Shown here piece by piece: positions 1 through 64,000 of a DNA stretch of 64,000 nt. The notes beneath the pieces are model-generated. The model was given only the letters and a program-made list of their open reading frames with translations, was not told where the DNA came from and did not search any database. The DNA comes from Pseudomonas muyukensis. GTDB taxonomy: Bacteria > Pseudomonadota > Gammaproteobacteria > Pseudomonadales > Pseudomonadaceae. The number at the start of each line of letters is the position of its first letter. Position 1 is the first letter of the stretch. The stretch is from the NCBI RefSeq assembly GCF_019139535.1, contig NZ_CP077073.1:3438501-3502500 (forward strand). The letters are read 5' to 3'. A program made the position numbers and the translations under genes.

Positions 1-266
1 GGCGTGCTGTCGCGTCCGGTAAAGCCGGTGCCACCGGTGATCAGCACCACTTGCACGCCATCGTCGGCGATCCAGTTGGCCACCTGGGCGCGGATCCGGT
101 ACAGGTCGTCCTTGAGCAACACCCGCGCCACCAGGCGATGGCCCATGTCCACCGCGCGGGTGGCCAGCAGTTCGCCGGAGGTGTCGGTTTCGAAAGTACG
201 GGTATCGCTGACGGTCAATACGGCGATATTCAGCGGAACAAATACGGCATCAGGTTTTACGCTCAT
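1..266 (-). CDS. moaB: Molybdenum cofactor biosynthesis protein B, N-terminal part (runs off the left edge)
   Basis: The first 88 codons of a MoaB/MogA-family molybdopterin adenylyltransferase, which activates molybdopterin with an AMP group before metal insertion in the cytoplasm. Visible family features are the N-terminal strand with NIAVLTVSDTR, the T-SGELL segment after it, and the nucleotide-site loop LITGGTGFTGRDST just before the window edge. The ATG at 264-266 opens the frame directly before the first conserved strand. The gene is divergent from the LysR gene at 506, and moaC/moaD lie beyond that, so it belongs to a molybdopterin locus. The C-terminal half is outside the window. Confidence 0.93.
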   Translation of the reverse strand, partial: MSVKPDAVFVPLNIAVLTVSDTRTFETDTSGELLATRAVDMGHRLVARVLLKDDLYRIRAQVANWIADDGVQVVLITGGTGFTGRDST

Positions 267-321
267 GGCTAACCCCACAGTGCTGGCGAATAATCCGCAG
301 AAACTAGGGCGACTATAAGCA

Positions 322-420
322 GGCGTCCAATCGATAATATGAACCGGCCCATCAACAGGCTCTATCAACGCTCATCATCAATCACCTCTATCAGTTCTTC
401 GTTATTTCCCATTGGACGCC
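322..420. promoter_or_regulatory. Divergent moaB/LysR promoter region with a 10-bp inverted repeat
   Basis: The 239 bases between moaB and the LysR gene are AT-richer than the flanking genes. They contain the perfect inverted repeat GGCGTCCAAT (322-331) and ATTGGACGCC (411-420). LysR regulators commonly bind such divergent regions, so this is a candidate operator, but the arms are 79 bases apart and no binding is proven. Confidence 0.35.
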
Positions 421-505
421 CTGGGTACTTCACTTTACTTTTCGTCGCCTTGAAACATGGTCGGCAACGCCATGTCCCGATTGCAACTTACCGGCAAGGC
501 GTCAC

Positions 506-1423
506 ATGGATATCAAACAACTCAAGTTCCTGATCGCCCTGGACCAGACCCGACACTTCGGCCAGGCCGCCGCGCTGTGCCACATCACCCAGCCAACGCT
601 GTCGATGCGCCTGCGCAACCTGGAAGACGAGCTTGGGCTGGTACTGGTGACCCGTGGCCAGCGGTTCGAGGGTTTCACCGAGGCTGGCGAACGTATCCTG
701 GCCTGGACCCGCACCTTGCTGGCAGCCTATGACGGCCTGCTAGCCGAGGCCGCCAGTTGCCGCGGACGATTGGTCGGCAGCCTGCGCATCGGCATGGTGC
801 CGCTGTCGAGCTTCAACCTGATGGGCCTGCTCAAGCCGCTGATCGAGTGTTATCCGCAATTGCAGATCCAGCTGACGTCGCTGAGCTCCGAGCAGGTGAC
901 CGATGGCCTGAGTCGCAACCAGCTGGACCTGGGCATCTGCTACCTGGACCGGATCAACCGCAACCATTTCGATGTCATCGAGCTGGGCGCCACGCGCATG
1001 GGCCTGCTCTACGACAGCCGGCACTTTCGCTTCAGCACCCCAAGCCTGGCCTGGGAAGCCTTGGAGCAGCTGCCGCTGGGGCTGTTGTCCCAGGGCATGC
1101 ACTACCGCCAGTCGATCGACCTGAGCTTTCGCAGCCGTGGCCTGCACCCGCAATCGATCCTCGAGAGCGACTCGACCTACCAGCTGATCCAGGGCGTCAG
1201 CGCCGGCCTGTGCTGCGCGATCATGCCCCTGGACCACGGCCTGGAAGGCCTGAGCGAACATATCCGCATCCTGCCGATCAACGCCGCTGCCATCCATGCG
1301 CCAGTCGGCCTGTTGCTGCGCCGCAGCGAACCGCGCTCGGCCCTGGCCCAGCAGTGCTTCGCCGAGGCCCGCGCCCTGCTGTGCCCGGACCTCGCCCCCA
1401 GCCGTACCCTGGAGACCCCATGA
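506..1423 (+). CDS. LysR-family transcriptional regulator in the moa locus
   Basis: A 305-residue LysR regulator. Residues 1-60 form the winged helix-turn-helix ([19 protein letters not shown], then the [14 protein letters not shown] recognition helix). From about residue 90 the typical effector-binding domain follows, with [13 protein letters not shown] and later GLLYDSRHF. The ATG at 506 gives the usual N-terminus. Its stop codon overlaps the moaC start as ATGA at 1420-1423, so regulator and moaC are translationally coupled. The likely role is control of molybdopterin or molybdoenzyme genes; the effector is unknown. Confidence 0.9.
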
Positions 1424-1920
1424 ACCACGCCCCTGCCCCAGCCAGCCCGCTGACCCACCTGGACAATCGCGGCCACGCGCACATGGTCGATGTCACCGAC
1501 AAGGCCGACACCCGCCGCGAAGCCGTGGCCGAAGCCTGGGTACGGATGAAACCTGAGACCCTGGCCCTGATCAATGCCGGCGGCCACCCCAAGGGCGATG
1601 TCTTTGCGGTGTCGCGCATTGCCGGGATCATGGCTGCCAAGCGCACCCACGAGCTGATCCCGCTGTGCCACCCGCTGCTGCTGACAGCGGTGACCGTCGA
1701 GCTCAAGGCGGTGGCGCCGGATTCGGTGCGGATCATCGCCACCTGCACCCTCAAGGGAGCCACCGGGGTCGAGATGGAGGCCTTGACCGCCGCCAGCGTG
1801 GCGGCGCTGACCCTGTACGACATGTGCAAGGCGGTCGACCGCAGCCTGCAGATCGACTGGCTGCGCCTGCTGCGCAAGTCGGGTGGGCGCTCGGGCTTGT
1901 ATCAGCTGGAGGACGCCTGA
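1420..1920 (+). CDS. moaC: Cyclic pyranopterin monophosphate synthase MoaC
   Basis: MoaC works with MoaA to turn GTP into cyclic pyranopterin monophosphate, the first step of molybdenum cofactor synthesis. The 166-residue protein has the family motifs in order: [14 protein letters not shown] near residue 22, [15 protein letters not shown] at 72-86, [15 protein letters not shown] at 116-130 and DMCKAVD at 134-140 with catalytic Asp134 and Lys137. It ends in KSGGRSG as expected. Length matches the family. The ATG overlaps the LysR stop, and its own TGA overlaps the moaD ATG at 1920, so this is a coupled operon. Confidence 0.97.
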
Positions 1921-2171
1921 TGATCCGGGTGAACTACTTTGCCCGCTACCGCGAGTTGCTGGGCAGCGACGGCGAGGACCTGGCCTGGACGCCGGCCCTG
2001 GCCACCTTGCAGGGCCTGCGGCAGTTGCTGGTCGCGCGTGGCGAGCCGTGGGCGCGAACCCTGGGCCAGGCCAACTTGATGTGTGCCCGCAACCAGGACC
2101 TGTGCAGCCTCGACGAGCCCTTGGCCGACGGCGACGATGTTGCCTTTTTCCCACCGGTCACCGGCGGCTAG
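1920..2171 (+). CDS. moaD: Molybdopterin synthase small subunit MoaD
   Basis: An 83-residue ubiquitin-like sulfur carrier. It begins [15 protein letters not shown] and ends ADGDDVAFFPPVTGG; the C-terminal Gly-Gly is adenylated and then thiocarboxylated to donate sulfur to the pterin. The start overlaps the moaC stop by one base. Its partner subunit gene moaE usually follows directly in related genomes, but the next gene here is convergent and its 3' end overlaps this one by four bases (2168-2171). Confidence 0.95.
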   Translation: MIRVNYFARYRELLGSDGEDLAWTPALATLQGLRQLLVARGEPWARTLGQANLMCARNQDLCSLDEPLADGDDVAFFPPVTGG

Positions 2172-2698
2172 CGAACGCCGTTGAGCTCACCCCGGCGCAG
2201 GCTGTCGACGCTGTTGCCCAAGGCATCCTGGGCGTGCGGGTCGGCACCACGGGCGGTCAGTGCCTGGAGCAGGTCGTCACGCTTGAACAGCGCCGCGTAC
2301 ATGGCGGCGGTCTGGCCGCTGGCGTTGCGCTGGTCGGGGCTGCAGGGGGCCTCGAGCAGGCGCCGGGCAATGCGCAACTCGCCCTTGAAGATCGCCCCCA
2401 TCAGCGCGGTATTGCCGCGCAGGTCCTGGGCGCAGGGGTCGGCGCCGGCCACCAGCAGTTGCTCCACCGCTGCGCCCTGGCCATGGTAGGCGGCAAGGAT
2501 CAGCCCGGTGTAGCCCTTGGCATCCTGCACGTTGAGGTTGTAACCGGCCTGGATGAATTGCCCGAGCACGGCCTGATCGCCCTGGCGTGCCGCTTCGAAG
2601 TAGTAGTCGCGCAGGCGTTGCTCGACCTGCGCGGCGTCCCCGGCCTGGGCCGTGGCGGCCAACAAGCCGAGCACGGCGGCGAGTATGCATTGGTACAT
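2168..2698 (-). CDS. ankB: Exported ankyrin-repeat protein, partner of catalase KatB
   Basis: A 176-residue protein with an N-terminal signal peptide (hydrophobic core ILAAVLGLLAATAQA, residues 5-19) followed by about four ankyrin repeats, seen as GYTGLILAAYHGQ, GNTALMGAIFKGE, GQTAAMYAALFKRD and GADPHAQDALGN. It lies just downstream of katB on the same strand, the katB-ankB arrangement known from P. aeruginosa, where the ankyrin protein supports catalase activity in the periplasm. An 88-base gap with a REP-like hairpin separates the two. Its 3' end overlaps moaD by four bases in convergent orientation. Confidence 0.88.
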   Translation of the reverse strand: MYQCILAAVLGLLAATAQAGDAAQVEQRLRDYYFEAARQGDQAVLGQFIQAGYNLNVQDAKGYTGLILAAYHGQGAAVEQLLVAGADPCAQDLRGNTALMGAIFKGELRIARRLLEAPCSPDQRNASGQTAAMYAALFKRDDLLQALTARGADPHAQDALGNSVDSLRRGELNGVR

Positions 2699-2713
2699 GG
2701 CAGCCTCCTGGGG

Positions 2714-2775
2714 AGGAGCCAGCCTTGCTGGCGAACCAGGCTACGTGCAACCTGGCACCGGCACAGCCGGCTCCT
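2714..2775. repeat. REP-like palindrome between katB and ankB
   Basis: Short inverted arms AGGAGCC (2714-2720) and GGCTCCT (2769-2775) enclose smaller GCCAGCCTTGCTGGC-type stems. The same GGAGCCxGCCTTGCxGGCGAACC style occurs at several intergenic sites here. It may separate expression of the two cotranscribed genes or stabilise the katB message. Confidence 0.5.
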
Positions 2776-2786
2776 GCATGACAAGG

Positions 2787-4325
2787 TCAGTCCTGCAGCT
2801 TCGCCGCCAACTGCTGAACACGCTTCAGGTCGGCCTTGGCCACCTTGGCCAAGCCAGTGCCGTAGTCGGCGTCGGCCTTGTAGAAGAACGACAGCATGAT
2901 GTAGCGGCTCTGCTCGTCGGTGATCGCCAGCGCCCCGCCGAGGCTGTTGATCAGGTCGGTCTGCTCCTTCTTGCTGTACGAGCGGAACAGCTCGCCGGTC
3001 TGCTTGAAGTTCTGCTCGCGCTGGATCTTCGCCTGCTGGGTGGTGCCGCTCAGTGGCGCCTGCGAGTATCGCGCGCTGGCCTGCTCGTCACGCGGCTGCA
3101 GGCGGCTCGGCTGGTAGTTGACGCCACTGCTGGTGTGGCCGTTGTTCGCCGCGCCATCCTGGTTGAGGGTGTTCACCTCGTTGCGCGGACGGTTCACCGG
3201 CAGGCCCAGGCCGTTGGCACCAACCCGGTACATCTGGGTGTCGGCATAGGCGAACAGCCGGCCTTGCAGCAGGCGGTCCTCGGAAGGCTCGATGCCCGGC
3301 ACCAGGTTCGACGGCGCCATGGCCACCTGCTCGGTTTCCTGGAAGAAGTTGTCGACGTTGCGGTCCAGGACCATCTGGCCGATCTTGCGCTCCGGCACGT
3401 CGGGCCAGATCTTGGTGGCATCCAGCGGGTCGAAGTCGAAGCTGGCCAGTTGCTCAGGCTTGAGTACCTGGATGTACAAGTCCCATTTCGGGAAATTGCC
3501 CTTGTTGATCGCCGTGACCAGGTCGTGGGTCATGTGGCTGTAGTCGCGGCCCTGGACCTGCTCGACCTGTTTCGGGTCGAGGTTCTTCTGCCCTTGCAGG
3601 CTCTTCCAGTGGAACTTCACGTAGTGCACCTGGCCCTTGGCGTTGACCAGCTTGTAGGCATGCACGCTGTTGCCGTCCATTTCGCGGTAGCTGGCCGGGG
3701 TGCCCTCGTTGGAGTACAGCAGGGTCAGGGTGCGGGTGGCCTCAGGTACATGGGAGAAGAAGTCGAAGCGCCGCGCGTCGTCGTCGAGGTTGCTGCGCGG
3801 GTCGGGCTTGAAGGCGTGGACCATGTCCGGGAACTTGATCGCGTCGCGGATGAAGAAGGTCGGGAAGTTGTTGCCCACCAGGTCCCAGTTGCCGTCGGCG
3901 GTGTAGAACTTGGTGGCGAAGCCGCGCGGGTCACGCAGGGTTTCCGGCGAGTGGTTGCCATGCACCACGGCCGAGAAGCGCACGAACACCGGGGTCTTCT
4001 CGCCAGGGCGGAACACTTTGGCCATGCTCAGCTCGCTGATGTCGGCGCTGGCGGTGAACTGGCCATGGGCGCCGGTGCCGCGGGCATGCACCACGCGCTC
4101 GGGAATCCGCTCACGGTCGAAGCGCTGCAGCTTTTGCAGCAGTTGCACGTCCTGCAGCAACACCGAACCGTTGGGGCCGGCGGTCTGCGAGTTCTGGTTG
4201 TCGCCCACTGGCGCGCCGTTGTCGCGGGTCAGCGTGGCGGCCTGCACCGACAGCGACAGCAGGCTGGCGGCCAGGGCGCTGGCCACCAGCAGGCGACCAG
4301 GCTGAAACAGTTTGAACGGGATCAT
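2787..4325 (-). CDS. katB: Periplasmic monofunctional haem catalase KatB
   Basis: Converts hydrogen peroxide to water and oxygen. The 512-residue protein starts with a signal peptide (LLVASALAASLLSLSVQAA, residues 12-30), placing it in the periplasm. The catalytic distal His is His80 in ERVVHARGTGAHG. The substrate channel follows with VGNNFPTFFIRDAIKFPD, and the haem-ligand region is RLFAYADTQMYR near residue 360-370. Length fits small-subunit catalases. The next gene on the strand is ankB. The 171-base upstream region is shared with a divergent kinase-like gene and is AT-rich; a peroxide regulator site would be expected, but I see only a weak ATTG-N7-CAAT half at 4424-4438. Confidence 0.96.
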   Translation of the reverse strand: MIPFKLFQPGRLLVASALAASLLSLSVQAATLTRDNGAPVGDNQNSQTAGPNGSVLLQDVQLLQKLQRFDRERIPERVVHARGTGAHGQFTASADISELSMAKVFRPGEKTPVFVRFSAVVHGNHSPETLRDPRGFATKFYTADGNWDLVGNNFPTFFIRDAIKFPDMVHAFKPDPRSNLDDDARRFDFFSHVPEATRTLTLLYSNEGTPASYREMDGNSVHAYKLVNAKGQVHYVKFHWKSLQGQKNLDPKQVEQVQGRDYSHMTHDLVTAINKGNFPKWDLYIQVLKPEQLASFDFDPLDATKIWPDVPERKIGQMVLDRNVDNFFQETEQVAMAPSNLVPGIEPSEDRLLQGRLFAYADTQMYRVGANGLGLPVNRPRNEVNTLNQDGAANNGHTSSGVNYQPSRLQPRDEQASARYSQAPLSGTTQQAKIQREQNFKQTGELFRSYSKKEQTDLINSLGGALAITDEQSRYIMLSFFYKADADYGTGLAKVAKADLKRVQQLAAKLQD

Positions 4326-4496
4326 GATGTACTCCTAAAGGCTCTATACAGGCGTCTTGATGCGCCTGGAAAAGGTTAAGGAGGCCACGCCCGATCGCTA
4401 AATTGATCCTGCCCATCAGCGCTATTGGTAATTTCAATCCAGCTGCTTATATACAGATGCTATAGACTCGCGCGCTCATTGAAGGGAGTCGAAACG

Positions 4497-5102
4497 ATGA
4501 TCGTGGTGGTCGAGGGGATCAGCGCCGGTGGCAAGACCACCTGGTGCAGCAGGCACGGCGGCGAACATGTCGTCGCCGAACACGGCCGTTTCGCCAACGC
4601 CCCGGACCGCGCCCAGCAGCCGCAGGCCGCCGCCGCGTTCTGGGCCGAGCGCAATGTCGAGCGCTGGCAGGCAGCGTTGCAACAGCAAGCACGCAGCGCC
4701 TGGGCGATCTGCGACAGCGACCCGCTGAAGCTTCACTACATCTGGACCTTGTGGCGGACCGGCGAGGCCAGCGAACAGGACTGGCGCCTGGAGCGGGACG
4801 CCACCCGTGCCACCCTCGCCCAGGGGCGCATCGGCTTTGCCGACCGCTACCTGGTAGCACGCATCGACCCGCAACTGGCGCGCGAACGCGCCAAAGCGGA
4901 TCTCACCCGCCGGCGTTCGAATTTCGAGTTGCATGTGCGCCTGCAGCCGGCGCTGCTGGAATGGTACGCGGCCCTGGAGTCGGCGCTGCCCGGTCGGGTA
5001 CGCTTCGACTTACCCGCTGCGCTGCCTGCGCTGGAGCGTCAGGCCAGTCCCTGCGCCCTGACAACGTTCGACCGTATGCTCGCCGCGTTGCCGCGTGCTT
5101 AG
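4497..5102 (+). CDS. P-loop kinase-like protein of unknown substrate
   Basis: A 201-residue cytosolic protein with a clear Walker A motif at residues 7-15 (GISAGGKTT), a CDSDPLKLHYIW segment near 77 and a FADRY segment near 118 that resembles the DR(S/Y) motif of deoxynucleoside or thymidylate kinases. The overall layout suggests a small-molecule or nucleoside kinase, but the substrate cannot be read from sequence. The ATG at 4497 is preceded by GAAGGGAG, a good ribosome site. It is divergent from katB and convergent with arfB. Confidence 0.75.
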   Translation: MIVVVEGISAGGKTTWCSRHGGEHVVAEHGRFANAPDRAQQPQAAAAFWAERNVERWQAALQQQARSAWAICDSDPLKLHYIWTLWRTGEASEQDWRLERDATRATLAQGRIGFADRYLVARIDPQLARERAKADLTRRRSNFELHVRLQPALLEWYAALESALPGRVRFDLPAALPALERQASPCALTTFDRMLAALPRA

Positions 5103-5118
5103 GTGCTGTACGAAAAGC

Positions 5119-5532
5119 CTAGTACTGCACCTTGCCCCGCCCCGCCTTGAGCGTGCCACGCCGGCTCTTGGACTCCAGCCGACGGGTCTTCGAACCCAGG
5201 GTCGGCTTGGTCGGGCGGCGCTTTTTCTCGACCCTGGTGGCACCCTGGATCAGCTCGACCAGGCGCGCCAAGGCGTCGGCGCGGTTCTGCTCCTGGGTGC
5301 GGTACTGCTGGGCCTTGATGATCAGCACCCCATCGGCGGTGATGCGGCTGTCACGCAGCGCCAGCAGGCGTTCCTTGTAGAACGCCGGCAGCGACGAGGC
5401 AGGAATGTCCAAGCGCAGGTGCACGGCGCTGGAGACCTTGTTGACGTTCTGCCCACCCGCGCCCTGGGCGCGGATGTAGGTGAGCTCGATGTCGGCATCC
5501 GGCAGATGCACGGTGTTGGAGATGGTCAGCAT
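5119..5532 (-). CDS. arfB: Alternative ribosome-rescue factor ArfB (YaeJ)
   Basis: A 137-residue peptidyl-tRNA hydrolase that frees ribosomes stalled on broken messages. The GGQ catalytic motif is at residues 26-28 in RAQGAGGQNVNK. The C-terminal tail is strongly basic (KKRRPTKPTLGSKTRR and onward), as needed to occupy the empty mRNA channel. I chose the ATG at 5532 over an in-frame TTG two codons upstream. Length fits ArfB and excludes the larger RF1/RF2. Confidence 0.93.
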   Translation of the reverse strand: MLTISNTVHLPDADIELTYIRAQGAGGQNVNKVSSAVHLRLDIPASSLPAFYKERLLALRDSRITADGVLIIKAQQYRTQEQNRADALARLVELIQGATRVEKKRRPTKPTLGSKTRRLESKSRRGTLKAGRGKVQY

Positions 5533-5588
5533 GCGCAAGCCCTGGTGATAACCCCGGCATTATCGCATCTGCGGGCCCTGCCGGGGCG

Positions 5589-6815
5589 TTATTGTCGCGC
5601 CATGCGCCGGCGGTACTGGCGGGTGCGCGCGGCATCGGTCCATTGCTGGCGCAGCAACGCCCACCAGGGGGCCACCTGCGGGTCGGGCGCCTTGGCCTCG
5701 CTCAATTGGCGCAACTGGAACTTGACCATGGCCATGTTGCCCAGCGAGGCCAGCGCCTTGTTCTTCCAGGTGATCGGCCGCAGCGCTGGCACCGCGTCCC
5801 TGCCCGCGCGCCACGCCTGGGGCAAGGCCGGGTCGATGGCCAGCGCGGTGCCGATGCCGACCATCTCCACGCCGCTGTGCACCACCTGCTCGGCAATCGG
5901 CCGGCGGCGGATCCCGCCGGTGACCATCACCGGCATGTTCGCCACCGCGCGAATATCCTTGGCGAACTCCAGGAAATAGGCCTCACGCGCCAATGTCCGG
6001 CCATCCCGGGCCTGGCCCTGCATCGCCGGCGCCTCGTAGCTGCCGCCGGACAGCTCCACCAGGTCTACCGACAAGCCGTTGAGCAGGCCGACCACCTGCC
6101 TGGCATCGTCGGCACTGAAGCCGCCGCGCTGGAAGTCCGCCGAGTTGAGCTTGACCGCCACGGCAAAGCCCGGCGCCACCACCGCGCGCACCGCCTTGAC
6201 GATTTCCAGCAGCAAACGCGCGCGGTTTTCCAGCGAGCCGCCCCACTGGTCGGTACGCTGGTTGGTCAGGGGCGAGAGGAACTGGCTGAGCAAGTAGCCG
6301 TGCGCGGCATGGATTTCGACCCCGGTAAAGCCCGCCTGCTCCGCCAACCGGGCGGTGTTGGCGAAGCGCCGGATCACCTCCTCGATCACCTCGGCCGTCA
6401 TCGCCTGCGGCGTGGCGAAATGCTTGGACATCTTGCCCAGGTCCAGCGCCACGGCCGACGGCGCCCAGGTCACCTGGCCCAGGTTGGCGCGCATCTGCCG
6501 GCCAGGGTGGTTGATCTGCAACCAGAACTGCGCGCCCTTGGCCCGCCCGGTGGCGGCCCACTGGCGAAAGCGCGGCAGTTGCCGGTCATCCTCCAGCACC
6601 ACCCCGCCCGGGCCGGTCATGGCGCGGTTGTCGACCATGACATTGCCGCTGATGATCAGCCCGACGCCGCCCTCGGCCCAGGCCTGGTACAGGCGCATCA
6701 ATTGCGCGGAGGGGGCATGCTCGGCGTCGGCCATGTTTTCCTCCATGGCGGCCTTGGCAATGCGGTTGGGGATGATCGAGCCATTGGGCAGGGTCAGGGG
6801 GGAGAACACGTCCAT
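5589..6815 (-). CDS. Old-yellow-enzyme family NADH:flavin oxidoreductase
   Basis: A 408-residue TIM-barrel FMN enzyme. Visible features are the N-terminal FSPLTLPNGSIIPNRI, the substrate/FMN strand AQFWLQINHPGRQM, the EIHAAHGYLLSQFLSP signature near residue 190, and the phosphate-binding VMVTGGIRRR with GTALA further on. Such enzymes reduce activated C=C bonds or nitro groups with NAD(P)H. The ATG at 6815 was chosen because the codons upstream overlap a MerR-type promoter at 6845-6875. That promoter, and the similar one before the hydrolase at 8556, suggest control by the MerR protein at 8013-8441. Confidence 0.9.
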   Translation of the reverse strand: MDVFSPLTLPNGSIIPNRIAKAAMEENMADAEHAPSAQLMRLYQAWAEGGVGLIISGNVMVDNRAMTGPGGVVLEDDRQLPRFRQWAATGRAKGAQFWLQINHPGRQMRANLGQVTWAPSAVALDLGKMSKHFATPQAMTAEVIEEVIRRFANTARLAEQAGFTGVEIHAAHGYLLSQFLSPLTNQRTDQWGGSLENRARLLLEIVKAVRAVVAPGFAVAVKLNSADFQRGGFSADDARQVVGLLNGLSVDLVELSGGSYEAPAMQGQARDGRTLAREAYFLEFAKDIRAVANMPVMVTGGIRRRPIAEQVVHSGVEMVGIGTALAIDPALPQAWRAGRDAVPALRPITWKNKALASLGNMAMVKFQLRQLSEAKAPDPQVAPWWALLRQQWTDAARTRQYRRRMARQ

Positions 6816-6844
6816 CGACAGTACCTCAGCGAGTTGGTACGGCG

Positions 6845-6875
6845 ACCTTAGCCTTGAAGTCAACTTTAAGGTCAA
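6845..6875 (-). promoter_or_regulatory. MerR-type promoter with 19-bp spacer (OYE gene)
   Basis: On the minus strand TTGACC (6870-6875) and TAAGGT (6845-6850) are separated by 19 bp. The spacer carries a near-palindrome, CCTTaAAGT and ACTTcAAGG, at 6852-6871. An over-long 19-bp spacer with a dyad is the hallmark of promoters untwisted by MerR-family activators. The dyad matches the one at 8465-8485. Confidence 0.75.
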
Positions 6876-6901
6876 GCCCGCCACAGCGAAAAACTTGACC
6901 A

Positions 6902-6932
6902 TTGACTCTCAAGTTGGGTTGAACGTTAGGGT
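6902..6932 (+). promoter_or_regulatory. Probable second MerR-type promoter (exported decarboxylase-like gene)
   Basis: TTGACT (6902-6907) and TAGGGT (6927-6932) are again spaced by 19 bp, and the spacer contains TCAAGTT and GTTGAAC, a looser version of the neighbouring dyad. It faces the gene at 6989. The half-sites are more divergent than in the other two copies, so this is less certain. Confidence 0.5.
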
Positions 6933-6988
6933 GCAGGTGCAGTGACTTTCCTTCTCGCTTCGTCAAGCACGCCCTGGAGAACCGCAAC

Positions 6989-7984
6989 GTGAAACTTGGA
7001 CCTGTCGCCGCCCTGGCCGGCGCCCTGCTGGCCCCTGTCAGCCATGCCGCCAACGGCATCCCCGAGCACGCCGACACCACCCTGATCGACATCGCCGGGC
7101 ACCCCGTGCCGGTGCTAAAGGGCGGGCTGTACGAGCGCTATCGCTCCAACCCGCCGCTGTCGGTGATCCACCAACAAGCGCCGGAGCTGGACCTGAGCTG
7201 GTTCAAGGGGTTGCAAAAGACCCAGGTCGACATGGGCTTTGCCTCCTACTCGCCGAACTTCTACTACCAGAACAGCCGTATCACCGCGGTGTACACCGCC
7301 GACCTCGAACGCCTGCGCGCGCTGATGCCCGCCGAGGTACTGGCCCAGGTGCAGCCGCTGCAAGTGTGGCCAGGCCGTGGCCTGGTGGCGCTCACCGCCT
7401 ACAGCTATGACTATTGCGACAACGACAGCTACAACGAAATCGCCCTGTCGATCATCACCAACACGCCGGGCAAGTCGAACTTCGGGCCGTTCACCCTGGT
7501 CGGGCAATCGCTGTCCAAGGACTTCTGGGGCTATGTCCTCAAGCTGCCGGTGAACACCGAATTGGCGCGGGTGCGCGGCGTGGTCGGCTACAACCTGCCC
7601 AAGTGGCTGACCCCGATCAACCGCCGCGAGGACACCGCCGCTGTAACCTACGACATCCTCGACGCACAGACCGGCAAGCTCGATGTGCTGATGCGTGGAC
7701 GCAAGCTGCAGGGCCTGTCCGATGAGCCGGAGCTGGTGACCAACAGCTTCACCAACCTCGATCACCAGGGGCGGTTGGCCTATGGCTACGCCACCTCGCG
7801 GCAGACCGCCCATGCCTCGAGCATGAGCGCCGACGCGGTGGAGCTGGTGCTTGGCGATGGCAGCCTGGCGCAGTACATCCGTGAGCTGCAGTTGGGGCGG
7901 ATGCTGAAGTACGAGTATGTGCCAGCGTTCCAGAGCGCGCTGTATGCGCCCAAGCCGTTGGCGGCGTTGCACGCCGACAACTGA
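6989..7984 (+). CDS. Exported acetoacetate-decarboxylase-family protein
   Basis: A 331-residue protein with an N-terminal signal peptide (LGPVAALAGALLAPVSHA, residues 3-20). The body resembles acetoacetate decarboxylase-like proteins: the aromatic YSPNFYYQNSRITAVYTAD segment, then YNEIALSIITNTP, then GYVLKLPVNTELARVRGVVGYNLPKW. Location outside the cytoplasm argues against the classical acetone-forming role, and I do not assign a substrate. It follows a probable MerR-type promoter and ends convergently with the MerR gene. Confidence 0.72.
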   Translation: MKLGPVAALAGALLAPVSHAANGIPEHADTTLIDIAGHPVPVLKGGLYERYRSNPPLSVIHQQAPELDLSWFKGLQKTQVDMGFASYSPNFYYQNSRITAVYTADLERLRALMPAEVLAQVQPLQVWPGRGLVALTAYSYDYCDNDSYNEIALSIITNTPGKSNFGPFTLVGQSLSKDFWGYVLKLPVNTELARVRGVVGYNLPKWLTPINRREDTAAVTYDILDAQTGKLDVLMRGRKLQGLSDEPELVTNSFTNLDHQGRLAYGYATSRQTAHASSMSADAVELVLGDGSLAQYIRELQLGRMLKYEYVPAFQSALYAPKPLAALHADN

Positions 7985-8012
7985 CGCCACAGGGCCGCGT
8001 TGGGCCCCTGGC

Positions 8013-8441
8013 TCAACGCCCTGCCTTGTCCTGGGCGATCTCTTCACGCAGGCGCTCCAGCACCCGCTGCGAATTGTCCACGCAGGCCATCCCTTCGGGC
8101 TTGCTCTCGATGCCTTCGATCACCAGCAGCAACTGCGCCTTGTTGCGCGCCAGGCGCTCCTGCAACCGCTCGATCTCCTCGACCTTGCGCTTGAGCCCGC
8201 CAAGCAGTTCATCGTGCTGCCAGCCCTTGGCCCTGGCTGGCAGCAAGTGGCGGATTTCATCCAACGAGAACCCAGCGGCCTGGGCGTTGGTGATCATCTC
8301 CAGTACCCACACCGTGTCGGCATCGTAGGCACGATAACCATTGGCCTTGCGCTGCACCGGCTGGATCAGCCCGCTGGCCTCGTAAAACCGAATCCGCGAC
8401 GGGGCAAGGCCTGTGACCTTGGCCAGTTCACCTATTCTCAT
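8013..8441 (-). CDS. MerR-family transcriptional activator
   Basis: A 142-residue regulator. The N-terminal helix-turn-helix and wing are typical (MRIGELAKVTGLAPSRIRFYE, then NGYRAYD), followed by the long dimerisation helix (KRKVEEIERLQERLARNKAQL). Only one cysteine is present near the C-terminus (ACVDNSQ), so a classical metal-binding Cys set is lacking; an aldehyde, electrophile or redox signal is more likely. It is divergent from the hydrolase at 8556, with a 19-bp-spacer promoter between them. The same operator type recurs before the OYE gene. Confidence 0.88.
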   Translation of the reverse strand: MRIGELAKVTGLAPSRIRFYEASGLIQPVQRKANGYRAYDADTVWVLEMITNAQAAGFSLDEIRHLLPARAKGWQHDELLGGLKRKVEEIERLQERLARNKAQLLLVIEGIESKPEGMACVDNSQRVLERLREEIAQDKAGR

Positions 8442-8460
8442 GCGTCACCTTGCAATGCGA

Positions 8461-8491
8461 TTGACCTTGAAGTGCACTTTAATCCTAGAGT
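8461..8491 (+). promoter_or_regulatory. MerR-type promoter with 19-bp spacer (hydrolase gene)
   Basis: TTGACC (8461-8466) and TAGAGT (8486-8491) are separated by 19 bp. The dyad CCTTGAAGT/ACTTTAA spans most of the spacer and nearly repeats the OYE operator. It faces the hydrolase gene and overlaps the region upstream of merR, so it probably also serves autoregulation. Confidence 0.78.
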
Positions 8492-8555
8492 TACCCGGCG
8501 GCCAAGCGATGGCCCACCCTCATGAGCAGCACCCCTCGATAACAGGAGACGCGAA

Positions 8556-9386
8556 ATGGGATACGTCACGACGAGCGAAGGCATCGACCTGTTCTACAAA
8601 GACTGGGGCCCACGCGATGCCCAGGTGATCTTTTTCCACCATGGCTGGCCCTTGAGCGCCGACGACTGGGACGCGCAGATGCTCTACTTCGTCGCCCAGG
8701 GTTACCGGGTGGTCGCCCACGACCGCCGCGGCCACGGGCGTTCCAGCCAGGTCTGGGATGGCCATGACATGGACCACTACGCCGATGACGTCGCCGCCGT
8801 GGTCCAGCACCTGGGCGTGCGTGGCGCGATCCATGTGGGCCACTCCACCGGCGGCGGCGAGGTAATACACTACCTGGCCCGCCACCCCGAGGACCCGGTG
8901 CCCAAGGCGGCGATCATCGCCGCGGTGCCGCCGCTGATGGTCAAGACCGCCAGCAACCCCGGCGGTTTGCCCAAAAGCGTGTTCGATGACCTGCAGGCGC
9001 AGCTCAAGGCCAACCGCGCGCAGTTCTACCACGACATCCCGGCGGGGCCGTTCTACGGCTACAACCGCCCCGGCGCCAAGGCCGACCAGGGCGTGATCCT
9101 CAACTGGTGGCGCCAGGGCATGATGGGCTGCGCCCAGGCGCATTACGACGGTATCGTCGCCTTCTCCCAGACCGACTTCAGCGAAGCGCTCAAGCAGGTG
9201 AACATACCGGTGCTGGTGATGCACGGCGACGACGACCAGATCGTGCCTTACCAGAACTCGGGGCCGCTGTCGGCCAAACTGCTGCCCCAGGGCACGCTGA
9301 AGACCTACGCCGGTTTCCCCCATGGCATGCCGACCACCCATGCCGAGGTGATCAATGCCGACTTGCTGGCGTTCTTCCGTAGTTGA
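8556..9386 (+). CDS. Alpha/beta hydrolase of the cofactor-free haloperoxidase/arylesterase type
   Basis: A 276-residue alpha/beta hydrolase. The nucleophile elbow is GHSTGGG with Ser97, the oxyanion-hole strand is FFHHGWPLSADDW, the acid lies in VLVMHGDDDQIVP, and the catalytic His is in the C-terminal FPHGMPTTHAEV. The HGWPLSADDW and GHSTGGGE signatures are those of non-haem chloroperoxidases/perhydrolases, which can act as esterases. The start is preceded by AACAGGAGACGCGAA. It lies under the MerR-type promoter at 8461-8491. Confidence 0.92.
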   Translation: MGYVTTSEGIDLFYKDWGPRDAQVIFFHHGWPLSADDWDAQMLYFVAQGYRVVAHDRRGHGRSSQVWDGHDMDHYADDVAAVVQHLGVRGAIHVGHSTGGGEVIHYLARHPEDPVPKAAIIAAVPPLMVKTASNPGGLPKSVFDDLQAQLKANRAQFYHDIPAGPFYGYNRPGAKADQGVILNWWRQGMMGCAQAHYDGIVAFSQTDFSEALKQVNIPVLVMHGDDDQIVPYQNSGPLSAKLLPQGTLKTYAGFPHGMPTTHAEVINADLLAFFRS

Positions 9387-9455
9387 TACAGGAGTAGGCT
9401 CGCAACCGCTGTAGGCGCCGGCGCCGCCGGGGCCATCCTGCGCGGCGCCTGGCTG

Positions 9456-9905
9456 TCAGTTTTTACCTGAGGTTCGGGCGTTGCGGCTGGCCTGCTCCAG
9501 CGCCCGGGCGAACACCCCGCGCTGCTGTTCGTCGAACTCGACCAGGAACAGCTCGGCCACCGATTGCTCGTACACCTGCCACATCTGCTTGCGCAGCGCC
9601 CGGCCACTGGGGGTGATCCGGGCGATCGCGCCGCGGCCGTCGTCCAGCGCCTTTTCCCGGGTGACCAGGCCTTCCTTTTCCAGCCGATCGACCAGGCGTG
9701 TCAAGTTGTAGCGCTCGATCGCCATGGCGTCGGCCAGCTCGTGCATGCGCCGCGCGCCATCCTGGCCGCTCTCGATCCCCCACAAGGTGTCGTACCAGGC
9801 ATAGGACGGCAGTTTCTGCTCGGCCAGGCGCCGTTCGATCTCGCGGATCAGGCAGCGGTGGGCACGGATGAAGCTGTACCAGAGGTCTGGCGCGGGGGTG
9901 GTCAT
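9456..9905 (-). CDS. MarR-family transcriptional regulator
   Basis: A 149-residue winged-helix regulator with the MarR core: LADAMAIERYNLTRLVDRLEKEGLV as helix-turn-helix near residues 55-80, then the wing with DDGRGAIARITPSGRAL. The ATG at 9905 is used because the longer frame would read through the palindromic operator. It is divergent from the E1-like gene at 10027, and the 15-bp inverted repeats at 9925-9979 are well placed for repression of both genes. Confidence 0.9.
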   Translation of the reverse strand: MTTPAPDLWYSFIRAHRCLIREIERRLAEQKLPSYAWYDTLWGIESGQDGARRMHELADAMAIERYNLTRLVDRLEKEGLVTREKALDDGRGAIARITPSGRALRKQMWQVYEQSVAELFLVEFDEQQRGVFARALEQASRNARTSGKN

Positions 9906-9924
9906 GATCTCTCCAAGGGCTTTT

Positions 9925-9979
9925 CGTTGCAGTTGCAATGATACCGTCGTCAGCGTTAGATTCAATTGCAACTGCAACG
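9925..9979. promoter_or_regulatory. Twin palindromic operator between marR and the E1-like gene
   Basis: CGTTGCAGTTGCAAT at 9925-9939 recurs as its exact reverse complement at 9965-9979. Each arm is itself a near-palindrome (TTGCA-n2-TGCAA), so the site looks like two MarR dimer sites whose centres lie 40 bp apart, about four helical turns. Confidence 0.75.
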
Positions 9980-10026
9980 ACATCCGCTGCCGGAGATGCC
10001 CGGCCCCTGCAACAAGGAGCGTTACC

Positions 10027-12696
10027 ATGACCCCGCAACATGCCCTGCGTGATGAAGACCCCCAGGAAACCCGCGAGTGGCTCGACTCCCTCGCCTCGGT
10101 GGTGGAAGCCGAGGGGCGCCCCCGGGCGCACTACCTGATCGACCGCCTGCTCGAATTCGATGTGTCGCGCCATGGCGACTTCCATGGCCGGGTCACCACG
10201 CCCTATGTCAACAGCATCCCGCCCGAGCGCGAACTGCCCTACCCTGGCGACCTGGCCATCGAGCAGCGGCTCAATGCCTATATTCGCTGGAACGCCCTGA
10301 CCATGGTGCTGCGCGCCGGCCGGCATTCCGGGGTTGGCGGGCATATCGCCACCTATGCCTCGGCAGCGGTGCTGTATGACGTGGGCTTCGAGCACTTTTT
10401 CCGCGGTCGCAGCGACAGCTTTGCCGGCGACCTGGTGTACATCCAGGGGCATTCCGCGCCGGGGATCTATGGCCGCGCCTACACCGAAGGGCGCTTGAGC
10501 GAGGCCCAGCTGGACAACTTCCGCCGCGAGACCGACCGCGACGGCCTGTCGTCGTACCCGCACCCACGGCTGATGCCCGACTTCTGGCAGTTCCCCACGG
10601 TGTCCATGGGCCTGGGCCCAATCACCGCCGCCTATCAGGCGCGCTTCATGCGCTACCTGGAGAACCGCCAGCTCAAGGCGCACCAGGGGCGCAAGGTGTG
10701 GGCCTTCCTCGGCGATGGCGAGATGGACCAGCCCGAGTCGCTGGCGGCGATCTCCCTGGCCGGTCGCGAGCGGCTGGACAACCTGATCTTCGTGGTCAAC
10801 TGCAACCTGCAACGCCTCGACGGCCCGGTGCGCGGCAACGGCAAGGTGATCCAGGAGTTCGAAGGCCTGTACCGCGCCGCCGGCTGGAACGTGATCAAGG
10901 TGGTCTGGGGCAGCGGCTGGGATGCGCTGCTGGCCAAGGACCACAGCGGCCTGCTGCAGCAACGGATGATGGAATGCGTCGACGGCGAGTACCAGACCTA
11001 CAAATCGCAGAATGGCGCCTATGTGCGCGAGCATTTCTTCGGCAAGTACCCCGAGTTGCTGGCCCTGGTCAGCGACCTGTCCGACGAGCAGATCTGGAAA
11101 CTGGCCCGTGGCGGCCATGACCCGGTCAAGGTGTACAACGCCTACGCCGCGGCCATGCGCACCACCGGCCGGCCCACGGTGATCCTGGCCAAGACCGTCA
11201 AGGGCTTCGGCCTGGGCGAGGCCGGCGAGGCGCAGAACATCAACCACCAGTTGAAGAAGATCGGCGCCGATGCGGTCAAGGCCTTCAGCGACCGCTTCGG
11301 CCTGGCGCTGGACGACACGCAACTGGGCGAGCTGCCCTACCTGCGCCCGGCACCGGACAGCCGCGAAGCCGAGTACCTGCGGGCGCGGCGCGCCGCGCTG
11401 GGCGGCCAGGTGCCGGCGCGCCATGCCCAGGTGGCGGCGCTCAAGGTGCCGCCGCTGGCCGCGCTCGAGGCGCAGCTCAAGGGCACCGGCGAGCGGACCA
11501 TCTCCACCACCATGGCCTTCGTGCGCATCCTCAGCACCCTGCTCAAAGACCCCGAGATCGGCCGCCTGGTGGTGCCCATCGTGCCGGATGAATCGCGCAC
11601 CTTCGGCATGGAAGGCCTGTTCCGCCAGATCGGCATCCATTCCGCCGTCGGCCAGCTGTACACGCCCCAGGACGCCGGCACGCTGTCGTACTACAAGGAG
11701 AGCGTCGACGGCCAGATCCTCCAGGAAGGCCTCAACGAATCAGGCGCCACCTCGTCGTGGATCGCCGCCAGCACCGCCTATGCCAACCATGGCGTGATGA
11801 CCGTGCCGTTCTATATCTTCTACTCGATGTTCGGCTTCCAGCGGGTCGGCGACCTGCTGTGGGCGGCCGGCGATGCCCGTGCCCGGGGCTTCCTGCTGGG
11901 CGCCACTTCCGGGCGCACCACCTTGATGGGCGAAGGCTTGCAGCATGACGATGGCCACAGCCATGTCATGTCGGCCACCGTGCCGTGCTGCATCTCCTAC
12001 GACCCGACCTACGCCTACGAGCTGGCGGTGATCGTGCAGGACGGCCTGCGGCGCATGTACCAGGAACAGGAGGATGTGTACTACTACATCACCCTGCTCA
12101 ACGAAAACTACCCGCACCCCGACCTACCCGTCGGTGCCGAGGCGAACATTCTCAAGGGCTTGTATCGCCTGCCCATCGAGCACAAGGTGCGTCCAGGTCG
12201 GCATGTCCAGCTCGCTGGCAGCGGCGCGATCCTGCCCGAAGTGATCGCCGCCGCCGAGATACTGGCCAACGACTACGAGGTCAGCAGCGAGCTCTGGAGC
12301 GCCACCAGCCTCACCGAAGTGCGCCGCGAGGCCCAGCAGGTGGAGCGCTGGAACCTGCTGCACCCGCTGGACACGCCCAAGCTGCCGTTCGTCACGCAGT
12401 TGCTGCAGGCCCATGCAGGGCCGCTGGTCGTCGCCACCGACTACATGAAGATCCACGCCGAGCAGATTCGCCCCTGGGTCGGTGCGCGTCGCTTCGTCCC
12501 CTTGGGCACCGATGGTTTTGGCCAGTCCGATACCCGCGAGGCGCTGCGCCGGCATTTCGAGGTGGACCGGCAGTTCATCGTGCTGGCAGCGCTCAAGGCC
12601 CTGGCCGACGATGGCGCGTTGCCGCGCGAGGTCGTGGCGCAGGCGCTGGAGCGCTTGCAGATAGCGGTGGACAAGGCCGACCCGGCCCGCGTCTGA
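10027..12696 (+). CDS. Orphan pyruvate dehydrogenase E1 (AceE-type) paralogue
   Basis: An 889-residue homodimeric-type 2-oxoacid dehydrogenase E1. The thiamine diphosphate motif is GDGEMDQPESLAA, followed about 25 residues later by VVNCNLQRLDGP. Other hallmarks are GRHSGVGGHIATYASA near the N-terminus and the GLQHDDGHSHV loop in the second half. Length is that of AceE. No E2 or E3 gene is adjacent, so this is probably not the main pyruvate dehydrogenase. It may be a paralogue for another 2-oxo acid such as 2-oxobutyrate, comparable to MdeB of methionine catabolism, though no methionine lyase gene is near. The ATG at 10027 follows CAAGGAGCGTTACC. Control is probably by the divergent MarR. Confidence 0.9.
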   Translation: MTPQHALRDEDPQETREWLDSLASVVEAEGRPRAHYLIDRLLEFDVSRHGDFHGRVTTPYVNSIPPERELPYPGDLAIEQRLNAYIRWNALTMVLRAGRHSGVGGHIATYASAAVLYDVGFEHFFRGRSDSFAGDLVYIQGHSAPGIYGRAYTEGRLSEAQLDNFRRETDRDGLSSYPHPRLMPDFWQFPTVSMGLGPITAAYQARFMRYLENRQLKAHQGRKVWAFLGDGEMDQPESLAAISLAGRERLDNLIFVVNCNLQRLDGPVRGNGKVIQEFEGLYRAAGWNVIKVVWGSGWDALLAKDHSGLLQQRMMECVDGEYQTYKSQNGAYVREHFFGKYPELLALVSDLSDEQIWKLARGGHDPVKVYNAYAAAMRTTGRPTVILAKTVKGFGLGEAGEAQNINHQLKKIGADAVKAFSDRFGLALDDTQLGELPYLRPAPDSREAEYLRARRAALGGQVPARHAQVAALKVPPLAALEAQLKGTGERTISTTMAFVRILSTLLKDPEIGRLVVPIVPDESRTFGMEGLFRQIGIHSAVGQLYTPQDAGTLSYYKESVDGQILQEGLNESGATSSWIAASTAYANHGVMTVPFYIFYSMFGFQRVGDLLWAAGDARARGFLLGATSGRTTLMGEGLQHDDGHSHVMSATVPCCISYDPTYAYELAVIVQDGLRRMYQEQEDVYYYITLLNENYPHPDLPVGAEANILKGLYRLPIEHKVRPGRHVQLAGSGAILPEVIAAAEILANDYEVSSELWSATSLTEVRREAQQVERWNLLHPLDTPKLPFVTQLLQAHAGPLVVATDYMKIHAEQIRPWVGARRFVPLGTDGFGQSDTREALRRHFEVDRQFIVLAALKALADDGALPREVVAQALERLQIAVDKADPARV

Positions 12697-12722
12697 ATAG
12701 GCGATGGCCGTTTCCCGTCAAG

Positions 12723-12753
12723 CTTGCTGGGGCTGTATTGCAGCCCCGGCAAG
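12723..12753 (+). terminator. Hairpin after the E1-like gene
   Basis: CTTGCtGGGGCTG (12723-12735) pairs with CAGCCCCgGCAAG (12741-12753) around a five-base loop. It has no T-run, so intrinsic termination may be weak or bidirectional. Confidence 0.5.
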
Positions 12754-12761
12754 TTCAACGC

Positions 12762-12905
12762 TAGGCTCTGTATGAACAGTCTTGAGACGAAGGTCAGGCA
12801 AGGCGAAAGCAGCCGAGCAAGCGCAGTGTACTGGCGTACATGAGCATGGCGAGGCGGTTTTCAACGCAGCATGAACGAGTATCAAGGCTTTTCGTACAGA
12901 GCCTA
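12762..12905. mobile_element. MITE-like element, copy 1 (140 bp, TA-flanked)
   Basis: A 140-bp non-coding element (12764-12903) begins GGCTCTGTATGAA and ends in the inverted TTTTCGTACAGAGCC. Its terminal inverted repeats are about 22 bp with a few mismatches. TA flanks both ends, as in a TA target duplication. It is nearly identical to the copy at 49344-49483 and has the same length. It has no open frame and so would depend on a transposase encoded elsewhere. The rest of the 12.7-13.2 kb gap is AT-rich and shows no gene. Confidence 0.8.
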
Positions 12906-13178
12906 ACGACAGATCTGCAAACTTTAAACTTATTTACACATTCCCCCTAGACACTTACACCCTCTCAACATGCATTAAAATTCTTTCACTAAAACCCCCT
13001 CAAACTGTCTGATCTGTTAATTGAATTAATTGTTTCCCCCGCCGACAATCAGTCGCCGGCCAGCCTTGGTCGGCACTTGCCTTGCTGTGCCCGCCCAGGC
13101 GCAGACGCCTGTTACCAGGGGCTACGCCCCTCGACCTCAGTTAAATGCTTAGTTGAGGCCAAACTTTTCACACAACTT

Positions 13179-13201
13179 TTACATCACCCCAAGTGATGTA
13201 A
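13179..13201. promoter_or_regulatory. Inverted repeat just upstream of the SDR ribosome site
   Basis: TTACATCAC (13179-13187) and GTGATGTAA (13193-13201) form a perfect 9-bp inverted repeat with a five-base loop, ending 20 bases before the ribosome site of the gene at 13230. It could be a repressor operator or a leader hairpin. Confidence 0.5.
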
Positions 13202-13229
13202 AGCAGGCAACTCATTGCCGAGGAAACTT

Positions 13230-14387
13230 ATGAACGCCCCCGCCATTAGTGCGACCATCACCTTCATCCCACCGCACGAATGCATTCTGCTGACGGGCGC
13301 CACCGGCTTTCTCGGGGGCTCGGTGGCCGCCCAACTGATCGCCAGTGGCCATGGCCCGGGCCTGCTCTTCCTGGTCCGCGCGCAAACGCCTGAGCAAGGC
13401 CTGCAACGCCTGCGCGACAACCTGCGCCAACACGGTGTCAGCGCAGCCCAGAGCAGGGCCCTGAGCGAGCAGCAGATCATCCTCGGCGACTTCCTCGACA
13501 CCGCCTGGCTGGCTCGCGAAACCCCGCGCCTGATGCAAGTCGACCGGGTAATCAACTGCGCCGCGGTGGCCTCGTTCTCGAAGAACCCGACCATCTGGCC
13601 GGTCAACGTCGAAGGTACCTTCGCCTTTGCCCAGGTGCTCAGCCGCTCGCCACGCCTCAAGCGCTTCCTGCATGTCGGTACCGCCATGTGCTGTGGCCCA
13701 CAGCGCGAATCGCCGATCAGCGAATCCTGGGAATTCCCCGAGGCCGAGCAGCAACTGGTGGACTACACCGCGTCCAAGGCCGAGATCGAGCAGCGCATGC
13801 GCCAAGCGCTGCCCACCCTGCCGCTGGTGGTGGCGCGCCCCTCCATCGTGGTCGGCCACCGCAGCCTGGGCTGCCAAGCCTCGGGCAGCATCTTCTGGGT
13901 ATTTCGCATGGGCTTTGCCCTGGAAAGCTTCACCTGCGGCCTGGACGAGCAAATCGACGTGATCCCGGTGGACTACTGCGCCGAGGCGCTGATCGGGCTG
14001 ACGCTCAAGCCGGCGCTGGGCCATGACCTGTACCACATCTCCGCCGGCCATGGCTCGGCCTGCACCTTCGCCGAGATCGACGAGGCCTTTGCCCTGGCCA
14101 ACGGCGCCCAACCGGTAGGCGAGCGCTACCGCAAGGTCGAGCCGGACGACCTCAAGTCCCTGGCCAGCAGCTTCGCAACCCGCATCGGCCCGGCCAACCC
14201 ACGCCTGGTGCTGCGTGCGCTGCGCCTGTACAGCGGCTTCGCCGACCTCAACTACCTGTTCGACAACAGCCGCCTGCTCGAAGAAGGCATCGCGGTGCCG
14301 CCGCGCTTCACCGACTACCTGGATGTCTGCGTGAAGTCCTCCAGCGGGGTGAGCATCGCCACGCAGATGCAGGCGGATTTCAAGTAA
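13230..14387 (+). CDS. NAD(P)-binding SDR of the thioester-reductase/fatty-acyl-reductase type
   Basis: A 385-residue extended short-chain dehydrogenase. The nucleotide-binding motif is [11 protein letters not shown] near residue 22, [11 protein letters not shown] gives the mid-strand, and the catalytic pair is in [11 protein letters not shown] (YxxxK). This layout is the male-sterility/NAD-binding-4 type, which reduces acyl thioesters or steroid-like substrates, but here it stands alone without a carrier domain. The ATG at 13230 follows GAGGAAACTT. The upstream region is unusually AT-rich with an inverted repeat at 13179-13201. No operon partners. Confidence 0.82.
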
Positions 14388-14523
14388 GCCTGGGGTTGCC
14401 GGCGCCTACAGGGGCTGGTCTTGCCGGCAGGCTGTGGGTGCGATGACAGCCCCAGACCAGCGTGCTAGCCTCCGCACGCTCCGGTTCACGGGGCGGTACG
14501 TGGTTCGTTCAAGGAGTCAGGCA

Positions 14524-15483
14524 ATGGACCTGCAGTTTCTAGGCACCTCCTCCGGGGTGCCCACCAAGGCCCGCAACGTCAGTGCCACCGCGGTCATCGA
14601 GGCCAGCGGCAGCCGCTGGTACCTGGTCGACTGCGGCGAGGGCACCCAGCACCAGTTGCTGCACAGCCCGCTTTCGCTGCGCGAGCTACGCGCCATCTTC
14701 ATCACCCATGTGCACGGTGACCATTGCTTCGGCTTGCCAGGCTTGCTGGCCAGTGCCGGCATGTCCGGGCGCAAGGAGCCCTTGTTGCTGGTGATGCCCG
14801 CGGCGTTGCAGGCGTGGGTCCGCCAGAGCCTGGCGGTCAGCGCAAGCTACCTGGCATTCGAGCTGCAGTTCACCGACCTGGAGACCTTCACCGGGATGGC
14901 ATTCGACAATGTGCAGATCAGCGCCTTGGCGCTGTCGCACCGCGTGCCGTCCTGGGGCTTTGTGTTCGAGGAGAGCGACCCCGAACCCCGGCTGGACACC
15001 GCCCGGCTGCGTGCCGAAGGCATTGCGCCGGGGCCGCTATGGGGGCAACTGGCCCACGGCCAGGCCGTCGAGCATCAGGGGCGCACGCTCGATCCGCGCC
15101 AGTACCTGCTGGCCACGCGCCCGGTGCAACGCTTTATCGTTTGCGGCGACAACGACCAGCCGCAGCTGTTGGCCGAGTGGGCGCGGGATGTCGATGTGCT
15201 GGTGCACGAAGCGACCTTCACCCAACCGGTGATCGAGCGCGCCCAGGGCAGTTTCGGCCATAGCACGGCCGCCGCGGTGGCGCGCTTTGCCGAGGCGGCC
15301 GGGGTCAGGAACCTGGTGCTCACGCATTTCAGCGCCCGCTACCAGGACAAGGGCGGGCGCGGCAGTTCGATCGAGGAGGTGCGCGAGGAGGCGCGCGCGT
15401 GTTACCGCGGGCACCTGACCCTGGCGCGGGATCTGCGGCGGTATCGGTTGGGGCGGGACGGGGTGTTGGTGGAGGTGGAGTGA
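14524..15483 (+). CDS. rnz: Ribonuclease Z (ElaC-type metallo-beta-lactamase nuclease)
   Basis: A 319-residue metallo-beta-lactamase fold nuclease that trims tRNA precursors at the 3' end. The metal site HVHGDH is at residues 62-67, preceded by the [10 protein letters not shown] loop and followed by [12 protein letters not shown] with another ligand His. The late ligands lie in LVHEATF and [10 protein letters not shown]. Length and motifs fit ElaC/RNase Z. The ATG at 14524 follows CAAGGAGTCAGGCA. It ends convergently with the diguanylate cyclase, with a strong palindrome between. Confidence 0.93.
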
Positions 15484-15509
15484 GGGGGTGAAGGGGTTCG
15501 CCGTTAGCG

Positions 15510-15570
15510 ATGCAGCGCCTATGAAACCGAGCGCCGCGTGGGCGGCGCTCGATCTGATAGGCGCCGCATC
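15510..15570. repeat. Long palindromic element, copy 1
   Basis: A roughly 60-bp hairpin: GCAGCGCCTAT... GAGCGCCGC / GCGGCGCTC ...ATAGGCGCCGC. It lies between the convergent rnz and GGDEF genes. Related copies are at 23706-23763, 27187-27242 and 57474-57534. The arms are less perfect here than in the other copies. It probably works as a bidirectional terminator or message-end stabiliser. Confidence 0.75.
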
Positions 15571-15626
15571 TGTAATGGCGAACTCCTCCCAGGCGCAACA
15601 TCTGCTGTGGCGAACGCTTTCCCATC

Positions 15627-17198
15627 TCAATGGCGCTGCATCCCCACCTCCACTCCCGCCGCCAGGCAATAACGATCCCGCCCCTGGCGCTTGGCCTGAT
15701 ATAACGCCGCGTCCGCCGCCGCCATCAGGTTCTCCGGGGTCACCTCCTCCACCGTCGGTGCCCCCACCGCAATCCCGGCGCTGGCCGACACCAGCCCCAG
15801 CGGGCTGCCAGCGTGCGCCATGCCCTGGCGGCGCAGCAGCGCCAGGATCTCCTGGACGATCTGGGTCGCCCCCTGGGCATCGGTATTGGGCAACAGCAAG
15901 GTGAACTCCTCGCCACCATAACGCACCGCCAGGTCCCCTGGGCGCTTCAGCGCCTGGCGCAACACCTCGGCGAAACGCCGCAGGCACTGATCACCGGCGG
16001 GGTGCCCGTAGCGGTCGTTGTAAGCCTTGAAGTAGTCCAGGTCGAGCATTACCAGCGCCAGGGCATGGCCCTGGCGGCGCGCCCGGCGGATTTCTGGCTC
16101 GAGCACCGCATCCAGGCGCCGACGGTTGCCCAGGCCGGTCAGGCTGTCGGTCAGCGCCAGGGCCTTGAGGGTCTGGTGCGCCTGGTGCAGCGCGCGCTCG
16201 ATGACGATCCGCTCGCGCAACTGGCGCAGGACGATCCAGCCGAAGCCGGACAACCCGATCAACAGCAGCGCCAATACCAGCACCGACTTGAACATGTCGT
16301 GCCGCCACGGGGCGATGATCGATTCGCGCGACAGGCCTGCCTCCACCACCAATGGATAGCTCGACAAAGCCCGGAAGCCATACAGCCGCGGCGTGCCGTC
16401 GACCACCGCCACCGCTTCGACCACCCCCTCGCTGGCGTAAGGCAGGTACTTGCGGAAGATGTCGCTGGCCGACAGATTGCGGCCAATCACCTGTTCGACG
16501 AACGGTCGGCGCACGAGGATGGTGCCGTCGCGCTTGGCCAGCACCAGGGCGCCCCGCTCGTCGATCTTGAAATCGCCGTAGTAGCGCACGAACCAGTCGA
16601 CCTTGATGGTGCCCAGCAGTACCCCGGCGAAGCTGCCGTCCGGGTGGTCCAGGCGCCGCGAGATGGGGATGATCAAGTCGCCGGTGGAGCGGCTGCGCAC
16701 CACCGAGCCGATGCGTACCTGGCGGTCGGCATGGGTGCGGTGGTAGATGAAGTAGTCGCGGTCGGCATTGTTGGCATTGGCCGGCACCGCGTCCTTGTCG
16801 GTGACGATCCAGCTGCCGTCGGCGCCATACACGAACAAGCCATGCAACTGCGGCATGATCTGCGCCTGCTGCTTGAGCAGCGCGTGCAGGCGTGGGCGGT
16901 CGATATGGGCGAAACCGTCACCCTCCAGGCGTTCGGACAACGCGGCGGTGATCGCGTCGACCTGGCGAATGGAATCCTCGGCGTGCTGAGCCGTGGCGCG
17001 AGACAAGTTGCTCACGGCGTTCTCGGCATTGATGAAGACCTGGCGATAGTCGCGCCAGATCCGCCAGCCCTCGACCAGCACGAAGGCGAGCATCACCACC
17101 GCCATGAAACTCAGGATCAGGCGGAACAACGACACCGCGCGGCCCTCCCCCGTCACCGGGAAGACACCGTCGTCGGTCTGTTTCCTGGCTGTGCGCAT
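15627..17198 (-). CDS. Membrane diguanylate cyclase with extracytoplasmic Cache sensor
   Basis: Makes the second messenger c-di-GMP. The 523-residue protein has a first membrane segment at about residues 24-43, a periplasmic double-Cache-like domain (about 50-295), a second membrane segment at about 303-325, and a C-terminal GGDEF domain. The active site is RYGGEEF with GGEEF at 428-432. The RxxD product-inhibition site is present as RPGD at 419-422, exactly five residues upstream, so activity should be feedback-inhibited. The sensed ligand is unknown; Cache domains often bind small organic acids or amino acids. No EAL domain is present. Confidence 0.94.
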   Translation of the reverse strand: MRTARKQTDDGVFPVTGEGRAVSLFRLILSFMAVVMLAFVLVEGWRIWRDYRQVFINAENAVSNLSRATAQHAEDSIRQVDAITAALSERLEGDGFAHIDRPRLHALLKQQAQIMPQLHGLFVYGADGSWIVTDKDAVPANANNADRDYFIYHRTHADRQVRIGSVVRSRSTGDLIIPISRRLDHPDGSFAGVLLGTIKVDWFVRYYGDFKIDERGALVLAKRDGTILVRRPFVEQVIGRNLSASDIFRKYLPYASEGVVEAVAVVDGTPRLYGFRALSSYPLVVEAGLSRESIIAPWRHDMFKSVLVLALLLIGLSGFGWIVLRQLRERIVIERALHQAHQTLKALALTDSLTGLGNRRRLDAVLEPEIRRARRQGHALALVMLDLDYFKAYNDRYGHPAGDQCLRRFAEVLRQALKRPGDLAVRYGGEEFTLLLPNTDAQGATQIVQEILALLRRQGMAHAGSPLGLVSASAGIAVGAPTVEEVTPENLMAAADAALYQAKRQGRDRYCLAAGVEVGMQRH

Positions 17199-17241
17199 TG
17201 AAGTCCCTTGTCATCGAGCGTTTGCCGCAAATGACTATAGT

Positions 17242-17397
17242 TCAGCGGCGCTTGGGCGTGCCCATGGCAATCCACGCCGGCGCGTGATCGCTGGCGTGCG
17301 CCTCGTTGCGCACCCAGGCATCGACACCTGCGTCCTTGAGGTAGGGCGCTAGCGCTGGGTTGAGCAAAAGATGATCGATCCGCAGCCCGGCATTGCG
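17242..17397 (-). pseudogene. xthA: Exonuclease III remnant (C-terminal end only)
   Basis: About 51 codons read as the last part of an exodeoxyribonuclease III: NAGLRIDHLLLNPALAPYL, AGVDAWVR and HASDHAPAWI, the conserved catalytic Asp-His end of the family. Upstream the similarity stops abruptly and there is no start or N-terminal nuclease domain. The fragment lies in the 375-base gap between two unrelated genes, so it is a decayed or transposed remnant. The rest of this gap shows no gene. Confidence 0.72.
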
Positions 17398-17573
17398 CGG
17401 CTTCGAGTGGCGCAATGTTGCGTTCGACACTCATGGGCCTCGGCCATCTTTGACGGTGTGAGCCTGTCGTGGCGGGCATCGTTCAAATCAAGCGAAAAAA
17501 TTAAACCTTTGCCCGCGCCCCATGCTCAACCGTACGCGACACTGAGGTCGCGCCAACGGATAAGGAGTCACAG

Positions 17574-18074
17574 ATGAGCAATCTTTTTCTCAAGCGGGTC
17601 GGGCTTTCCCTGGTACTCGGCGCGGTGTCGATGCAAGCCATGGCGGCCTCTTCCAACGACTTTGTCGATACCGCCATCGAGTCCGGGATCGCCGAGGTGG
17701 TAACCGGCAAGCTGGCCCTGGACAAGAGCAAGGACGCCGAGATCAAGACGTTTGCCCAACAGATGGTCAGCGACCATACCCAGGCCAACCAGAAGCTTGG
17801 CGACATCGCCCGCCAGCTGGACATCAGCGTGCCTGACGAAGCCGCGCTGACCGACAAGGTCAAGAAGATGATCCTCGAGTGGCGCGACGAATCGTTCGAC
17901 CGCTCCTACGTCAACAACCAGGTCCAAGCCCATGAAAAGGCCGTGGAACTGTTCAAGAAAGAGGCCAGCACGTCCGACAAGCCCGAGCTCAAGGCCTTTG
18001 CCAGCGAAACACTGCCCAAGCTCGAAGAGCACCTGAAACATGCCAAGGCACTTCAGGCCAAGCACGGAAAGTGA
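17574..18074 (+). CDS. Exported DUF4142-family protein
   Basis: A 166-residue protein with a signal peptide (LSLVLGAVSMQAMAA, residues 11-25). A helical DUF4142 ferritin-like four-helix region follows (FVDTAIESGIAEVVTGKLAL, KTFAQQMVSDHTQANQKL, HEKAVELFKKEA, LPKLEEHLKHA). Family members are periplasmic and often stress-linked; no catalytic function is established. The ATG follows ATAAGGAGTCACAG. The gene at 18100 starts 25 bases after this stop and is probably cotranscribed. Confidence 0.85.
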   Translation: MSNLFLKRVGLSLVLGAVSMQAMAASSNDFVDTAIESGIAEVVTGKLALDKSKDAEIKTFAQQMVSDHTQANQKLGDIARQLDISVPDEAALTDKVKKMILEWRDESFDRSYVNNQVQAHEKAVELFKKEASTSDKPELKAFASETLPKLEEHLKHAKALQAKHGK

Positions 18075-18099
18075 TGGCTGGCCTGCTACTGGAGGATTT

Positions 18100-18369
18100 A
18101 TGAGCAACGATCCCCTGCGTACAGAAGTACTGACCCGCCTGCTGCATGCACACCCGCAAGGGTTGGGCAAGGAACTGCTGGACAACTATCGAGGCGAAAA
18201 AGCCGTGGCGGGCATGCTCCAGACACTGCAAGGAGAAGGCCTGATCCAGGATGGCAGCGTGAGCATCGAAGGTGAGCATGTACTGAGTGTCGCCTACCCG
18301 ATCAAGCTCTCGGCTGCCGGGGTCGAAGCCGCCAGGCGCGTGGACGGCGGATCGCTCGGCGCAAGCTGA
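18100..18369 (+). CDS. Small hypothetical protein downstream of the DUF4142 gene
   Basis: An 89-residue soluble protein (MSNDPLRTEVLTRLLHAH...). The pattern of short helices with LQTLQGEGLIQDGSV and YPIKLSAAGVEAA looks like a small winged-helix fold, but I recognise no family. The ribosome site GGAGGATTT precedes the ATG well. Confidence 0.7.
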   Translation: MSNDPLRTEVLTRLLHAHPQGLGKELLDNYRGEKAVAGMLQTLQGEGLIQDGSVSIEGEHVLSVAYPIKLSAAGVEAARRVDGGSLGAS

Positions 18370-18503
18370 AGGTGGACACGCCGGCCGTGGCTGCATGGCA
18401 TGCACCGACCGTTTGAATAGGCCGAGTGATGGGTGGGCGTCGGCTGGCCCAGCAGGGTCAGCCCGCTCCCACCTCGCAGATACTTGAAAGCGGGCGCCCT
18501 GGA

Positions 18504-18686
18504 TCAACGATCTTTTTCACTGTCTCTGGGCGGCTTGGCTGGGCCTTGAGGATCTATCTGCGGATCCTCCAGATCGGGCGAATCCGGATCGAAGCCAAGG
18601 TCGGTTTGCTCCGTGGCCTGTTCTGTGGAGTGTGGCCCTTGACCAGGCTGAAGGGGCGGGCATGGAGGGTTGCGCTGTTCGCTCAT
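18504..18686 (-). CDS. Small acidic, proline-rich hypothetical protein
   Basis: A 60-residue frame beginning MSEQRNPPCPPLQPG and rich in Pro, Asp and Gln, probably disordered. A GGAGCACTTACC ribosome site precedes the ATG. It has the make-up of the many short disordered proteins in this genus, but no family is recognised and the frame could be fortuitous. Confidence 0.5.
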   Translation of the reverse strand: MSEQRNPPCPPLQPGQGPHSTEQATEQTDLGFDPDSPDLEDPQIDPQGPAKPPRDSEKDR

Positions 18687-18759
18687 GGTAAGTGCTCCGA
18701 AGGATGTCCTTCAAAGAAAACACCGGCCCCCAAAAGTTTGATCGATATGCCGGGCGGTA

Positions 18760-19590
18760 TCAGCGTTGCTCGCAAGCGGCCAGTCGCCGGCGCATTTCCT
18801 CGCTCGCGCCCTGGGCCTGGGCAAGCATGGCGCGCAGCCCCTGTACCTGGGCATCGCGCTGTTCCAGCTGCTGGGCCAGCACGCCCTGTTGCGCCAGGGC
18901 CTGGCGCTGCTCGGCGAGCAGTCGCTCGTTGGCGCGATTGAGCTGGGTCGACTCCTGCTGATGGGCCAGCGCGCCCTGCTGCAAGGTCTGCAACTGCCCT
19001 TGCAACTGCCGCACCTGGGTATCGATGCGGCGCTGTTCCTGGTCGCGCTGGGCGCGGTACAGCTCGAGCGCTTCGCGGGCATCACGGTGCTTGGCTTCCA
19101 GGGAGTGGACCTGCCCGTCCTTGTCGGCCAGGCGCAGTTGCACCTCGCCCAGCGCTTGCTTGAGGCTGGCGCTGCGCAACTGCTCGGCCTGCAACCGCTC
19201 CTGGGCCGTTGCCAGTTGCCGCGCCTGGGCCTCGTTGTGCTGGTGGGCGGTGGCAAGGGCACGCTGGGCCAATGCCAACTGCGCCTGCAACTGCTCGCCT
19301 CGTTGCTTGAGCGCCGCTTCGCCAGCCTCGACCCGCGCCTGCCCTTCTGCCTGCAGTTGGCTGGCCAGTTGTTCGACCAGCTTGGCCAGCGGCTGGCTCA
19401 GGCAGGCCGTGCCTTCAAGCCCAAGCTTGGGCTGCTGGCCGAGTTCGCGCAGGTAGCGATGGATGGTGGTCTTCGAACCGGTATTGCCCAGCTCGATACG
19501 TACCGCATCGATACTGGGGTGTACGCCACGGGCCAGTAGCGCATCGCGTGCCCGCTCCACTACGCCTCTATCTATCCCGGCCCTGGCCAT
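18760..19590 (-). CDS. KfrA-like DNA-binding protein with long coiled coil
   Basis: A 276-residue protein. Residues 1-60 form the KfrA-type DNA-binding region (RDALLARGVHPSIDAVRIELG, then TGSKTTIHRYLRELG), and nearly all the rest (about 65-270) is a Gln/Ala/Leu-rich heptad coiled coil. KfrA proteins are known from broad-host-range plasmids as autoregulated filament-forming DNA-binding proteins; chromosomal relatives in pseudomonads are less understood. A palindrome sits at its start codon (19589-19643), consistent with autorepression. No plasmid genes surround it. Confidence 0.82.
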   Translation of the reverse strand: MARAGIDRGVVERARDALLARGVHPSIDAVRIELGNTGSKTTIHRYLRELGQQPKLGLEGTACLSQPLAKLVEQLASQLQAEGQARVEAGEAALKQRGEQLQAQLALAQRALATAHQHNEAQARQLATAQERLQAEQLRSASLKQALGEVQLRLADKDGQVHSLEAKHRDAREALELYRAQRDQEQRRIDTQVRQLQGQLQTLQQGALAHQQESTQLNRANERLLAEQRQALAQQGVLAQQLEQRDAQVQGLRAMLAQAQGASEEMRRRLAACEQR

Positions 19591-19643
19591 TCGTCACTCC
19601 GCTTTAGCATACCGTGGTATGTAACATGTAATACGTGACGAAT
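19589..19643. promoter_or_regulatory. Nested palindromes at the kfrA-like start
   Basis: An outer inverted repeat ATTCGTCAC (19589-19597) and GTGACGAAT (19635-19643) surrounds the 14-bp palindrome CATACCGTGGTATG (19608-19621), with almost the same centre. This arrangement around the translation start suggests an autoregulatory operator. Confidence 0.6.
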
Positions 19644-19676
19644 GATGAACCTAAGGCCCGCACAATTCAATACACC

Positions 19677-20624
19677 TCAGCCCTCGAGCCCCTCGAGAAA
19701 ATCCACTGTCGGCACGAAGAACAACCCACCGGTCACCGCCCGGCTGTAGTCCAGCAAGCGGTCATAGTTGCCCGCAGGCTTGCCGACGAACATGTTTTCC
19801 AGCATCTGCTCGATGGGCGCTGGCGATCGGGCATAACCGATGAAATAGGTGCCGAACTCCCCCGCGCCGGGGCGGCCGAAGGGCATGTTGTCGCGCAGTA
19901 TCTTGATTTCCTGGCCACCCTCCTCCAGGGTCGTCAGCGAACTATGGGAGCAACTTGGCTTGGTCGCAGCATCCAGTTCGATATCGGAAAGTTTGGTCCG
20001 GCCGATGATATGTTCTTGCTCGTGGGTGGATAATGCCTCCCACCCGGCCATGTCATGCAGGTACTTTTGCACCAGCACGTAACTGCCACCGGTGAAGTTG
20101 CGATCTTCTTCGCCCACCAGGGTGAACTTGGCCACTTCCCGTGGCCCGGGGTTTTCGGTGCCATCGACGAAACCGATGATGCTGCGCATGTCGAAGTAAC
20201 GAAAGCCCTGCACTTCATCGACCACGGTCACCGCCGCGCCGAGGCGCTTGAGCACCAGTGCGGCCAGTTCGAAACACAGGTCCATGTGCTCGGCACGAAT
20301 ATGCAAAAGAATATCCCCCGGCGTCGCCAGCGCCTTGCGCTGGCCGCTGCCGAATTCGCGAAAAGCGTGCAGCGAAGCGGGCTGCGGCGCACCGAACAGC
20401 GCCTGCCAGGCCGCCGCGGCAAAGCCGATCACGCACGACAGATTGCCCGTCGGCACCCGCTTGCCCACCGAGCGGACCAACCCGCCCAGGTCGCCGCACA
20501 AGGCTCGCACCTGTTCCCGGGCCGATTCGCCGGGGTTGAGTGTGGCCACCAGGAAGATTGCGCTGCGGGTCACGGCACTGTCGACGGCCTGGGATTCGAT
20601 GTCGTGGACATCCATGGCATTCAT
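19677..20624 (-). CDS. DyP-type haem peroxidase (first of two)
   Basis: A 315-residue dye-decolourising peroxidase. The signature GFVDGTENP is at 151-159 with catalytic Asp154. The proximal haem His lies in KPSCSHSSL, and the C-terminal FGTYFIGYARSP with GGLFFVPTVDFLEG is typical of the bacterial class. There is no signal peptide and no encapsulin gene beside it. The ATG at 20624 was chosen over an upstream start because ACCTCGAGGT-like pairing sits just before it. It is divergent from the FNT channel gene. Confidence 0.92.
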   Translation of the reverse strand: MNAMDVHDIESQAVDSAVTRSAIFLVATLNPGESAREQVRALCGDLGGLVRSVGKRVPTGNLSCVIGFAAAAWQALFGAPQPASLHAFREFGSGQRKALATPGDILLHIRAEHMDLCFELAALVLKRLGAAVTVVDEVQGFRYFDMRSIIGFVDGTENPGPREVAKFTLVGEEDRNFTGGSYVLVQKYLHDMAGWEALSTHEQEHIIGRTKLSDIELDAATKPSCSHSSLTTLEEGGQEIKILRDNMPFGRPGAGEFGTYFIGYARSPAPIEQMLENMFVGKPAGNYDRLLDYSRAVTGGLFFVPTVDFLEGLEG

Positions 20625-20768
20625 ACCTCGAGAAAAAGGTGGAGAAACTTCGGATTCTTGCGCTGCATTCAACGAGTTGAATACCATGACAACCGCTGTG
20701 GTATAGCACAGTTGGATATCACGCTAATGCGTGATCGATAATATCTATCAACTCATCCACGCTATCGA

Positions 20769-20783
20769 TTTGACTGCGTCAAA
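20769..20783. promoter_or_regulatory. Palindrome TTTGAC-TGC-GTCAAA in the DyP/FNT intergenic region
   Basis: A perfect 6+6 dyad with a three-base centre in the 320-base divergent gap between the DyP gene and the FNT channel. It lies about 160 bases before the channel start and could serve either promoter. The rest of the gap is AT-rich near 20705-20765 with repeated ATCGATA-like words; no gene is seen. Confidence 0.4.
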
Positions 20784-20944
20784 TTGCCTCAGCTAACGTG
20801 CCGTCCTGTTCGAAGTTGCTACAGAGATAGCCGTTGCCCGGTCCTTGAATCACTCCCCGCTGTACGTCCCTGCGCCCTGTTGTTCAACCCACTATTGTGG
20901 CGAGCCTCGTGCCATCGCCGCTTTCCTTGCGTTCGAGTTGCCAA

Positions 20945-21733
20945 ATGTCCGTCATTGCCCCGTCCCAGATCACCGAGCTCGTCATCGCAGCCGGTGTGAA
21001 GAAAGCCCATCTGCCCACCCGCGCCACGTTGATCCTGGGCTTTCTTGCTGGCGCGTTCATTTCGCTGGGGTTCCTCCTGGCGATCCATGTCAGCACCATG
21101 ATCCCTGCGCAATGGGCCTCATTCGGCAACCTGTTGGGCGCCGCGGTGTTCCCCATCGGTTTGATCCTGGTGATCCTGGCCGGGGGTGAACTGCTCACCG
21201 GCAACATGATGAGCCTGCCACTGGCGATGTTCGCCCGGCGTATCGGCCTTGGCGCGGTGGCGCGCAACTGGCTGCTGGTGACCCTCGCCAACCTGGCGGG
21301 CGCACTGTTCGTGGCCTGGTGCTTCGGCCACCTGCTCGGCCTTACCGAAGGCCCCTACCTGGGCAAGACCCTGGCCGCGGCAACCAGCAAGGCCGGCGCC
21401 GACTTCGTCCATGCCTTCGTCTCGGGCATCGGCTGCAACTGGCTGGTGTGCCTGGCGGTCTGGCTGTCCTATGCCAGCCGCGAAATGAGCGGCAAGATCC
21501 TCGGCATCTGGTTCCCGATCATGGCCTTCGTCGCCATCGGCTTCCAGCACGTGGTGGCCAACATGTTCCTGATCCCGGCGGCGATCTTCGCCGGCTACCT
21601 GGACTGGGCCCAATTCGGCCACAACCTGCTGGCGGTGTTCCTGGGCAACGCGGTGGGCGGGGCGATCTTCGTCGGCCTGGCCTATTACGTTTCCTATGGT
21701 GCGTCGGGGCAAGAACAGCAAGCCCTGCAATAA
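20945..21733 (+). CDS. Formate/nitrite transporter (FNT) family channel
   Basis: A 262-residue inner-membrane protein of the FocA/NirC family. Six hydrophobic segments are visible: LGFLAGAFISLGFLLAIHV, LGAAVFPIGLILVILAGGELLTGNM, NWLLVTLANLAGALFVAWCFG, SGIGCNWLVCLAVWLSYASRE, IWFPIMAFVAIGFQHVVANMF and LLAVFLGNAVGGAIFVGLAYY. The GGELLTGN and FQHVVANM signatures belong to the pore and its central histidine. It carries small monovalent anions; formate or nitrite cannot be separated by eye. No formate or nitrite enzyme gene is adjacent. Confidence 0.9.
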   Translation: MSVIAPSQITELVIAAGVKKAHLPTRATLILGFLAGAFISLGFLLAIHVSTMIPAQWASFGNLLGAAVFPIGLILVILAGGELLTGNMMSLPLAMFARRIGLGAVARNWLLVTLANLAGALFVAWCFGHLLGLTEGPYLGKTLAAATSKAGADFVHAFVSGIGCNWLVCLAVWLSYASREMSGKILGIWFPIMAFVAIGFQHVVANMFLIPAAIFAGYLDWAQFGHNLLAVFLGNAVGGAIFVGLAYYVSYGASGQEQQALQ

Positions 21734-21863
21734 CCCCCTCCTGTTCAGGTGAATTGCGCCGAGCCGCAATTTACTTAACATCTTCATGAGGCGCATGATG
21801 CCGGAACCTTGTTCGAGGTTCTGGCATCTGCCGCATTCCCGCCGTCACCAGCTCATCAATGGC

Positions 21864-21900
21864 TGGCACCCTCGATCAAAACCCTGGCAGCCCCAGGCAA
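21864..21900 (+). promoter_or_regulatory. Tandem FeaR-like boxes before the FAD oxidase gene
   Basis: TGGCA-N8-CAA occurs at 21864-21879 and again at 21885-21900, start to start 21 bp. Tandem direct repeats two helical turns apart suit an AraC-family activator. Equivalent pairs lie at 27130-27167, 29147-29183 and 33979-34016. The remaining 260-base gap upstream shows no gene. Confidence 0.65.
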
Positions 21901-21993
21901 GACACCTACCGATCGTTAGGTGCTCAATGCCGGTCACAGCCAGCGCTTGTGCAAGCCCTGCTTTCCAATAATTCCAACTGTCCAGGCTGCGCC

Positions 21994-23292
21994 ATGATCA
22001 ACATCGAAACGCCTACCTATTACACCGCGACCAAGAAATACAACTTGAGCTTCCCGACCCTGGAAAGCGATATCGACGCCGATGTGGTGGTGATCGGTGG
22101 CGGCTTCTCGGGCATCAACACCGCCCTGGAGTTGGCCGAAAAAGGCATCACCAACGTCGTCGTGCTCGAAGCCCGCTACCTGGGTTTCGGTGGCACCGGG
22201 CGCAACGGCGGGCAGATCATGGCCGGCATCGGCCACGACCTGGAGAAGATCAAGAGCAGCGTCGGCGACCAAGGCCTGCGCGAAATTTTCGAGATCAGCG
22301 AGCTGGGCGCCGGCATCATCAAGGACCGCATCGCCCGCTACGCCATCGACGCCGACTTCTGCCACGGCTACGGCTACATGGGCTTCAATGCCCGCCAGGC
22401 CAAGACCCTGCGCGCCTGGGAAAAGGACTTCAAGGCCATCAACGGCAAGGATGAGATCCGCTTTCTCGGCGGCTCGGAGGTCAAGCAGATCATCGGCTCC
22501 GAGGCCTACAGCAGCGCCCTGCTGCACATGGGCGGCGGCCATGTGCATTCGCTGAACCTGCTGCTTGGCGAGGCCCAGGCCCTGGTCGGCCATGGCGCGC
22601 GAATCTTCGAACACAGCCCGGCCCTGCAAGTGCACTACGGCGAGCGCATCACCGTGCGCACCGGACGCGGCTCGGTCAAGGCCAGCAAGCTGCTGTGGGC
22701 CTGCGACAGTTTCCTCAACAAGCTCGAACCCGAGCTGCACGCGCGTACCGTCAACACCTATGCCTTCCAGCTGATGAGCGAACCGCTGAGCGATGAGCTG
22801 ATCCAGCGCATCAGCCCGATCCGCGGTGCCTACAGCGATATCCGCCCGGTCATCGACTATTACCGGGTGACCCGCGAGAACCGCCTGCTGTTCGGCGCCG
22901 CCACGCCCTTCGTCGAGCACATCCCCAAGGACCTGAAGGCCTGGAACCGCAACCTGATGCTGAAGATCTTCCCTTATCTGAAGGACGTGCGCATCGACCT
23001 GGCCTGGGGCGGACCGATGGCCACCAGTGCCAACCTGTTCCCGCAGATCGGCACCCTGAGCAATCGCCCCAACGCCTTCTACGTGCAGGGCTATTCGGGC
23101 TTCGGCGTCACCCCCAGCCACATCATTTGCAAGATTCTCGCCGAGGGCATGAGCGAAGGCTCCAGCCGCTACGACCTGATCAGCTCGGTCAAGCACGCCC
23201 GCATCCTCGGCAAGGACCATATCCGCCCACTGCTGCTGACCGCCGGCAAGACCGTGCATCAGTTGTCGGGCTTCTTCAACGGCCGCCGTTGA
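21994..23292 (+). CDS. FAD-dependent amine oxidoreductase (PuuB/DAO family)
   Basis: A 432-residue flavoenzyme. The FAD-binding strand is DVVVIGGGFSGINTALELAEKG (Rossmann GxGxxG type) near residue 30, with VVLEARYLGFGGTGRNGGQ following, the sequence pattern of gamma-glutamylputrescine oxidase and related DAO-family amine oxidases. C-terminal GYSGFGVTPSHI completes the FAD site. It probably oxidises a primary or secondary amine to an aldehyde or imine. The ATG at 21994 starts just before the family's N-terminal helix. It forms an operon with the cupin gene 28 bases downstream, under the FeaR-like boxes. Confidence 0.88.
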   Translation: MINIETPTYYTATKKYNLSFPTLESDIDADVVVIGGGFSGINTALELAEKGITNVVVLEARYLGFGGTGRNGGQIMAGIGHDLEKIKSSVGDQGLREIFEISELGAGIIKDRIARYAIDADFCHGYGYMGFNARQAKTLRAWEKDFKAINGKDEIRFLGGSEVKQIIGSEAYSSALLHMGGGHVHSLNLLLGEAQALVGHGARIFEHSPALQVHYGERITVRTGRGSVKASKLLWACDSFLNKLEPELHARTVNTYAFQLMSEPLSDELIQRISPIRGAYSDIRPVIDYYRVTRENRLLFGAATPFVEHIPKDLKAWNRNLMLKIFPYLKDVRIDLAWGGPMATSANLFPQIGTLSNRPNAFYVQGYSGFGVTPSHIICKILAEGMSEGSSRYDLISSVKHARILGKDHIRPLLLTAGKTVHQLSGFFNGRR

Positions 23293-23320
23293 GCCCTTTC
23301 ATCCGACCAGGAGATCCATC

Positions 23321-23686
23321 ATGACCCTTACCGCCGTCCGCCAGGGTGTGCAACTGTCCGAACTCGACGCCTGGGGCACCGTTGCCGACCTTGGCTCGAC
23401 CATCCTCGAAGGCGAGGTCAAGTGCTACGGCAAGATGACCCACGGCGCACCGAGCGACCCGGTCAGCAGCGCCTATTTCGGCACCACCCAGGGCAAGTTC
23501 CGCATGGTCTATCCGTTCAGCGAGCAGGCGGTGATCGTCACCGGCGAGATCCAGCTGACCGATGAAGCCACCGGCCAGGTCACCCGCTACAAGGCCGGCG
23601 ATGCCTGGTTCGTGACCAAGGGTACGGCGGTGCTGTGGGAGGTGTTGAGCGAGACCTTCGTCAAGCATTACCTCGCTGTCGCCTGA
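23321..23686 (+). CDS. Small cupin-domain protein (EutQ-like)
   Basis: A 121-residue single cupin barrel. The second half shows the cupin fold with FRMVYPFSEQAVIVTGEIQLTDEA and YKAGDAWFVTKGTAVLWEV. It belongs to the ethanolamine-utilisation/DUF861-like cupins that often accompany amine or amino-acid oxidases. The precise role is unknown. It follows the FAD oxidase closely behind CAGGAGATCC, so the two are cotranscribed. Confidence 0.85.
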   Translation: MTLTAVRQGVQLSELDAWGTVADLGSTILEGEVKCYGKMTHGAPSDPVSSAYFGTTQGKFRMVYPFSEQAVIVTGEIQLTDEATGQVTRYKAGDAWFVTKGTAVLWEVLSETFVKHYLAVA

Positions 23687-23705
23687 TAGCGTTCGCCACA
23701 ACCCC

Positions 23706-23763
23706 TGCAGCGCCTATCAGATCGAGCGCCGCCCGCGCGGCGCTCGGTCTGATAGGCGCTGCA
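23706..23763. repeat. Long palindromic element, copy 2
   Basis: Arms GCAGCGCCTATCAGA... and ...TCTGATAGGCGCTGC close around a GC-rich centre GCCGCCCGCGCGGC. It lies between the convergent cupin and AraC genes and is the most symmetrical of the four copies. Confidence 0.8.
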
Positions 23764-23799
23764 AGGCTATCGGCGCACCCCCTCGAACGCCTTGCCCCC

Positions 23800-24771
23800 T
23801 CACCGCCCCACCATCAACGCCATGGCCCGATAATCCTTCGGCGACTGCTCGAACTGCTTCTTGAACGCCCGGCTGAAATGCGCCGAATCGGTGAACCCCC
23901 ACTTATAGGCAATCGAGGTGATCGACTCGCGCTTGAGAAACGGGTTGGCCAGGTCGTCGGCGCTACGCTTGAGCCGTGAACGCTGGATATACCGGCAGAC
24001 ACTGTCCCCCTCCTCCTCGAACAACCGGTACAGGTGGCGTACCGAGATGCTCAGGCGCTCGGCCAGGTTGGCCGGGGTCAGCCCCGGCTGGCCCAGCGAC
24101 TCGTCTATGACCTTCTGCACATAGCCGCGCAGGTTCGTCCCAGCGAGCCCCGACAGCGCCCCGGGATCATCCCCGCTGCGCTCGAAGCCCGGCGCCAGCA
24201 AGGCGATGAACGCCGACTGCAAGGCTTCGCCCTGGGCATCACCGCTCGCGTCGCCCTCACGGCACAGCTGGTCCATCAACACGTGCAGCATGCGCCCGCA
24301 GGCATTGGTCGAGGAGATCTTGCCGAAGGTTGCCCCGGGTCCGCTCAGGTGCTTGCGCACCTGTTCACGGGACAACGACAGCGAGACGTGCTCGATCAGG
24401 CCGAACGGGGTGATCTCGCACGGCCCTACCGAATCCATCAGCAGCAGCTCACCGGGCGCCAGCTGGATGCTGATGCCATCCTGGGTGATCCGCGAATAGC
24501 CCATGCGCTGGCTGACCAAAAAGCAGTGCTGGTCGTCGTCGCAGTCGGCCTTGTCGCCCATGCGGCGAATATTGCCGGCGTTGGTACGCAGGTTGGCCAA
24601 GGCCAGGCCGGCGCGATTGAAGGTGCAAATTTCACCGATGAACAGTGAGCGGTTGAACGCAAGCTCGGTCTGGAAGCGACCGCAGACCTGCTGCATGGCG
24701 CTGGTCCAGCGCTCCAGGCCGTCGACGACCAGGTGTGCGCTGTGCGGTGAAGCGGGCTGGGGCATGGGCAT
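23800..24771 (-). CDS. AraC-family regulator, FeaR-like
   Basis: A 323-residue regulator. The N-terminal AraC-binding-like domain has GLALANLRTNAGNIRR and the SPGELLLMDS-type cupin strand (QLAPGELLLMDSVGPCE). The C-terminal AraC helix-turn-helix domain follows at about 220-320 (LAERLSISVRHLYRLFEEEG, then ITSIAYKWGFTDSAHFSRAFKKQF). This architecture is that of FeaR, activator of tyramine and phenylethylamine use in enterics. The ATG at 24771 is chosen over a GTG upstream because GGAGGT precedes it. It sits between the amine oxidase operon and the permease operon and is the obvious candidate to bind the tandem boxes found at four promoters. Confidence 0.88.
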   Translation of the reverse strand: MPMPQPASPHSAHLVVDGLERWTSAMQQVCGRFQTELAFNRSLFIGEICTFNRAGLALANLRTNAGNIRRMGDKADCDDDQHCFLVSQRMGYSRITQDGISIQLAPGELLLMDSVGPCEITPFGLIEHVSLSLSREQVRKHLSGPGATFGKISSTNACGRMLHVLMDQLCREGDASGDAQGEALQSAFIALLAPGFERSGDDPGALSGLAGTNLRGYVQKVIDESLGQPGLTPANLAERLSISVRHLYRLFEEEGDSVCRYIQRSRLKRSADDLANPFLKRESITSIAYKWGFTDSAHFSRAFKKQFEQSPKDYRAMALMVGR

Positions 24772-24861
24772 GGCGACCTCCACACGCAACGATTGTTGTT
24801 ATGGAGTAATTGTTAACATGTTATCTATAAAGGTACAACCTCTCCCAGGAACACGCCCCCT

Positions 24862-24980
24862 TTGTAGGAGCGGCCTTGTGTCGCGAATGGGCTGCGGATT
24901 TCAGCACCCAGCGAGATCGCAGGGGCCGCCATGCGGCCCTTCCCGACCGATCCGACGCCTCCCCCACAAAGGGCCGCATT
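24862..24980. repeat. REP-type sequences upstream of the AraC gene
   Basis: TTGTAGGAGCGGCCTTGTG and following TCGCGAATGGGCTGC are the usual P. putida-type REP core, accompanied by a GGGCCGCCATGCGGCCC hairpin. The region lies between the AraC gene and the 3' end of the DUF3156 gene. Confidence 0.55.
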
Positions 24981-24984
24981 GGCT

Positions 24985-25539
24985 TCAAAGGGCTTGCAGG
25001 GTATCTGCCAACACGTCGAACGCCCGCCACAGCAGGCGACGCTGTTCGGTGTCGAGGGGAATGTAACGACGCAAGGCGGGCATGCGGTTGACCACCTCGC
25101 TGGCGCCCATGTGCTCCAGGGTCACCCGCCACTCACCCTCGTCGCAGTCGATGACCAGGCGCTTGAAGTCCAGCGGCATCAGCATGGCGTCAACCTTGCC
25201 GAGGCGCGCCTTGAGCGCCTCGAACAATACCGGGTCGCCGCCCCGCAGGCGGCACGCCAGGCCGCTGCGGCGAAGTACGCCGGTATGCTGTAACTCGACG
25301 CGCAGAGTCCCCTGGTTGTGGGCAGGCACGCGCAGGATGAACTCGCACATCACCAGGTGCATCAGCAGGTGGCTCTCGGTGCGTTCGCGCACCTCGATAC
25401 GTGGACCATCCTCGCGGTAGGAAAAACGGCTGAGATCCGCAACCCCGAGGTTGCGCGCCAGCCGCTGCAAGGTCGCCCCTGGCCGGTACCCGGCCGGGGC
25501 GCGCGGCGCGGTCAGGCGCTCAAGCCAGCTTGCCGACAT
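24985..25539 (-). CDS. DUF3156-family protein
   Basis: A 184-residue protein starting MSASWLERLTAPRAPAGYRPG. It contains the RVPAHNQGTLRVELQHTG segment and ends YIPLDTEQRRLLWRAFDVLADTLQ. I place it in DUF3156 from its context and pattern; no activity is known. Its start lies 20 bases inside the end of the permease gene, so it is translationally coupled and may help the permease or bind its substrate. Confidence 0.7.
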   Translation of the reverse strand: MSASWLERLTAPRAPAGYRPGATLQRLARNLGVADLSRFSYREDGPRIEVRERTESHLLMHLVMCEFILRVPAHNQGTLRVELQHTGVLRRSGLACRLRGGDPVLFEALKARLGKVDAMLMPLDFKRLVIDCDEGEWRVTLEHMGASEVVNRMPALRRYIPLDTEQRRLLWRAFDVLADTLQAL

Positions 25540-27019
25540 GCTGCACCTGCTCGCTGATGGCCTGGCCGGGTTCGGCGGCGAATGCCTCCTCCAGCACCTC
25601 TTCGACCCGCGCCGGCTTGAACGGATTGACCTTCTGCACGCACAGGGTCCAGAACAGCGCATAGGCCGCCGTGGCACCGAGCATCACGGCAAAGGGGATA
25701 TAGACTTCGGCAGGGTTCATGCCCGGTGGCGTGATGAACCACATGCCCAGCAAGATACCGATGCTGGAGACGATCTGCGGCAATGGGAACAGCGGCGAGC
25801 GGTAGGCACGCGGCAGGTCCGGGCGGCGGATGCGCAGCAGCACCACCGACAGGGTCACCAGCAGGTATGCGGTGCTCCAGGCGCACACCGCCGCCAGCAC
25901 CAGGTGCAGGATGTTGTCGGTGTTGCCGCCCAGGTACCAGGCGTGCAGGCACGGAACCAGCGCCACCACCAGGATGCACAGCAGCGGCGTCTTGAAGCGT
26001 GGATGCAGGTAGCTGAACACCTTGGGCAGCGCGCCATCCACCGCCATGCCGTAGAGAATCCGCGGCACGCCGGCCATCAGCGTGTTGATGGTGGCGGCAC
26101 CGGCGAACAACAAACCGATGCCCAGCCATACCGGGCCGATATCGCCCATCACCTGCTCGGCGAAGCGTGGAATGGCCATGGGCGTGTCCAGCAGGTGCAC
26201 GCCGCTGGCGGCGTCGAGCACCACGTTTTCCACCTGGCGCTTCATCGCCGCGCCGTAGATGAACATGCAGCTGGCCACGCCGAACAGGCCCAGGGCCATG
26301 GCCTTGGGCATCACCCAGGCCGAGCGCTTGAGCTCCGGGGCCAGCGGGGTGACGAACTCGCAGCCGACGAACATGAACATGGCCATGCCCACCAGCGAGA
26401 GGATGGTCATCAGGTCGGTGCCGACCAGCGACACACCGAACGGCCCATCCAGTTCCACCGCCGGCGCGGCAAGCAGGCCGAGCACGCCGAACACCATCAG
26501 CGTGGTCCACATGCCGAAGGTCAGCACCACTTCGGCGCGACCGAAGGCGCTGACGCCAAAGGCGTTGAGCACGCCGAACACCAGCACGAAGCCGACCCCC
26601 AGCAACCAGGAGCCGCCGGCCGACTCGGCCAGGGTGTTGAGGTGCTCGAAGTTCACCAAGGCCATTACCCCGGACAGGATGGTCTCGGCGGTGCCGGCGA
26701 ACACATGCACGATCAGGTACGCCGACAGCGTGCCGGTGATGGCGAAGAAACGGCCCAGGCCGCAGTTGATGTAGTCGTACACCGAACCGGTGGTCGGCAG
26801 GATCGCCGCCGCCTCGGCAAAGGTGGTCGACTGGGCCAGCATCATCACCGCGGCGATCACCATGGCCACGGCGAAGGCGCTGCCGCCGATGCCGAAGCCC
26901 ATGGTCGCGGTGAGGATCACGGGGCTGGCCATGATCAGGCCGACAGTGCTGGCCAGCGCGGTAGGAAAACCGACGCTGCCGCGGTTGAGGTGCTCGGTGA
27001 GCTTATTGTTGATTGTCAT
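25520..27019 (-). CDS. APC-family amino acid/amine permease
   Basis: A 499-residue inner-membrane carrier with about 12 hydrophobic segments. The first is ALASTVGLIMASPVILTATMGFGIGG, with the APC substrate-binding helix break; the EAAAILPTTGSVYDYINCGLGRF motif and FVGCEFVTPLAPELK follow, both typical of amino-acid/polyamine permeases. It probably imports the amine or amino acid fed into this cluster. The ATG at 27019 is the start of the family's N-terminal region. FeaR-like boxes lie upstream at 27130-27167. The DUF3156 gene overlaps its 3' end. Confidence 0.92.
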   Translation of the reverse strand: MTINNKLTEHLNRGSVGFPTALASTVGLIMASPVILTATMGFGIGGSAFAVAMVIAAVMMLAQSTTFAEAAAILPTTGSVYDYINCGLGRFFAITGTLSAYLIVHVFAGTAETILSGVMALVNFEHLNTLAESAGGSWLLGVGFVLVFGVLNAFGVSAFGRAEVVLTFGMWTTLMVFGVLGLLAAPAVELDGPFGVSLVGTDLMTILSLVGMAMFMFVGCEFVTPLAPELKRSAWVMPKAMALGLFGVASCMFIYGAAMKRQVENVVLDAASGVHLLDTPMAIPRFAEQVMGDIGPVWLGIGLLFAGAATINTLMAGVPRILYGMAVDGALPKVFSYLHPRFKTPLLCILVVALVPCLHAWYLGGNTDNILHLVLAAVCAWSTAYLLVTLSVVLLRIRRPDLPRAYRSPLFPLPQIVSSIGILLGMWFITPPGMNPAEVYIPFAVMLGATAAYALFWTLCVQKVNPFKPARVEEVLEEAFAAEPGQAISEQVQHVGKLA

Positions 27020-27129
27020 GGCTGGGCCCTGGATGGACGAGGGAAAGATGACTGCTTGGCCCGCGCGCCGCAAGTGCTGGCGCGTGTCGGGTCGACCTGG
27101 TCACTTTGCGGCCTCGTAGCTGGCGGGTC

Positions 27130-27167
27130 TTGCCATTGCCTGCCGCCGGCCTTGACCGGTGCTGCCA
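27130..27167 (-). promoter_or_regulatory. Tandem FeaR-like boxes before the permease gene
   Basis: On the minus strand TGGCA-N8-CAA spans 27167-27152 and CGGCA-N8-CAA spans 27145-27130, 22 bp apart. They lie 111 bases before the permease ATG and match the pairs at the three other promoters of the cluster. Confidence 0.6.
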
Positions 27168-27186
27168 GGGGCTGGGAGCACGTCTT

Positions 27187-27242
27187 GCGGCGCCTGTCAG
27201 ATCGAGCGCCGCGCGGGCGGCGCTCGATCTCATAGGCGCCAC
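27187..27242. repeat. Long palindromic element, copy 3
   Basis: GCGGCGCCTGTCAGATCGAG and its inverted partner CTCGATCTCATAGGCGCC surround GCGCCGCGCGGGCGGCGC. It lies between the flavin reductase end and the permease promoter, in tandem genes on the minus strand, so it probably ends the reductase message. Confidence 0.75.
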
Positions 27243-27267
27243 CACTCCCCCGCCAAGCCCCCTACAC

Positions 27268-27822
<555 letters not shown>

Positions 27823-27836
27823 TCAGCGGTCGCGGC

Positions 27837-29018
27837 TCAGGTCATCGCAGGATCCGGCTCCAGGCCCATCAACTCGCGGCCGAGGATCTGCGCGCAGACG
27901 TCGTAGTCGGTGTAGGCATGGGCCCCGGTCATGTGCGCATCGCGAAACAGCCGCTGCATTTCGTTGCTGTCGAACCAGGCGCCGCCGCCGGCCGCCTCCA
28001 TCAGCCGGTCCACCGCCTGGATGCACAGCTTTACCGCATAGCCCTGGTTGGTGCGCCAGAACGCCAGCTCGGTGCGGGTCGGGTACTGGTGCCGGGCACT
28101 GTAGTCGGCGATCTGCTCCCAGCTCTTTTCCAGCAGCGCCCGCGCCGCGGCCACCTGGTGGGTCGACTCGGCCAGGCGCATCAGCGCTGGGGTGGCGGCG
28201 CCCACCGCAGCTCCGGTGTAGGCGCGCACGCGGTGGCGGGTCTTGTCCTTGAAGGCTTCGAGCATGCGCTCGGCGATACCCAGGCTGACGGTGGAGAACC
28301 CGCTGGCGAAATAGGGCCGGTAGGGGTTGAAGTAGATTGCGCTGTCCGGGTACAGGCCAAAGCCTGCCGAGGTGCCTTCCATCATGTCCCTGGCCCGCTG
28401 GATGCGGTGTTCGGGCACGAAAGCGCGATCGACGATCAGCGTGCGGCTGCCACTGGCGCGCAGGCCCGCCGCGTACCAGTCGTCACGGATCTGGTAGTCG
28501 CTGCGCGGCAGCACGGCGAAGCAATAGTCCTGGCCGCCATCACCATTGGCCCGGCGAAACCCCATGATCGCCCACTCGGCATGGTCGCAGCCACTGCTCC
28601 AGCCCATCTCGCCACTGAACCGCACACCGCCGTCGACCTCTTCGGTACGGCCGAACGGGGCGATGCTGCTGCTGGCGGTGGCGTCTGGGTCGCGCCCCCA
28701 GATTTCATCCTGCAAACGTGCCGGGAACATCGCCAGCTGGTGGCTGTGGGTGCACAGCAGGCTCATGGCCCAGGCGGTGCTGGCGCAGGCGCCGGCCAGC
28801 GCGGCGATGCATTCGGCGAACTGCGCCAGGCTGATCTCCAGGCCACCATAGTGGCGCGGCTGCAAGGCCCGATGCAGGCCGATGCCCTTGAGCAGGGCGA
28901 TGTTCTCGGCGGGCACGCTGCGCGCACGCTCGGCCTGGTCGGCACGGGCGGCGATGGCTGGCAGCAGGGGCTTGAGGTCTTCGAGCAGGGCGTTTGGCTT
29001 TTTCATGGTCTGGCTCAT
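27837..29018 (-). CDS. Flavin-dependent monooxygenase, acyl-CoA-dehydrogenase fold (HsaA/HpaB-like)
   Basis: A 393-residue oxygenase of the two-component class D type. It has the N-terminal helical domain (LLKGIGLHRALQPRHYGGLEI), the mid-beta substrate/flavin region (MGWSSGCDHAEWAIMGF) and the C-terminal four-helix domain with WRTNQGYAVKLCIQAVDRLMEAAGG. Relatives hydroxylate phenols, for example in 4-hydroxyphenylacetate or steroid-derived ring degradation. The reductase partner is the next gene. It is divergent from the aldehyde dehydrogenase. The natural substrate here is unknown; an aromatic intermediate of an amine pathway is plausible. Confidence 0.87.
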   Translation of the reverse strand: MSQTMKKPNALLEDLKPLLPAIAARADQAERARSVPAENIALLKGIGLHRALQPRHYGGLEISLAQFAECIAALAGACASTAWAMSLLCTHSHQLAMFPARLQDEIWGRDPDATASSSIAPFGRTEEVDGGVRFSGEMGWSSGCDHAEWAIMGFRRANGDGGQDYCFAVLPRSDYQIRDDWYAAGLRASGSRTLIVDRAFVPEHRIQRARDMMEGTSAGFGLYPDSAIYFNPYRPYFASGFSTVSLGIAERMLEAFKDKTRHRVRAYTGAAVGAATPALMRLAESTHQVAAARALLEKSWEQIADYSARHQYPTRTELAFWRTNQGYAVKLCIQAVDRLMEAAGGGAWFDSNEMQRLFRDAHMTGAHAYTDYDVCAQILGRELMGLEPDPAMT

Positions 29019-29146
29019 TGTTATTGGACCGTGGCGGGGATGGGCCTGAAACAGGCTGCCCGCGAATGAATGCCGGATCAGTATGAGAGGCGGTCGGGGC
29101 CTGGAAAATGCAACTTCCGCAGCTCGCATTGCACTTTCCCAAGGGC

Positions 29147-29183
29147 TGGCAGGCTGGGTCATGGGGCTGGCATGGGCAGACAA
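29147..29183 (+). promoter_or_regulatory. Tandem FeaR-like boxes before the aldehyde dehydrogenase gene
   Basis: TGGCA-N8-CAT at 29147-29162 and TGGCA-N8-CAA at 29168-29183, 21 bp apart, face the dehydrogenase. A TAATCT-like -10 lies near 29206. A further repeat, TGCAACTTCC (29109-29118) and TGCACTTTCC (29130-29139), also 21 bp apart, sits just upstream and may serve the divergent monooxygenase. Confidence 0.65.
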
Positions 29184-29289
29184 GCAGCCGACGCCGCCAG
29201 CCCCGTAATCTGGCTGCGACCTGGGCCGCTGCGCGGCCCTTCGCAGGCCAACTGCCACAGGGACAGCATCCATTGCCCGGAGCCATAGC

Positions 29290-30777
29290 ATGAGCGACAT
29301 CCCCCTCCTACCCACCGTCAACGCCTTCCTGGCCCGCGACCACGGCCTGTACATCCATGGCCGGCACGTCGCCAGCCAAGCCAGTGGCCGCCTCGCCGTG
29401 CACAATCCGGCCAACGGCCAGGTCATCGCCCAGATCGCCGACGCCAACCAGGCCGACGTCGACCGCGCCGTCGATTCCGCGCGCCAAGGCTTTGCCGCCT
29501 GGTCGCGCACCAGCCCCGCCGCCCGCGCCGCCGTATTGTTGCGCCTGGCCGACCTGCTCGAAGCCCACCGCGAGGAACTGGCCCAGCTCGAGACCCTGCA
29601 ATCGGGCAAGCTGATCGGCATCGCCCGGGCCTTCGAGGTCGAGCAGGCGGCGCACTTCCTGCGCTACTACGCCGGCTGGGCGACCAAGATCACCGGCCAG
29701 ACCATCACCCCGTCGCTGCCCTCCTTCGCCGGCGAGCGCTACAGCGCCTTCACCCTGCGCGAACCGGTGGGCGTGGTGGCCGGTATCGTGCCGTGGAACT
29801 TCGCCACCATGATCGCCTTGTGGAAACTGGCCTCGGCGCTGACCACCGGCTGCAGCATCGTGCTCAAGCCCAGCGAGTTCACCCCGTTGACCCTGCTGCG
29901 CATCGCCGAGCTGGGCAGCGAGGCCGGGTTGCCGGCCGGCGCGCTCAACGTGGTGACCGGTGCCGGTCACGTTGGCAAGGCGTTGGTCGAACACCCCGGC
30001 ACCGACAAGGTCTCGTTCACCGGTTCCGTGCCCACCGGCATCGCCGTCGGCCAGGCGGCCATGGGCGCCAAGCTGACCCGCGCGACCCTGGAGCTGGGCG
30101 GCAAGAATGCCGTGGCCTTCCTCCCTGACGTGGGCCTGGACAAGGCGGTGGACGGCATTATCGAGGCCGGCTTCCTGCACAGCGGGCAGATCTGCGCCGC
30201 GGGCGAGCGTTTCTATGTCCAGCGCTCGCGGCTCGAGCCCTTGCTCGACGGACTGGGCCAGCGCCTGGGGCAACTGAAGATCGGCTCGCCGCTGGACGAA
30301 ACCACCCAGTTCGGGCCGGTGGCCAACAAGCCGCACCAGCAAAAACTCGGCGAGCTGTTCGCCACCGCCCGCGCCGAAGGCAACCGGATCGTCCACGGTG
30401 GGCGCCTGGGCGAGGGCCCGGGCTGCTTCGTCGAGCCCACGGTGATCCTTGCCAACCAGGCCAGCGACACCCTGCTCAACCAGGAAACCTTCGGCCCGGT
30501 GGCGACCTTCCTGCCCTACGATGACGAGGACGAGCTGCTGCACCTGATCAACGCCTCGCCCTATGGCCTGAGCGCGAGCCTGTGGACCAACGACCTGGCC
30601 AAGGCCATGCGCCTGATCCCCGAGATCCAGGCGGGTACCTTGTGGGTCAACATGCACACCCTGCTCGATCCGGCGGTTCCCTTCGGCGGCATCAAGGCCT
30701 CCGGCATCGGCCGCGAGTTCGGCTCGGCCTTCATCGACGACTTCACCGAGCTCAAGTCGGTGATGATGCGCTACTGA
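29290..30777 (+). CDS. NAD-dependent aldehyde dehydrogenase (FeaB-like)
   Basis: A 495-residue ALDH that oxidises aldehydes to acids. Cofactor and active-site residues are in place: VPWNFATMIALWK with Asn170, TGSVPTG, LELGGKN with Glu268, and the catalytic Cys302 in SGQICAAGERF. Sequence style is close to phenylacetaldehyde dehydrogenases. It would act directly after the amine oxidase. The LuxR-type gene starts two bases after its stop, so they are one operon. FeaR-like boxes precede it. Confidence 0.93.
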   Translation: MSDIPLLPTVNAFLARDHGLYIHGRHVASQASGRLAVHNPANGQVIAQIADANQADVDRAVDSARQGFAAWSRTSPAARAAVLLRLADLLEAHREELAQLETLQSGKLIGIARAFEVEQAAHFLRYYAGWATKITGQTITPSLPSFAGERYSAFTLREPVGVVAGIVPWNFATMIALWKLASALTTGCSIVLKPSEFTPLTLLRIAELGSEAGLPAGALNVVTGAGHVGKALVEHPGTDKVSFTGSVPTGIAVGQAAMGAKLTRATLELGGKNAVAFLPDVGLDKAVDGIIEAGFLHSGQICAAGERFYVQRSRLEPLLDGLGQRLGQLKIGSPLDETTQFGPVANKPHQQKLGELFATARAEGNRIVHGGRLGEGPGCFVEPTVILANQASDTLLNQETFGPVATFLPYDDEDELLHLINASPYGLSASLWTNDLAKAMRLIPEIQAGTLWVNMHTLLDPAVPFGGIKASGIGREFGSAFIDDFTELKSVMMRY

Positions 30778-30779
30778 CC

Positions 30780-31436
30780 GTGACCAGCACCGCCCAGGCG
30801 CTTGGTCGCTACTGCCTGCAAGCCTTCAGCCAGCAAGTGCCGGCGTCGCTGGCGGCGTTTTATCGGATCGACGCCGAGCAGCAGGCCTGCGACTTCCTGT
30901 TGCAGGACCTGCAGGCACCCATGCATGCGCGCTACCTGGCGCACTACCGGGCCTACGACCCGCTGCAACCGGGGCGCTGCCTGGCCATCGGCCAGCCGGT
31001 GGTGTCGCTGCGCCAGGGCCTGGCCTGCCTGCCCGAGGCCCAGGGCCAGACCTACCGACGCTTTCTGGCGCAACACCAGGTGGTGGATGTGGTGGAAATC
31101 ATCGCCCAGGTCGATGCGCGCCCGGTGGCGGGGGTGTCGCTGTTGCGCTGTCCGGACCTGGGCCAGTTCCAGGCCGACGAACTCGAACGCCTGCTGCCGC
31201 TGCACGGCCTGATGCAGCTGGCCCTGGCCAGCCAAGCGCCGGCCCGTTGCGTCAGCCCTGAACTGACCCCAAGGGAACGGCAGATCGCCGAACTGCTGCG
31301 CCAGGGCTGCAGCAACAAGCTGATCGCCCGCGCGCTGGGCCTGGGCCTGCCGACCGTGAAGACCCACCTGATCAACCTGTTCCGCAAACTCGGCGTGAGC
31401 AACCGCACCGAGCTGGTGGCGCAGCTGTACCTGTGA
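30780..31436 (+). CDS. LuxR-type transcriptional regulator
   Basis: A 218-residue protein with a C-terminal LuxR/GerE helix-turn-helix at about residues 155-218 (LTPRERQIAELLRQGCSNKLIARALG, then TVKTHLINLFRKLGVSNR). The N-terminal 150 residues match no domain I can name; there is no phospho-acceptor receiver domain and no clear autoinducer domain. The GTG at 30780, two bases after the dehydrogenase stop, is the only suitable start. It is probably a second, pathway-level regulator in this cluster. Confidence 0.85.
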   Translation: MTSTAQALGRYCLQAFSQQVPASLAAFYRIDAEQQACDFLLQDLQAPMHARYLAHYRAYDPLQPGRCLAIGQPVVSLRQGLACLPEAQGQTYRRFLAQHQVVDVVEIIAQVDARPVAGVSLLRCPDLGQFQADELERLLPLHGLMQLALASQAPARCVSPELTPRERQIAELLRQGCSNKLIARALGLGLPTVKTHLINLFRKLGVSNRTELVAQLYL

Positions 31437-31512
31437 CTCAACCTTGCGGTTGATACCGTCGCGTGCGCCTGCGCTGCAACCTGTGGGTCTCTCAACCACA
31501 GGAGTCACCGCC

Positions 31513-32331
31513 ATGTCCCCGCAAGCCGACTGGATCACCGTGGGCGCCCTTGCCGAAGGCTTCGCCCCTGGCGCCTTCATCCTGCCGCAACTGGCCGACC
31601 TGTCCGGGCGCAGCCTCAGCCTGCACTTCGCCAACGGCTGGGTCATCGAGCACCGTTTCGACGCCGAGCGCCTGCACTGGCACGCCGCCGATGGCCACAG
31701 CAGCGGCAGCGCCGACTATCGCGCCACCTCGGTGCGCCCGGGCATCTACCTGGTGGATTTCATCAAGCACGACGCCGGCCAGGCCTGCTCGGTGTCGCTG
31801 GTGCTCGACACGCACACCCAGGCCTTCACCGCCGTGCTCGGCCGCCTGCCCGAGCAGGCCCGCACCCAACGCGGGCTGTATGCGCTGGCCCTGGCCGGCG
31901 AGCCACTGACCGGCGTCGAGGCCACCTTCCTGCACGGCAGCCTCGACCGCCCCTGGCAACCAGGCGCCTGCCCGCACGCGCCGAGCACCGAGCTGGTGGG
32001 CCTGCGCAACCATTACCGCTACAGCCCCAGCGAGGAATACGAGCACCTCTACCTCAACGCCAACCACTACAGCTGGCAGTGCCTCAAAGGCGTCGAGCAG
32101 GGCCTGTGCGACACCGACCGCGCCTACTACTACAAGATCGCCGAGCAGCTGTACCTGTTCGTCTGGTGCGAGAAGATCGTGCCGACCCTGGGCCTGGTGC
32201 TGATCGACCTGGCGCAACAGCGCAGCGACGGCAAGATCTTCGGCTACCAGGGGGGCAGCTTCGATAGCCTGGCCAACTTCCCAGTGTCGTCCTATTGCCG
32301 GGTGGTCAATCGCACGGAGTACCCGCTGTGA
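31513..32331 (+). CDS. MoaF-type protein of the monoamine regulon
   Basis: A 272-residue lipocalin-like protein of the MoaF type: N-terminal ILPQLADLSGRSLSLHFANGW, a central VRPGIYLVDFIKHD strand pair, and a C-terminal EEYEHLYLNANHYSWQCLKG and KIFGYQGGSF pair. MoaF was named in the Klebsiella monoamine regulon; despite the symbol it has nothing to do with molybdopterin. Activity is unknown, possibly ligand binding. The ATG follows ACAGGAGTCACCGCC. It begins a three-gene block with two SDRs, each overlapping the last by four bases. Confidence 0.82.
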   Translation: MSPQADWITVGALAEGFAPGAFILPQLADLSGRSLSLHFANGWVIEHRFDAERLHWHAADGHSSGSADYRATSVRPGIYLVDFIKHDAGQACSVSLVLDTHTQAFTAVLGRLPEQARTQRGLYALALAGEPLTGVEATFLHGSLDRPWQPGACPHAPSTELVGLRNHYRYSPSEEYEHLYLNANHYSWQCLKGVEQGLCDTDRAYYYKIAEQLYLFVWCEKIVPTLGLVLIDLAQQRSDGKIFGYQGGSFDSLANFPVSSYCRVVNRTEYPL

Positions 32332-33119
32332 GTCGCAGTGTCCTGATCACCGGCGCCGGCAGTGGCATCGGCGCGGCCTGTGCCCAACGCCTGGCGCGCC
32401 AGGGCTGGCAGGTGGCGCTGCTCGGCCGGCGCCGGGCGGCACTGGAGCAGGTGGCGCAGGCCTGCGGGGGCCTGGTGCTGGCCGGCGATGCGGCAGACAG
32501 CGCCGCCTGGCCCGCGTTCATCGGCCAGCTGCGCGAACGCTTTGGCGGCCTCGACGCGGTGATCGCCTGTGCCGGCGGCCACGGCCTTGGCCGCGCCGGC
32601 GATATCGATGACGCGGCCTGGCGCGAGGCGCTGCGCAGCAACCTCGACAGCGCCTTCCAGACCGCCCGCGCCTGCCTGCCACTATTGCGCGAGCGGCGTG
32701 GCAGCCTGGTGCTGCTGGGCTCCATCGCCTCGCTGGCGGCCGGCCCCGAGGTGTGCGGCTACACCACCGCCAAGCACGCGCTGATCGGCCTGACCCGCTC
32801 CCTGGCCCGCGACTACGGGCCGGACGGCGTGCGGGTCAACTGCGTCTGCCCAGGCTGGGTGCGCACGCCCATGGCTGACCAGGAAATGCAGGCGCTGATG
32901 AGCCATCATCAGGAGGACCTGGAGGCCGCCTACCGCCGGGTCACAGCGGATGTGCCGCTGCGCCGCGCCGCCAGCAGCGACGAGATCGCCGCGGTGTGCC
33001 AGTTTTTGGTCGGCTGCGACGCCAGCATCGTCACCGGCGCGGTGATCACCGCCGATGGCGGCGCCACCGTGGTCGATGTGCCGACCTTGGCCTACGCCCG
33101 CCTGGCGCCACAACCATGA
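32328..33119 (+). CDS. Short-chain dehydrogenase/reductase (first of two)
   Basis: A 263-residue classical SDR: TGAGSGIG cofactor loop near residue 9, AGG loop, catalytic Ser in SIASLAAG, and YTTAKHAL for the YxxxK pair. It ends with a TADGGATVVD C-terminus. The GTG at 32328 overlaps the MoaF stop by four bases. Oxidises or reduces an alcohol/ketone of unknown identity, presumably from the amine pathway. Confidence 0.9.
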   Translation: MSRSVLITGAGSGIGAACAQRLARQGWQVALLGRRRAALEQVAQACGGLVLAGDAADSAAWPAFIGQLRERFGGLDAVIACAGGHGLGRAGDIDDAAWREALRSNLDSAFQTARACLPLLRERRGSLVLLGSIASLAAGPEVCGYTTAKHALIGLTRSLARDYGPDGVRVNCVCPGWVRTPMADQEMQALMSHHQEDLEAAYRRVTADVPLRRAASSDEIAAVCQFLVGCDASIVTGAVITADGGATVVDVPTLAYARLAPQP

Positions 33120-33883
33120 ACGCCCGCTACGACTTCACAGGCAGCACGGTACTGGTCACCGGCGCGGCCGGCGGCATCGGCCAGGCCATCGTCGCAGGCT
33201 TCGCCAGCGGCGGCGCCCGGGTGCTGGCCGTGGACCTCAATGACGCAGCGTTGCAAAGCCTGCAGGCCCGGCATTCGGCATTGGGCCATGCGCTGCAGGC
33301 CCATGCCCTGGACCTGGCCGACCACGACGCCATTGCCGCACTGCTGGCGGGCCTGGAGCGCCTCGACGTGCTGGTGCACAACGCCGGGTACTTCCCCCTT
33401 ACCGCGTTCGCCGAGCTCGACCCGGCGCGGCTGCGGCGCACCTTGGCGGTGAACCTGGAGGCGCTGTTCTGGCTGACCCAGGGCGCGTTGCCGCTGTTCA
33501 CCCGCCAAGGCGGTGGTTGCGTGCTGGCCACCTCGTCGGTGACCGGGCCACGGGTGGCCTACCCCGGGCTCTGCCATTACGCCGCATCCAAGGCCGGGGT
33601 CAATGGCTTCATCCGCAATGCGGCGCTGGAGCTGGCTGCGCTGAATGTGCGGGTCAACGGCGTCGAGCCGGGGATGGTCCGCACCCCGGCCATGGGCAAC
33701 CTGGGCGACACCGCGTTGAACGCGCGGATTGCCGCCGCCGTGCCTCTGGGGCGGCTGGGCGAACCGGCCGATATCGCCGCGGCGATGTTGTTCCTGGCCT
33801 CCGACGCCGCCCGCTATGTCACCGGGCAAACCCTGGTGGTCGACGGCGGCGCCACCTTGCCAGAAAGCCTGGCCTGCTTGTAG
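33116..33883 (+). CDS. Short-chain dehydrogenase/reductase (second of two)
   Basis: A 255-residue classical SDR with TGAAGGIG near residue 15, HNAGYF, catalytic Ser in TSSVTGPR and YAASKAGV (YxxxK). It ends in DGGATLPES. It overlaps the preceding SDR by four bases. The two SDRs in a row, both cotranscribed with MoaF, suggest either a heteromeric pair or two successive redox steps. Confidence 0.91.
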   Translation: MNARYDFTGSTVLVTGAAGGIGQAIVAGFASGGARVLAVDLNDAALQSLQARHSALGHALQAHALDLADHDAIAALLAGLERLDVLVHNAGYFPLTAFAELDPARLRRTLAVNLEALFWLTQGALPLFTRQGGGCVLATSSVTGPRVAYPGLCHYAASKAGVNGFIRNAALELAALNVRVNGVEPGMVRTPAMGNLGDTALNARIAAAVPLGRLGEPADIAAAMLFLASDAARYVTGQTLVVDGGATLPESLACL

Positions 33884-33964
33884 GCGCCAGCCTCGCTGGC
33901 GAACCAGGCAGCGCCGTGGAGGGCACCGGCTACGCCGGTGTTCGCCGGCAAGCCGGCGCCTACA
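33879..33964. repeat. BIME-like inverted repeat after the SDR pair
   Basis: Outer arms TGTAGGCGCC (33879-33888) and GGCGCCTACA (33955-33964) enclose further CCGGCTACGCCGG and GCCGGCAAGCCGGC hairpins. The SDR stop codon lies in the left arm. It probably terminates or protects the SDR message and separates it from the porin gene. Confidence 0.6.
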
Positions 33965-33978
33965 TCTACCCCGCCCCG

Positions 33979-34016
33979 TGGCGGTGACAGCCAAGCCCCC
34001 TGGCAGCCATGGACAA
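33979..34016 (+). promoter_or_regulatory. Tandem FeaR-like boxes before the porin gene
   Basis: TGGCG-N8-CAA (33979-33994) and TGGCA-N8-CAA (34001-34016), 22 bp apart, followed by a TAATAC-like -10 at 34041-34046. The second box to -10 distance resembles that at the aldehyde dehydrogenase promoter. Confidence 0.6.
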
Positions 34017-34110
34017 GACCGCGCCCGCCCGGCCACGCGCTAATACCCCGTCACCTGCCTCCACAACGACGCGGCAACCAAGACCGCACACAACAAACGA
34101 GGATCGACCC

Positions 34111-35424
34111 ATGCGTCTCACCCCACGCCGCACCGCCCTGGCCAGCGTCCTGGCCCTGCTGGTCCACGGCCCGGCCAGCCTGGCCCATGAGCTGTACGCC
34201 GACGACGACACCCACCTCAACGCCGACCTGCTCGCGGTCTGGGGCATGTTCAACAGCCGCCACAACTACGATGGCAGCCCCGGCGGCTCGACCTGGCGCG
34301 AAGGTTTCATCAAGTACGGACTGAGCGGCGACCAGGGCCTGGGCGGCAACGGCACCCTGTATGGCGCGCTCAACTGGGTCAGCTCCAGCGCCTGGGGCGA
34401 TGGCGATGCCGGGGGCAACCAGGACGGCTCCGAGCGCACCAGCAAGATCGAGGACGCCTACCTGGGCTGGCGCTCCGGCGCGTTGTTCCCGGGCCTGGGC
34501 CAGGACGGCGTGGACATTTCCGGCGGTCGCCAGGTGATCCAGCTGGGCAGCGGGTTTCTGATCAACGACGACGGCCCCAACCTGGGCAAGGGCCCGGCCG
34601 AGGGCCAGCTCAACCGTGGCGGCGGGTTCTACCTTGGCGCCCGCCATGCCTTCGACCGCACCGCGCTGCTGCGCCTGGGTGGCAAGGACGGCCTGCATGG
34701 CAGCGTGCTGTGGCTCAAGTCCGATAACCGTGCCCAGGCCGAGACCGAACTGGCCGCCGGCACCCTGGACTACACCTATGCCCTGGGCACCCTGGGGCTG
34801 ACCTACATCCATGGCATCGACGTCGCCGACCAGTGGGCCAGCGAATTCCAGAAGGCCCGCGAGGGCATGGATGTGTACAGCCTGCGTGGCGAAGGCAGCG
34901 CCGGCCTGGACAACACCCGCCTGGCGTTCGAGTACGCCTGGCAGGACAAGCGCGGCGGCAGCGAGAGCGCCTGGTATGCCGAGGCCGGCTACACCTTCGC
35001 CGACCTGCCCTGGGCGCCGCAGCTGAGCTATCGCTACACCCGCTACTCGGCCGGCTGGGACCTGCTGTTCACCGGGTTGTCCAGCGGCTACGGCACCTGG
35101 ATCCAGGGCGAGGTGGCCGGCAACTATGCCGGGCCGTTCAACAGCAACAGCGGCATCCACCATGTCGGCCTGAAGGCCACGCCGCGGGACGATGTCACCC
35201 TTGGTGCGCTGTTCTTCGACTTCAATACCGTGCGCAGCCGCGACACCCTGAACCTGGATGCCCGGGAGCTGGACCTGTATGTGGAGTGGGCGGTGACCCC
35301 GCACCTGATCGTCACCCCGCTGCTGGGGCTGTTCAAGCCGCGCAAGGATGCCAGCAATGGCGGCAACCAGGTGGGCAGCGGGACCAATGTGTACAGCCAG
35401 CTGACGGTGGCGGTGCCGTTTTGA
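34111..35424 (+). CDS. Outer-membrane channel protein of the amine cluster
   Basis: A 437-residue beta-barrel protein with a signal peptide (ALASVLALLVHGPASLAH, residues 9-26). The body shows alternating amphipathic strands rich in Tyr, Trp and Gly (FIKYGLSGDQGLGGNGTLYG, GAVLWLK-like strands, FNTVRSRDTLNL) and ends in QLTVAVPF with the C-terminal aromatic residue used for outer-membrane insertion. It resembles alginate-export/porin-type proteins but I cannot assign a substrate. Probably imports the cluster's substrate across the outer membrane. Own promoter with FeaR-like boxes. Confidence 0.75.
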   Translation: MRLTPRRTALASVLALLVHGPASLAHELYADDDTHLNADLLAVWGMFNSRHNYDGSPGGSTWREGFIKYGLSGDQGLGGNGTLYGALNWVSSSAWGDGDAGGNQDGSERTSKIEDAYLGWRSGALFPGLGQDGVDISGGRQVIQLGSGFLINDDGPNLGKGPAEGQLNRGGGFYLGARHAFDRTALLRLGGKDGLHGSVLWLKSDNRAQAETELAAGTLDYTYALGTLGLTYIHGIDVADQWASEFQKAREGMDVYSLRGEGSAGLDNTRLAFEYAWQDKRGGSESAWYAEAGYTFADLPWAPQLSYRYTRYSAGWDLLFTGLSSGYGTWIQGEVAGNYAGPFNSNSGIHHVGLKATPRDDVTLGALFFDFNTVRSRDTLNLDARELDLYVEWAVTPHLIVTPLLGLFKPRKDASNGGNQVGSGTNVYSQLTVAVPF

Positions 35425-35425
35425 G

Positions 35426-35477
35426 TCATCGCCGGGCATCAGGCTCAGGGCGTGGGAGCAGCCTTGCCCGGCGATGA
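35426..35477. terminator. Bidirectional hairpin between porin and DyP genes
   Basis: TCATCGCCGGGCA (35426-35438) and its exact inverse TGCCCGGCGATGA (35465-35477) form a 13-bp stem between the two convergent genes. No clear T-run, but position and strength fit a bidirectional terminator. Confidence 0.6.
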
Positions 35478-35484
35478 GGGCCGG

Positions 35485-36363
35485 TCAGCCCAACAGCAGG
35501 CGCAGGTCGGCGCCGGTTTCAGCCAAGGGCGGGCACCAGTAGTAGCCGCCGCTCAACGGCCGGCTGAAGCGGTACAAGCCGTCGATCACGCCATCTTCCA
35601 GCCCGCTCATGCGCCGCAGCTGTACCTCGAAGGCATCCAGCGAGAAGCCCAGGGCGACGAACGCCAGGCCCGCGCCGCGCTCGTCGGCCCAGGCCACCGA
35701 GCGGCGCACCACGAACGCCTCGGGGGCGAAGCTTTCCTGGGCGGTGCGCTTGACGTGGGCCGACGCCGGCGCGTCGTCGAGTTCTTCGTTGTCGCTCAGG
35801 CGGCGGCCGATGATGTTGTCCTGCTCAGCCTGGGGCAGCGCCTTGAAGTAGTTCAGGTCGTGCTGCCACAGCTGGAAAGCCGCAAAGCTGGAGCCGGCCA
35901 GGCCCGGGGCATCGCCCGGCACGATGGCGGCGGCCACGGCGTCTTCGTCCACCGGGTTCTCGGTGCCGTCTTCGTAACCGGTCAGGTCATGGCCGCCGCG
36001 GTGCAGGAAACCGTCGACGCTGTCGACCAGGCGCAGCGCCGGGGCCAGCAACTGGCGCAAGGCTTCGCCGCGCAGGAACAGATCGCCGCGTTCCTCGCCG
36101 CGTAGCCACAGCCACAAGGCGTGCTGGGTGGCCGGGTTCTCCACCACCGCATCCAGTTGCGGGAAGCTGCGCAGCCCCGGCACTTCGCGGCCCAAGGCTT
36201 TGACCAGGGGAGCGCCGATGGCGAGGATCAGGTTCTGGCCATCGACCTGGGCGATCAACTGGTCGAGTACCCCAGGCAAGGCCTCGTGCGAATCCAGGGC
36301 AAAGAACAGGTGGCGGGCATGGGCCGGCACCGGGGTGGCAAGCAGACCTTGCTGGAACGGCAT
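35485..36363 (-). CDS. DyP-type haem peroxidase (second)
   Basis: A 292-residue dye-decolourising peroxidase, different in type from the one at 19677. The signature GYEDGTENP holds catalytic Asp132. The proximal haem His lies in DAPASAHVKRTAQESF. C-terminal GLYRFSRPLSGGYYWCPPL is family-typical. No signal peptide. It is divergent from a BASS transporter with a nested palindrome between them, suggesting shared regulation. Confidence 0.92.
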   Translation of the reverse strand: MPFQQGLLATPVPAHARHLFFALDSHEALPGVLDQLIAQVDGQNLILAIGAPLVKALGREVPGLRSFPQLDAVVENPATQHALWLWLRGEERGDLFLRGEALRQLLAPALRLVDSVDGFLHRGGHDLTGYEDGTENPVDEDAVAAAIVPGDAPGLAGSSFAAFQLWQHDLNYFKALPQAEQDNIIGRRLSDNEELDDAPASAHVKRTAQESFAPEAFVVRRSVAWADERGAGLAFVALGFSLDAFEVQLRRMSGLEDGVIDGLYRFSRPLSGGYYWCPPLAETGADLRLLLG

Positions 36364-36413
36364 GACGGGCTAATCCTCGGCAAAAGCGCGAATGCTACTG
36401 CGCTGGGCGCCTG

Positions 36414-36477
36414 ATCGCAACGCGCTGCAGGCCAGGGCCTTGGTAACAAACGGTTACCAATGCCGGCCCGTTGCGAT
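36414..36477. promoter_or_regulatory. Nested inverted repeats between DyP and BASS transporter genes
   Basis: Outer arms ATCGCAACG (36414-36422) and CGTTGCGAT (36469-36477) enclose TTGGTAAC (36440-36447) and GTTACCAA (36453-36460). Both are perfect. Placed centrally in the divergent region, they look like an operator for an unlinked regulator. Confidence 0.5.
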
Positions 36478-36534
36478 TAGCTATCGTTCAGGGGACGCCT
36501 ACACTCGTCGAATCCTTCGCCCGAGAGCCCGCAC

Positions 36535-37428
36535 ATGACCGCCTCGCCCCTGCTGACCGCCGTCCTGCCCCTCGCCCTGGGCATCATCATGCTGGGCCTG
36601 GGCCTGTCGCTGACCCTGGCCGACTTCGCCCGGGTGGTGAAGTACCCCAAGCCGGTGCTGATTGGCCTGGCCTGCCAGATTATCCTGCTGCCGCTGGTGT
36701 GCTTCCTGATCGCCAATGGCCTGGGCCTGGAGGCGGCGCTGGCGGTGGGCCTGATGCTGCTGGCCGCCTCGCCGGGCGGCACCACCGCCAACCTGTTCAG
36801 CCACCTGGCCCATGGCGACGTGGCGCTGAACATCACCCTCACCGCGGTCAACTCGTTGATCGCCATCCTGACCATGCCGTTGCTGGTCAACCTGTCGTTG
36901 AGCTGGTTCATGGCCTCCGACCAGGCCATCCCGCTGCAGTTCGCCAAGGTCATGCAGGTGTTCGCCATCGTCCTGCTGCCGGTGGCCCTGGGCATGCTGG
37001 TCCGCCACTGGGCGCCAGGTTTTGCCGCGCGCATGGAAAAACCGATGAAACTGGTGGCGGCGCTGTTCCTGGCCTTCACCATCGTCCTGGCGCTGGCCAA
37101 GGACTGGCAGACGGTGGTCGAGTACGCGCCGATCGTTGGCGGCGCCGCGCTGCTGTTCAACCTGCTCAGCCTGGGGGTGGGCTACTGGGTGCCGCGGCTG
37201 CTGAACATTCCCAGGCGCCAGGCGATCGCCATCGGCATGGAGATCGGCATCCACAACGGCACCCTGGCCATCGCCCTGGCGCTGAGCCCATCGCTGCTCA
37301 ACAACGCGACCATGGCAGTGCCGGCGGCGATCTACAGCTTGATCATGTTCTTCACCGCGGCCGGGTTTGGCTGGTGGGTCAGCCGGGGGCAACGTGCCGA
37401 GCGCGTGGCCAGCGAACCGCTCGGTTGA
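36535..37428 (+). CDS. Bile acid:sodium symporter (BASS) family transporter
   Basis: A 297-residue membrane protein with about nine or ten hydrophobic segments. Family signatures are MLLAASPGGTTANLFSHLAHGDVALNI (the crossover region) and EIGIHNGTLAIALAL. BASS carriers couple sodium entry to uptake of organic acids such as pantoate, pyruvate-like acids or bile acids. The substrate is not readable. Divergent from the DyP peroxidase. Confidence 0.9.
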   Translation: MTASPLLTAVLPLALGIIMLGLGLSLTLADFARVVKYPKPVLIGLACQIILLPLVCFLIANGLGLEAALAVGLMLLAASPGGTTANLFSHLAHGDVALNITLTAVNSLIAILTMPLLVNLSLSWFMASDQAIPLQFAKVMQVFAIVLLPVALGMLVRHWAPGFAARMEKPMKLVAALFLAFTIVLALAKDWQTVVEYAPIVGGAALLFNLLSLGVGYWVPRLLNIPRRQAIAIGMEIGIHNGTLAIALALSPSLLNNATMAVPAAIYSLIMFFTAAGFGWWVSRGQRAERVASEPLG

Positions 37429-37473
37429 TGCGCCGGGGCTGCGTGGCAGCGGGCTTGCCCCAGCACAGGCCAC

Positions 37474-37935
37474 TCAGCCCCGCCGTCGCTTCAGCTGCCC
37501 TTTCAACACCCGCAATGGCGGCGCATAGAAGAAGCCGAACGACACGCTGCCCTGGCGCCCTTTTACCGCATGATGCAGCCGATGTGCCCGGTACAGACGC
37601 TTCAGATACCGATTGACCGGCTTCGGCGCCCGCGGCCAGTGGCGGTGGAACAAGCCGTCATGGGCCAGCACATAGGCCACCCCATAGCCGGCCACCCCGG
37701 CGCCCACCCACTGCAGCGGCGCGTGCCCGGCCTTGCCCAGCGCTACCAGGGCCAGGGCGATCAGGCCCAGGGCCACCAGGTACAGGTCGTTGGTCTCCAG
37801 CATGCCCAGCTGCGGCTCGTGGTGCGAGCGGTGCAGCCACCAGCCCCAGCCATGCATGACGTACTTGTGGGCCAGCGTACCGACGCCCTCCATGGCCACC
37901 AGGGTGCCGAACAGCACGGCAAGATTGAACAGCAT
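37474..37935 (-). CDS. Beta-carotene-hydroxylase-like (CrtZ/fatty-acid hydroxylase) protein
   Basis: A 153-residue membrane hydroxylase. The di-iron histidine set is complete: HKYVMH (His23, His28), HRSHH (His35, His38, His39), HDGLFHRHW, and RAHRLHH. Hydrophobic segments lie around residues 3-20 and 50-95. The sequence is of CrtZ type, which adds hydroxyls to beta-ionone rings, but no other carotenoid gene is in the window, so the substrate could be another lipid. It is transcribed divergently from the methyltransferase at 38008. Confidence 0.85.
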   Translation of the reverse strand: MLFNLAVLFGTLVAMEGVGTLAHKYVMHGWGWWLHRSHHEPQLGMLETNDLYLVALGLIALALVALGKAGHAPLQWVGAGVAGYGVAYVLAHDGLFHRHWPRAPKPVNRYLKRLYRAHRLHHAVKGRQGSVSFGFFYAPPLRVLKGQLKRRRG

Positions 37936-38007
37936 CAGACGATCCGGGGGTTGGCAACGAAAGGCGCAAGGGTACCATTGCCGGCAGGTCAATCGGAGGG
38001 GCTTTCG

Positions 38008-38778
38008 ATGAAGGATGTACACACCGCGGCCAGTACCGGCTATTCCCGCTACTCGGGCAACTACGAGCAAGGCCGGCCCGACTATCCCGTCGCCCTGCAG
38101 GGCTGGTTGCGCGACACCTTGGGCGTCGCCCGCGGCACCCCGGTGCTGGACCTGGGCGCCGGCACCGGCAAGTTCACCCGCCTGCTCAGTACCCTTGCGC
38201 CGCAACTGACGGCCGTCGAGCCGGTGGCGGCAATGCGCGGGCAATTCGCCGCGCACCTGCCGGGTGTGCCGGTGCTCGACGGCAGCGCCCAGCACATCCC
38301 CCTGGCCGACGCCAGCCAGCAGGTGCTGGTGTGTGCCCAGGCCTTCCACTGGTTCGCCAGCAGCGACGCCCTGGCCGAGATGCATCGGGTGCTGGCCCCC
38401 GGTGGCCGCCTGGGGCTGGTGTGGAATGTGCGCGACGAATCGGTGGACTGGGTGGCGCGCATCACCGCGATCATCACCCCCTACGAGGGTGACACCCCAC
38501 GCTTTCACAACGGGCGCTGGCGCGCGGCCTTCGATGGCCGTTGGTTCAGCGCGCCGCAGTTGACCACCCTGCCCCATGTGCACCAAGGCAGCCCGCAGGC
38601 GGTGATCCTCGAACGGCTGCGCTCGGTGAGCTTCATTGCCGCCCTGCCCCAGGCCGAACAGGACCAGGTCATGGGCCAGCTGCAGGCGCTGATCGACAGC
38701 CACCCCGACCTCAAGGGCCGCGAGCACATCGCCTTCCCCTACCAGACCCAGGCCTACGTCTGCCAGCGCCTGGCGTAA
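38008..38778 (+). CDS. Class I SAM-dependent methyltransferase
   Basis: A 256-residue methyltransferase. The SAM site is VLDLGAGTGKFTRLL near residue 47, with VTAVEP-like LTAVEPVAAM after it and LGLVWNVRD for motif III. The N-terminal GYSRYSGNYEQGRPDYP and the AFHWFAS motif match the UbiE/methyltransferase-11 group of small-molecule enzymes. The ATG at 38008 follows CGGAGGGGCTTTCG. Substrate unknown. Confidence 0.88.
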   Translation: MKDVHTAASTGYSRYSGNYEQGRPDYPVALQGWLRDTLGVARGTPVLDLGAGTGKFTRLLSTLAPQLTAVEPVAAMRGQFAAHLPGVPVLDGSAQHIPLADASQQVLVCAQAFHWFASSDALAEMHRVLAPGGRLGLVWNVRDESVDWVARITAIITPYEGDTPRFHNGRWRAAFDGRWFSAPQLTTLPHVHQGSPQAVILERLRSVSFIAALPQAEQDQVMGQLQALIDSHPDLKGREHIAFPYQTQAYVCQRLA

Positions 38779-38870
38779 CACAATCGTCATGTGCCACGCC
38801 TTGACCCCGGGCGGGTCGAGGCGTATGGTCCGCCGCGCACTCAAGCATCCCCTCACAGGAGACCCCTGCA

Positions 38871-38918
38871 TTGGACAGTAGCCCCAGTCGATTGCGACAG
38901 GCCCACACGGCGAGCTAG
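38871..38918 (+). CDS. Candidate leader peptide in the mgtC-like 5' leader
   Basis: A 15-codon frame, MDSSPSRLRQAHTAS, starts with TTG at 38871 and stops at TAG 38918, with AGGAG nine bases upstream. Its last codons enter the stem of a hairpin (38909-38947). It resembles the logic of the mgtA/mgtC leader peptides of enterics, where ribosome movement sets attenuation. It is too short to be certain. Confidence 0.45.
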   Translation: MDSSPSRLRQAHTAS

Positions 38919-38987
38919 TCCGGCAGCGTCCCTGCCACTGTCTCGCCGCCCACGGTAGACGGTGGTTTCCCGGCCCTTGGCGGCCGG
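38909..38987 (+). promoter_or_regulatory. Attenuator-like leader of the MgtC/SapB gene
   Basis: In the 341-base untranslated stretch before the gene at 39120, GGCGAG (38909-38914) pairs with CTCGCC (38942-38947) around an inner GGCAG/CTGCC stem. A second hairpin, CCGGCC (38970-38975) and GGCCGG (38982-38987), is followed by TTCTTCCCC. The order leader peptide, hairpin, terminator-like hairpin, long spacer and gene suggests transcription attenuation. No M-box consensus was recognised. Confidence 0.5.
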
Positions 38988-39119
38988 TTCTTCCCCCTGT
39001 TTCCCCACACCTTGCCCGCTGCCGGGCCGGGTCGGTGGTCCTGCGCATTCGTTGCTTTCAATCGCGCCGCCGCAAGGTTGGCGCCTGAACGGGCATTCGC
39101 CCGTGGAACGAGGTTCGCT

Positions 39120-39833
39120 ATGGATTGGAAAGTCTTTCTGCTGCGCGTGAGCGTGGCCCTGCTGCTCGGCGCGCTGATCGGCGCCGAGCGTCAACTGCGC
39201 CAGCGCCTGACCGGCCTGCGCACCAACGCGCTGGTCAGCACCGGCGCCTGCCTGTTCGTGCTGATGACCCAGGCCGTGCCGGGCATGGCCCCTACCGATG
39301 CCTCGCGCATCGCCGCCTATGTGGTGTCGGGCATCGGTTTTCTTGGCGGCGGCGTGATCATGCGCGACGGCTTCAACGTGCGCGGCCTGAACACCGCCGC
39401 GACCCTCTGGTGCACCGCCGCGGTCGGTGTGCTGTGCAGCCTCGGCCTGCTGCTCGAGGCCAGCCTGGGCAGCCTGGTGGTGTTGTGCGCAAATATCCTG
39501 CTGCGCGACCTGGCCCAGCGCCTGGACCGCCAGGAGGTGCTGCCGGCCAGCGAGGTCGAGCAGCGCTTCGAGGTGCGCATCGTCTGCCGCGCCGAGGACG
39601 AAATCCAGGTCCGCGGCCTGATGCTGCACAGCCTGAGCGACCCGGGGCTGCGCCTGCAATCGCTGCACAGCGAGGACCTGGCCGACCCGACACGCCTGGA
39701 AGTGCGCGCCGAACTGCTCGGCACCGCGCAGGCGCCCACCCAGCTGGAACGCCTGGTCGGCCGGGTGAGCCTGGAGAAAGGCGTCAGCTCGGTACGCTGG
39801 CAGCTCCAGGCCCAGGGGTTGAACGCCGACTAG
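39120..39833 (+). CDS. MgtC/SapB-family membrane protein
   Basis: A 237-residue inner-membrane protein. The MgtC signatures are LLLGALIGAERQLRQRLTGLRTNALVSTGA at the N-terminus and GIGFLGGGVIMRDGFNVRGLNTAATLWCTAAVG in the centre, within four or five hydrophobic segments. The C-terminal 100 residues form a cytosolic ACT-like domain (EQRFEVRIVCRAEDEIQVRGLM). MgtC proteins support survival in low magnesium and modulate F-ATPase or phosphate homeostasis. The ATG follows GAACGAGGTTCGCT. The long leader suggests magnesium- or translation-sensitive attenuation. Confidence 0.9.
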   Translation: MDWKVFLLRVSVALLLGALIGAERQLRQRLTGLRTNALVSTGACLFVLMTQAVPGMAPTDASRIAAYVVSGIGFLGGGVIMRDGFNVRGLNTAATLWCTAAVGVLCSLGLLLEASLGSLVVLCANILLRDLAQRLDRQEVLPASEVEQRFEVRIVCRAEDEIQVRGLMLHSLSDPGLRLQSLHSEDLADPTRLEVRAELLGTAQAPTQLERLVGRVSLEKGVSSVRWQLQAQGLNAD

Positions 39834-39907
39834 GAACTCCGAGCAAGCCGTTCAGCAACCTGCAACAGTGAGTCTCTTGAATCACCTGAGCCAACGTTCA
39901 GGTGTCG

Positions 39908-40156
39908 ATGACACAAGCATCCCCTCTGGCCGTGGTCAAGCACTGCCAGAGCCCCTCCTACAGCCCCGACAGCACGGCCCTTGTGGTCCGTAGCTACGCC
40001 TCTGAAGTAGGGCTTCATATAACCAAATCAATGCTTGCTCAGCCGAAACTAACTCATAAGGTCAATCATTACGACATCGAACTAGTATTTTTACCAGGTG
40101 ACAAGCCTTCCGACACCCCAGACACTGAACGTAAACCGACGCTTTTCAAACCTTGA
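39908..40156 (+). CDS. Small hypothetical protein preceding the Rhs gene
   Basis: An 82-residue frame (MTQASPLAVVKHCQSPSYSPD... ending ERKPTLFKP) 20 bases before the giant gene and with the same lower-GC style. It has no recognisable domain and only a weak ribosome site. It could be a small partner or chaperone for the toxin, or a non-coding stretch. Confidence 0.4.
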   Translation: MTQASPLAVVKHCQSPSYSPDSTALVVRSYASEVGLHITKSMLAQPKLTHKVNHYDIELVFLPGDKPSDTPDTERKPTLFKP

Positions 40157-40175
40157 ATTCGGTGGAGAATACGAG

Positions 40176-43100
40176 ATGAGCCGTTTTTCAGCGTCCACAG
40201 TAATTGGCTACAACAGAAGCGTCATTGAAAGCTCCGGTTTGAAACCAGGAGACAAGATCAGACTCAATGACGATAACAAATACGCCTGGCTCATAAGAAT
40301 TACAGACAACCATCTCGAAATTGATTTCAATCGTGAAGACGGATCGCTTTCAATACCTGCCTACTACGACAAAAGCGACCTCCACTTTCAATCTGTGCAT
40401 TGCGCTTCCATTGAGGGCATCAGCCCAGAAAACATTACGCTAACCAGCCAAAATAAAAGTAAGTATGAAGGATTGGAGCGCGAACTTGAAAACGCATTCG
40501 ACTGCCTCACCAGCCTAGGGGCAGAAAAAATAGACCCCAATCAAATATCTTCATTCCCTTTCGAGCCCTTACTCGCACTCGTCGAGCTAAAAGTTAACGC
40601 CCCTGCTTTATACCCCCGCCAGCGCTCCTCCGGAGCCCACTATGGATTCCTATGCATCATAGAGGGCTCTACACTTCCGGAATTTCATGATCACTTAATC
40701 ATCTCAACGGACAGCCTGTTAGGCCCGGTGCTGTCAAACTTGGACAAAGACGTTCTTGAGAACTTCCTTAGGGACTGCCCAGAGGACTTCCCTGAGGAAT
40801 TTTTCTCCCGCCGCCAAGCAATCCGCTATTTTTTTTGCGAACATTTTAAAACGCCAGACACCCAGGATTTGGGTTACCTCGCCAAGAATCATATTCACGC
40901 CATCTACGATCTCACAGCACTCGACGCTGCAAAATCCATGGTCGAAAGAATCAACACCCGGACAGCCACCCTGTGCAGGTTGGTCGAGAACAATGCCCAG
41001 CGGATAGAAATAGACCCGAACAGGGGTAAGCAAGATGCCCCTTCAGGCCCGGCAATCATCGAATTCAATGATACTGTCTATGAAGTTGGCAACAGCAGTG
41101 GATATGGCACAATTGCTGCGATCGAGTATGGTGAATTAGATATTTCCTGCTCCGAACAAACCCAAGATGACTACAAGGCCTTGAAAGATAAATTCGACTG
41201 CCTCTCTTGTTTCTCGCCCTTGGAAAATATCGACCTATACGACCGCTCCATTAAAGCCATCTACACCACTTCGGGCATGACAGCGGAGCCACCCATCGCC
41301 CTCCAGATGCACTCGCGGTCAATACCTTACCTGATCTCCAACCAGCCTAACGGCGCGCTGCCCGACATGACGGACTTTTCGCTCGAGCGCGTGGGTAGCG
41401 TCAACGGCGGCTGGATCAGCAGCAGTACGATCAAGGCAGGTCGCGCACTGGCCGAGGGCGAGGTATTAAGCGTTTTCCTCATCGACCGCCAGGACGGTGA
41501 AATCCGCAAAATCGATTATCCGGCGCAAAAGGGCAAGCTCGCTGCCGAGCATTGGCCAAAAGCCTTCGCCGATCATCTGGTGGCTGCTGGCGAACCAATG
41601 ACCGCCGGAAGCTTTAGCGGTGACAATAGCTTTTCCACCACTACCACGCCCCTCCGGCTGTGGAGCCCAGCACGCTATCGCGCCTTCAGCACCGCACCCT
41701 TTGCCGCCAACCTGGTACAGGCATTAGCCTGCGACGAATCGTTCGCCCTCACCACAGGCGCAACCCTTTGCCTGCAAGTACGCGACCTCACGTCCCAGAC
41801 CTTGTACGAGCACCATTTCTTCACCCCCACGGCCACGCAAGCCGGCACGCAGTGGTCCAAGGCGCTGTGTGAACAGATCAACCGCGACAGCCGCCTGCTG
41901 CGTGCGGGCGTGCGCGATGACTGCAGCGTGACCCCCGCCGAGCATGACAATGCCTTCTGGGTGCCGCAATGCGCCGAGCTGGCGGTCACCCTCACCGAGA
42001 CGCGCTGGTGGCAAAGCCAGGCTGTCCAGAATCTACAGCGACTGGAAGAAGGACGCACAGTGCAAGCGTGGGTCTATGATGCGTTTTCTCATCATTTGCT
42101 CGCTCATCATGAGTGGACGCCAAGCGGGGCCCAGCGCGCCGCAGGCAAATGGCACCAGGCCTGGGCCAATGCCCTGAACGCCTCATCGGTATCGCCCTAC
42201 CTGCGAGCGGCCACGCATAGTCCTCAGACCGAGCAGGCCAATGGCACGGATCTGTACCTGTGGCAACGTGGTGATGCACTGCGTATTTTCACTACCCTGC
42301 CCGACGCAGGTAATCGCCTGCCAGGCCCTACCCTGCAATCGGCCTGGAAAGCCAACATCAAGGATGAAGTTCTAGTCACTGTACGCCATCCGTTCAGCCG
42401 TAAACCGCTGCACCACGCATTGTTCAAACCCCAGGATGTCGACACGATCAGTGACCGGGATACCTGGTTGCAGGCCTTGGCCGATTTCCTCAAGGCGCAG
42501 GCCTGGCCCGAGGTGCAGGTTGGGGCAAGCGACGAACCGCTATCCGTCCCTCGCCTCAGCGAGTTGCAGGTTCTGCTGGAGAACGTCAGCGACGGCAAAA
42601 CCGAAAGCGATGGCGACAACCTCAAGCACCTGCTCGAGCTGGACGACTTGCCTGCAGAACAAGCCCGCTTCACCGTGACGACACAGGCGACTACCGTGCG
42701 GGTCGATGTGCATTCGTTGAACGGCGAACTGCAGTTCCGCCTGAACCAGCGCGCATACGATAAAGGCTATCGAGTAGCCGCCTGCACGCCACGCACCAGT
42801 GAACTTGCGTTGTGGCCGGTGGACGTGACCGACACCCAGATCACTTGGGCAGGGCCAATTGACAATGGCGTCTATGATCTCTACCTGGCCTACCCAGAAA
42901 GTGCTCGCGACCACACTGCGCTGACCGTGGGCCATATCGGCGCTTTCCACCCCAGCCACTTTTGGCACGGTGTGCAGGCCGTCGAATTTACCCCGCCTGC
43001 GTCCATGAAAGCCTATGACGAAATCAGCTTCTTATGCGAGGACTACGCCAACACCAACCAATCAGAAGTCTTTGACACCAGTCCCCATGACCGCAACGGT

Positions 43101-46100
43101 GTGGACGAGCGCAGCGGCCTGTTCCATGCCCATTACCCGATCACTATCCTACAAGGGTTACTTGGGCTTGGCCCGGTGTGCGACCTGAGCATTCACTACT
43201 CGGCGCTTAGAGCCAACGAAGCGGGCTTGGGTGATGGTTGGGCCTGGCGCTTTTCCAGCATCATCACCAGCTCCACTCAGGAGAATGACCACCGCCAGCT
43301 CACACTCGCAGATGGAGCCCCGATCCTGTTCAGCGATGAACAGTGGACCCAGCTTGGCACAGGCCAAGCCATCAAGACCCGGGAGTGCCGGGTAAGCTGT
43401 ACCAGCGATTACAGCCAGTTCACCCTCGACTTCCCCAGCGGCCGCCAAGAGATCCTGAGCAAACCTGCTGCACCAGGCAGTGATGAGATCGAACCCAACG
43501 ATGCATTCCGCAAAGCCGTGCTAGCAGCCTTAAAGGCGATCAAGGCCGGTAGCGAGCCGGACCCTCTGTTGATACCTGAACACTGGACGCAGGGGATTTT
43601 GGCGGTGATTTTCCCTTATGGATACCTTGTCGGAGGAATCATTGATTACGCAGAAGCCCGCAAAGCATGGAGAGAACATGCCAACACCAAGGAACTGAAC
43701 AGGCGTATCGCGCTGTATGAACGGCCGTTCGTGCAACTGCTGCCGTCACGCATCGTTTCGCAATATGGCGAAGCGCTAGATCTGCAGTGGAAACGCCAGA
43801 AGGGCCAGTTCCTGCTGATGAGCATCAAGAGCGGCGCAACCGAGCTGTTCAGCGCGGAGTATGTCAACCCTGAGGCCAAGGCCGGTAGCCAAGTGCACAT
43901 GCAGCTTTGGCCTGGCACCCCCGAAGCATTCAAGGTCGAGCTCACACTCGAACATTACTTGCTGCGCACACTCAAGCGCGAGCGCAACGGCAGCGTCGTG
44001 CAACGGGTGGATTGTGGCTACGACGATGATCCTGCGTTGGACAGGGTATTGTGCCGCTTGGAGGAGCTGGACGGTTCTGTCGAATGCGTCCAGTACGTCA
44101 AGCATGAAGCCAAGCCGGATCAGCCGCCGGCTCTGCCCAAAGCAGTGTTGCATGCGCTGCTACCCGGCCGCGGGCAGCAGAACCATATCAACCGCTACAC
44201 CTATACCGGCAGCTTCCAGAACTGGCGTGACCAGATAGCCATCGTCGCCGTGCAAAGCGGTGCCCATGCCAGCGTGGTGCATGACCTGCATGCTTTCGGC
44301 CGGGACACAAAAGGGACACGGATCTGCCTGCTGCGGGGCTCGGCCTCTGCTCAGGCTCACTGGCTGGAATTCTACCTGCAGCACGAGCAGACCACGGCCA
44401 CCTATCGCTACACAGGCTGTGGCGATGAACTGGCCGAAATCATCAAGAACATAGTCACCAAGATAAAGGCGGAGTCGATCGAAGTGACAGCCAACGCCTC
44501 GGCGGTCGAGCGCCGGACGGCGGTATTGCAATTGTTGTGGCGGTACTCGACCAAAAACCGTGAACGACTGCACGGAGCGATCAAGCACATGCTCAGCCTG
44601 TCTCCAAAGGCAGAGCGCGAATGCCTTGGCAAAACCCTGGACGCAACCACGATCGTGACTGATGCACAAGGAAACCCCCGGCATCTGCATGTCAAGGGCT
44701 CGCATAAGATTTACTACTGCTATTACGGTGAGCAGAGGCAAAGCCAGATCGTGCTTGGCAGCGTACCAGCACTGAGCGCCGTGCCTACCCTGGAGTGCCC
44801 TGTCGTGCCGGCATATGCCAGCGCTCCGCTGATGGCGGAGTATCAGTGTGACGACTTCGGCAACCCTCAGGGCTTGAAACTCTACGGTTATCGAAACGTC
44901 ACCCGTGCTGGCCGCGAATACCTGGAACTGGCCGAAATAGTGATAGTGGACGGCATCCGCGGCACGCTGGTCAACGACACCCTCGACCAACACAGCACCT
45001 GGGCGCTGACCGGCAAGGACGTCCTGTGGCACCAGATCAGCACCACCACGTCAGTCCCCGCCAGCAAGAAAACCACCAGCGAGCAAAGCAAGGTCAAGGA
45101 ATGGTCGATCACCAGCCAACAGACGACGCACCACGGCGGTAATAGCTATACACTGACCAATGTTCAGCAATTCATCGACAATCCCACCCAGCCGGGTATC
45201 GAGGTAATCGTCAGTGCAACGACGCCAGCCGGCACTGCTCAGGTCAGCAAGGAACTCCGTTCGCGCTACAGCAGGCGCGCCCTGCAAAAGGTCGAGAATG
45301 GCCTCGAGACCCACTGGGAGCGCGATGCCTCGGGTCGAGTAACCCAAGAAACCCGCTACCGGCTGGCATCCGGTAGCAACCGCAAGACGGCCAGAAAGGA
45401 ACTCGCCGAGCACATCGTTTCGATCTACACCGACAGTAACGACAAAACAACGGTTGAGCGCACCTTCAAGGATGGCAGCCAGAGCCTATCGCAACTCGAT
45501 GGCCTACAACGGGACTGGCTCACCGCGTGGCGCAGATCAGCCACCGACGACTATGTTCCCCTGGAAGAACACTGCTTCACAGGCCTGGACGATGCTTGCG
45601 TATTGGGCAGTTGGGCGTGGGATTACCTGCCAGGTGGGCAGGCCGTGCGCAAGGGCCCGCCCCTGCCGGGATTGGCGGGGAAGCAGCTCTGGATGGCGCA
45701 GGAAACGCGCGAGCTGACGCAGCGCTCGGCTACTGTTGAAGCGGACACGCTTAGCGCCACACGGCGCAGTGCCCGAGTGGATGCTACTGCTGCCGAAAAG
45801 TTTACTGAGGCGCTATTTGCAATACTTGCGTGCATCGACACTGAAGACCCACTTGCAGCCCAGGCATTCACTCTCCACAGAGACGGCTCCAGCTATACAT
45901 CTAACACCATACGCGCCGCGTACGAGCAGATAATGCTTGCAGCAGAAATTCACAACATAACAACAACGGATCACTACAAATTAATTAAATATATTCAATA
46001 CCTTTCCGGCCTGACCGACTTGAAAGGCATTGAGGATGCGGACGAATGGATTCATTTGGGTCACTGGATCGCCTCCAGCGTCACGGAAGAGAAACTTTCA

Positions 46101-48947
46101 AAGTTTGAGGCAACCAGCGATGACTTCGACATCGTCAGCCTATTCGCCTTGGCTAATTCCTCTGACAACGAAGAACTAGAGATAACTGCAAGATCTCTTT
46201 TTCAAGGCAGCCTATCAACCGATAACTTCCTTAGCGTAGATTCAACCGTGCAACTCACCGAGCGACAAGGCTTGGGCACCCAGTGTCTATCAAAGCGTAC
46301 CACCATCAGCACCGCAAAAACCGATGGCACCTTCCAACGCTCGGTGCAATGGGCGGATGACACTGACACGCAGCACCTGCAAATCGATCAGCACTACGAC
46401 GCCAACGGCCAGGTCATCAGCCATACCCGCACCCTGGGTGAGCAAACGCTGAGCTACACGCTCGAGCGCGATATTCTCGGTCGGGTAACTAAGGTGACCC
46501 GCCCCGATACTACGACCATCGAGCGCGCATACCACGGCTTCAGCAATCGGGTTTCCACACTGACCGTGGACGGCAACGTCGTCGCGACACAGGCTGTGAA
46601 CGACCGCGGAGAACTCACGACACGCACCGTCGGCAACCGCGAATATCGGTTTGACCAGCAGACCGTGACACTGCCCGACAAAACCCAGCTGCAGCAGGTT
46701 CGCACTGCCAATGGCGAGCGCTTCGAGGCAAATGGCAGCGCGCTGTACAGCGAGACACATCCTGATGGATCGACCGTGGTGCAGGCCGCGCCTGGTCAGC
46801 AGAGCAGTGTCGGCTGGCGACACACATTGGCTGACGAGCAGGTGCCCGGCTGCCGGAAAATCATCGAAAAAACGCCCCGTGGCACGGTCAAGGGCACCGA
46901 ATGGCAGAGCCTGCGCGGGCAACGCATCGCCGCGCTGCGCGCCGACGGCCACACGCAGCGGATGTTCCTCGATAGCGAAGGACGCATGTTGCGCAGTTGC
47001 CAGGCCCACGAAGACGTGCTCTACCACTACGACGAGCTTGGTCACCTGCAGGCACGTCAGGTGCACGCGCTAACCGGCGCAGGCCAATGGCAGGTGCACA
47101 GTGAACATGACAGTTTCAACCGGGAAAGCGCACGCACCTTCCTACGTAACGGTGTCCCCTGCTTCCGTCAACAGATGACCTGGCGCGGCGATGGCCGTCT
47201 TGAAAGCAAAGCCAGCTACCAAGATGGCGAGCTGCTACGTACCGAGCGATTCACCTATGACTTGCTCGACCGTCTCGAAAGTTATGTGTGCGACACCACG
47301 CAAGCGGCACTCTGTCCCCAAGATGGTAACGGTACTCCGATCAAGGCCCAGACATTCACCTGGGATAGCCAGAGCAACCTGACCAGCTGGACCAATACCC
47401 CGTACGAAGGCGCTACGCTGACACAATCACTTGCCTATGCAACCTCGGACCCCACTCGTCTGACCTCGCTGACAACTGGCGAACAGGTGACCTCCCTCGA
47501 CTGCAACAGCAATGGCCAACTGTCGGTCGACGGCCAACAACGGCAACGGGCCTACAATGCCGCCGGTCAACTCAGCCAGATCAAGAACGCCAACGGTGCC
47601 CTGTTCACACGCTACGAATATGACGGCCTGCAACGTCTTGCGGCGCAGTATGACCCGCACCACCAGACCACCTATGAGTTGCGTTACGACGGCGATGAGC
47701 TGATCGGCCAGGTGCGTTTCGACCAGGCTGGCAAAATCACCGGCAACACCAGCATTTCTCCAGGGCTGGCGCAGTATGACGGCGAGCAGGTGCGTTGGCT
47801 GATCGACGATCCCCAAGTGGGTATCGCCGGCCAGGTGTGCGACACCGACCTGCAACTGGCCCCCCTGCTGCCCTTCGGCGAAGGCGCGGCGCTCGACGGC
47901 TTGATCAGCGGCTACAACGGCATGCGCCGCGACCCCGTGACGGGCCAGTATCATCCAGGCAACGGTTACCGCAGCTACGACCCAGAGCTGCGCCGGTTTA
48001 CCCAGCCTGACTGGCTGAGCCCGTTTGGCGAAGGAGGGATCAACGACTCTGCCTACTGCCCCGACCCGGTCAACCAGACTGATCTCAGTGGCGCGATCAT
48101 GCTCAGCCGTTGGGGGCAAGATCAGGAACTGGCCAATTACGCAAAGATCCTGCGTGACACCAAACCCATGCCGGTCGGCGGACGCTGGCGCGGCCTGATG
48201 CTTTCAGCCGTGCTGACGGTAGTGGGTATCGCCGCGTCGGTAATGACCGGTGGCGCCGCCTCAGTGTTCTTCGTCGCGATCACGGCCTGCTCGCTCCTCT
48301 CGTTCGGCTTCGAGGTGGCCTCCGTACTGACGGAAGAGTCCAACCCCGAGCTATCCAGGAAACTGGGCTATGCATCGCTGGTGTTCGCGGTGGCGTCGCT
48401 AGCCCAAACGGCGGTTGGCCTTATCAAGAAAGCACCGGGACTGATCAAATCCGTGATGCGATCAATGCGCCAGATCGGTAAAAGGCTCTCCAAGGCCAAG
48501 CTTGACGGAAGGGTGACGAGCAGCATTGTGCGCCCCAGAGGATACGCGTGGGAGCAACTCGGTAGTATGCCCAGCGTCAGCCAAACGGCGAAACCTGCCC
48601 ATCAAGGCCTGTTGGCCACACTCAAGGCGGTAGGGAGCAAGTTGTTCGACTACATCGCTGAGGCACCATTCAAGAATCTCAAAGATCTACGCTATGCGCG
48701 CATGGGCTATTACGGTACCGCCTTGCGCCAAGCGCACAGGCTGAACAACTTCGCGACTCGGTCACGGCAGGTGAGCGCGGGGGCTTGGATAATCGGCAAG
48801 GTGGTCGAAGGCTACCTTGTTCAAGGTTCAGTCAGGGCCGTTATCGCCTTCGCGACTAATGATGTGGAGGCCCACGTTACGCCTTGGTCGCGTTACTTCC
48901 CCCCAAAAAAAGAACCGAAGGAGCAAGAAATCCTATCCGAAGACTAA
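40176..48947 (+). CDS. Giant Rhs-repeat polymorphic-toxin-type protein
   Basis: A 2,923-residue protein. The N-terminal region (about 1-400) is lower in GC than the rest and unrecognised. A large beta-rich body follows with YD/Rhs-type repeats clear from about residue 2050 (YDANGQVISHTRTLGEQ, LERDILGRVTKVTRPD, YDELGHLQARQ, YEYDGLQRLAAQYDP). The Rhs core signature NGMRRDPVTGQYHPGNGYRSYDPELRRF lies near 2580 and ends in DPVNQTDLSG near 2638. About 285 residues after it form an unrelated C-terminal domain with hydrophobic glycine-rich segments (about 2672-2720 and 2729-2757). This matches toxins whose variable C-terminus is the effector, encased in the Rhs shell. The ATG at 40176 has GGTGGAG upstream and is preferred to a GTG at 40098. 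No VgrG, PAAR or secretion gene is adjacent. The toxin activity is not recognised. Confidence 0.88.
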   Translation: MSRFSASTVIGYNRSVIESSGLKPGDKIRLNDDNKYAWLIRITDNHLEIDFNREDGSLSIPAYYDKSDLHFQSVHCASIEGISPENITLTSQNKSKYEGLERELENAFDCLTSLGAEKIDPNQISSFPFEPLLALVELKVNAPALYPRQRSSGAHYGFLCIIEGSTLPEFHDHLIISTDSLLGPVLSNLDKDVLENFLRDCPEDFPEEFFSRRQAIRYFFCEHFKTPDTQDLGYLAKNHIHAIYDLTALDAAKSMVERINTRTATLCRLVENNAQRIEIDPNRGKQDAPSGPAIIEFNDTVYEVGNSSGYGTIAAIEYGELDISCSEQTQDDYKALKDKFDCLSCFSPLENIDLYDRSIKAIYTTSGMTAEPPIALQMHSRSIPYLISNQPNGALPDMTDFSLERVGSVNGGWISSSTIKAGRALAEGEVLSVFLIDRQDGEIRKIDYPAQKGKLAAEHWPKAFADHLVAAGEPMTAGSFSGDNSFSTTTTPLRLWSPARYRAFSTAPFAANLVQALACDESFALTTGATLCLQVRDLTSQTLYEHHFFTPTATQAGTQWSKALCEQINRDSRLLRAGVRDDCSVTPAEHDNAFWVPQCAELAVTLTETRWWQSQAVQNLQRLEEGRTVQAWVYDAFSHHLLAHHEWTPSGAQRAAGKWHQAWANALNASSVSPYLRAATHSPQTEQANGTDLYLWQRGDALRIFTTLPDAGNRLPGPTLQSAWKANIKDEVLVTVRHPFSRKPLHHALFKPQDVDTISDRDTWLQALADFLKAQAWPEVQVGASDEPLSVPRLSELQVLLENVSDGKTESDGDNLKHLLELDDLPAEQARFTVTTQATTVRVDVHSLNGELQFRLNQRAYDKGYRVAACTPRTSELALWPVDVTDTQITWAGPIDNGVYDLYLAYPESARDHTALTVGHIGAFHPSHFWHGVQAVEFTPPASMKAYDEISFLCEDYANTNQSEVFDTSPHDRNGVDERSGLFHAHYPITILQGLLGLGPVCDLSIHYSALRANEAGLGDGWAWRFSSIITSSTQENDHRQLTLADGAPILFSDEQWTQLGTGQAIKTRECRVSCTSDYSQFTLDFPSGRQEILSKPAAPGSDEIEPNDAFRKAVLAALKAIKAGSEPDPLLIPEHWTQGILAVIFPYGYLVGGIIDYAEARKAWREHANTKELNRRIALYERPFVQLLPSRIVSQYGEALDLQWKRQKGQFLLMSIKSGATELFSAEYVNPEAKAGSQVHMQLWPGTPEAFKVELTLEHYLLRTLKRERNGSVVQRVDCGYDDDPALDRVLCRLEELDGSVECVQYVKHEAKPDQPPALPKAVLHALLPGRGQQNHINRYTYTGSFQNWRDQIAIVAVQSGAHASVVHDLHAFGRDTKGTRICLLRGSASAQAHWLEFYLQHEQTTATYRYTGCGDELAEIIKNIVTKIKAESIEVTANASAVERRTAVLQLLWRYSTKNRERLHGAIKHMLSLSPKAERECLGKTLDATTIVTDAQGNPRHLHVKGSHKIYYCYYGEQRQSQIVLGSVPALSAVPTLECPVVPAYASAPLMAEYQCDDFGNPQGLKLYGYRNVTRAGREYLELAEIVIVDGIRGTLVNDTLDQHSTWALTGKDVLWHQISTTTSVPASKKTTSEQSKVKEWSITSQQTTHHGGNSYTLTNVQQFIDNPTQPGIEVIVSATTPAGTAQVSKELRSRYSRRALQKVENGLETHWERDASGRVTQETRYRLASGSNRKTARKELAEHIVSIYTDSNDKTTVERTFKDGSQSLSQLDGLQRDWLTAWRRSATDDYVPLEEHCFTGLDDACVLGSWAWDYLPGGQAVRKGPPLPGLAGKQLWMAQETRELTQRSATVEADTLSATRRSARVDATAAEKFTEALFAILACIDTEDPLAAQAFTLHRDGSSYTSNTIRAAYEQIMLAAEIHNITTTDHYKLIKYIQYLSGLTDLKGIEDADEWIHLGHWIASSVTEEKLSKFEATSDDFDIVSLFALANSSDNEELEITARSLFQGSLSTDNFLSVDSTVQLTERQGLGTQCLSKRTTISTAKTDGTFQRSVQWADDTDTQHLQIDQHYDANGQVISHTRTLGEQTLSYTLERDILGRVTKVTRPDTTTIERAYHGFSNRVSTLTVDGNVVATQAVNDRGELTTRTVGNREYRFDQQTVTLPDKTQLQQVRTANGERFEANGSALYSETHPDGSTVVQAAPGQQSSVGWRHTLADEQVPGCRKIIEKTPRGTVKGTEWQSLRGQRIAALRADGHTQRMFLDSEGRMLRSCQAHEDVLYHYDELGHLQARQVHALTGAGQWQVHSEHDSFNRESARTFLRNGVPCFRQQMTWRGDGRLESKASYQDGELLRTERFTYDLLDRLESYVCDTTQAALCPQDGNGTPIKAQTFTWDSQSNLTSWTNTPYEGATLTQSLAYATSDPTRLTSLTTGEQVTSLDCNSNGQLSVDGQQRQRAYNAAGQLSQIKNANGALFTRYEYDGLQRLAAQYDPHHQTTYELRYDGDELIGQVRFDQAGKITGNTSISPGLAQYDGEQVRWLIDDPQVGIAGQVCDTDLQLAPLLPFGEGAALDGLISGYNGMRRDPVTGQYHPGNGYRSYDPELRRFTQPDWLSPFGEGGINDSAYCPDPVNQTDLSGAIMLSRWGQDQELANYAKILRDTKPMPVGGRWRGLMLSAVLTVVGIAASVMTGGAASVFFVAITACSLLSFGFEVASVLTEESNPELSRKLGYASLVFAVASLAQTAVGLIKKAPGLIKSVMRSMRQIGKRLSKAKLDGRVTSSIVRPRGYAWEQLGSMPSVSQTAKPAHQGLLATLKAVGSKLFDYIAEAPFKNLKDLRYARMGYYGTALRQAHRLNNFATRSRQVSAGAWIIGKVVEGYLVQGSVRAVIAFATNDVEAHVTPWSRYFPPKKEPKEQEILSED

Positions 48948-49072
48948 CGAACGCTACCGGTCTTTGTTCGCCAGCCGCAATCGGCAACCACTCAGACTCA
49001 CAGGGTCCAAGCACCGCTCGAGCAACTAAGGCTTCATTGGCATCCCAAACAGATCAAATTAGGAGTTGAGCC

Positions 49073-49276
49073 ATGAACAATGTGAAAACCGCAAAGGTCA
49101 AGATGTACAACGCCTCGGAAAAGTCTGGTTTCCTTGATTACGAGATTGATGGTGACGATGTCATCCTGCGTAAGCAGTCTGCCGCGAAGTTTACCTTAAA
49201 AAGCGGTGACGAAGTGACCTTCGAAACTGTAGAAGAGGACGGAAGCTTCTACGCCATAAATGTAAAACCCATGTAG
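49073..49276 (+). CDS. Divergent cold-shock-domain-like small protein; candidate immunity protein
   Basis: A 67-residue acidic protein 125 bases after the Rhs gene. Its pattern follows a cold-shock domain from end to end (AKVKMYNASEKSGFLDYEIDG, DDVILRK, LKSGDEVTFETVEEDGSFYAINVKPM), with the final E-V-F-E..NVKP very close to CspA-type proteins. But the RNA-binding motifs are broken: the aromatic KGFGFI becomes KSGFLDY and VFVHF becomes VILRK. Good ribosome site AGGAGTTGAGCC. Either a diverged Csp that no longer binds RNA or, from its position, an immunity partner to the toxin. Confidence 0.75.
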   Translation: MNNVKTAKVKMYNASEKSGFLDYEIDGDDVILRKQSAAKFTLKSGDEVTFETVEEDGSFYAINVKPM

Positions 49277-49341
49277 ACGCATCAAAGCTGATGCCGTCGC
49301 ATTAATCGGCAGAACACTGGATTAACCCTCACTGCCTGTAC

Positions 49342-49485
49342 TAGGCTCTGTATGAAAAGTCTTGAGACGAAGGTCAGGCAAGGCGAAAACAGCCGAGCAA
49401 GCGCAGTGTACTGGAGTACAGGAGCATTGCGAGGCGGTTTTCAACGCAGCATGAACGAGTATCAAGGCTTTTCGTACAGAGCCTA
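49342..49485. mobile_element. MITE-like element, copy 2 (140 bp, TA-flanked)
   Basis: The core 49344-49483 is almost identical to copy 1 at 12764-12903, with the same length, the same inverted ends (GGCTCTGTATGAA and TTCGTACAGAGCC) and TA on both sides. It lies in the 444-base gap downstream of the cold-shock-like gene, which otherwise holds no gene. Confidence 0.82.
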
Positions 49486-49569
49486 AGCTGATCACCGCTG
49501 TAGCCACGAGGTGCGGTCAGTACAGGCAGTGTGTCAAACGTTGCCCCAGGGGTTCAGTCATCGCTACCG

Positions 49570-49723
49570 GGCTCTGCACGAAAAGCCTTGGTACTCGTTC
49601 AGGTCGCGTTGAAAACAGCCTCAAAATACGCATGTACGCCAGTGCAGTCGAGCGCGACGCCAACCGTTCCTCAGCTGTTTTCGCCTGACCTGACCTTCGT
49701 CCAGGCTTGTCATACCAAGCCTA
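49570..49723. mobile_element. Degenerate inverted MITE, copy 3, ending at the dksA2 stop codon
   Basis: The sequence 49570-49721 reads as the reverse complement of the other two copies with many changes and a small length gain: GGCTCTGCACGAAAAGCCTTGG, then GTTGAAAACAGCCTC, GCTGTTTTCGCCTGACC and TGACCTTCGTCCAGGCTTG. Its last base and the following TA make the CTA that is the dksA2 TAG stop on the minus strand. An older insertion therefore defines the gene's 3' end. Confidence 0.7.
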
Positions 49724-50128
49724 ACCATCGTCGCGCAGGTGCCGCTCACGCAGCTCCTGGCGCTCCTTGGCCTCGATGCACAGGGTGGCGGTGGGCCGCA
49801 GCAACAGGCGGCGCAGACCGATCGGCTCGCCGGTCTCGGCGCACCAGCCGTAGTCGCCGCGGGCCAGCCGTTCCAGGGCCTGGTCGATCTTGTCCAGCAG
49901 CTTCTTTTCCCGCTCCAGGGTGCGCAGTTGCCAGTGGCGCTCGGCCTCGGCGCTGCCGATGTCGGCGGGGTCGCTGTGCACCTCCTGTTCGCGCAGGGCA
50001 CGCAACTCTTGCTCGATGCGGACCTGCAACTCGCCGCGCTGGGCCAGCAGCAGGTTGCGGAAGAATTGCCGCTGGGGCTCGTTCATGTAGGCGGTGGCGG
50101 GTTGTTGCAGCAGTTGTTCTTCAGTCAT
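49721..50128 (-). CDS. dksA2: DksA2-type transcription factor with incomplete zinc site
   Basis: A 135-residue RNA-polymerase secondary-channel protein that works with ppGpp. Coiled-coil helices span about 20-90 with the tip DPADIGSAE. The zinc finger is GDYGWCAETGEPIGLRRLLLRPTATLCIEAKERQE: Cys96 and Cys117 remain, but the other two ligand positions are Thr99 and Ala120. This is the hallmark of DksA2, which replaces zinc-dependent DksA when zinc is short. The ATG at 50128 is chosen over an upstream frame. It follows pyrC2 after 85 bases containing a REP. Its stop is at the MITE junction. Confidence 0.9.
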   Translation of the reverse strand: MTEEQLLQQPATAYMNEPQRQFFRNLLLAQRGELQVRIEQELRALREQEVHSDPADIGSAEAERHWQLRTLEREKKLLDKIDQALERLARGDYGWCAETGEPIGLRRLLLRPTATLCIEAKERQELRERHLRDDG

Positions 50129-50164
50129 GGAATACATCCAAAAAAGCCAGGCGCCAAACGCCTT

Positions 50165-50210
50165 GTCGCGGGGCAAGCCCGCTCCCACAGGGCTGCGACG
50201 CAGCCCCACG
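50165..50210. repeat. REP element between pyrC2 and dksA2
   Basis: GTCGCGGGGCAAGCCCGCTCCC is the classical P. putida REP core, followed by a GGGCTGCGACGCAGCCC hairpin. Confidence 0.7.
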
Positions 50211-50213
50211 CTG

Positions 50214-51551
50214 TCAGCGGTCGAACATCAAAGGCAGGCCCTGGCATTGATCACGCACCCGTCCTTGGTGCCAGGCCAATTGCCCCGACACCACCGTGCT
50301 GCGCACCAGGTGGTGAAAACTGCGCTGCTGGAATGGGCTCCAGCCGCAACGCGCCAGCACCGGGTCGGCGGCGGCCGGGCGCGGCGTGGCCAGGCGCTCG
50401 ACCAGGGCCAAATCGGCCCAGTAACCCTCGCGCAGAAAACCCCGCTCGCGAATGGCGAACAGCTCGGCCACCGCGTGGCTGGTCTTGTGCACCACCTGGG
50501 CCATGCTCAACAGCCCTTCGCTGACCAGCTCCAGCGCCGCCGGCAGCGCATGCTGCACCAGCGGCAGGCCGGCCGGCGCGCGGCTGTAGACCCGGCGTTT
50601 TTCCTCCAGGGTGTGCGGCGCATGGTCGGTACCGATCACGTCGATCACGTCGCTGGCCAGGGCCCGGCGCAGGGCGTCGCGGTCGCTGCCGGTCTTGATC
50701 GCCGGGTTGCACTTGATCAGGTGCCCAAGGGTGGCGTAGTCGCTGTCGTCGAACAGCAGGTGGTGCAGGCACACCTCGGCGGTGATGCGCTTGCCGGCCA
50801 CAGGCCCAGGCTGGAACAACGCAAGCTCCCGCGCGGTGGTCAGGTGCAGCACGTGCAGGCGCGTGCCGAAGCGTCGGGCCAACGCCACCGCCAGGCTGGA
50901 GGAGCGGTAGCAGGCCTCGGCATCGCGGATCAGCGGGTGCGCCGCCGGCGGGATGAACTCGCCATGGCGGCTGCGCCACCAGCGCTCGTTCTCGAGGATG
51001 CTCGGGGTGTGCTCGCAATGGGCCAGGACAAGGGTCGGCGCATAGATGAACAGCTTCTCCAGCACCTGCGGGTCGTCCACCAGCAGGTTGCCGGTGGAGG
51101 CACCCATGAACACCTTGATCCCGGCCACCGCGCAGGGGTCGAGGGCGGCGATGGTGTCGAGGTTGTCGTGGCTGACGCCGAAGTGGAAAGCGTAGTTGGC
51201 CCGGGAGCCGGCGGCAGCGCGTCGCTGCTTGTCGGCCAGGGCCTCGAGGGTCAGGGTCGCCGGCTGGGTGTTGGGCATGTCCATGAAACTGGTGATCCCG
51301 CCAGCCACCGCCGCCCGCGACTCGCTGGCGATACTGCCTTTGTGCGGCGCGCCGGGCTCACGGAAATGCACCTGGTCGTCGATCATCCCCGGCAACAGCC
51401 AGGCACCCGCAGCATCGAGCTCCAACGCCGCCTGCACGTTATCGAGGCTGCTGGCGATCCGCTCGATGCGGCCATGGCGCACCAGCAGGTCGGCTTCGAA
51501 TTCGCGCCCCTCATTGACCAGCCGGGCGTTGCGCACCAACAAGTTGTTCAT
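50214..51551 (-). CDS. pyrQ: Class I dihydroorotase paralogue with altered metal site (PyrQ/PyrC2-like)
   Basis: A 445-residue amidohydrolase that would close or open dihydroorotate in pyrimidine synthesis. The N-terminal metal motif is DDQVHFREPG with Gln60 in place of the first His of the usual HxH (His62 is kept). The carbamylated-lysine region is AGIKVFMGASTGNL, the later His is in LAHCEHTPSI and the catalytic Asp in GTDHAPHT. Replacement of one ligand fits a form that needs less zinc or is not catalytic. Between the gamma-carbonic anhydrase (2-base gap) and dksA2, it belongs to a zinc-starvation operon. Confidence 0.88.
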   Translation of the reverse strand: MNNLLVRNARLVNEGREFEADLLVRHGRIERIASSLDNVQAALELDAAGAWLLPGMIDDQVHFREPGAPHKGSIASESRAAVAGGITSFMDMPNTQPATLTLEALADKQRRAAAGSRANYAFHFGVSHDNLDTIAALDPCAVAGIKVFMGASTGNLLVDDPQVLEKLFIYAPTLVLAHCEHTPSILENERWWRSRHGEFIPPAAHPLIRDAEACYRSSSLAVALARRFGTRLHVLHLTTARELALFQPGPVAGKRITAEVCLHHLLFDDSDYATLGHLIKCNPAIKTGSDRDALRRALASDVIDVIGTDHAPHTLEEKRRVYSRAPAGLPLVQHALPAALELVSEGLLSMAQVVHKTSHAVAELFAIRERGFLREGYWADLALVERLATPRPAAADPVLARCGWSPFQQRSFHHLVRSTVVSGQLAWHQGRVRDQCQGLPLMFDR

Positions 51552-51553
51552 CG

Positions 51554-52114
51554 TCAGAACTCGTTCTGCAGGGCCTTGTAGCCCTGCACCAGGTCGATGT
51601 TGGTGCGCGCCACGTCCTCGGAGAACTCCGAAGCCGACACGCTGACCGGCGGGTAGCTGGCCAGGTCGGTGTGCGGGCCGATGTGCTCGGTGGGCGGCAC
51701 GTAGAAGCGCGGCGGCAGGTCGCGGCCGTCGACCACCGAGTTGTGCCGCACCACGCTGCCGTCGCCGACCTTGCAGTTGAACAGCACGCTGTTGAAGCCG
51801 ATGAACACCCGGTCGCCCACCTCGCAGGGGCCATGCACGATGGAGCGATGGGCAATGGAGCTGTACTGGCCGATGCGCACCGCGGCGCCGGACTTGGAAT
51901 GGATCACCACGCCATCCTGGATGTTGGAGTTGGCGCCGATGACGATCGGCTGCATGTCGCCACTGGCGTCCACCTCGTCGGCGCGGATCACTGCGTAGGG
52001 GCCGACGAACACGTTGTCGTGGATGATCACCTTGCCGCAGATGATGGCGGTGTGGTCGATGTAGGCCGACTCGGCGATTTCGGGGAGGTGGCCGGAGGGG
52101 TTCTTGCGGATCAC
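51554..52114 (-). CDS. Gamma-class carbonic anhydrase-like protein
   Basis: A 186-residue left-handed beta-helix protein with hexapeptide repeats (VIIHDNVFVGPYAVIRADE, IVIGANSNIQDGVVIHS, VRIGQYSSIAHRSIVHG, VFIGFNSVLFN). The three metal histidines are present in VVIHS, SIAHRS and SIVHG. Gamma enzymes can use iron or cobalt instead of zinc, which suits a zinc-sparing role. The GTG at 52114 is the best start: it begins VIRKNPSGHLPEIAES, and a Zur-type box lies just 34 bases upstream. Confidence 0.9.
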   Translation of the reverse strand: MIRKNPSGHLPEIAESAYIDHTAIICGKVIIHDNVFVGPYAVIRADEVDASGDMQPIVIGANSNIQDGVVIHSKSGAAVRIGQYSSIAHRSIVHGPCEVGDRVFIGFNSVLFNCKVGDGSVVRHNSVVDGRDLPPRFYVPPTEHIGPHTDLASYPPVSVSASEFSEDVARTNIDLVQGYKALQNEF

Positions 52115-52147
52115 GGGGGCGGTCCTGGGCAAAAGGAAGGCGTTAAA

Positions 52148-52162
52148 TGTTACGTTATAACA
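52148..52162 (-). promoter_or_regulatory. Zur-type box of the zinc-starvation operon
   Basis: TGTTACGTTATAACA, whose reverse complement TGTTATAACGTAACA resembles the Zur consensus GTTATAnnATAAC, with AT-rich flanks on both sides. It lies 34 bases before the carbonic anhydrase start. Zur with zinc would repress the three-gene operon. Confidence 0.72.
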
Positions 52163-52204
52163 ATTACTTTGCAACACCTTTGCAGGAGGATCTGGCAAAC
52201 TTCA

Positions 52205-52280
52205 CCCCTTGCAGGAGCCGGCCTTGCCGGCGAACACCGGTGTAGCCGGTGCCATTCACGCTGTTGCCTGGTTCGCCAGC
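52205..52280. repeat. REP-like hairpins upstream of the GNAT gene
   Basis: GCAGGAGCCGGCCTTGCCGG, ACCGGTGTAGCCGGT and CCAGCACGCTGG stems follow in a row. The style matches the repeats at 2714, 33879 and 59448. Confidence 0.5.
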
Positions 52281-52324
52281 ACGCTGGCCCGCACCCTCAA
52301 CGTTCACAACGCCAGGCCTTTACC

Positions 52325-52834
52325 ATGCGCATTCGCCCCACCCTCGCCCGCGACGTCGCCCTGCTGCCGGCCCTCGAGCGTTCGGCCGCCCAGGCCTTCC
52401 GGCAACTACCGGCCCTGGCCTGGCTGGCCGACGGCGCCGTCATGGCTGAAGCCGACCACCTGGCGTACGTCAGCGCCGCCAGCAGCTGGGTCGCGGTGGA
52501 TGAGCACGACACCCCGGTGGGCTTTCTCTGCGCGACGGTCGCAGGCGACGCCCTGCACATCGACGAGCTGTCGGTCGGGCTCCAGGCCCAGGGCCATGGC
52601 CTGGGGCGGCGCTTGCTCGACCAGGCCAGCGCCTCCGCCCGCCAGCACGGCCAGCGCTGCCTGACCCTGACCACCTTCGCCGAGGTGCCGTGGAACGCCC
52701 CGTTCTACCAGCGCTACGGCTTCGTGCCGTTGTCGGTGGGGCAACTCGACGCGCGCCTTTCAGCCGTGCTGGCCGCGGAACTCGCCCACGGCCTGCACAA
52801 CCGCTGCGCCATGCGCCTGTCGCTCGCCCTGTGA
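52325..52834 (+). CDS. GNAT-family N-acetyltransferase
   Basis: A 169-residue acetyltransferase. The acetyl-CoA pyrophosphate loop is SVGLQAQGHGLGRRLLDQA (Q/RxxGxG/A), with TFAEVPWNAPFYQRYGFVPL as the C-terminal motif. The target amine is unknown. The ATG at 52325 lies directly before the conserved MRIRPTLARDVALL start. It is followed by an MFS/HlyD pair but 66 bases away, so cotranscription is uncertain. Confidence 0.85.
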   Translation: MRIRPTLARDVALLPALERSAAQAFRQLPALAWLADGAVMAEADHLAYVSAASSWVAVDEHDTPVGFLCATVAGDALHIDELSVGLQAQGHGLGRRLLDQASASARQHGQRCLTLTTFAEVPWNAPFYQRYGFVPLSVGQLDARLSAVLAAELAHGLHNRCAMRLSLAL

Positions 52835-52899
52835 GCCGCGGTATCCAAGGCCCCCGCCTCTCACGTAAAGTCAGCTGACCTGCGGTAACGGACAACCCG

Positions 52900-54528
52900 A
52901 TGGATAAATACGCCCCCCGCCAGTGGCTGCCCCACGAAAAGCCCAGCCTGCCCGGTTCGCCTTCCACGCCCCTGCACGCGCCGGCCAAGCGCCTGGCCTA
53001 CGGCGTGGTCGGCCTGCTGGTGGCCATCACCGGTGGCCTGGGCAACGCGCTGGTGGTGGCCAACCTGCCGTTCCTGCAAGGCGCCCTGGGCGCCACCAGC
53101 GCCGAGATGGCCTGGCTGCCGGCCGCCTTCGTGATGACCAACGTGTCGATGAACCTGCTGCTGGTGAAGTTCCGCCAGCAATTCGGCCTGCGCGCCTTCA
53201 CCGAGGTGTTCCTGGTGCTCTATGCCCTGGTCACCTTCGCCCACCTGTTCGTCAACGACCTCAACTCGGCCATCGCCGTGCGCGCCGCCCACGGCATGGT
53301 CGGCGCCGCGCTCAGTTCGCTGGGGCTGTACTACATGATCCAGGCCTTCCCCGCCCAGTGGCGGCTCAAGGCCATGGTGCTGGGCCTGGGCGCCTCGCAA
53401 CTGGCGGTGCCGTTGGCGCGGATCTTCTTCGAGGACCTGCTGCAGATCGCCGAATGGCGCGGGTTGTACCTGTTCGAACTGGGCCTGGCACTGGCGGCGC
53501 TGGGTTGCGTGCTGCTGCTCAAGCTGCCGCCGGGCGACCGCTTCAAGACCTTCGAGCCGCTGGACTTCCTGACCTTCACCCTGATGGCCAGCGGCACCGC
53601 CCTGCTCTGCGCGGCGCTGTCGCTCGGGCGCATCGACTGGTGGCTGGATGCGCCGTGGATCGGCGTGGCGCTGGCGGCGGCCATCGCTTTGATCTTCTCG
53701 GGGCTGGCCATCGAGCACAACCGCAGCAACCCCCTGTTGATGACCCGCTGGCTGGGCAGCGGCGCGATCATCCGCCTGGCCCTGTGCGTGATCCTGATCC
53801 GCATGGTCACCTCCGAGCAATCCACCGGCGCGGTGGGTTTTCTGCAGGCACTGAACATGAGCAGCGAGCAGATGCGCACGCTGTACGCGATCATGCTGCT
53901 GGGGGCTATCGCCGGGCTGGCCAGCAGCGCCCTGACCATCAACCCCGCCCACCTGGTGCTGCCACTGTTCATCTCGCTGGCGGCGATGGCCACCGGCGCC
54001 TTCATGGACAGCAGCTCGAGCAACCTCACCCGCCCGGCGCAGATGTACTTGAGCCAATTCCTGCTGGCCTTCGGCAGCACCTTCTTCTTCGGCCCGTCGA
54101 TGGCCCTGGGCATCAGCCATGTGCGCGCCAACCCGCGCAATCTGGTGAGCTTTTCGGTGCTGTTCGGGATCTGCAACAACCTCGGCGGCCTGATCGGCTC
54201 GGCGTTGCTGGGCACCTTCCAGACCCTGCGCGAGAAGTTCCATTCCAGCACCCTGGTCGACCAGCTCAGCAGCCTTGAACCGCTGGTCGGCGCACGGATC
54301 CAGGGCGGTGGCGCCGGCTACGCCGGGGTCATCGTCGACCCGGCGCTGCGCAACGAGGTGGGCATGCGCCTGCTGGCCAACGCGGCAACCCGCGAGGCCA
54401 ACGTGCTGGCCTACAACGATGTGTTCATGCTGATCGGCACGATCGCTATCCTGACCATGATCTGGATCTTCATCCGCAGCCTTTACCTGCGCTACCTCAA
54501 CGCCACCAGCGGTGCCCCGACCCGATGA
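52900..54528 (+). CDS. MFS drug-efflux-type transporter (DHA2-like)
   Basis: A 542-residue inner-membrane carrier with about 14 hydrophobic segments, from YGVVGLLVAITGGLGNALVVANLPFL to FMLIGTIAILTMIWIFI. The pattern matches EmrB/FarB-like proton antiporters. Its stop overlaps the following HlyD gene by four bases (ATGA), so the two make a tripartite-type efflux unit needing an outer-membrane channel from elsewhere. Confidence 0.88.
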   Translation: MDKYAPRQWLPHEKPSLPGSPSTPLHAPAKRLAYGVVGLLVAITGGLGNALVVANLPFLQGALGATSAEMAWLPAAFVMTNVSMNLLLVKFRQQFGLRAFTEVFLVLYALVTFAHLFVNDLNSAIAVRAAHGMVGAALSSLGLYYMIQAFPAQWRLKAMVLGLGASQLAVPLARIFFEDLLQIAEWRGLYLFELGLALAALGCVLLLKLPPGDRFKTFEPLDFLTFTLMASGTALLCAALSLGRIDWWLDAPWIGVALAAAIALIFSGLAIEHNRSNPLLMTRWLGSGAIIRLALCVILIRMVTSEQSTGAVGFLQALNMSSEQMRTLYAIMLLGAIAGLASSALTINPAHLVLPLFISLAAMATGAFMDSSSSNLTRPAQMYLSQFLLAFGSTFFFGPSMALGISHVRANPRNLVSFSVLFGICNNLGGLIGSALLGTFQTLREKFHSSTLVDQLSSLEPLVGARIQGGGAGYAGVIVDPALRNEVGMRLLANAATREANVLAYNDVFMLIGTIAILTMIWIFIRSLYLRYLNATSGAPTR

Positions 54529-55667
54529 CCCAGGAAACGCCCACGACCACCACCACCGCCATCGCCGAAACCCCAGAGGGCAGCGTGCCACCGAGCGAGC
54601 CGAGCAGCCCGGCGCGCACCCGGCGGGTACGCCTGCTGTCGTCGCTGAGCTTCGCCGCCGTGGCCCTGGCTGGCATCCTGCTGGTGCTCTACGCCTGGCG
54701 CCTGCCGCCGTTCAGCAGTGCCATCGAGAGCACCGAGAATGCCCTGGTACGCGGCCAGGTGACGATCATCGGCCCGCAGCTGGGGGGCTATATCGTCGAG
54801 GTGCCGGTGCATGACTTCCAGTTCGTCAAGCAAGGCGACCTGCTGGTACGCCTGGATGACCGCATCTACACCCAGCGCCTGGCCCAGGCCATTGCCCAGC
54901 TCAAGCAGCAGCAGGCGGCGCTGGCCAACAACCTGCAGCAACGCAACAGCGCCGAGGCCACCATCGCCCAACGCCAGGCGGCGATAACCGATGCCGCGGC
55001 CCAGGCCGACAAGGCCCGCGCCGACCTGCAGCGCAACCAGGCGCTGGTCAGCGACGGCTCGGTGTCGCGCCGCGAGCTCGACCTCAGCCGCGCCAGCCAG
55101 GCCGCCGCCATCGCCAGCCTGGCCCAGGCCAAGGCCGCACTGGAGATCGCCCGCCAGGACCGCGAGACGGTGATCGTCAACCGCGCCGCCCTGCAGGCTT
55201 CGGTGGAGAACGCCAAGGCCGCCGTCGAGCTGGCCCGCATCGACCTCGACAACACCCGGGTCAAGGCCCCGCGCGACGGCCAGCTCGGCCAGATCGGCAC
55301 CCGCCTGGGCGCCTACGTCAACCCGGGCGCGCAGTTGATGGCGCTGGTGCCCGATACCCTTTGGGTGATTGCCAACATGAAGGAGACGCAAATGGCCAAC
55401 GTGCGCATCGGCCAGGCGGCGACCTTCACCGTCGATGCGCTCAACCACCTGAAGCTGCGCGGCCATGTGCAGCAGATCTCGCCGGCCACCGGTTCCGAGT
55501 TCGCCTTGCTGCAAGGCGACAATGCCACCGGCAACTTCGTCAAGATCGCCCAGCGCATCCCGGTGCGCATCACCGTCGACGCCGGGCAGGCCGATGCCCG
55601 GCACCTGAGGCCGGGGATGTCGGTGGTGGTGAGTATCGATACCCATCAAGGCGTGGTTGCCGAATAA
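54525..55667 (+). CDS. HlyD/EmrA-family membrane-fusion protein
   Basis: A 380-residue periplasmic adaptor. One membrane anchor at about residues 38-60 (LSFAAVALAGILLVLYAWRL) is followed by a biotinyl-lipoyl half (VRGQVTIIGPQLGGYIVEVPVHDFQFVKQGDLLVRLDD), a long coiled-coil hairpin rich in Ala/Gln (about 120-240) and the second half with RVKAPRDGQLGQIGTRLGAYVNPG. Partner of the MFS gene that it overlaps by four bases. Together they export small toxic compounds. Confidence 0.9.
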   Translation: MTQETPTTTTTAIAETPEGSVPPSEPSSPARTRRVRLLSSLSFAAVALAGILLVLYAWRLPPFSSAIESTENALVRGQVTIIGPQLGGYIVEVPVHDFQFVKQGDLLVRLDDRIYTQRLAQAIAQLKQQQAALANNLQQRNSAEATIAQRQAAITDAAAQADKARADLQRNQALVSDGSVSRRELDLSRASQAAAIASLAQAKAALEIARQDRETVIVNRAALQASVENAKAAVELARIDLDNTRVKAPRDGQLGQIGTRLGAYVNPGAQLMALVPDTLWVIANMKETQMANVRIGQAATFTVDALNHLKLRGHVQQISPATGSEFALLQGDNATGNFVKIAQRIPVRITVDAGQADARHLRPGMSVVVSIDTHQGVVAE

Positions 55668-55785
55668 GGACCCTGCGCATGACCGCCATTCGAATACCGC
55701 GTCACCGATGGCGCGCCGACCTTTGAGTATTCCGGGTCTGCCGAACGCCAGATCAGCGCATGCACCAACGCCCACTCTCCATGAT

Positions 55786-56607
55786 TCAAAACCGCTCGGC
55801 GACCATCTTGAACGGGTACGGCTGGGCCTGGTACTTGCCGATCTTGCCACGCTTGGGCAACACCACCTTGTGTTCGTGGCGCAGGTCCTTGTAGGGGATC
55901 TGCTGCAACAGGTGGCTGATGATGTTCAGCCGCGCCTTGCGCTTGTCTTCGGAGCGCGCCATGTACCAGGGGGCCCAGGATGAGTCGGAGGCGGCGAACA
56001 TGTCGTCGCGGGCGCGGGTGTAGTCGTCCCAGCGGTTATAGGACTTGACGTCCATCGGTGACAACTTCCACAGCTTGCGCCCGTCGTTGATGCGGTCCTG
56101 CAGGCGCCGGGTCTGCTCCTCGGCGCTGACTTCGAGCCAGTACTTGATGAGGATGATCCCCGACTCGACCATCATCCGCTCGAACATCGGCACCACGGTG
56201 AGGAACTTGTGCGCCTGCTCGTCGCTGCAAAAGCCCATCACCCGCTCGACCCCGGCGCGGTTGTACCAGCTGCGGTCGAAGATCACCACCTCGCCGGCGG
56301 CCGGCAGGTGGGTCAGGTAGCGCTGGGCGTACATCTGGGTCTTTTCCCGGTCGGTGGGCGCCGGCAGCGCCACCACACGGAACACCCGCGGGCTGACCCG
56401 CTCGGTGATGGCCTTGATCGTGCCGCCCTTGCCGGCACCGTCGCGGCCCTCGAAGACGATGCACACCTTAAGGCCCTTGGCCACTACCCACTGCTGGAGC
56501 TTGACCAGCTCCACGTGCAGGCGCTTGAGCTGCGCCTCGTAATGCTTGCGCCCGAGTTTTTCCGATGCGTTGTCGTGCTTGCGTTTGCTGCCCCCGGCCT
56601 TGGCCAT
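55786..56607 (-). CDS. ppk2: Polyphosphate kinase 2
   Basis: A 273-residue PPK2-family enzyme transferring phosphate between polyphosphate and nucleotides. Walker A is EGRDGAGKGGTIKAI (residues 53-67), Walker B is VVIFDRSWYNRAGVERVMGF, and the lid has EEQTRRLQDRINDGRKLWKLSPMD. Basic N-terminal tail (KAGGSKRKHDNASEK). The ATG at 56607 follows GAGGAGCAGGTG and is preferred to an upstream in-frame start. Length fits class I PPK2, which mostly makes GDP/GTP or ADP/ATP. Confidence 0.94.
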   Translation of the reverse strand: MAKAGGSKRKHDNASEKLGRKHYEAQLKRLHVELVKLQQWVVAKGLKVCIVFEGRDGAGKGGTIKAITERVSPRVFRVVALPAPTDREKTQMYAQRYLTHLPAAGEVVIFDRSWYNRAGVERVMGFCSDEQAHKFLTVVPMFERMMVESGIILIKYWLEVSAEEQTRRLQDRINDGRKLWKLSPMDVKSYNRWDDYTRARDDMFAASDSSWAPWYMARSEDKRKARLNIISHLLQQIPYKDLRHEHKVVLPKRGKIGKYQAQPYPFKMVAERF

Positions 56608-56820
56608 CACCTGCTCCTCGTTGACGGTCCCCGGTGGCACCGGGGCGGATCAGAGGAGTATGGATGAGCGCTGGCAAATTGCCGGGCAAGCCGCCGCCGC
56701 GGTGCGTGGGTACTTTGCCAAACGCCGCACAACCTCGTCGACATGTCGTCTTGCCATGATTGCGGGGGCTCTGCAACGCGGGTTTTAATCCTGGCGTCGT
56801 ACATTCAAGGAAGCCTTACC

Positions 56821-57450
56821 ATGGACAGGAAGCTCATAGCGCTGGCACTGCTGGCAACCTTGGCCGGCTGCTCGGACGGCCAGCAGCCCAACGAAACCGA
56901 CCTACGCCAGGCCGCCCAGGCCTACCTCGATACCCAGTACCCCTACTGTTTCGTGATCAGCGCTTTTCCTGCCCGTACCCGCGACTTCGATGTCGAGGGG
57001 ACCAACCAGGCCCTGCATGCCCTGGCCCAGGTCGGGGTGGTCAGCGAGCGCGAGATCAGCCGCACCGAAGTGCCCGAGCGCCTGTGGCAACCGGCGCGCA
57101 CCGATATCTACTATGCCTACGAGCTCACCGACGAAGGCCGCCGCTACTACAAGGCCGATGTGCGCCAGGACAAGGCTGGCAGCCTGGGTGGGTTGTGCTT
57201 TGGCAAGGCCGAGGTCACCGCCATCAAGGGCTTCAGTGAACCCAGCGAGCACCAGGGGCGGACCCAGGCACAGGTCACCTACAGCTACCGGGTGACCGAC
57301 CTGCCGAGCTGGGCCGCCGATCGCGCGGTGCAGGCGGGAATCGCCGGGCTTGGCCAGGCACTGGCCAGTGCTGAGCAGCCCTTGGAGGAAACCCGCAGCA
57401 TGGTGCTGACCGAGCGGGGCTGGGTGCATGAGCGGTTGTTGGTCAATTGA
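56821..57450 (+). CDS. Lipoprotein of unknown function
   Basis: A 209-residue protein with a lipoprotein signal: hydrophobic ALALLATLAG before Cys17 (LAGC lipobox). The mature part has YLDTQYPYCFVISAFPAR, YYAYELTDEGRRYYKAD and a C-terminal MVLTERGWVHERLLVN; no family is recognised. It is probably anchored to a membrane on the periplasmic side. The ATG at 56821 follows AAGGAAGCCTTACC. Confidence 0.85.
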   Translation: MDRKLIALALLATLAGCSDGQQPNETDLRQAAQAYLDTQYPYCFVISAFPARTRDFDVEGTNQALHALAQVGVVSEREISRTEVPERLWQPARTDIYYAYELTDEGRRYYKADVRQDKAGSLGGLCFGKAEVTAIKGFSEPSEHQGRTQAQVTYSYRVTDLPSWAADRAVQAGIAGLGQALASAEQPLEETRSMVLTERGWVHERLLVN

Positions 57451-57473
57451 AATAGGGGTGTTTGCCGCGAGTT

Positions 57474-57534
57474 ATGCAGCGTCTGGGAGATCGAGCGCCG
57501 CGCGGGCGGCGCTCGATCTCCCAGGCGCTGTAAA
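57474..57534. repeat. Long palindromic element, copy 4
   Basis: GCAGCGTCTGGGAGATCGAG and CTCGATCTCCCAGGCGCTG surround GCGCCGCGCGGGCGGCGC. Against copy 2 the arms differ by paired changes (TATCAG/CTGATA becomes TGGGAG/CTCCCA), which keeps the stem. Located right after the lipoprotein gene. Confidence 0.78.
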
Positions 57535-57707
57535 TCCCGCGCCCCCCTGCGGCCTCTCGTCGCAGGCACCTCCCCCTTGGCAAATCCGCCACACACCGTA
57601 AAATCCCGCCTCCTTTTCCCGTCGCCCCCGGCCTTGCGCCTCCTGCCCACGCGCAGCGCTCGCACGCCGACACGGCGTATATCCGCGTGTTCCAACTTGA
57701 GGTCCGT

Positions 57708-59006
57708 ATGTCTGCGCGTTTGCTGGCGATGGCGCTGGCGCCCCTGCTCGGCTTGTTCATCATTGCCCTGGGCAATGGCTTCCTGTCGTCCCTGACCACC
57801 CTGCGCCTGGGCGCCGCCGGCGAATCGGCGACCACCATCGGTATCGTCTCCTCGACCTACTTCATCGGCCTGACCCTGGGCGCGGTGTTCAACGACCGGT
57901 TGATCCTGCGCATCGGCCATATCCGCGCCTACAGCAGCTTCGCCGCGCTGATCGGCGCGACCATCCTGCTGCAGGGGCTGTTCTACGACACCACCTGGTG
58001 GTCGGTGCTGCGCCTGATCAACGGCTGGGCCGCCGTCGGCGTGTTCCTGGTCATCGAGAGCTGGCTGCTGCTGGCCGGCGACGCCAAGATCCGCGGTCGC
58101 CTGCTGGCGCTGTACATGATCACCTTCTACGGCGCGGGGGTGATCGCCCAGGCCGGCCTGGGCGAGATCACCCGCCTGGGTGACACCGCGCCGTTCATGC
58201 TCGCCGGCATGCTGGCCACGCTGTCGGTGCTGCCGATCGTGATCCTGCCGCGGGTATCGCCGCTGCTGGACCAGGTCGAGCCGCTCAAGCCGCGCCAGTT
58301 GCTGGGCGTGGCGCCGACCGGGCTGGTCGGCTGCTTTGGCTCCGGCGTGGCCATTGCCGCGATCTATACCCTGCTGCCGCTGTACCTGCAGCGCATCGGC
58401 ATGGATGTGGGCGAGGTCGGCGGGATGATGGCCTGGGTGATCCTCGGCGCCATGCTGTTGCAGTACCCGGTGGGCCGCTGGTCCGACCGCAAGGACCGGC
58501 AGACCGTGCTGATCGCCCTGGCGGCGCTGTGTACCGTGCTGTCGCTGCTGATCGTGCTGCTGCCGGCCGACACCCTGCTGCTGCCGGCCCTGCTGTTCCT
58601 GCTCGGCGGTGGCGTGTTCGCGCTGTACCCGGTGGCGGTCAGCAGCGCCGCCGACCGGGCCCCGGCCGATGCGCTGGTGCCGATGATCCAGGGCCTGCTG
58701 CTGATCAACTCGCTGGGTTCGGCGCTGGCGCCCCTGGCCATTTCGCCGATGATGACCTCCTACGGCGAGGTCGGGCTGTTCTGGGCCTTCGCGGTGATCA
58801 ACCTGGCCATGGTCGGGTTCTTCCTGTGGCGCCGCGGCAAGCGCCCGGCCCCGGAGCACCCGGCGCCGTTCGCGCCGACCGCGACCTTCTCGCCGACCGG
58901 TGCCGAACTGCGGGTCACCGAGGACCTGATGCACGCGGCCCAGGAGCATCCGCCCCTGGATGCGATGGCGGCCGCGCCTGCGAAGCCTCGGGCCGACCTC
59001 GGCTGA
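57708..59006 (+). CDS. MFS transporter (YcaD-like)
   Basis: A 432-residue carrier with about 12 hydrophobic segments, from LLAMALAPLLGLFIIALGNGFL to GLFWAFAVINLAMVGFFLW. The first half carries VVSSTYFIGLTLGAVFNDRLI-type loops and the second GRWSDRKDRQTVLI, the classical MFS loop 8-9 motif. It looks like the YcaD/YfkF drug-resistance-type group; substrate unknown. The ATG at 57708 follows TTGAGGTCCGT. It stands alone. Confidence 0.88.
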   Translation: MSARLLAMALAPLLGLFIIALGNGFLSSLTTLRLGAAGESATTIGIVSSTYFIGLTLGAVFNDRLILRIGHIRAYSSFAALIGATILLQGLFYDTTWWSVLRLINGWAAVGVFLVIESWLLLAGDAKIRGRLLALYMITFYGAGVIAQAGLGEITRLGDTAPFMLAGMLATLSVLPIVILPRVSPLLDQVEPLKPRQLLGVAPTGLVGCFGSGVAIAAIYTLLPLYLQRIGMDVGEVGGMMAWVILGAMLLQYPVGRWSDRKDRQTVLIALAALCTVLSLLIVLLPADTLLLPALLFLLGGGVFALYPVAVSSAADRAPADALVPMIQGLLLINSLGSALAPLAISPMMTSYGEVGLFWAFAVINLAMVGFFLWRRGKRPAPEHPAPFAPTATFSPTGAELRVTEDLMHAAQEHPPLDAMAAAPAKPRADLG

Positions 59007-59119
59007 ATCCGCCAAGGGCCGCTGCGCGGCCCTGTTCATGACCGCTCGTCGCGCCGCGGGCACCCCGGCCCGGCAGCAGTGGCCAAAGCCATGACAGTTC
59101 ATCCGACAGGAGACGCATC

Positions 59120-59440
59120 ATGGTCCGTAACCGCCCCCTTGCCGTCCTGCTGGCCCTGACCCTGGGCCTGGCATCGGCCGCCAGTTTTGCCGCCACCGAC
59201 ATGCACGGCAGTGCTGGCCACAGTGAACAGTCATCGGGCGATCAGCCCAAGGGCAAGACTGCCGGTGAAGGCAGCAGCGTGAACGATCCCGGCGGCAGCC
59301 GCAGCAATGACAGCAGCGATACCGGCAGCGGTTCGGATGCCGCCGACGGGGCCGCGGGAGGCTCGAACAGCACCGGCGAGGCAACCGGCAGTGGCGCCGG
59401 GGCGTCGGGAGGTACCGCCGAGGACCAGGACAGCCGCTAA
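59120..59440 (+). CDS. Exported low-complexity Gly/Ser/Asp-rich protein
   Basis: A 106-residue protein with a signal peptide (LAVLLALTLGLASAASFA, residues 7-24). The mature chain is almost wholly Gly, Ser, Ala, Asp, Thr and Asn in irregular repeats (GGSRSNDSSDTGSGSDAADG and similar), hence disordered and extracytoplasmic. The ATG follows CAGGAGACGCATC. No family recognised. Confidence 0.72.
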   Translation: MVRNRPLAVLLALTLGLASAASFAATDMHGSAGHSEQSSGDQPKGKTAGEGSSVNDPGGSRSNDSSDTGSGSDAADGAAGGSNSTGEATGSGAGASGGTAEDQDSR

Positions 59441-59447
59441 GCCTTGA

Positions 59448-59517
59448 GGCCATTGCCGGCGAACCACCGGCGCAGCCGGTGCCAGGCACGTGGTTCGCCA
59501 GCAAGGTCGGCACCTAC
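59448..59517. repeat. REP-like inverted repeats
   Basis: TTGCCGGCGAACCACCGGCGC, then AGCCGGTGCC and TGGTTCGCCAGCAAGG stems, in the same style as the repeats at 52205 and 33879, lie between convergent genes. Confidence 0.5.
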
Positions 59518-59541
59518 CGGCAGGGGCACCAATCAGGCCCC

Positions 59542-60474
59542 TCAACGCCAATATCGCGCCTGCTCCACCACCCGCTCGTGCTCGGCAAACAGCAACGGCA
59601 ACTGCGCCTTGAGATAATCCAGCCAGGTGCGCACCTTGGCATCCAGGTAGTGCCGCGACGGGTAGATCGCATAGATCTCGCGCTGGCGTAGCCGATGCGG
59701 GGCCAACAAACGCAGCAGGCGCCCCTCCTCCATCGCCAGGCTCGCCGAATAATAAGGCAGCAGCCCGATCCCCATGCCCAGCTCCGTGGCCTTGAGCATC
59801 GCATCGGCGACATTGGTCAGGAAGGTGTCCTGGGGCACGATCACGCAATCCTGCGGGCTGCCTTCGAACGACCAGTCCTCCTCGAACAACGGGTCGACCG
59901 TGCGCAGGCAGACATGCCCGTGCAGGTCTTCGGGGCGCTGCGGCACGCCCTGGCGCTCGAGGTAGTCGGGCGAGGCGCACAGAATGCTGTGGATGCTGCC
60001 CAGGGGGATGGCGATCAGTTGCGAGTCCGGCAGGCCCTGGCCGATGGCAATCACCACATCATGCCCTTCGGCCAGCGGGTCGGGGTTGCGCTGGGACAGG
60101 GTCAGCTCCATGACCACCTCCGGGCAGGTCGCGTTGTAGCGCGCCACCAAAGGCATCATCAACAACCCCAGGCCGTGGGTGCAATGGATGCGCAAGCGCC
60201 CACGCGGGGTCAGGTGGGCGCCGCGGGCCTCATCCATGGCTTCCTCGGTGAGCAGCATGATCTGTCGCGCACGCTCCAGGAAACGCTCGCCCGCCTCGCT
60301 CATGCGCAGGCGTCGGGTGGTGCGGTGCAGCAGGCGGGTCTGCAACTGGTTCTCCAGTTCGGCAACGATCCGCGACACCTGCGCCGCCGAGATGTCCAGG
60401 GCGCTGGCCGCCGCGGCGAAGCTGCCGCATTCCACGACCCGGGCGAAGGTGCGCATTGCATGCAGCATATCCAT
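59542..60474 (-). CDS. LysR-family transcriptional regulator
   Basis: A 310-residue LysR regulator: winged helix-turn-helix at residues 3-62 (AMRTFARVVECGSFAAAASALDIS, then AQVSRIVAELENQLQTRLLHRTTR), effector domain from about 90 (GRLRIHCTHGLGLLMMPL). The ATG at 60474 gives the usual MDMLHAMRTF start; an in-frame ATG at 60489 would add five residues. It is divergent from a DUF2790 gene with a long imperfect palindrome between them and probably regulates it, the MFS gene, or both. Confidence 0.9.
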   Translation of the reverse strand: MDMLHAMRTFARVVECGSFAAAASALDISAAQVSRIVAELENQLQTRLLHRTTRRLRMSEAGERFLERARQIMLLTEEAMDEARGAHLTPRGRLRIHCTHGLGLLMMPLVARYNATCPEVVMELTLSQRNPDPLAEGHDVVIAIGQGLPDSQLIAIPLGSIHSILCASPDYLERQGVPQRPEDLHGHVCLRTVDPLFEEDWSFEGSPQDCVIVPQDTFLTNVADAMLKATELGMGIGLLPYYSASLAMEEGRLLRLLAPHRLRQREIYAIYPSRHYLDAKVRTWLDYLKAQLPLLFAEHERVVEQARYWR

Positions 60475-60480
60475 GAGCTG

Positions 60481-60565
60481 ATGCCTCATTCATACGTAAT
60501 GGGCATGAATCTATCACGGGATAGCCCATTTATTGTGAAACGTAAATGAATGGATCATGAGGCAT
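60481..60565. promoter_or_regulatory. Long imperfect palindrome in the LysR/DUF2790 divergent region
   Basis: ATGCCTCAT (60481-60489) has its exact inverse ATGAGGCAT at 60557-60565; inside, CATTCATACGT is matched by ACGTAAATGAATG (one-base indel), and ATGGGC by GCCCAT. The whole forms an 85-bp dyad spanning the regulator start and the promoter region. Confidence 0.55.
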
Positions 60566-60587
60566 GTTTCACAAACAGGAGCTGCTC

Positions 60588-60833
60588 ATGAAATCTTCAC
60601 TCGCCTTCATCGCCCTTTGCACTTCGCTCGCTTCGTTCGGCGCCTTGGCCGCCACCGACGCCCAAACCTACGAATACGGCATGCCGCTCGATGTGGCCAA
60701 GGTCATCTCGATCACCCCGGCGAGCAACGCCGCCAACTGCCAGATCGGCACCGCGCACATGGTCTACATCGACCGCCAGGGCCAGACCCGCGAAGTCGAC
60801 TACCGCGAAATGGGCAACTGCTCGCAGCAGTGA
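60588..60833 (+). CDS. Small exported DUF2790-family protein
   Basis: An 81-residue protein with a signal peptide (SLAFIALCTSLASFGALAA, residues 4-22) and the DUF2790 core (YEYGMPLDVAKVISI, ANCQIGTAHMVYID, EVDYREMGNC) with a conserved Cys pair. Family members in Pseudomonas are small periplasmic proteins, some induced by copper. The ATG follows CAGGAGCTGCTC. Confidence 0.85.
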   Translation: MKSSLAFIALCTSLASFGALAATDAQTYEYGMPLDVAKVISITPASNAANCQIGTAHMVYIDRQGQTREVDYREMGNCSQQ

Positions 60834-60932
60834 GCTGCGGGAAAAATACCAGCCAACGTGCTGAAAGTGCATTTGCCCTGCCCGCGCCGCACCGCATGAT
60901 CTTCCGGGACAACAACAAGAACAGCCCGGACC

Positions 60933-62237
60933 ATGAACCCGACCGATACCCCCGCCGCGCCCTGCGCGCCCGCCTCGCCCAGCGCCCACGCCCGTGTCAC
61001 CTGGCGGCTGATGCCGCTGTTGCTGGTGTGCTACCTGTTCGCCCACCTGGATCGCATCAACATCGGCTTCGCCAAGATGCAGATGAGCGCCGACCTGGGC
61101 TTTTCCGATACCGTCTACGGCCTTGGCGCCGGGCTGTTCTTCATCGCCTACGCGCTGTTCGGCGTGCCCAGCAACCTGGCCCTGGAACGGGTTGGGCCGC
61201 GGCGCTGGATCGCCGCGCTGATGATCACCTGGGGGCTGCTGTCCAGCGCCATGATGGGCGTCGAGGACGCCGCCGGGTTCTATGCCCTGCGCTTTTTGCT
61301 GGGGGTGGCCGAAGCGGGCTTCTTCCCCGGCATCCTGGTGGTGCTCAACCGTTGGTACCCCGCCCGGCGCCGGGCCCAGGTCACCGCGCTGTTCGCCATT
61401 GCCGTGCCGCTGGCCGGGGTGGTTGGCGGGCCGTTGTCCGGCGCAATCCTCCAGGCTTTTCATGACCTCGGCGCACTGCGTGGCTGGCAATGGATGTTCC
61501 TGATCGAGGGCTTGCCGGTGGTGCTGCTTGGCCTGGTAGTGCTCAAGGCGCTGCCGGACAGCTTCGAGCAGGTGGCTTGGCTGAGCGACGCGCAAAAGCA
61601 CGCCCTGCGCACGGAAATGGCTGGCGAGGAGCGGCGCAAGCCGGTCACTTCGTGGCGTGGATTGTTCCGCGACGGCCATGTGTGGTTGCTGGTGGCGGTG
61701 TATTTCGCGGTGATGCTGGCGGTCAACACCCTGGCGTTCTGGATGCCCAGCCTGATCCATGGCGCCGGTATCGGCAGCGACGGCCAGGTCGGCCTGCTCA
61801 GTGCCATCCCCTACCTGGCCGGCTGCCTGTTCATGCTCGGCTGCGGGCGTTCGTCCGATCGCCTGGCTGAGCGCCGTTGGCACCTGTGCGTGCCGCTGCT
61901 GATGGCAGCCGCCGGCATCGCTTTGGCGGGCCTGGTACCTGGTAGCCCGGTGCTGGTGATGGCTGGGCTGGTGGTCGCCGGCATGGGTGCCAGCGCGGCC
62001 CTGCCGATGTTCTGGCAACTGCCGCCGGCGTTCCTGGCGGGCACTGCCCAGGTCACCGGGATTGCCATGATCAGTTCGTTCGGCAGCATCGCGGCGTTCC
62101 TGGCGCCTTACCTGATCGGCTGGATGCGCGATACCGCCGCAAGCCCAGGGCTGGCCCTGCAGGTGCTGGCGGTGGCGATCATGCTGGGTGGGTTGCTGGT
62201 GCTCAAGGTGCCGGCGGCGCTGGCGGATCCGTGCTGA
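60933..62237 (+). CDS. MFS transporter of the anion:cation symporter type
   Basis: A 434-residue carrier with about 12 hydrophobic segments. The start motif FAHLDRINIGFAKMQMSADLGFSDTVYG and the GLFFIAYALFGVPSNL segment are typical of the ACS family (GudP, hydroxyphenylacetate and phthalate permeases), which import organic anions. The substrate is not readable, and no catabolic gene is adjacent. A LysR regulator is encoded nearby on the other strand. Confidence 0.9.
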   Translation: MNPTDTPAAPCAPASPSAHARVTWRLMPLLLVCYLFAHLDRINIGFAKMQMSADLGFSDTVYGLGAGLFFIAYALFGVPSNLALERVGPRRWIAALMITWGLLSSAMMGVEDAAGFYALRFLLGVAEAGFFPGILVVLNRWYPARRRAQVTALFAIAVPLAGVVGGPLSGAILQAFHDLGALRGWQWMFLIEGLPVVLLGLVVLKALPDSFEQVAWLSDAQKHALRTEMAGEERRKPVTSWRGLFRDGHVWLLVAVYFAVMLAVNTLAFWMPSLIHGAGIGSDGQVGLLSAIPYLAGCLFMLGCGRSSDRLAERRWHLCVPLLMAAAGIALAGLVPGSPVLVMAGLVVAGMGASAALPMFWQLPPAFLAGTAQVTGIAMISSFGSIAAFLAPYLIGWMRDTAASPGLALQVLAVAIMLGGLLVLKVPAALADPC

Positions 62238-62267
62238 CCGCCGTGCTGTCGCGCAGGGAACCATGCC

Positions 62268-62384
62268 CTGTGGGAGCGGCCTTGCGTCGCGAAAGGGGCG
62301 CGTAGCGGCCCTAGATTCCGAGCCCTCATCGAAATTGCTGGGGCTGCTGCGCAGCCCTTTCGCGACGCAAGGCCGCTCCCACAG
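62268..62384. repeat. BIME: two REP sequences as a perfect 30-bp inverted repeat
   Basis: The left arm (62268-62297) starts CTGTGGGAGCGGCC and the right arm (62355-62384) is its exact inverse, 57 bases apart. The spacer holds GGGGCTGCTGCGCAGCCC-like hairpins. It lies between the convergent MFS and trmK genes. Confidence 0.8.
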
Positions 62385-62433
62385 CGTTAACGGTTTGCTC
62401 CATGGTAGCCGGCTTGCCAGGCGCCGCGCGCAA

Positions 62434-63129
62434 TCAGCCCAGCAGCTCGCTGATCCAACGCGCCTGGCGGGTCATCTCGCGCACCTTTTCCTCTGGTACC
62501 GCCTGCCGCGCCCGGGCGAAGTTGTCCAGGGTCTGCTGCTTCTGGCGCAGCATGCGCCGCCATTTCACCAGGAACGCCGGGCTGCGCGCCGCCATCAGCA
62601 ACGGGCCGAAGTACAGTTGCTCGGCGCTGTAGCGCACCGCCTCGCAGCGTTCGGCAACGATGATTTCGTAGTCGAAGCGATTCTCGCGCAGCACTTCCTC
62701 GACCAGGATCCGATAGCCGTTGTCCATCAACCACTGACGCAGCGGCTGCTCGCCGCCGTTGGGTTGCAGGATCAGGCGCTCCTGGCCGCTGAGATACGCC
62801 TTGCCCGCCTCGAGGATGGCGCAGATGGTCTCGCCGCCCATGCCGCAGACACTGACCGCGGTGATGCCATCCTGCGCCGCGATCGCCGCCAGGCCATCGG
62901 CGTGACGCACGCTGACCTGCGCCTCGAGGCCGTTGTCACGCACGGTGCGCTGGGCCGAAAGAAACGGCGTCAACGCCACCTCGCCGGCCACCGCGGCGCT
63001 GATCGCCCCACGGCGCACCAGCGCCACCGGCAGGTAGCCGTGGTCCGAGCCGATATCGGCCAGGCGCGCGCCCGCCGGGACATGGGCCGCCACGCGCTCC
63101 AGGCGCGCGGACAATCTGTGTTCGTTCAA
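62434..63129 (-). CDS. trmK: tRNA (adenine(22)-N1)-methyltransferase TrmK family
   Basis: A 231-residue class I methyltransferase of the TrmK/DUF633 group. The SAM motif is LADIGSDHGYLPVAL near residue 23, then GMGGETICAILEAG and LILQPNGGEQPLRQWL, the family's signature catalytic NGG-type segment. It methylates position 1 of A22 in tRNA in characterised relatives. The start is TTG at 63129 behind GAGAGGCAGCAG; no ATG is available nearby. Confidence 0.9.
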   Translation of the reverse strand: MNEHRLSARLERVAAHVPAGARLADIGSDHGYLPVALVRRGAISAAVAGEVALTPFLSAQRTVRDNGLEAQVSVRHADGLAAIAAQDGITAVSVCGMGGETICAILEAGKAYLSGQERLILQPNGGEQPLRQWLMDNGYRILVEEVLRENRFDYEIIVAERCEAVRYSAEQLYFGPLLMAARSPAFLVKWRRMLRQKQQTLDNFARARQAVPEEKVREMTRQARWISELLG

Positions 63130-63294
63130 CTGCTGCCTCTCTCACAACCTGGGCCCGGCGCCTGCGGCCGGGTCGGGGCGCGATTCTGCCGGGGCTGGCC
63201 GTGCATTTCAAATGCCCGCGACCAGTACCCGCCTCGACCTGCCCGGCGCGCTCGCGTAGGCTTGCCGCTTTCCTTCCGTTGCAAGGCGAGCCCC

Positions 63295-63675
63295 ATGGCC
63301 AATAACGACATCATCTACACCCCCGACCCAGACGCCGACTCGATTTCCTCGGACGTCGCCGAGTACAACGGCATCCTGGTCAGCACCCAGATCCCGGTGC
63401 ACGCCGATGGCAGCCTGGCTCTCGGCGACATCACCACCCAGTGCGAATGCACCCTGCAGGCGCTGAAAGTCGCCCTGGAACGCGCCGGCAGCTCGATGGA
63501 CCGGGTACTGCACCTGACCATCTACCTCACCGACATGGCCGACCGCGCCGCGTTCAACGAGGTCTACCAGCGCTTCTTCAGCAAGCCATGGCCGGTGCGC
63601 GCGGCCGTGGGCGTGGCGTCGCTGGCGTTCGAAGGCATGCGCGTGGAAGTGACGGCGATGGCGGCCAAGGGCTGA
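63295..63675 (+). CDS. RidA/YjgF-family protein
   Basis: A 126-residue RidA-fold protein: YNGILVSTQIPVHADGS, CECTLQALKVALERAGSSMDRVLHLTIYLTDM and PVRAAVGVASLAFEGMRVEVTAMA. The Arg in PVRAAV is the catalytic arginine of imine deaminases of this family, so reactive enamine/imine hydrolysis is likely. It forms a trimer in relatives. It stands alone here. Confidence 0.9.
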   Translation: MANNDIIYTPDPDADSISSDVAEYNGILVSTQIPVHADGSLALGDITTQCECTLQALKVALERAGSSMDRVLHLTIYLTDMADRAAFNEVYQRFFSKPWPVRAAVGVASLAFEGMRVEVTAMAAKG

Positions 63676-63714
63676 TCGTCTGGCCAGGCGGCCAAGGCAA
63701 GCCTTGGCCGCCAC

Positions 63715-64000
63715 TCACTCCTTGGGCAGCAGCGGCAAATAGAATGGCATCTCGAACTCCGGCATGCCGGAACCATCCGCCGGCCTCACGACCACCTTGC
63801 CATCCTTGCAATAGCCGCCGATCACGCTCATCTGGCCGACCACCGCCATCAACGAACGCTTGGCCATGCGCGTCTCGCGCTCCTGCGGGCTGGTAAAGCA
63901 CGGCGCCATGCTAGCCTGCAGGCCATCGTCGAGTAGCGGTGGTTGGTCTGGGGCGGCGCAACTGGCGTCGAGCATTGCCTGGTCCAGTCCCTTGGCCCCT
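63715..64000 (-). CDS. Hypothetical protein, C-terminal part (runs off the right edge)
   Basis: An open frame continues to the window edge without a stop, reading AKGLDQAMLDASCAAPDQPPLLDD near the edge and ending MPEFEMPFYLPLLPKE. The C-terminal half has KRSLMAVVGQMSVIGGYCKDGKVVV. The true start is outside the window or at an internal ATG (63975). No family recognised. Confidence 0.5.
   Translation of the reverse strand, partial: GAKGLDQAMLDASCAAPDQPPLLDDGLQASMAPCFTSPQERETRMAKRSLMAVVGQMSVIGGYCKDGKVVVRPADGSGMPEFEMPFYLPLLPKE

Follow-up and report, generated by a model that had tools for sequence, protein, structure and literature searches.

The window, that is, the whole 64-kb stretch of Pseudomonas muyukensis DNA that was analysed, holds a block in which every gene named in the first-pass annotation is present. 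The products include a DAO-family FAD enzyme, a Cupin_3 protein, a FeaR-type AraC regulator, a DUF3156 protein, an APC permease, a flavin reductase, an acyl-CoA-dehydrogenase-like oxygenase, an aldehyde dehydrogenase (ALDH), a LuxR regulator, MoaF, two SDRs and an outer-membrane protein, and their genes were located as follows.

21994..23292, forward strand: FAD amine oxidase of the DAO family (432 aa), with tyramine/dopamine as proposed substrates
23321..23686, forward strand: Cupin_3 protein, adjoining the oxidase in 60/63 loci having both
23800..24771, reverse strand: FeaR-type AraC activator, 323 aa (NF007243, 392 bits, cut-off 199)
24985..25527, reverse strand: DUF3156 protein (start approximate)
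25520..27019, reverse strand: APC-family permease, proposed amine uptake (start 27019)
27268..27780, reverse strand: short-form flavin reductase (170 aa) belonging to 4-hydroxyphenylacetate 3-hydroxylase
27837..29018, reverse strand: oxygenase component of 4-hydroxyphenylacetate 3-hydroxylase (NF045920, 708 bits, cut-off 650; start approximate)
29290..30777, forward strand: ALDH, proposed (4-hydroxy)phenylacetaldehyde dehydrogenase
30790..31436, forward strand: LuxR-type regulator (start approximate)
31507..32331, forward strand: MoaF, both Pfam domains (start approximate, longest ORF from 31444)
32331..33119, forward strand: SDR 1 (start approximate)
33116..33883, forward strand: SDR 2 (start approximate)
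34111..35424, forward strand: outer-membrane channel, about 437 aa including a signal peptide

The FAD enzyme begins at 21994 rather than near 21864, which marks the start of its regulatory box, and its length is typical of most among the 120 homologues listed. The channel protein, whose sole domain match was a sub-threshold Alginate_exp, starts with its signal peptide at about 34111, since the ATG at 34009 falls inside a regulatory box. The ALDH was best matched by the StyD family (NF045735; 564 bits, below the cut-off of 850), and the LuxR-type regulator is 41% identical over 129 aa to the Klebsiella aerogenes 'monoamine regulon transcriptional regulator'.

A total of 80 loci were fetched by FeaR similarity, among which the 63 full-length ones were used to follow gene content. 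The permease was present in all 63, the cupin in 60 and the FAD enzyme in 57, and in P0081 cupin and oxidase are fused in one protein. The gene focA and the upstream DyP gene were rejected as cluster members, each being found in 1/63 loci. The oxidase orthologue was identified in 36 of 149 Pseudomonas genomes, together with FeaR in 35 and the hydroxylase in all 36. Chance clustering is ruled out by the conservation of the loci and by this association at the genome level. In 30 of the 35 genomes no more than 10.5 kb separates oxidase and FeaR; they are farther apart in G148 (59 kb) and G071 (843 kb) and on different contigs in G129, G009 and G048, and G065 has a FeaR-like protein of only 30% identity. 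The G052 hydroxylase, split over two frames, was counted as present, while FeaR matches below 53% identity, the partial FeaR match in G030, hydroxylase matches of 32-33%, the G065 MoaF matches of 38-39% and the partial copper-oxidase match in G083 were left out of these counts. A second oxidase clade (60-70%) was also excluded from the orthologue count; among the matches listed it occurs in 7 genomes, of which only G120 has no first-clade copy. In the plasmid collection 89 records carry an oxidase homologue (15 listed), and five records from outside the genus were fetched, all from the 11 with 60-80% identity. In all five the homologue adjoins the cupin, permease, DUF3156 and/or ALDH gene, with hpa, hydroxylase or monoamine genes also nearby.

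Regulatory sites were searched with a matrix learned from the relatives' loci, as the exact E. coli motif TGNCA-N8-AAA matched nothing in the cluster and one unrelated position in the whole window. Four tandem pairs were found.

21864..21901, forward strand: FeaR-type box pair before the FAD-oxidase operon, with an exact TGGCA-N8-CAAG at 21885 and a degenerate copy 21 bp upstream
27129..27167, reverse strand: FeaR-type box pair before the permease operon, one exact and one degenerate, spacing 22 bp
29147..29184, forward strand: tandem FeaR-type boxes of the ALDH operon, 21 bp apart, one exact and one degenerate
33979..34017, forward strand: FeaR-type box pair before the channel gene, the first weak (10.1 bits) and the second exact, spacing 22 bp

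These are exactly the tandem pairs in the window, one at each of four promoters, and none occurred in 100 simulated windows; the pairing limit of 9.5 bits was chosen after the weak channel box was already known. The exact TGGCA-N8-CAAG likewise has four matches in the window, one per promoter, with 1.02 expected. In simulated 64-kb sequence the best box per window scored 14.4 bits on average and 23.0 at most, so that a single box below about 23 bits can be due to chance, and it is the pairing, not the score of a single box, that stands out. At the oxidase operon the 24-base matches stop 88 nt ahead of the ATG. Among the relatives, tandem boxes precede the oxidase in 35/60 loci, the permease in 64/80 and the ALDH in 49/62, and were found in 39/2000 random windows, which were drawn from the same loci and hence include real sites. 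Channel-gene sites, counted from a start at 34111, were present in 29/61 relatives at 14 bits or more and in 34/61 at 12 bits or more; an earlier count of 1/34 (at least 14 bits) was an artefact of a misplaced start. No relative has tandem boxes before feaR itself (0/80) or facing the hydroxylase operon (0/55), and none face that operon in P. muyukensis. The ALDH boxes lie in the intergenic region shared with the hydroxylase operon, about 130 bp from the hydroxylase start, and may therefore affect that operon as well. Thus the proposal of five operons under one activator holds, as predicted binding, for the oxidase, permease, ALDH and channel operons, and not for feaR or, in its own direction, the hydroxylase operon. 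The designation of the block as an amine-catabolic regulon, with several operons under FeaR-type control, is supported.

No match to a copper amine oxidase (PF01179) or a quinohemoprotein amine dehydrogenase (QHNDH gamma) was found in the P. muyukensis genome, which, among the families covered, leaves the FAD enzyme as the likely deaminase and agrees with the earlier placing of a flavin oxidase in the position of TynA. Its homologues are named 'FAD-binding oxidoreductase' or 'gamma-glutamylputrescine oxidase' by their sources, and the genome encodes three paralogues (39, 35 and 31% identity) beside glutamine synthetase genes, so that the broad family includes gamma-glutamyl-amine oxidases. The name and these neighbours would fit an enzyme of the PuuB/PauB type that resembles a tyramine oxidase through its surroundings alone. 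We consider this very improbable, as no glutamine synthetase or gamma-glutamyl hydrolase is among the scanned cluster genes, the paralogues are at most 39% identical, no match in the genus falls between 41% and 60% among those listed, and the FAD gene shares its type of boxes with the permease and ALDH genes. In addition, three of five clusters without the oxidase have a class-III aminotransferase in its place, behind tandem FeaR-type boxes. These substitutes also bear on a preference for N-methylated aromatic amines (N-methyltyramine, synephrine), because clusters that carry them should use primary amines. Such a preference is suggested by the best fold matches of the FAD enzyme, which are sarcosine oxidase, proline dehydrogenase and glycine oxidase, several fold neighbours using secondary amines; however, the fold family accepts primary amines too (glycine oxidase) and no cluster gene is recognisably N-methyl-specific, and we regard it as improbable.

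The 'extra hydroxylase' of the first-pass annotation is, by an oxygenase score above the equivalog cut-off, a 4-hydroxyphenylacetate 3-hydroxylase; its reductase stays below that of NF045919 (318 against 340 bits) and aligns with positions 4-165 of 309 only. No HpaB was found in the genome. HpaI, HpaH, HpaD, HpaE, HpaG1, HpaG2, HpaA and HpaR are all present above NCBIfam cut-offs, and HpaF matches the CHMI model (114 bits, cut-off 26.5). The dioxygenase was assigned with TIGR02298, TIGR02295 having given two sub-threshold matches only. HpaD, E, F, G1/G2, H and I of the homoprotocatechuate meta pathway are thus present, all in L085, and the position of the meta-cleavage operon is 71-79 kb ahead of the window. 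In 58/80 relatives' loci the locus stretch of up to 21 kb itself contains hpa genes. Given the identity of the hydroxylase and this operon, the most likely candidates for the substrate, which had been left as unknown, are 4-hydroxy- or 3,4-dihydroxyphenylethylamines, namely tyramine, dopamine and perhaps octopamine. The block is best read as a regulon for amines of the tyramine/dopamine type that delivers its product to the homoprotocatechuate (hpa) pathway.

Alternatively, the LuxR-MoaF-SDR-SDR module could act with the oxidase on beta-hydroxylated amines (octopamine, noradrenaline, synephrine) as the main natural substrates. MoaF (at least 63% identity) is present in 26/36 oxidase-bearing genomes and in 0/109 genomes without FeaR, a related LuxR regulator accompanies moaE (an SDR gene) and moaF in the K. 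aerogenes monoamine region, and octopamine is degraded through 4-hydroxyphenylacetate in Pseudomonas aeruginosa PAO1. Ten of the 36 genomes have no MoaF at this threshold, though, so the core works without it, and the role of MoaF and both SDRs is only putative; we hold this reading to be possible but rather unlikely.

One further site was found before feaR.

24813..24824, no strand assigned: HpaR-type palindrome TTAA-N4-TTAT, feaR promoter

It is the only TTAA-N4-TTAW match in the 64 kb, which on its own is not significant (14/100 shuffles contain one), and such a palindrome precedes feaR in 77/81 cases. Through this putative operator HpaR probably represses feaR, which would make the use of amines depend on how the aromatic-acid pathway stands.

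In the mechanism that we propose for tyramine/dopamine-type amines, the channel and permease would take up the amine, the FAD enzyme with its cupin partner would convert it to the aldehyde, the ALDH would yield 4-hydroxyphenylacetate, and the two-component hydroxylase would form homoprotocatechuate, the substrate of the hpa meta-cleavage operon elsewhere on the chromosome. FeaR would activate four operons through the tandem TGGCA-N8-CAAG-type boxes, which are of the kind found before E. coli tynA. With good confidence we assign to the regulon the use of such phenylethylamines as nutrients, the oxidase substrate and all protein-DNA binding being predicted from sequence; the roles of the cupin, DUF3156, LuxR, MoaF and SDR proteins are presumptive. 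A wider reading, to which we give even chances, joins a conserved FeaR switch to an exchangeable deaminase (the copper enzyme TynA in E. coli, in many Pseudomonas a flavin tyramine oxidase of the DAO family and in others a class-III aminotransferase) while the tandem boxes are kept, HpaR gating amine use through feaR, and a MoaF-SDR add-on widening the range to octopamine and noradrenaline. If true, a widespread, vaguely annotated flavoprotein would gain a substrate, FeaR sites would persist through replacement of the enzyme under their control, and a precise wiring (FeaR boxes and an HpaR-type operator on feaR) would be available for the use of tyramine, dopamine and related neuroactive amines by Pseudomonas.

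No description of this oxidase or of the HpaR-feaR link was recognised in the part of the open-licence PMC literature that was covered. The E. coli tynA-feaB-feaR system shares with the cluster a FeaR-type activator, an ALDH and, ahead of the amine oxidase gene, a tandem of TGGCA-N8-CAA boxes with a spacing of 21 bp; within that E. coli region our matrix ranks the tynA promoter first and misses that of feaB, which is matched by the E. coli motif only. The deaminase of E. coli is a copper amine oxidase, whereas that of P. muyukensis is a DAO-family FAD enzyme, and the P. muyukensis cluster adds permease, channel, hydroxylase and MoaF/SDR genes. In the K. aerogenes monoamine regulon (moaR, moaE, moaF, ats), a segment of about 15 kb in strain NCTC10006 holds moaR, moaE and moaF together with homologues of the oxidase (67%), the cupin and DUF3156, a permease and an annotated feaB; its regulator, in contrast, is the LuxR-type MoaR, and no FeaR homologue or FeaR-type box of at least 11 bits was matched in the 19.3-kb stretch scanned. 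The PuuB/PauB gamma-glutamylputrescine oxidases belong to the same DAO superfamily, with paralogues of 31-39% in the P. muyukensis genome, but the cluster is without their glutamine synthetase partner. The oxygenase resembles the Acinetobacter-type two-component 4-hydroxyphenylacetate 3-hydroxylase, whereas the short reductase is without the C-terminal half of the model. In Pseudomonas putida U, the Tyn and Hpa units (Arcos 2010) reportedly convert tyramine as well as dopamine to 3,4-dihydroxyphenylacetate, with meta-cleavage to follow; a pathway of this type has thus reportedly been published, and the earlier suggestion of an undescribed one is not upheld. In the P. putida loci L015 and L016, genes for oxidase, cupin, FeaR, permease, ALDH and hydroxylase stand beside hpaR, hpaI, hpaH and hpaD.

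The gene content of the amine cluster (about 21864 to 35424) was tested with Pfam and NCBIfam, and the profiles matched the genes listed by the first-pass annotation: a FAD enzyme, a cupin, an AraC/FeaR-type regulator (feaR), a DUF3156 gene, a permease, a two-component hydroxylase, an aldehyde dehydrogenase, a LuxR regulator, MoaF, two SDRs and a channel. The genome is a single contig of 5.53 Mb, and the closest named loci belong to Pseudomonas sp. RIT623, Pseudomonas sp. GD04091, P. mosselii, P. soli and P. entomophila. Four gene starts were corrected as follows:

21994 to 23292 (+), FAD enzyme, corrected start 21994
feaR, corrected start 24771
permease, corrected start 27019
channel, corrected start 34111, with a signal peptide

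Two distinct DyP-type peroxidase genes lie on either side of the cluster (19677-20687 and 35485-36363, both on the minus strand). Further on, the ORF 40098-48947 (+) encodes a 2949-aa RHS-repeat protein with a GbpA_2 domain, and its GC3 of 0.68 is below that of neighbouring genes.

The FAD enzyme, a proposed tyramine/dopamine oxidase, falls in the DAO superfamily, and its predicted model (mean pLDDT 87) matched the folds of sarcosine oxidase, proline dehydrogenase and glycine oxidase. Neither a copper amine oxidase nor the gamma subunit of quinohemoprotein amine dehydrogenase was found in the genome, these being the rivals searched for, as distinct from other flavin amine oxidase families. The nearest paralogue within the genome shares 39% identity. 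Three paralogues adjoin glutamine-synthetase genes, the pattern expected of gamma-glutamyl-amine oxidases, whereas the cluster enzyme does not. One homologue (P0081) fuses oxidase and cupin in a single protein.

The first-pass annotation had suggested looking for the same gene set in other Pseudomonas; orthologues were counted in 149 genomes of the genus, with thresholds of at least 82% identity for the oxidase and at least 53% for FeaR. The oxidase was present in 36 genomes, and FeaR in 35 of these versus 5 of the 113 others; the exception (G065) carries a FeaR-like protein of 30% identity adjoining its oxidase. The hydroxylase occurred in 36/36 versus 7/113, counting one gene split over two frames (G052). 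Copper oxidase was found in 2/36 versus 13/113, and quinohemoprotein dehydrogenase in 9/36 versus 37/113. Among the five genomes with FeaR and without the oxidase, three (G061, G073 and G093) contain class-III aminotransferase genes amid the same partner genes, and the aminotransferase closest to the aldehyde dehydrogenase is preceded by tandem boxes of the kind described below, located ahead of its domain; in G061 and G073 its frame, as called mechanically, extends across the boxes. No replacement enzyme was identified in the other two (G051 and G128). G071 has a copper amine oxidase gene near the FAD gene, with a single AraC-type gene between them. At two loci (L128 and L130), members of a second oxidase clade (60-70%) are accompanied by a FeaR-like regulator and an outer-membrane channel of their own, and at L130 by an aldehyde dehydrogenase as well; this clade perhaps serves another amine.

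A matrix for FeaR-type boxes (TGGCA-N8-CAAG) was trained on relatives' promoters, excluding the window. Its seven top matches in the 64 kb were both boxes of each of three operons (oxidase, permease and aldehyde dehydrogenase) plus the strong channel box. The best single site per simulated window (n=100) averaged 14.4 bits with a maximum of 23.0; as single sites, only the strongest boxes are beyond chance, and pairing carries the signal. With tandem pairs defined as sites 20-23 bp apart, both of at least 9.5 bits (a limit chosen after the weak channel box had been seen), exactly four were found, one at each of these promoters, and none in simulated windows. The exact motif also occurs four times, once per promoter, against 1.02 expected, a count reached in 2 of 100 shuffles. 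When each promoter class was left out of training in turn, the boxes ranked 2 and 12 (oxidase), 4 and 6 (permease), 2 and 16 (channel), and 9 and 32 for aldehyde dehydrogenase, the weakest class. Among relatives, tandems were detected in 35/60 oxidase, 64/80 permease and 49/62 aldehyde dehydrogenase promoters, and a site of at least 14 bits in 29/61 channel promoters (corrected start); no tandem was detected in 80 feaR promoters or, read forward, in 55 hydroxylase promoters.

The hydroxylase oxygenase scored 708 bits, passing the curated cut-off of 650 for p-hydroxyphenylacetate 3-hydroxylase. The reductase scored 318, under its cut-off of 340, and matched the N-terminal half of the model only; it is the matching short partner of the oxygenase (27268-27780, 170 aa). 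Among 56 relatives, the reductase is short (168-183 aa) in 21 and long (309-322 aa) in 35. In the long enzyme of Acinetobacter the C-terminal domain is autoinhibitory, so the short forms may be always active. A search for HpaD located a homoprotocatechuate (hpa) stretch 71-79 kb ahead of the window (L085), in which hpaI, hpaH, hpaD, hpaE, hpaG2, hpaG1, hpaA and hpaR all exceed their cut-offs, together with an HpaF-type isomerase. Since a search of the genome for an HpaB-type hydroxylase found none, the hydroxylation step would be supplied by the window. From the hydroxylase and the hpa genes of the same genome a complete phenolic-ethylamine route follows, in which the amine would be converted to the aldehyde, 4-hydroxyphenylacetate and homoprotocatechuate before ring cleavage. 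The hpa operon (about 3359476-3367004 of contig G000:C1) and the amine cluster lie about 93 kb apart, whereas in 58 of 80 relatives' loci an hpa gene (at least 50% identity) lies within the same stretch of at most 21 kb (hpaR in 55), so a rearrangement in the P. muyukensis lineage is likely. A separate motif precedes the hydroxylase genes at 29108-29134 (GTGCAAT, then GTTGCAT or GTGCAT after 13-14 bases) and also their operon in several of the relatives compared; it is possibly a site for HpaA or another regulator, and the pattern was not found in the hpa stretch.

The feaR promoter contains TTAACATGTTAT, 41 bp 5' of the ATG. It is the sole TTAA-N4-TTAW match in the window, in itself unremarkable (14 of 100 shuffles), but it is conserved in 77 of 81 feaR promoters (a total that includes the window) and did not occur in any other promoter set examined. 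Y. pseudotuberculosis HpaR protects TTAA-XXXX-TTAA palindromes at hpaG1 (PMC7180172). The hpa region of P. muyukensis has three perfect palindromes against 0.01 expected, two in the interval from hpaG1 to hpaA and the third ahead of hpaR. Similar palindromes were seen before Klebsiella moaR, between Erwinia hpaR and the next hpa gene, and near a weakly LuxR-like gene (22%) of Acinetobacter; the E. coli K-12 feaR region has none. We infer that HpaR would repress feaR through this putative operator.

In five records fetched from outside Pseudomonas (Acinetobacter, Klebsiella aerogenes, Sphingobium, Erwinia and Pantoea), oxidase homologues of 62-69% identity adjoin cupin, permease, DUF3156 and/or aldehyde dehydrogenase genes, and also hpa or hydroxylase genes or an annotated monoamine region. 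These loci lack a matched FeaR homologue and tandem pairs; four have nothing of at least 11 bits, and Sphingobium has one 12-bit site. Such neighbourhoods tie the oxidase to phenolic amines by evidence that does not depend on FeaR.

Not every oxidase-bearing genome has the optional MoaF-SDR-SDR-LuxR module (MoaF occurs in 26 of the 36), which stands after the aldehyde dehydrogenase in the window and after the cupin in many other Pseudomonas (e.g. L033). A P. aeruginosa plasmid (pZM21, L138) carries MoaF and SDRs together with a LuxR regulator and an amino acid permease, close to a Tn3-family transposase, a context which suggests that the module can be mobile. Plasmid pTC2 of the actinobacterium Paenarthrobacter aurescens (L139) also has a MoaF homologue, in the vicinity of hpaE and of genes for a copper amine oxidase and an amino acid permease.

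The FAD oxidase is not claimed as undescribed, as the published tyn genes of P. putida U may include it. The MoaF module resembles moaR-moaE-moaF of K. aerogenes, and we propose that it acts with beta-hydroxylated amines. In the 9.5-kb feaR-feaB-tynA region of E. coli K-12, the matrix placed the tynA promoter first, at 14.6 bits against 6.7 for the next site; 21 bases upstream of this match there is a second copy, TGGCA-N8-CAAA. The feaB promoter carries a tandem of TGTCA-N8-AAA, the motif known for E. coli FeaR, likewise at a spacing of 21 bases.
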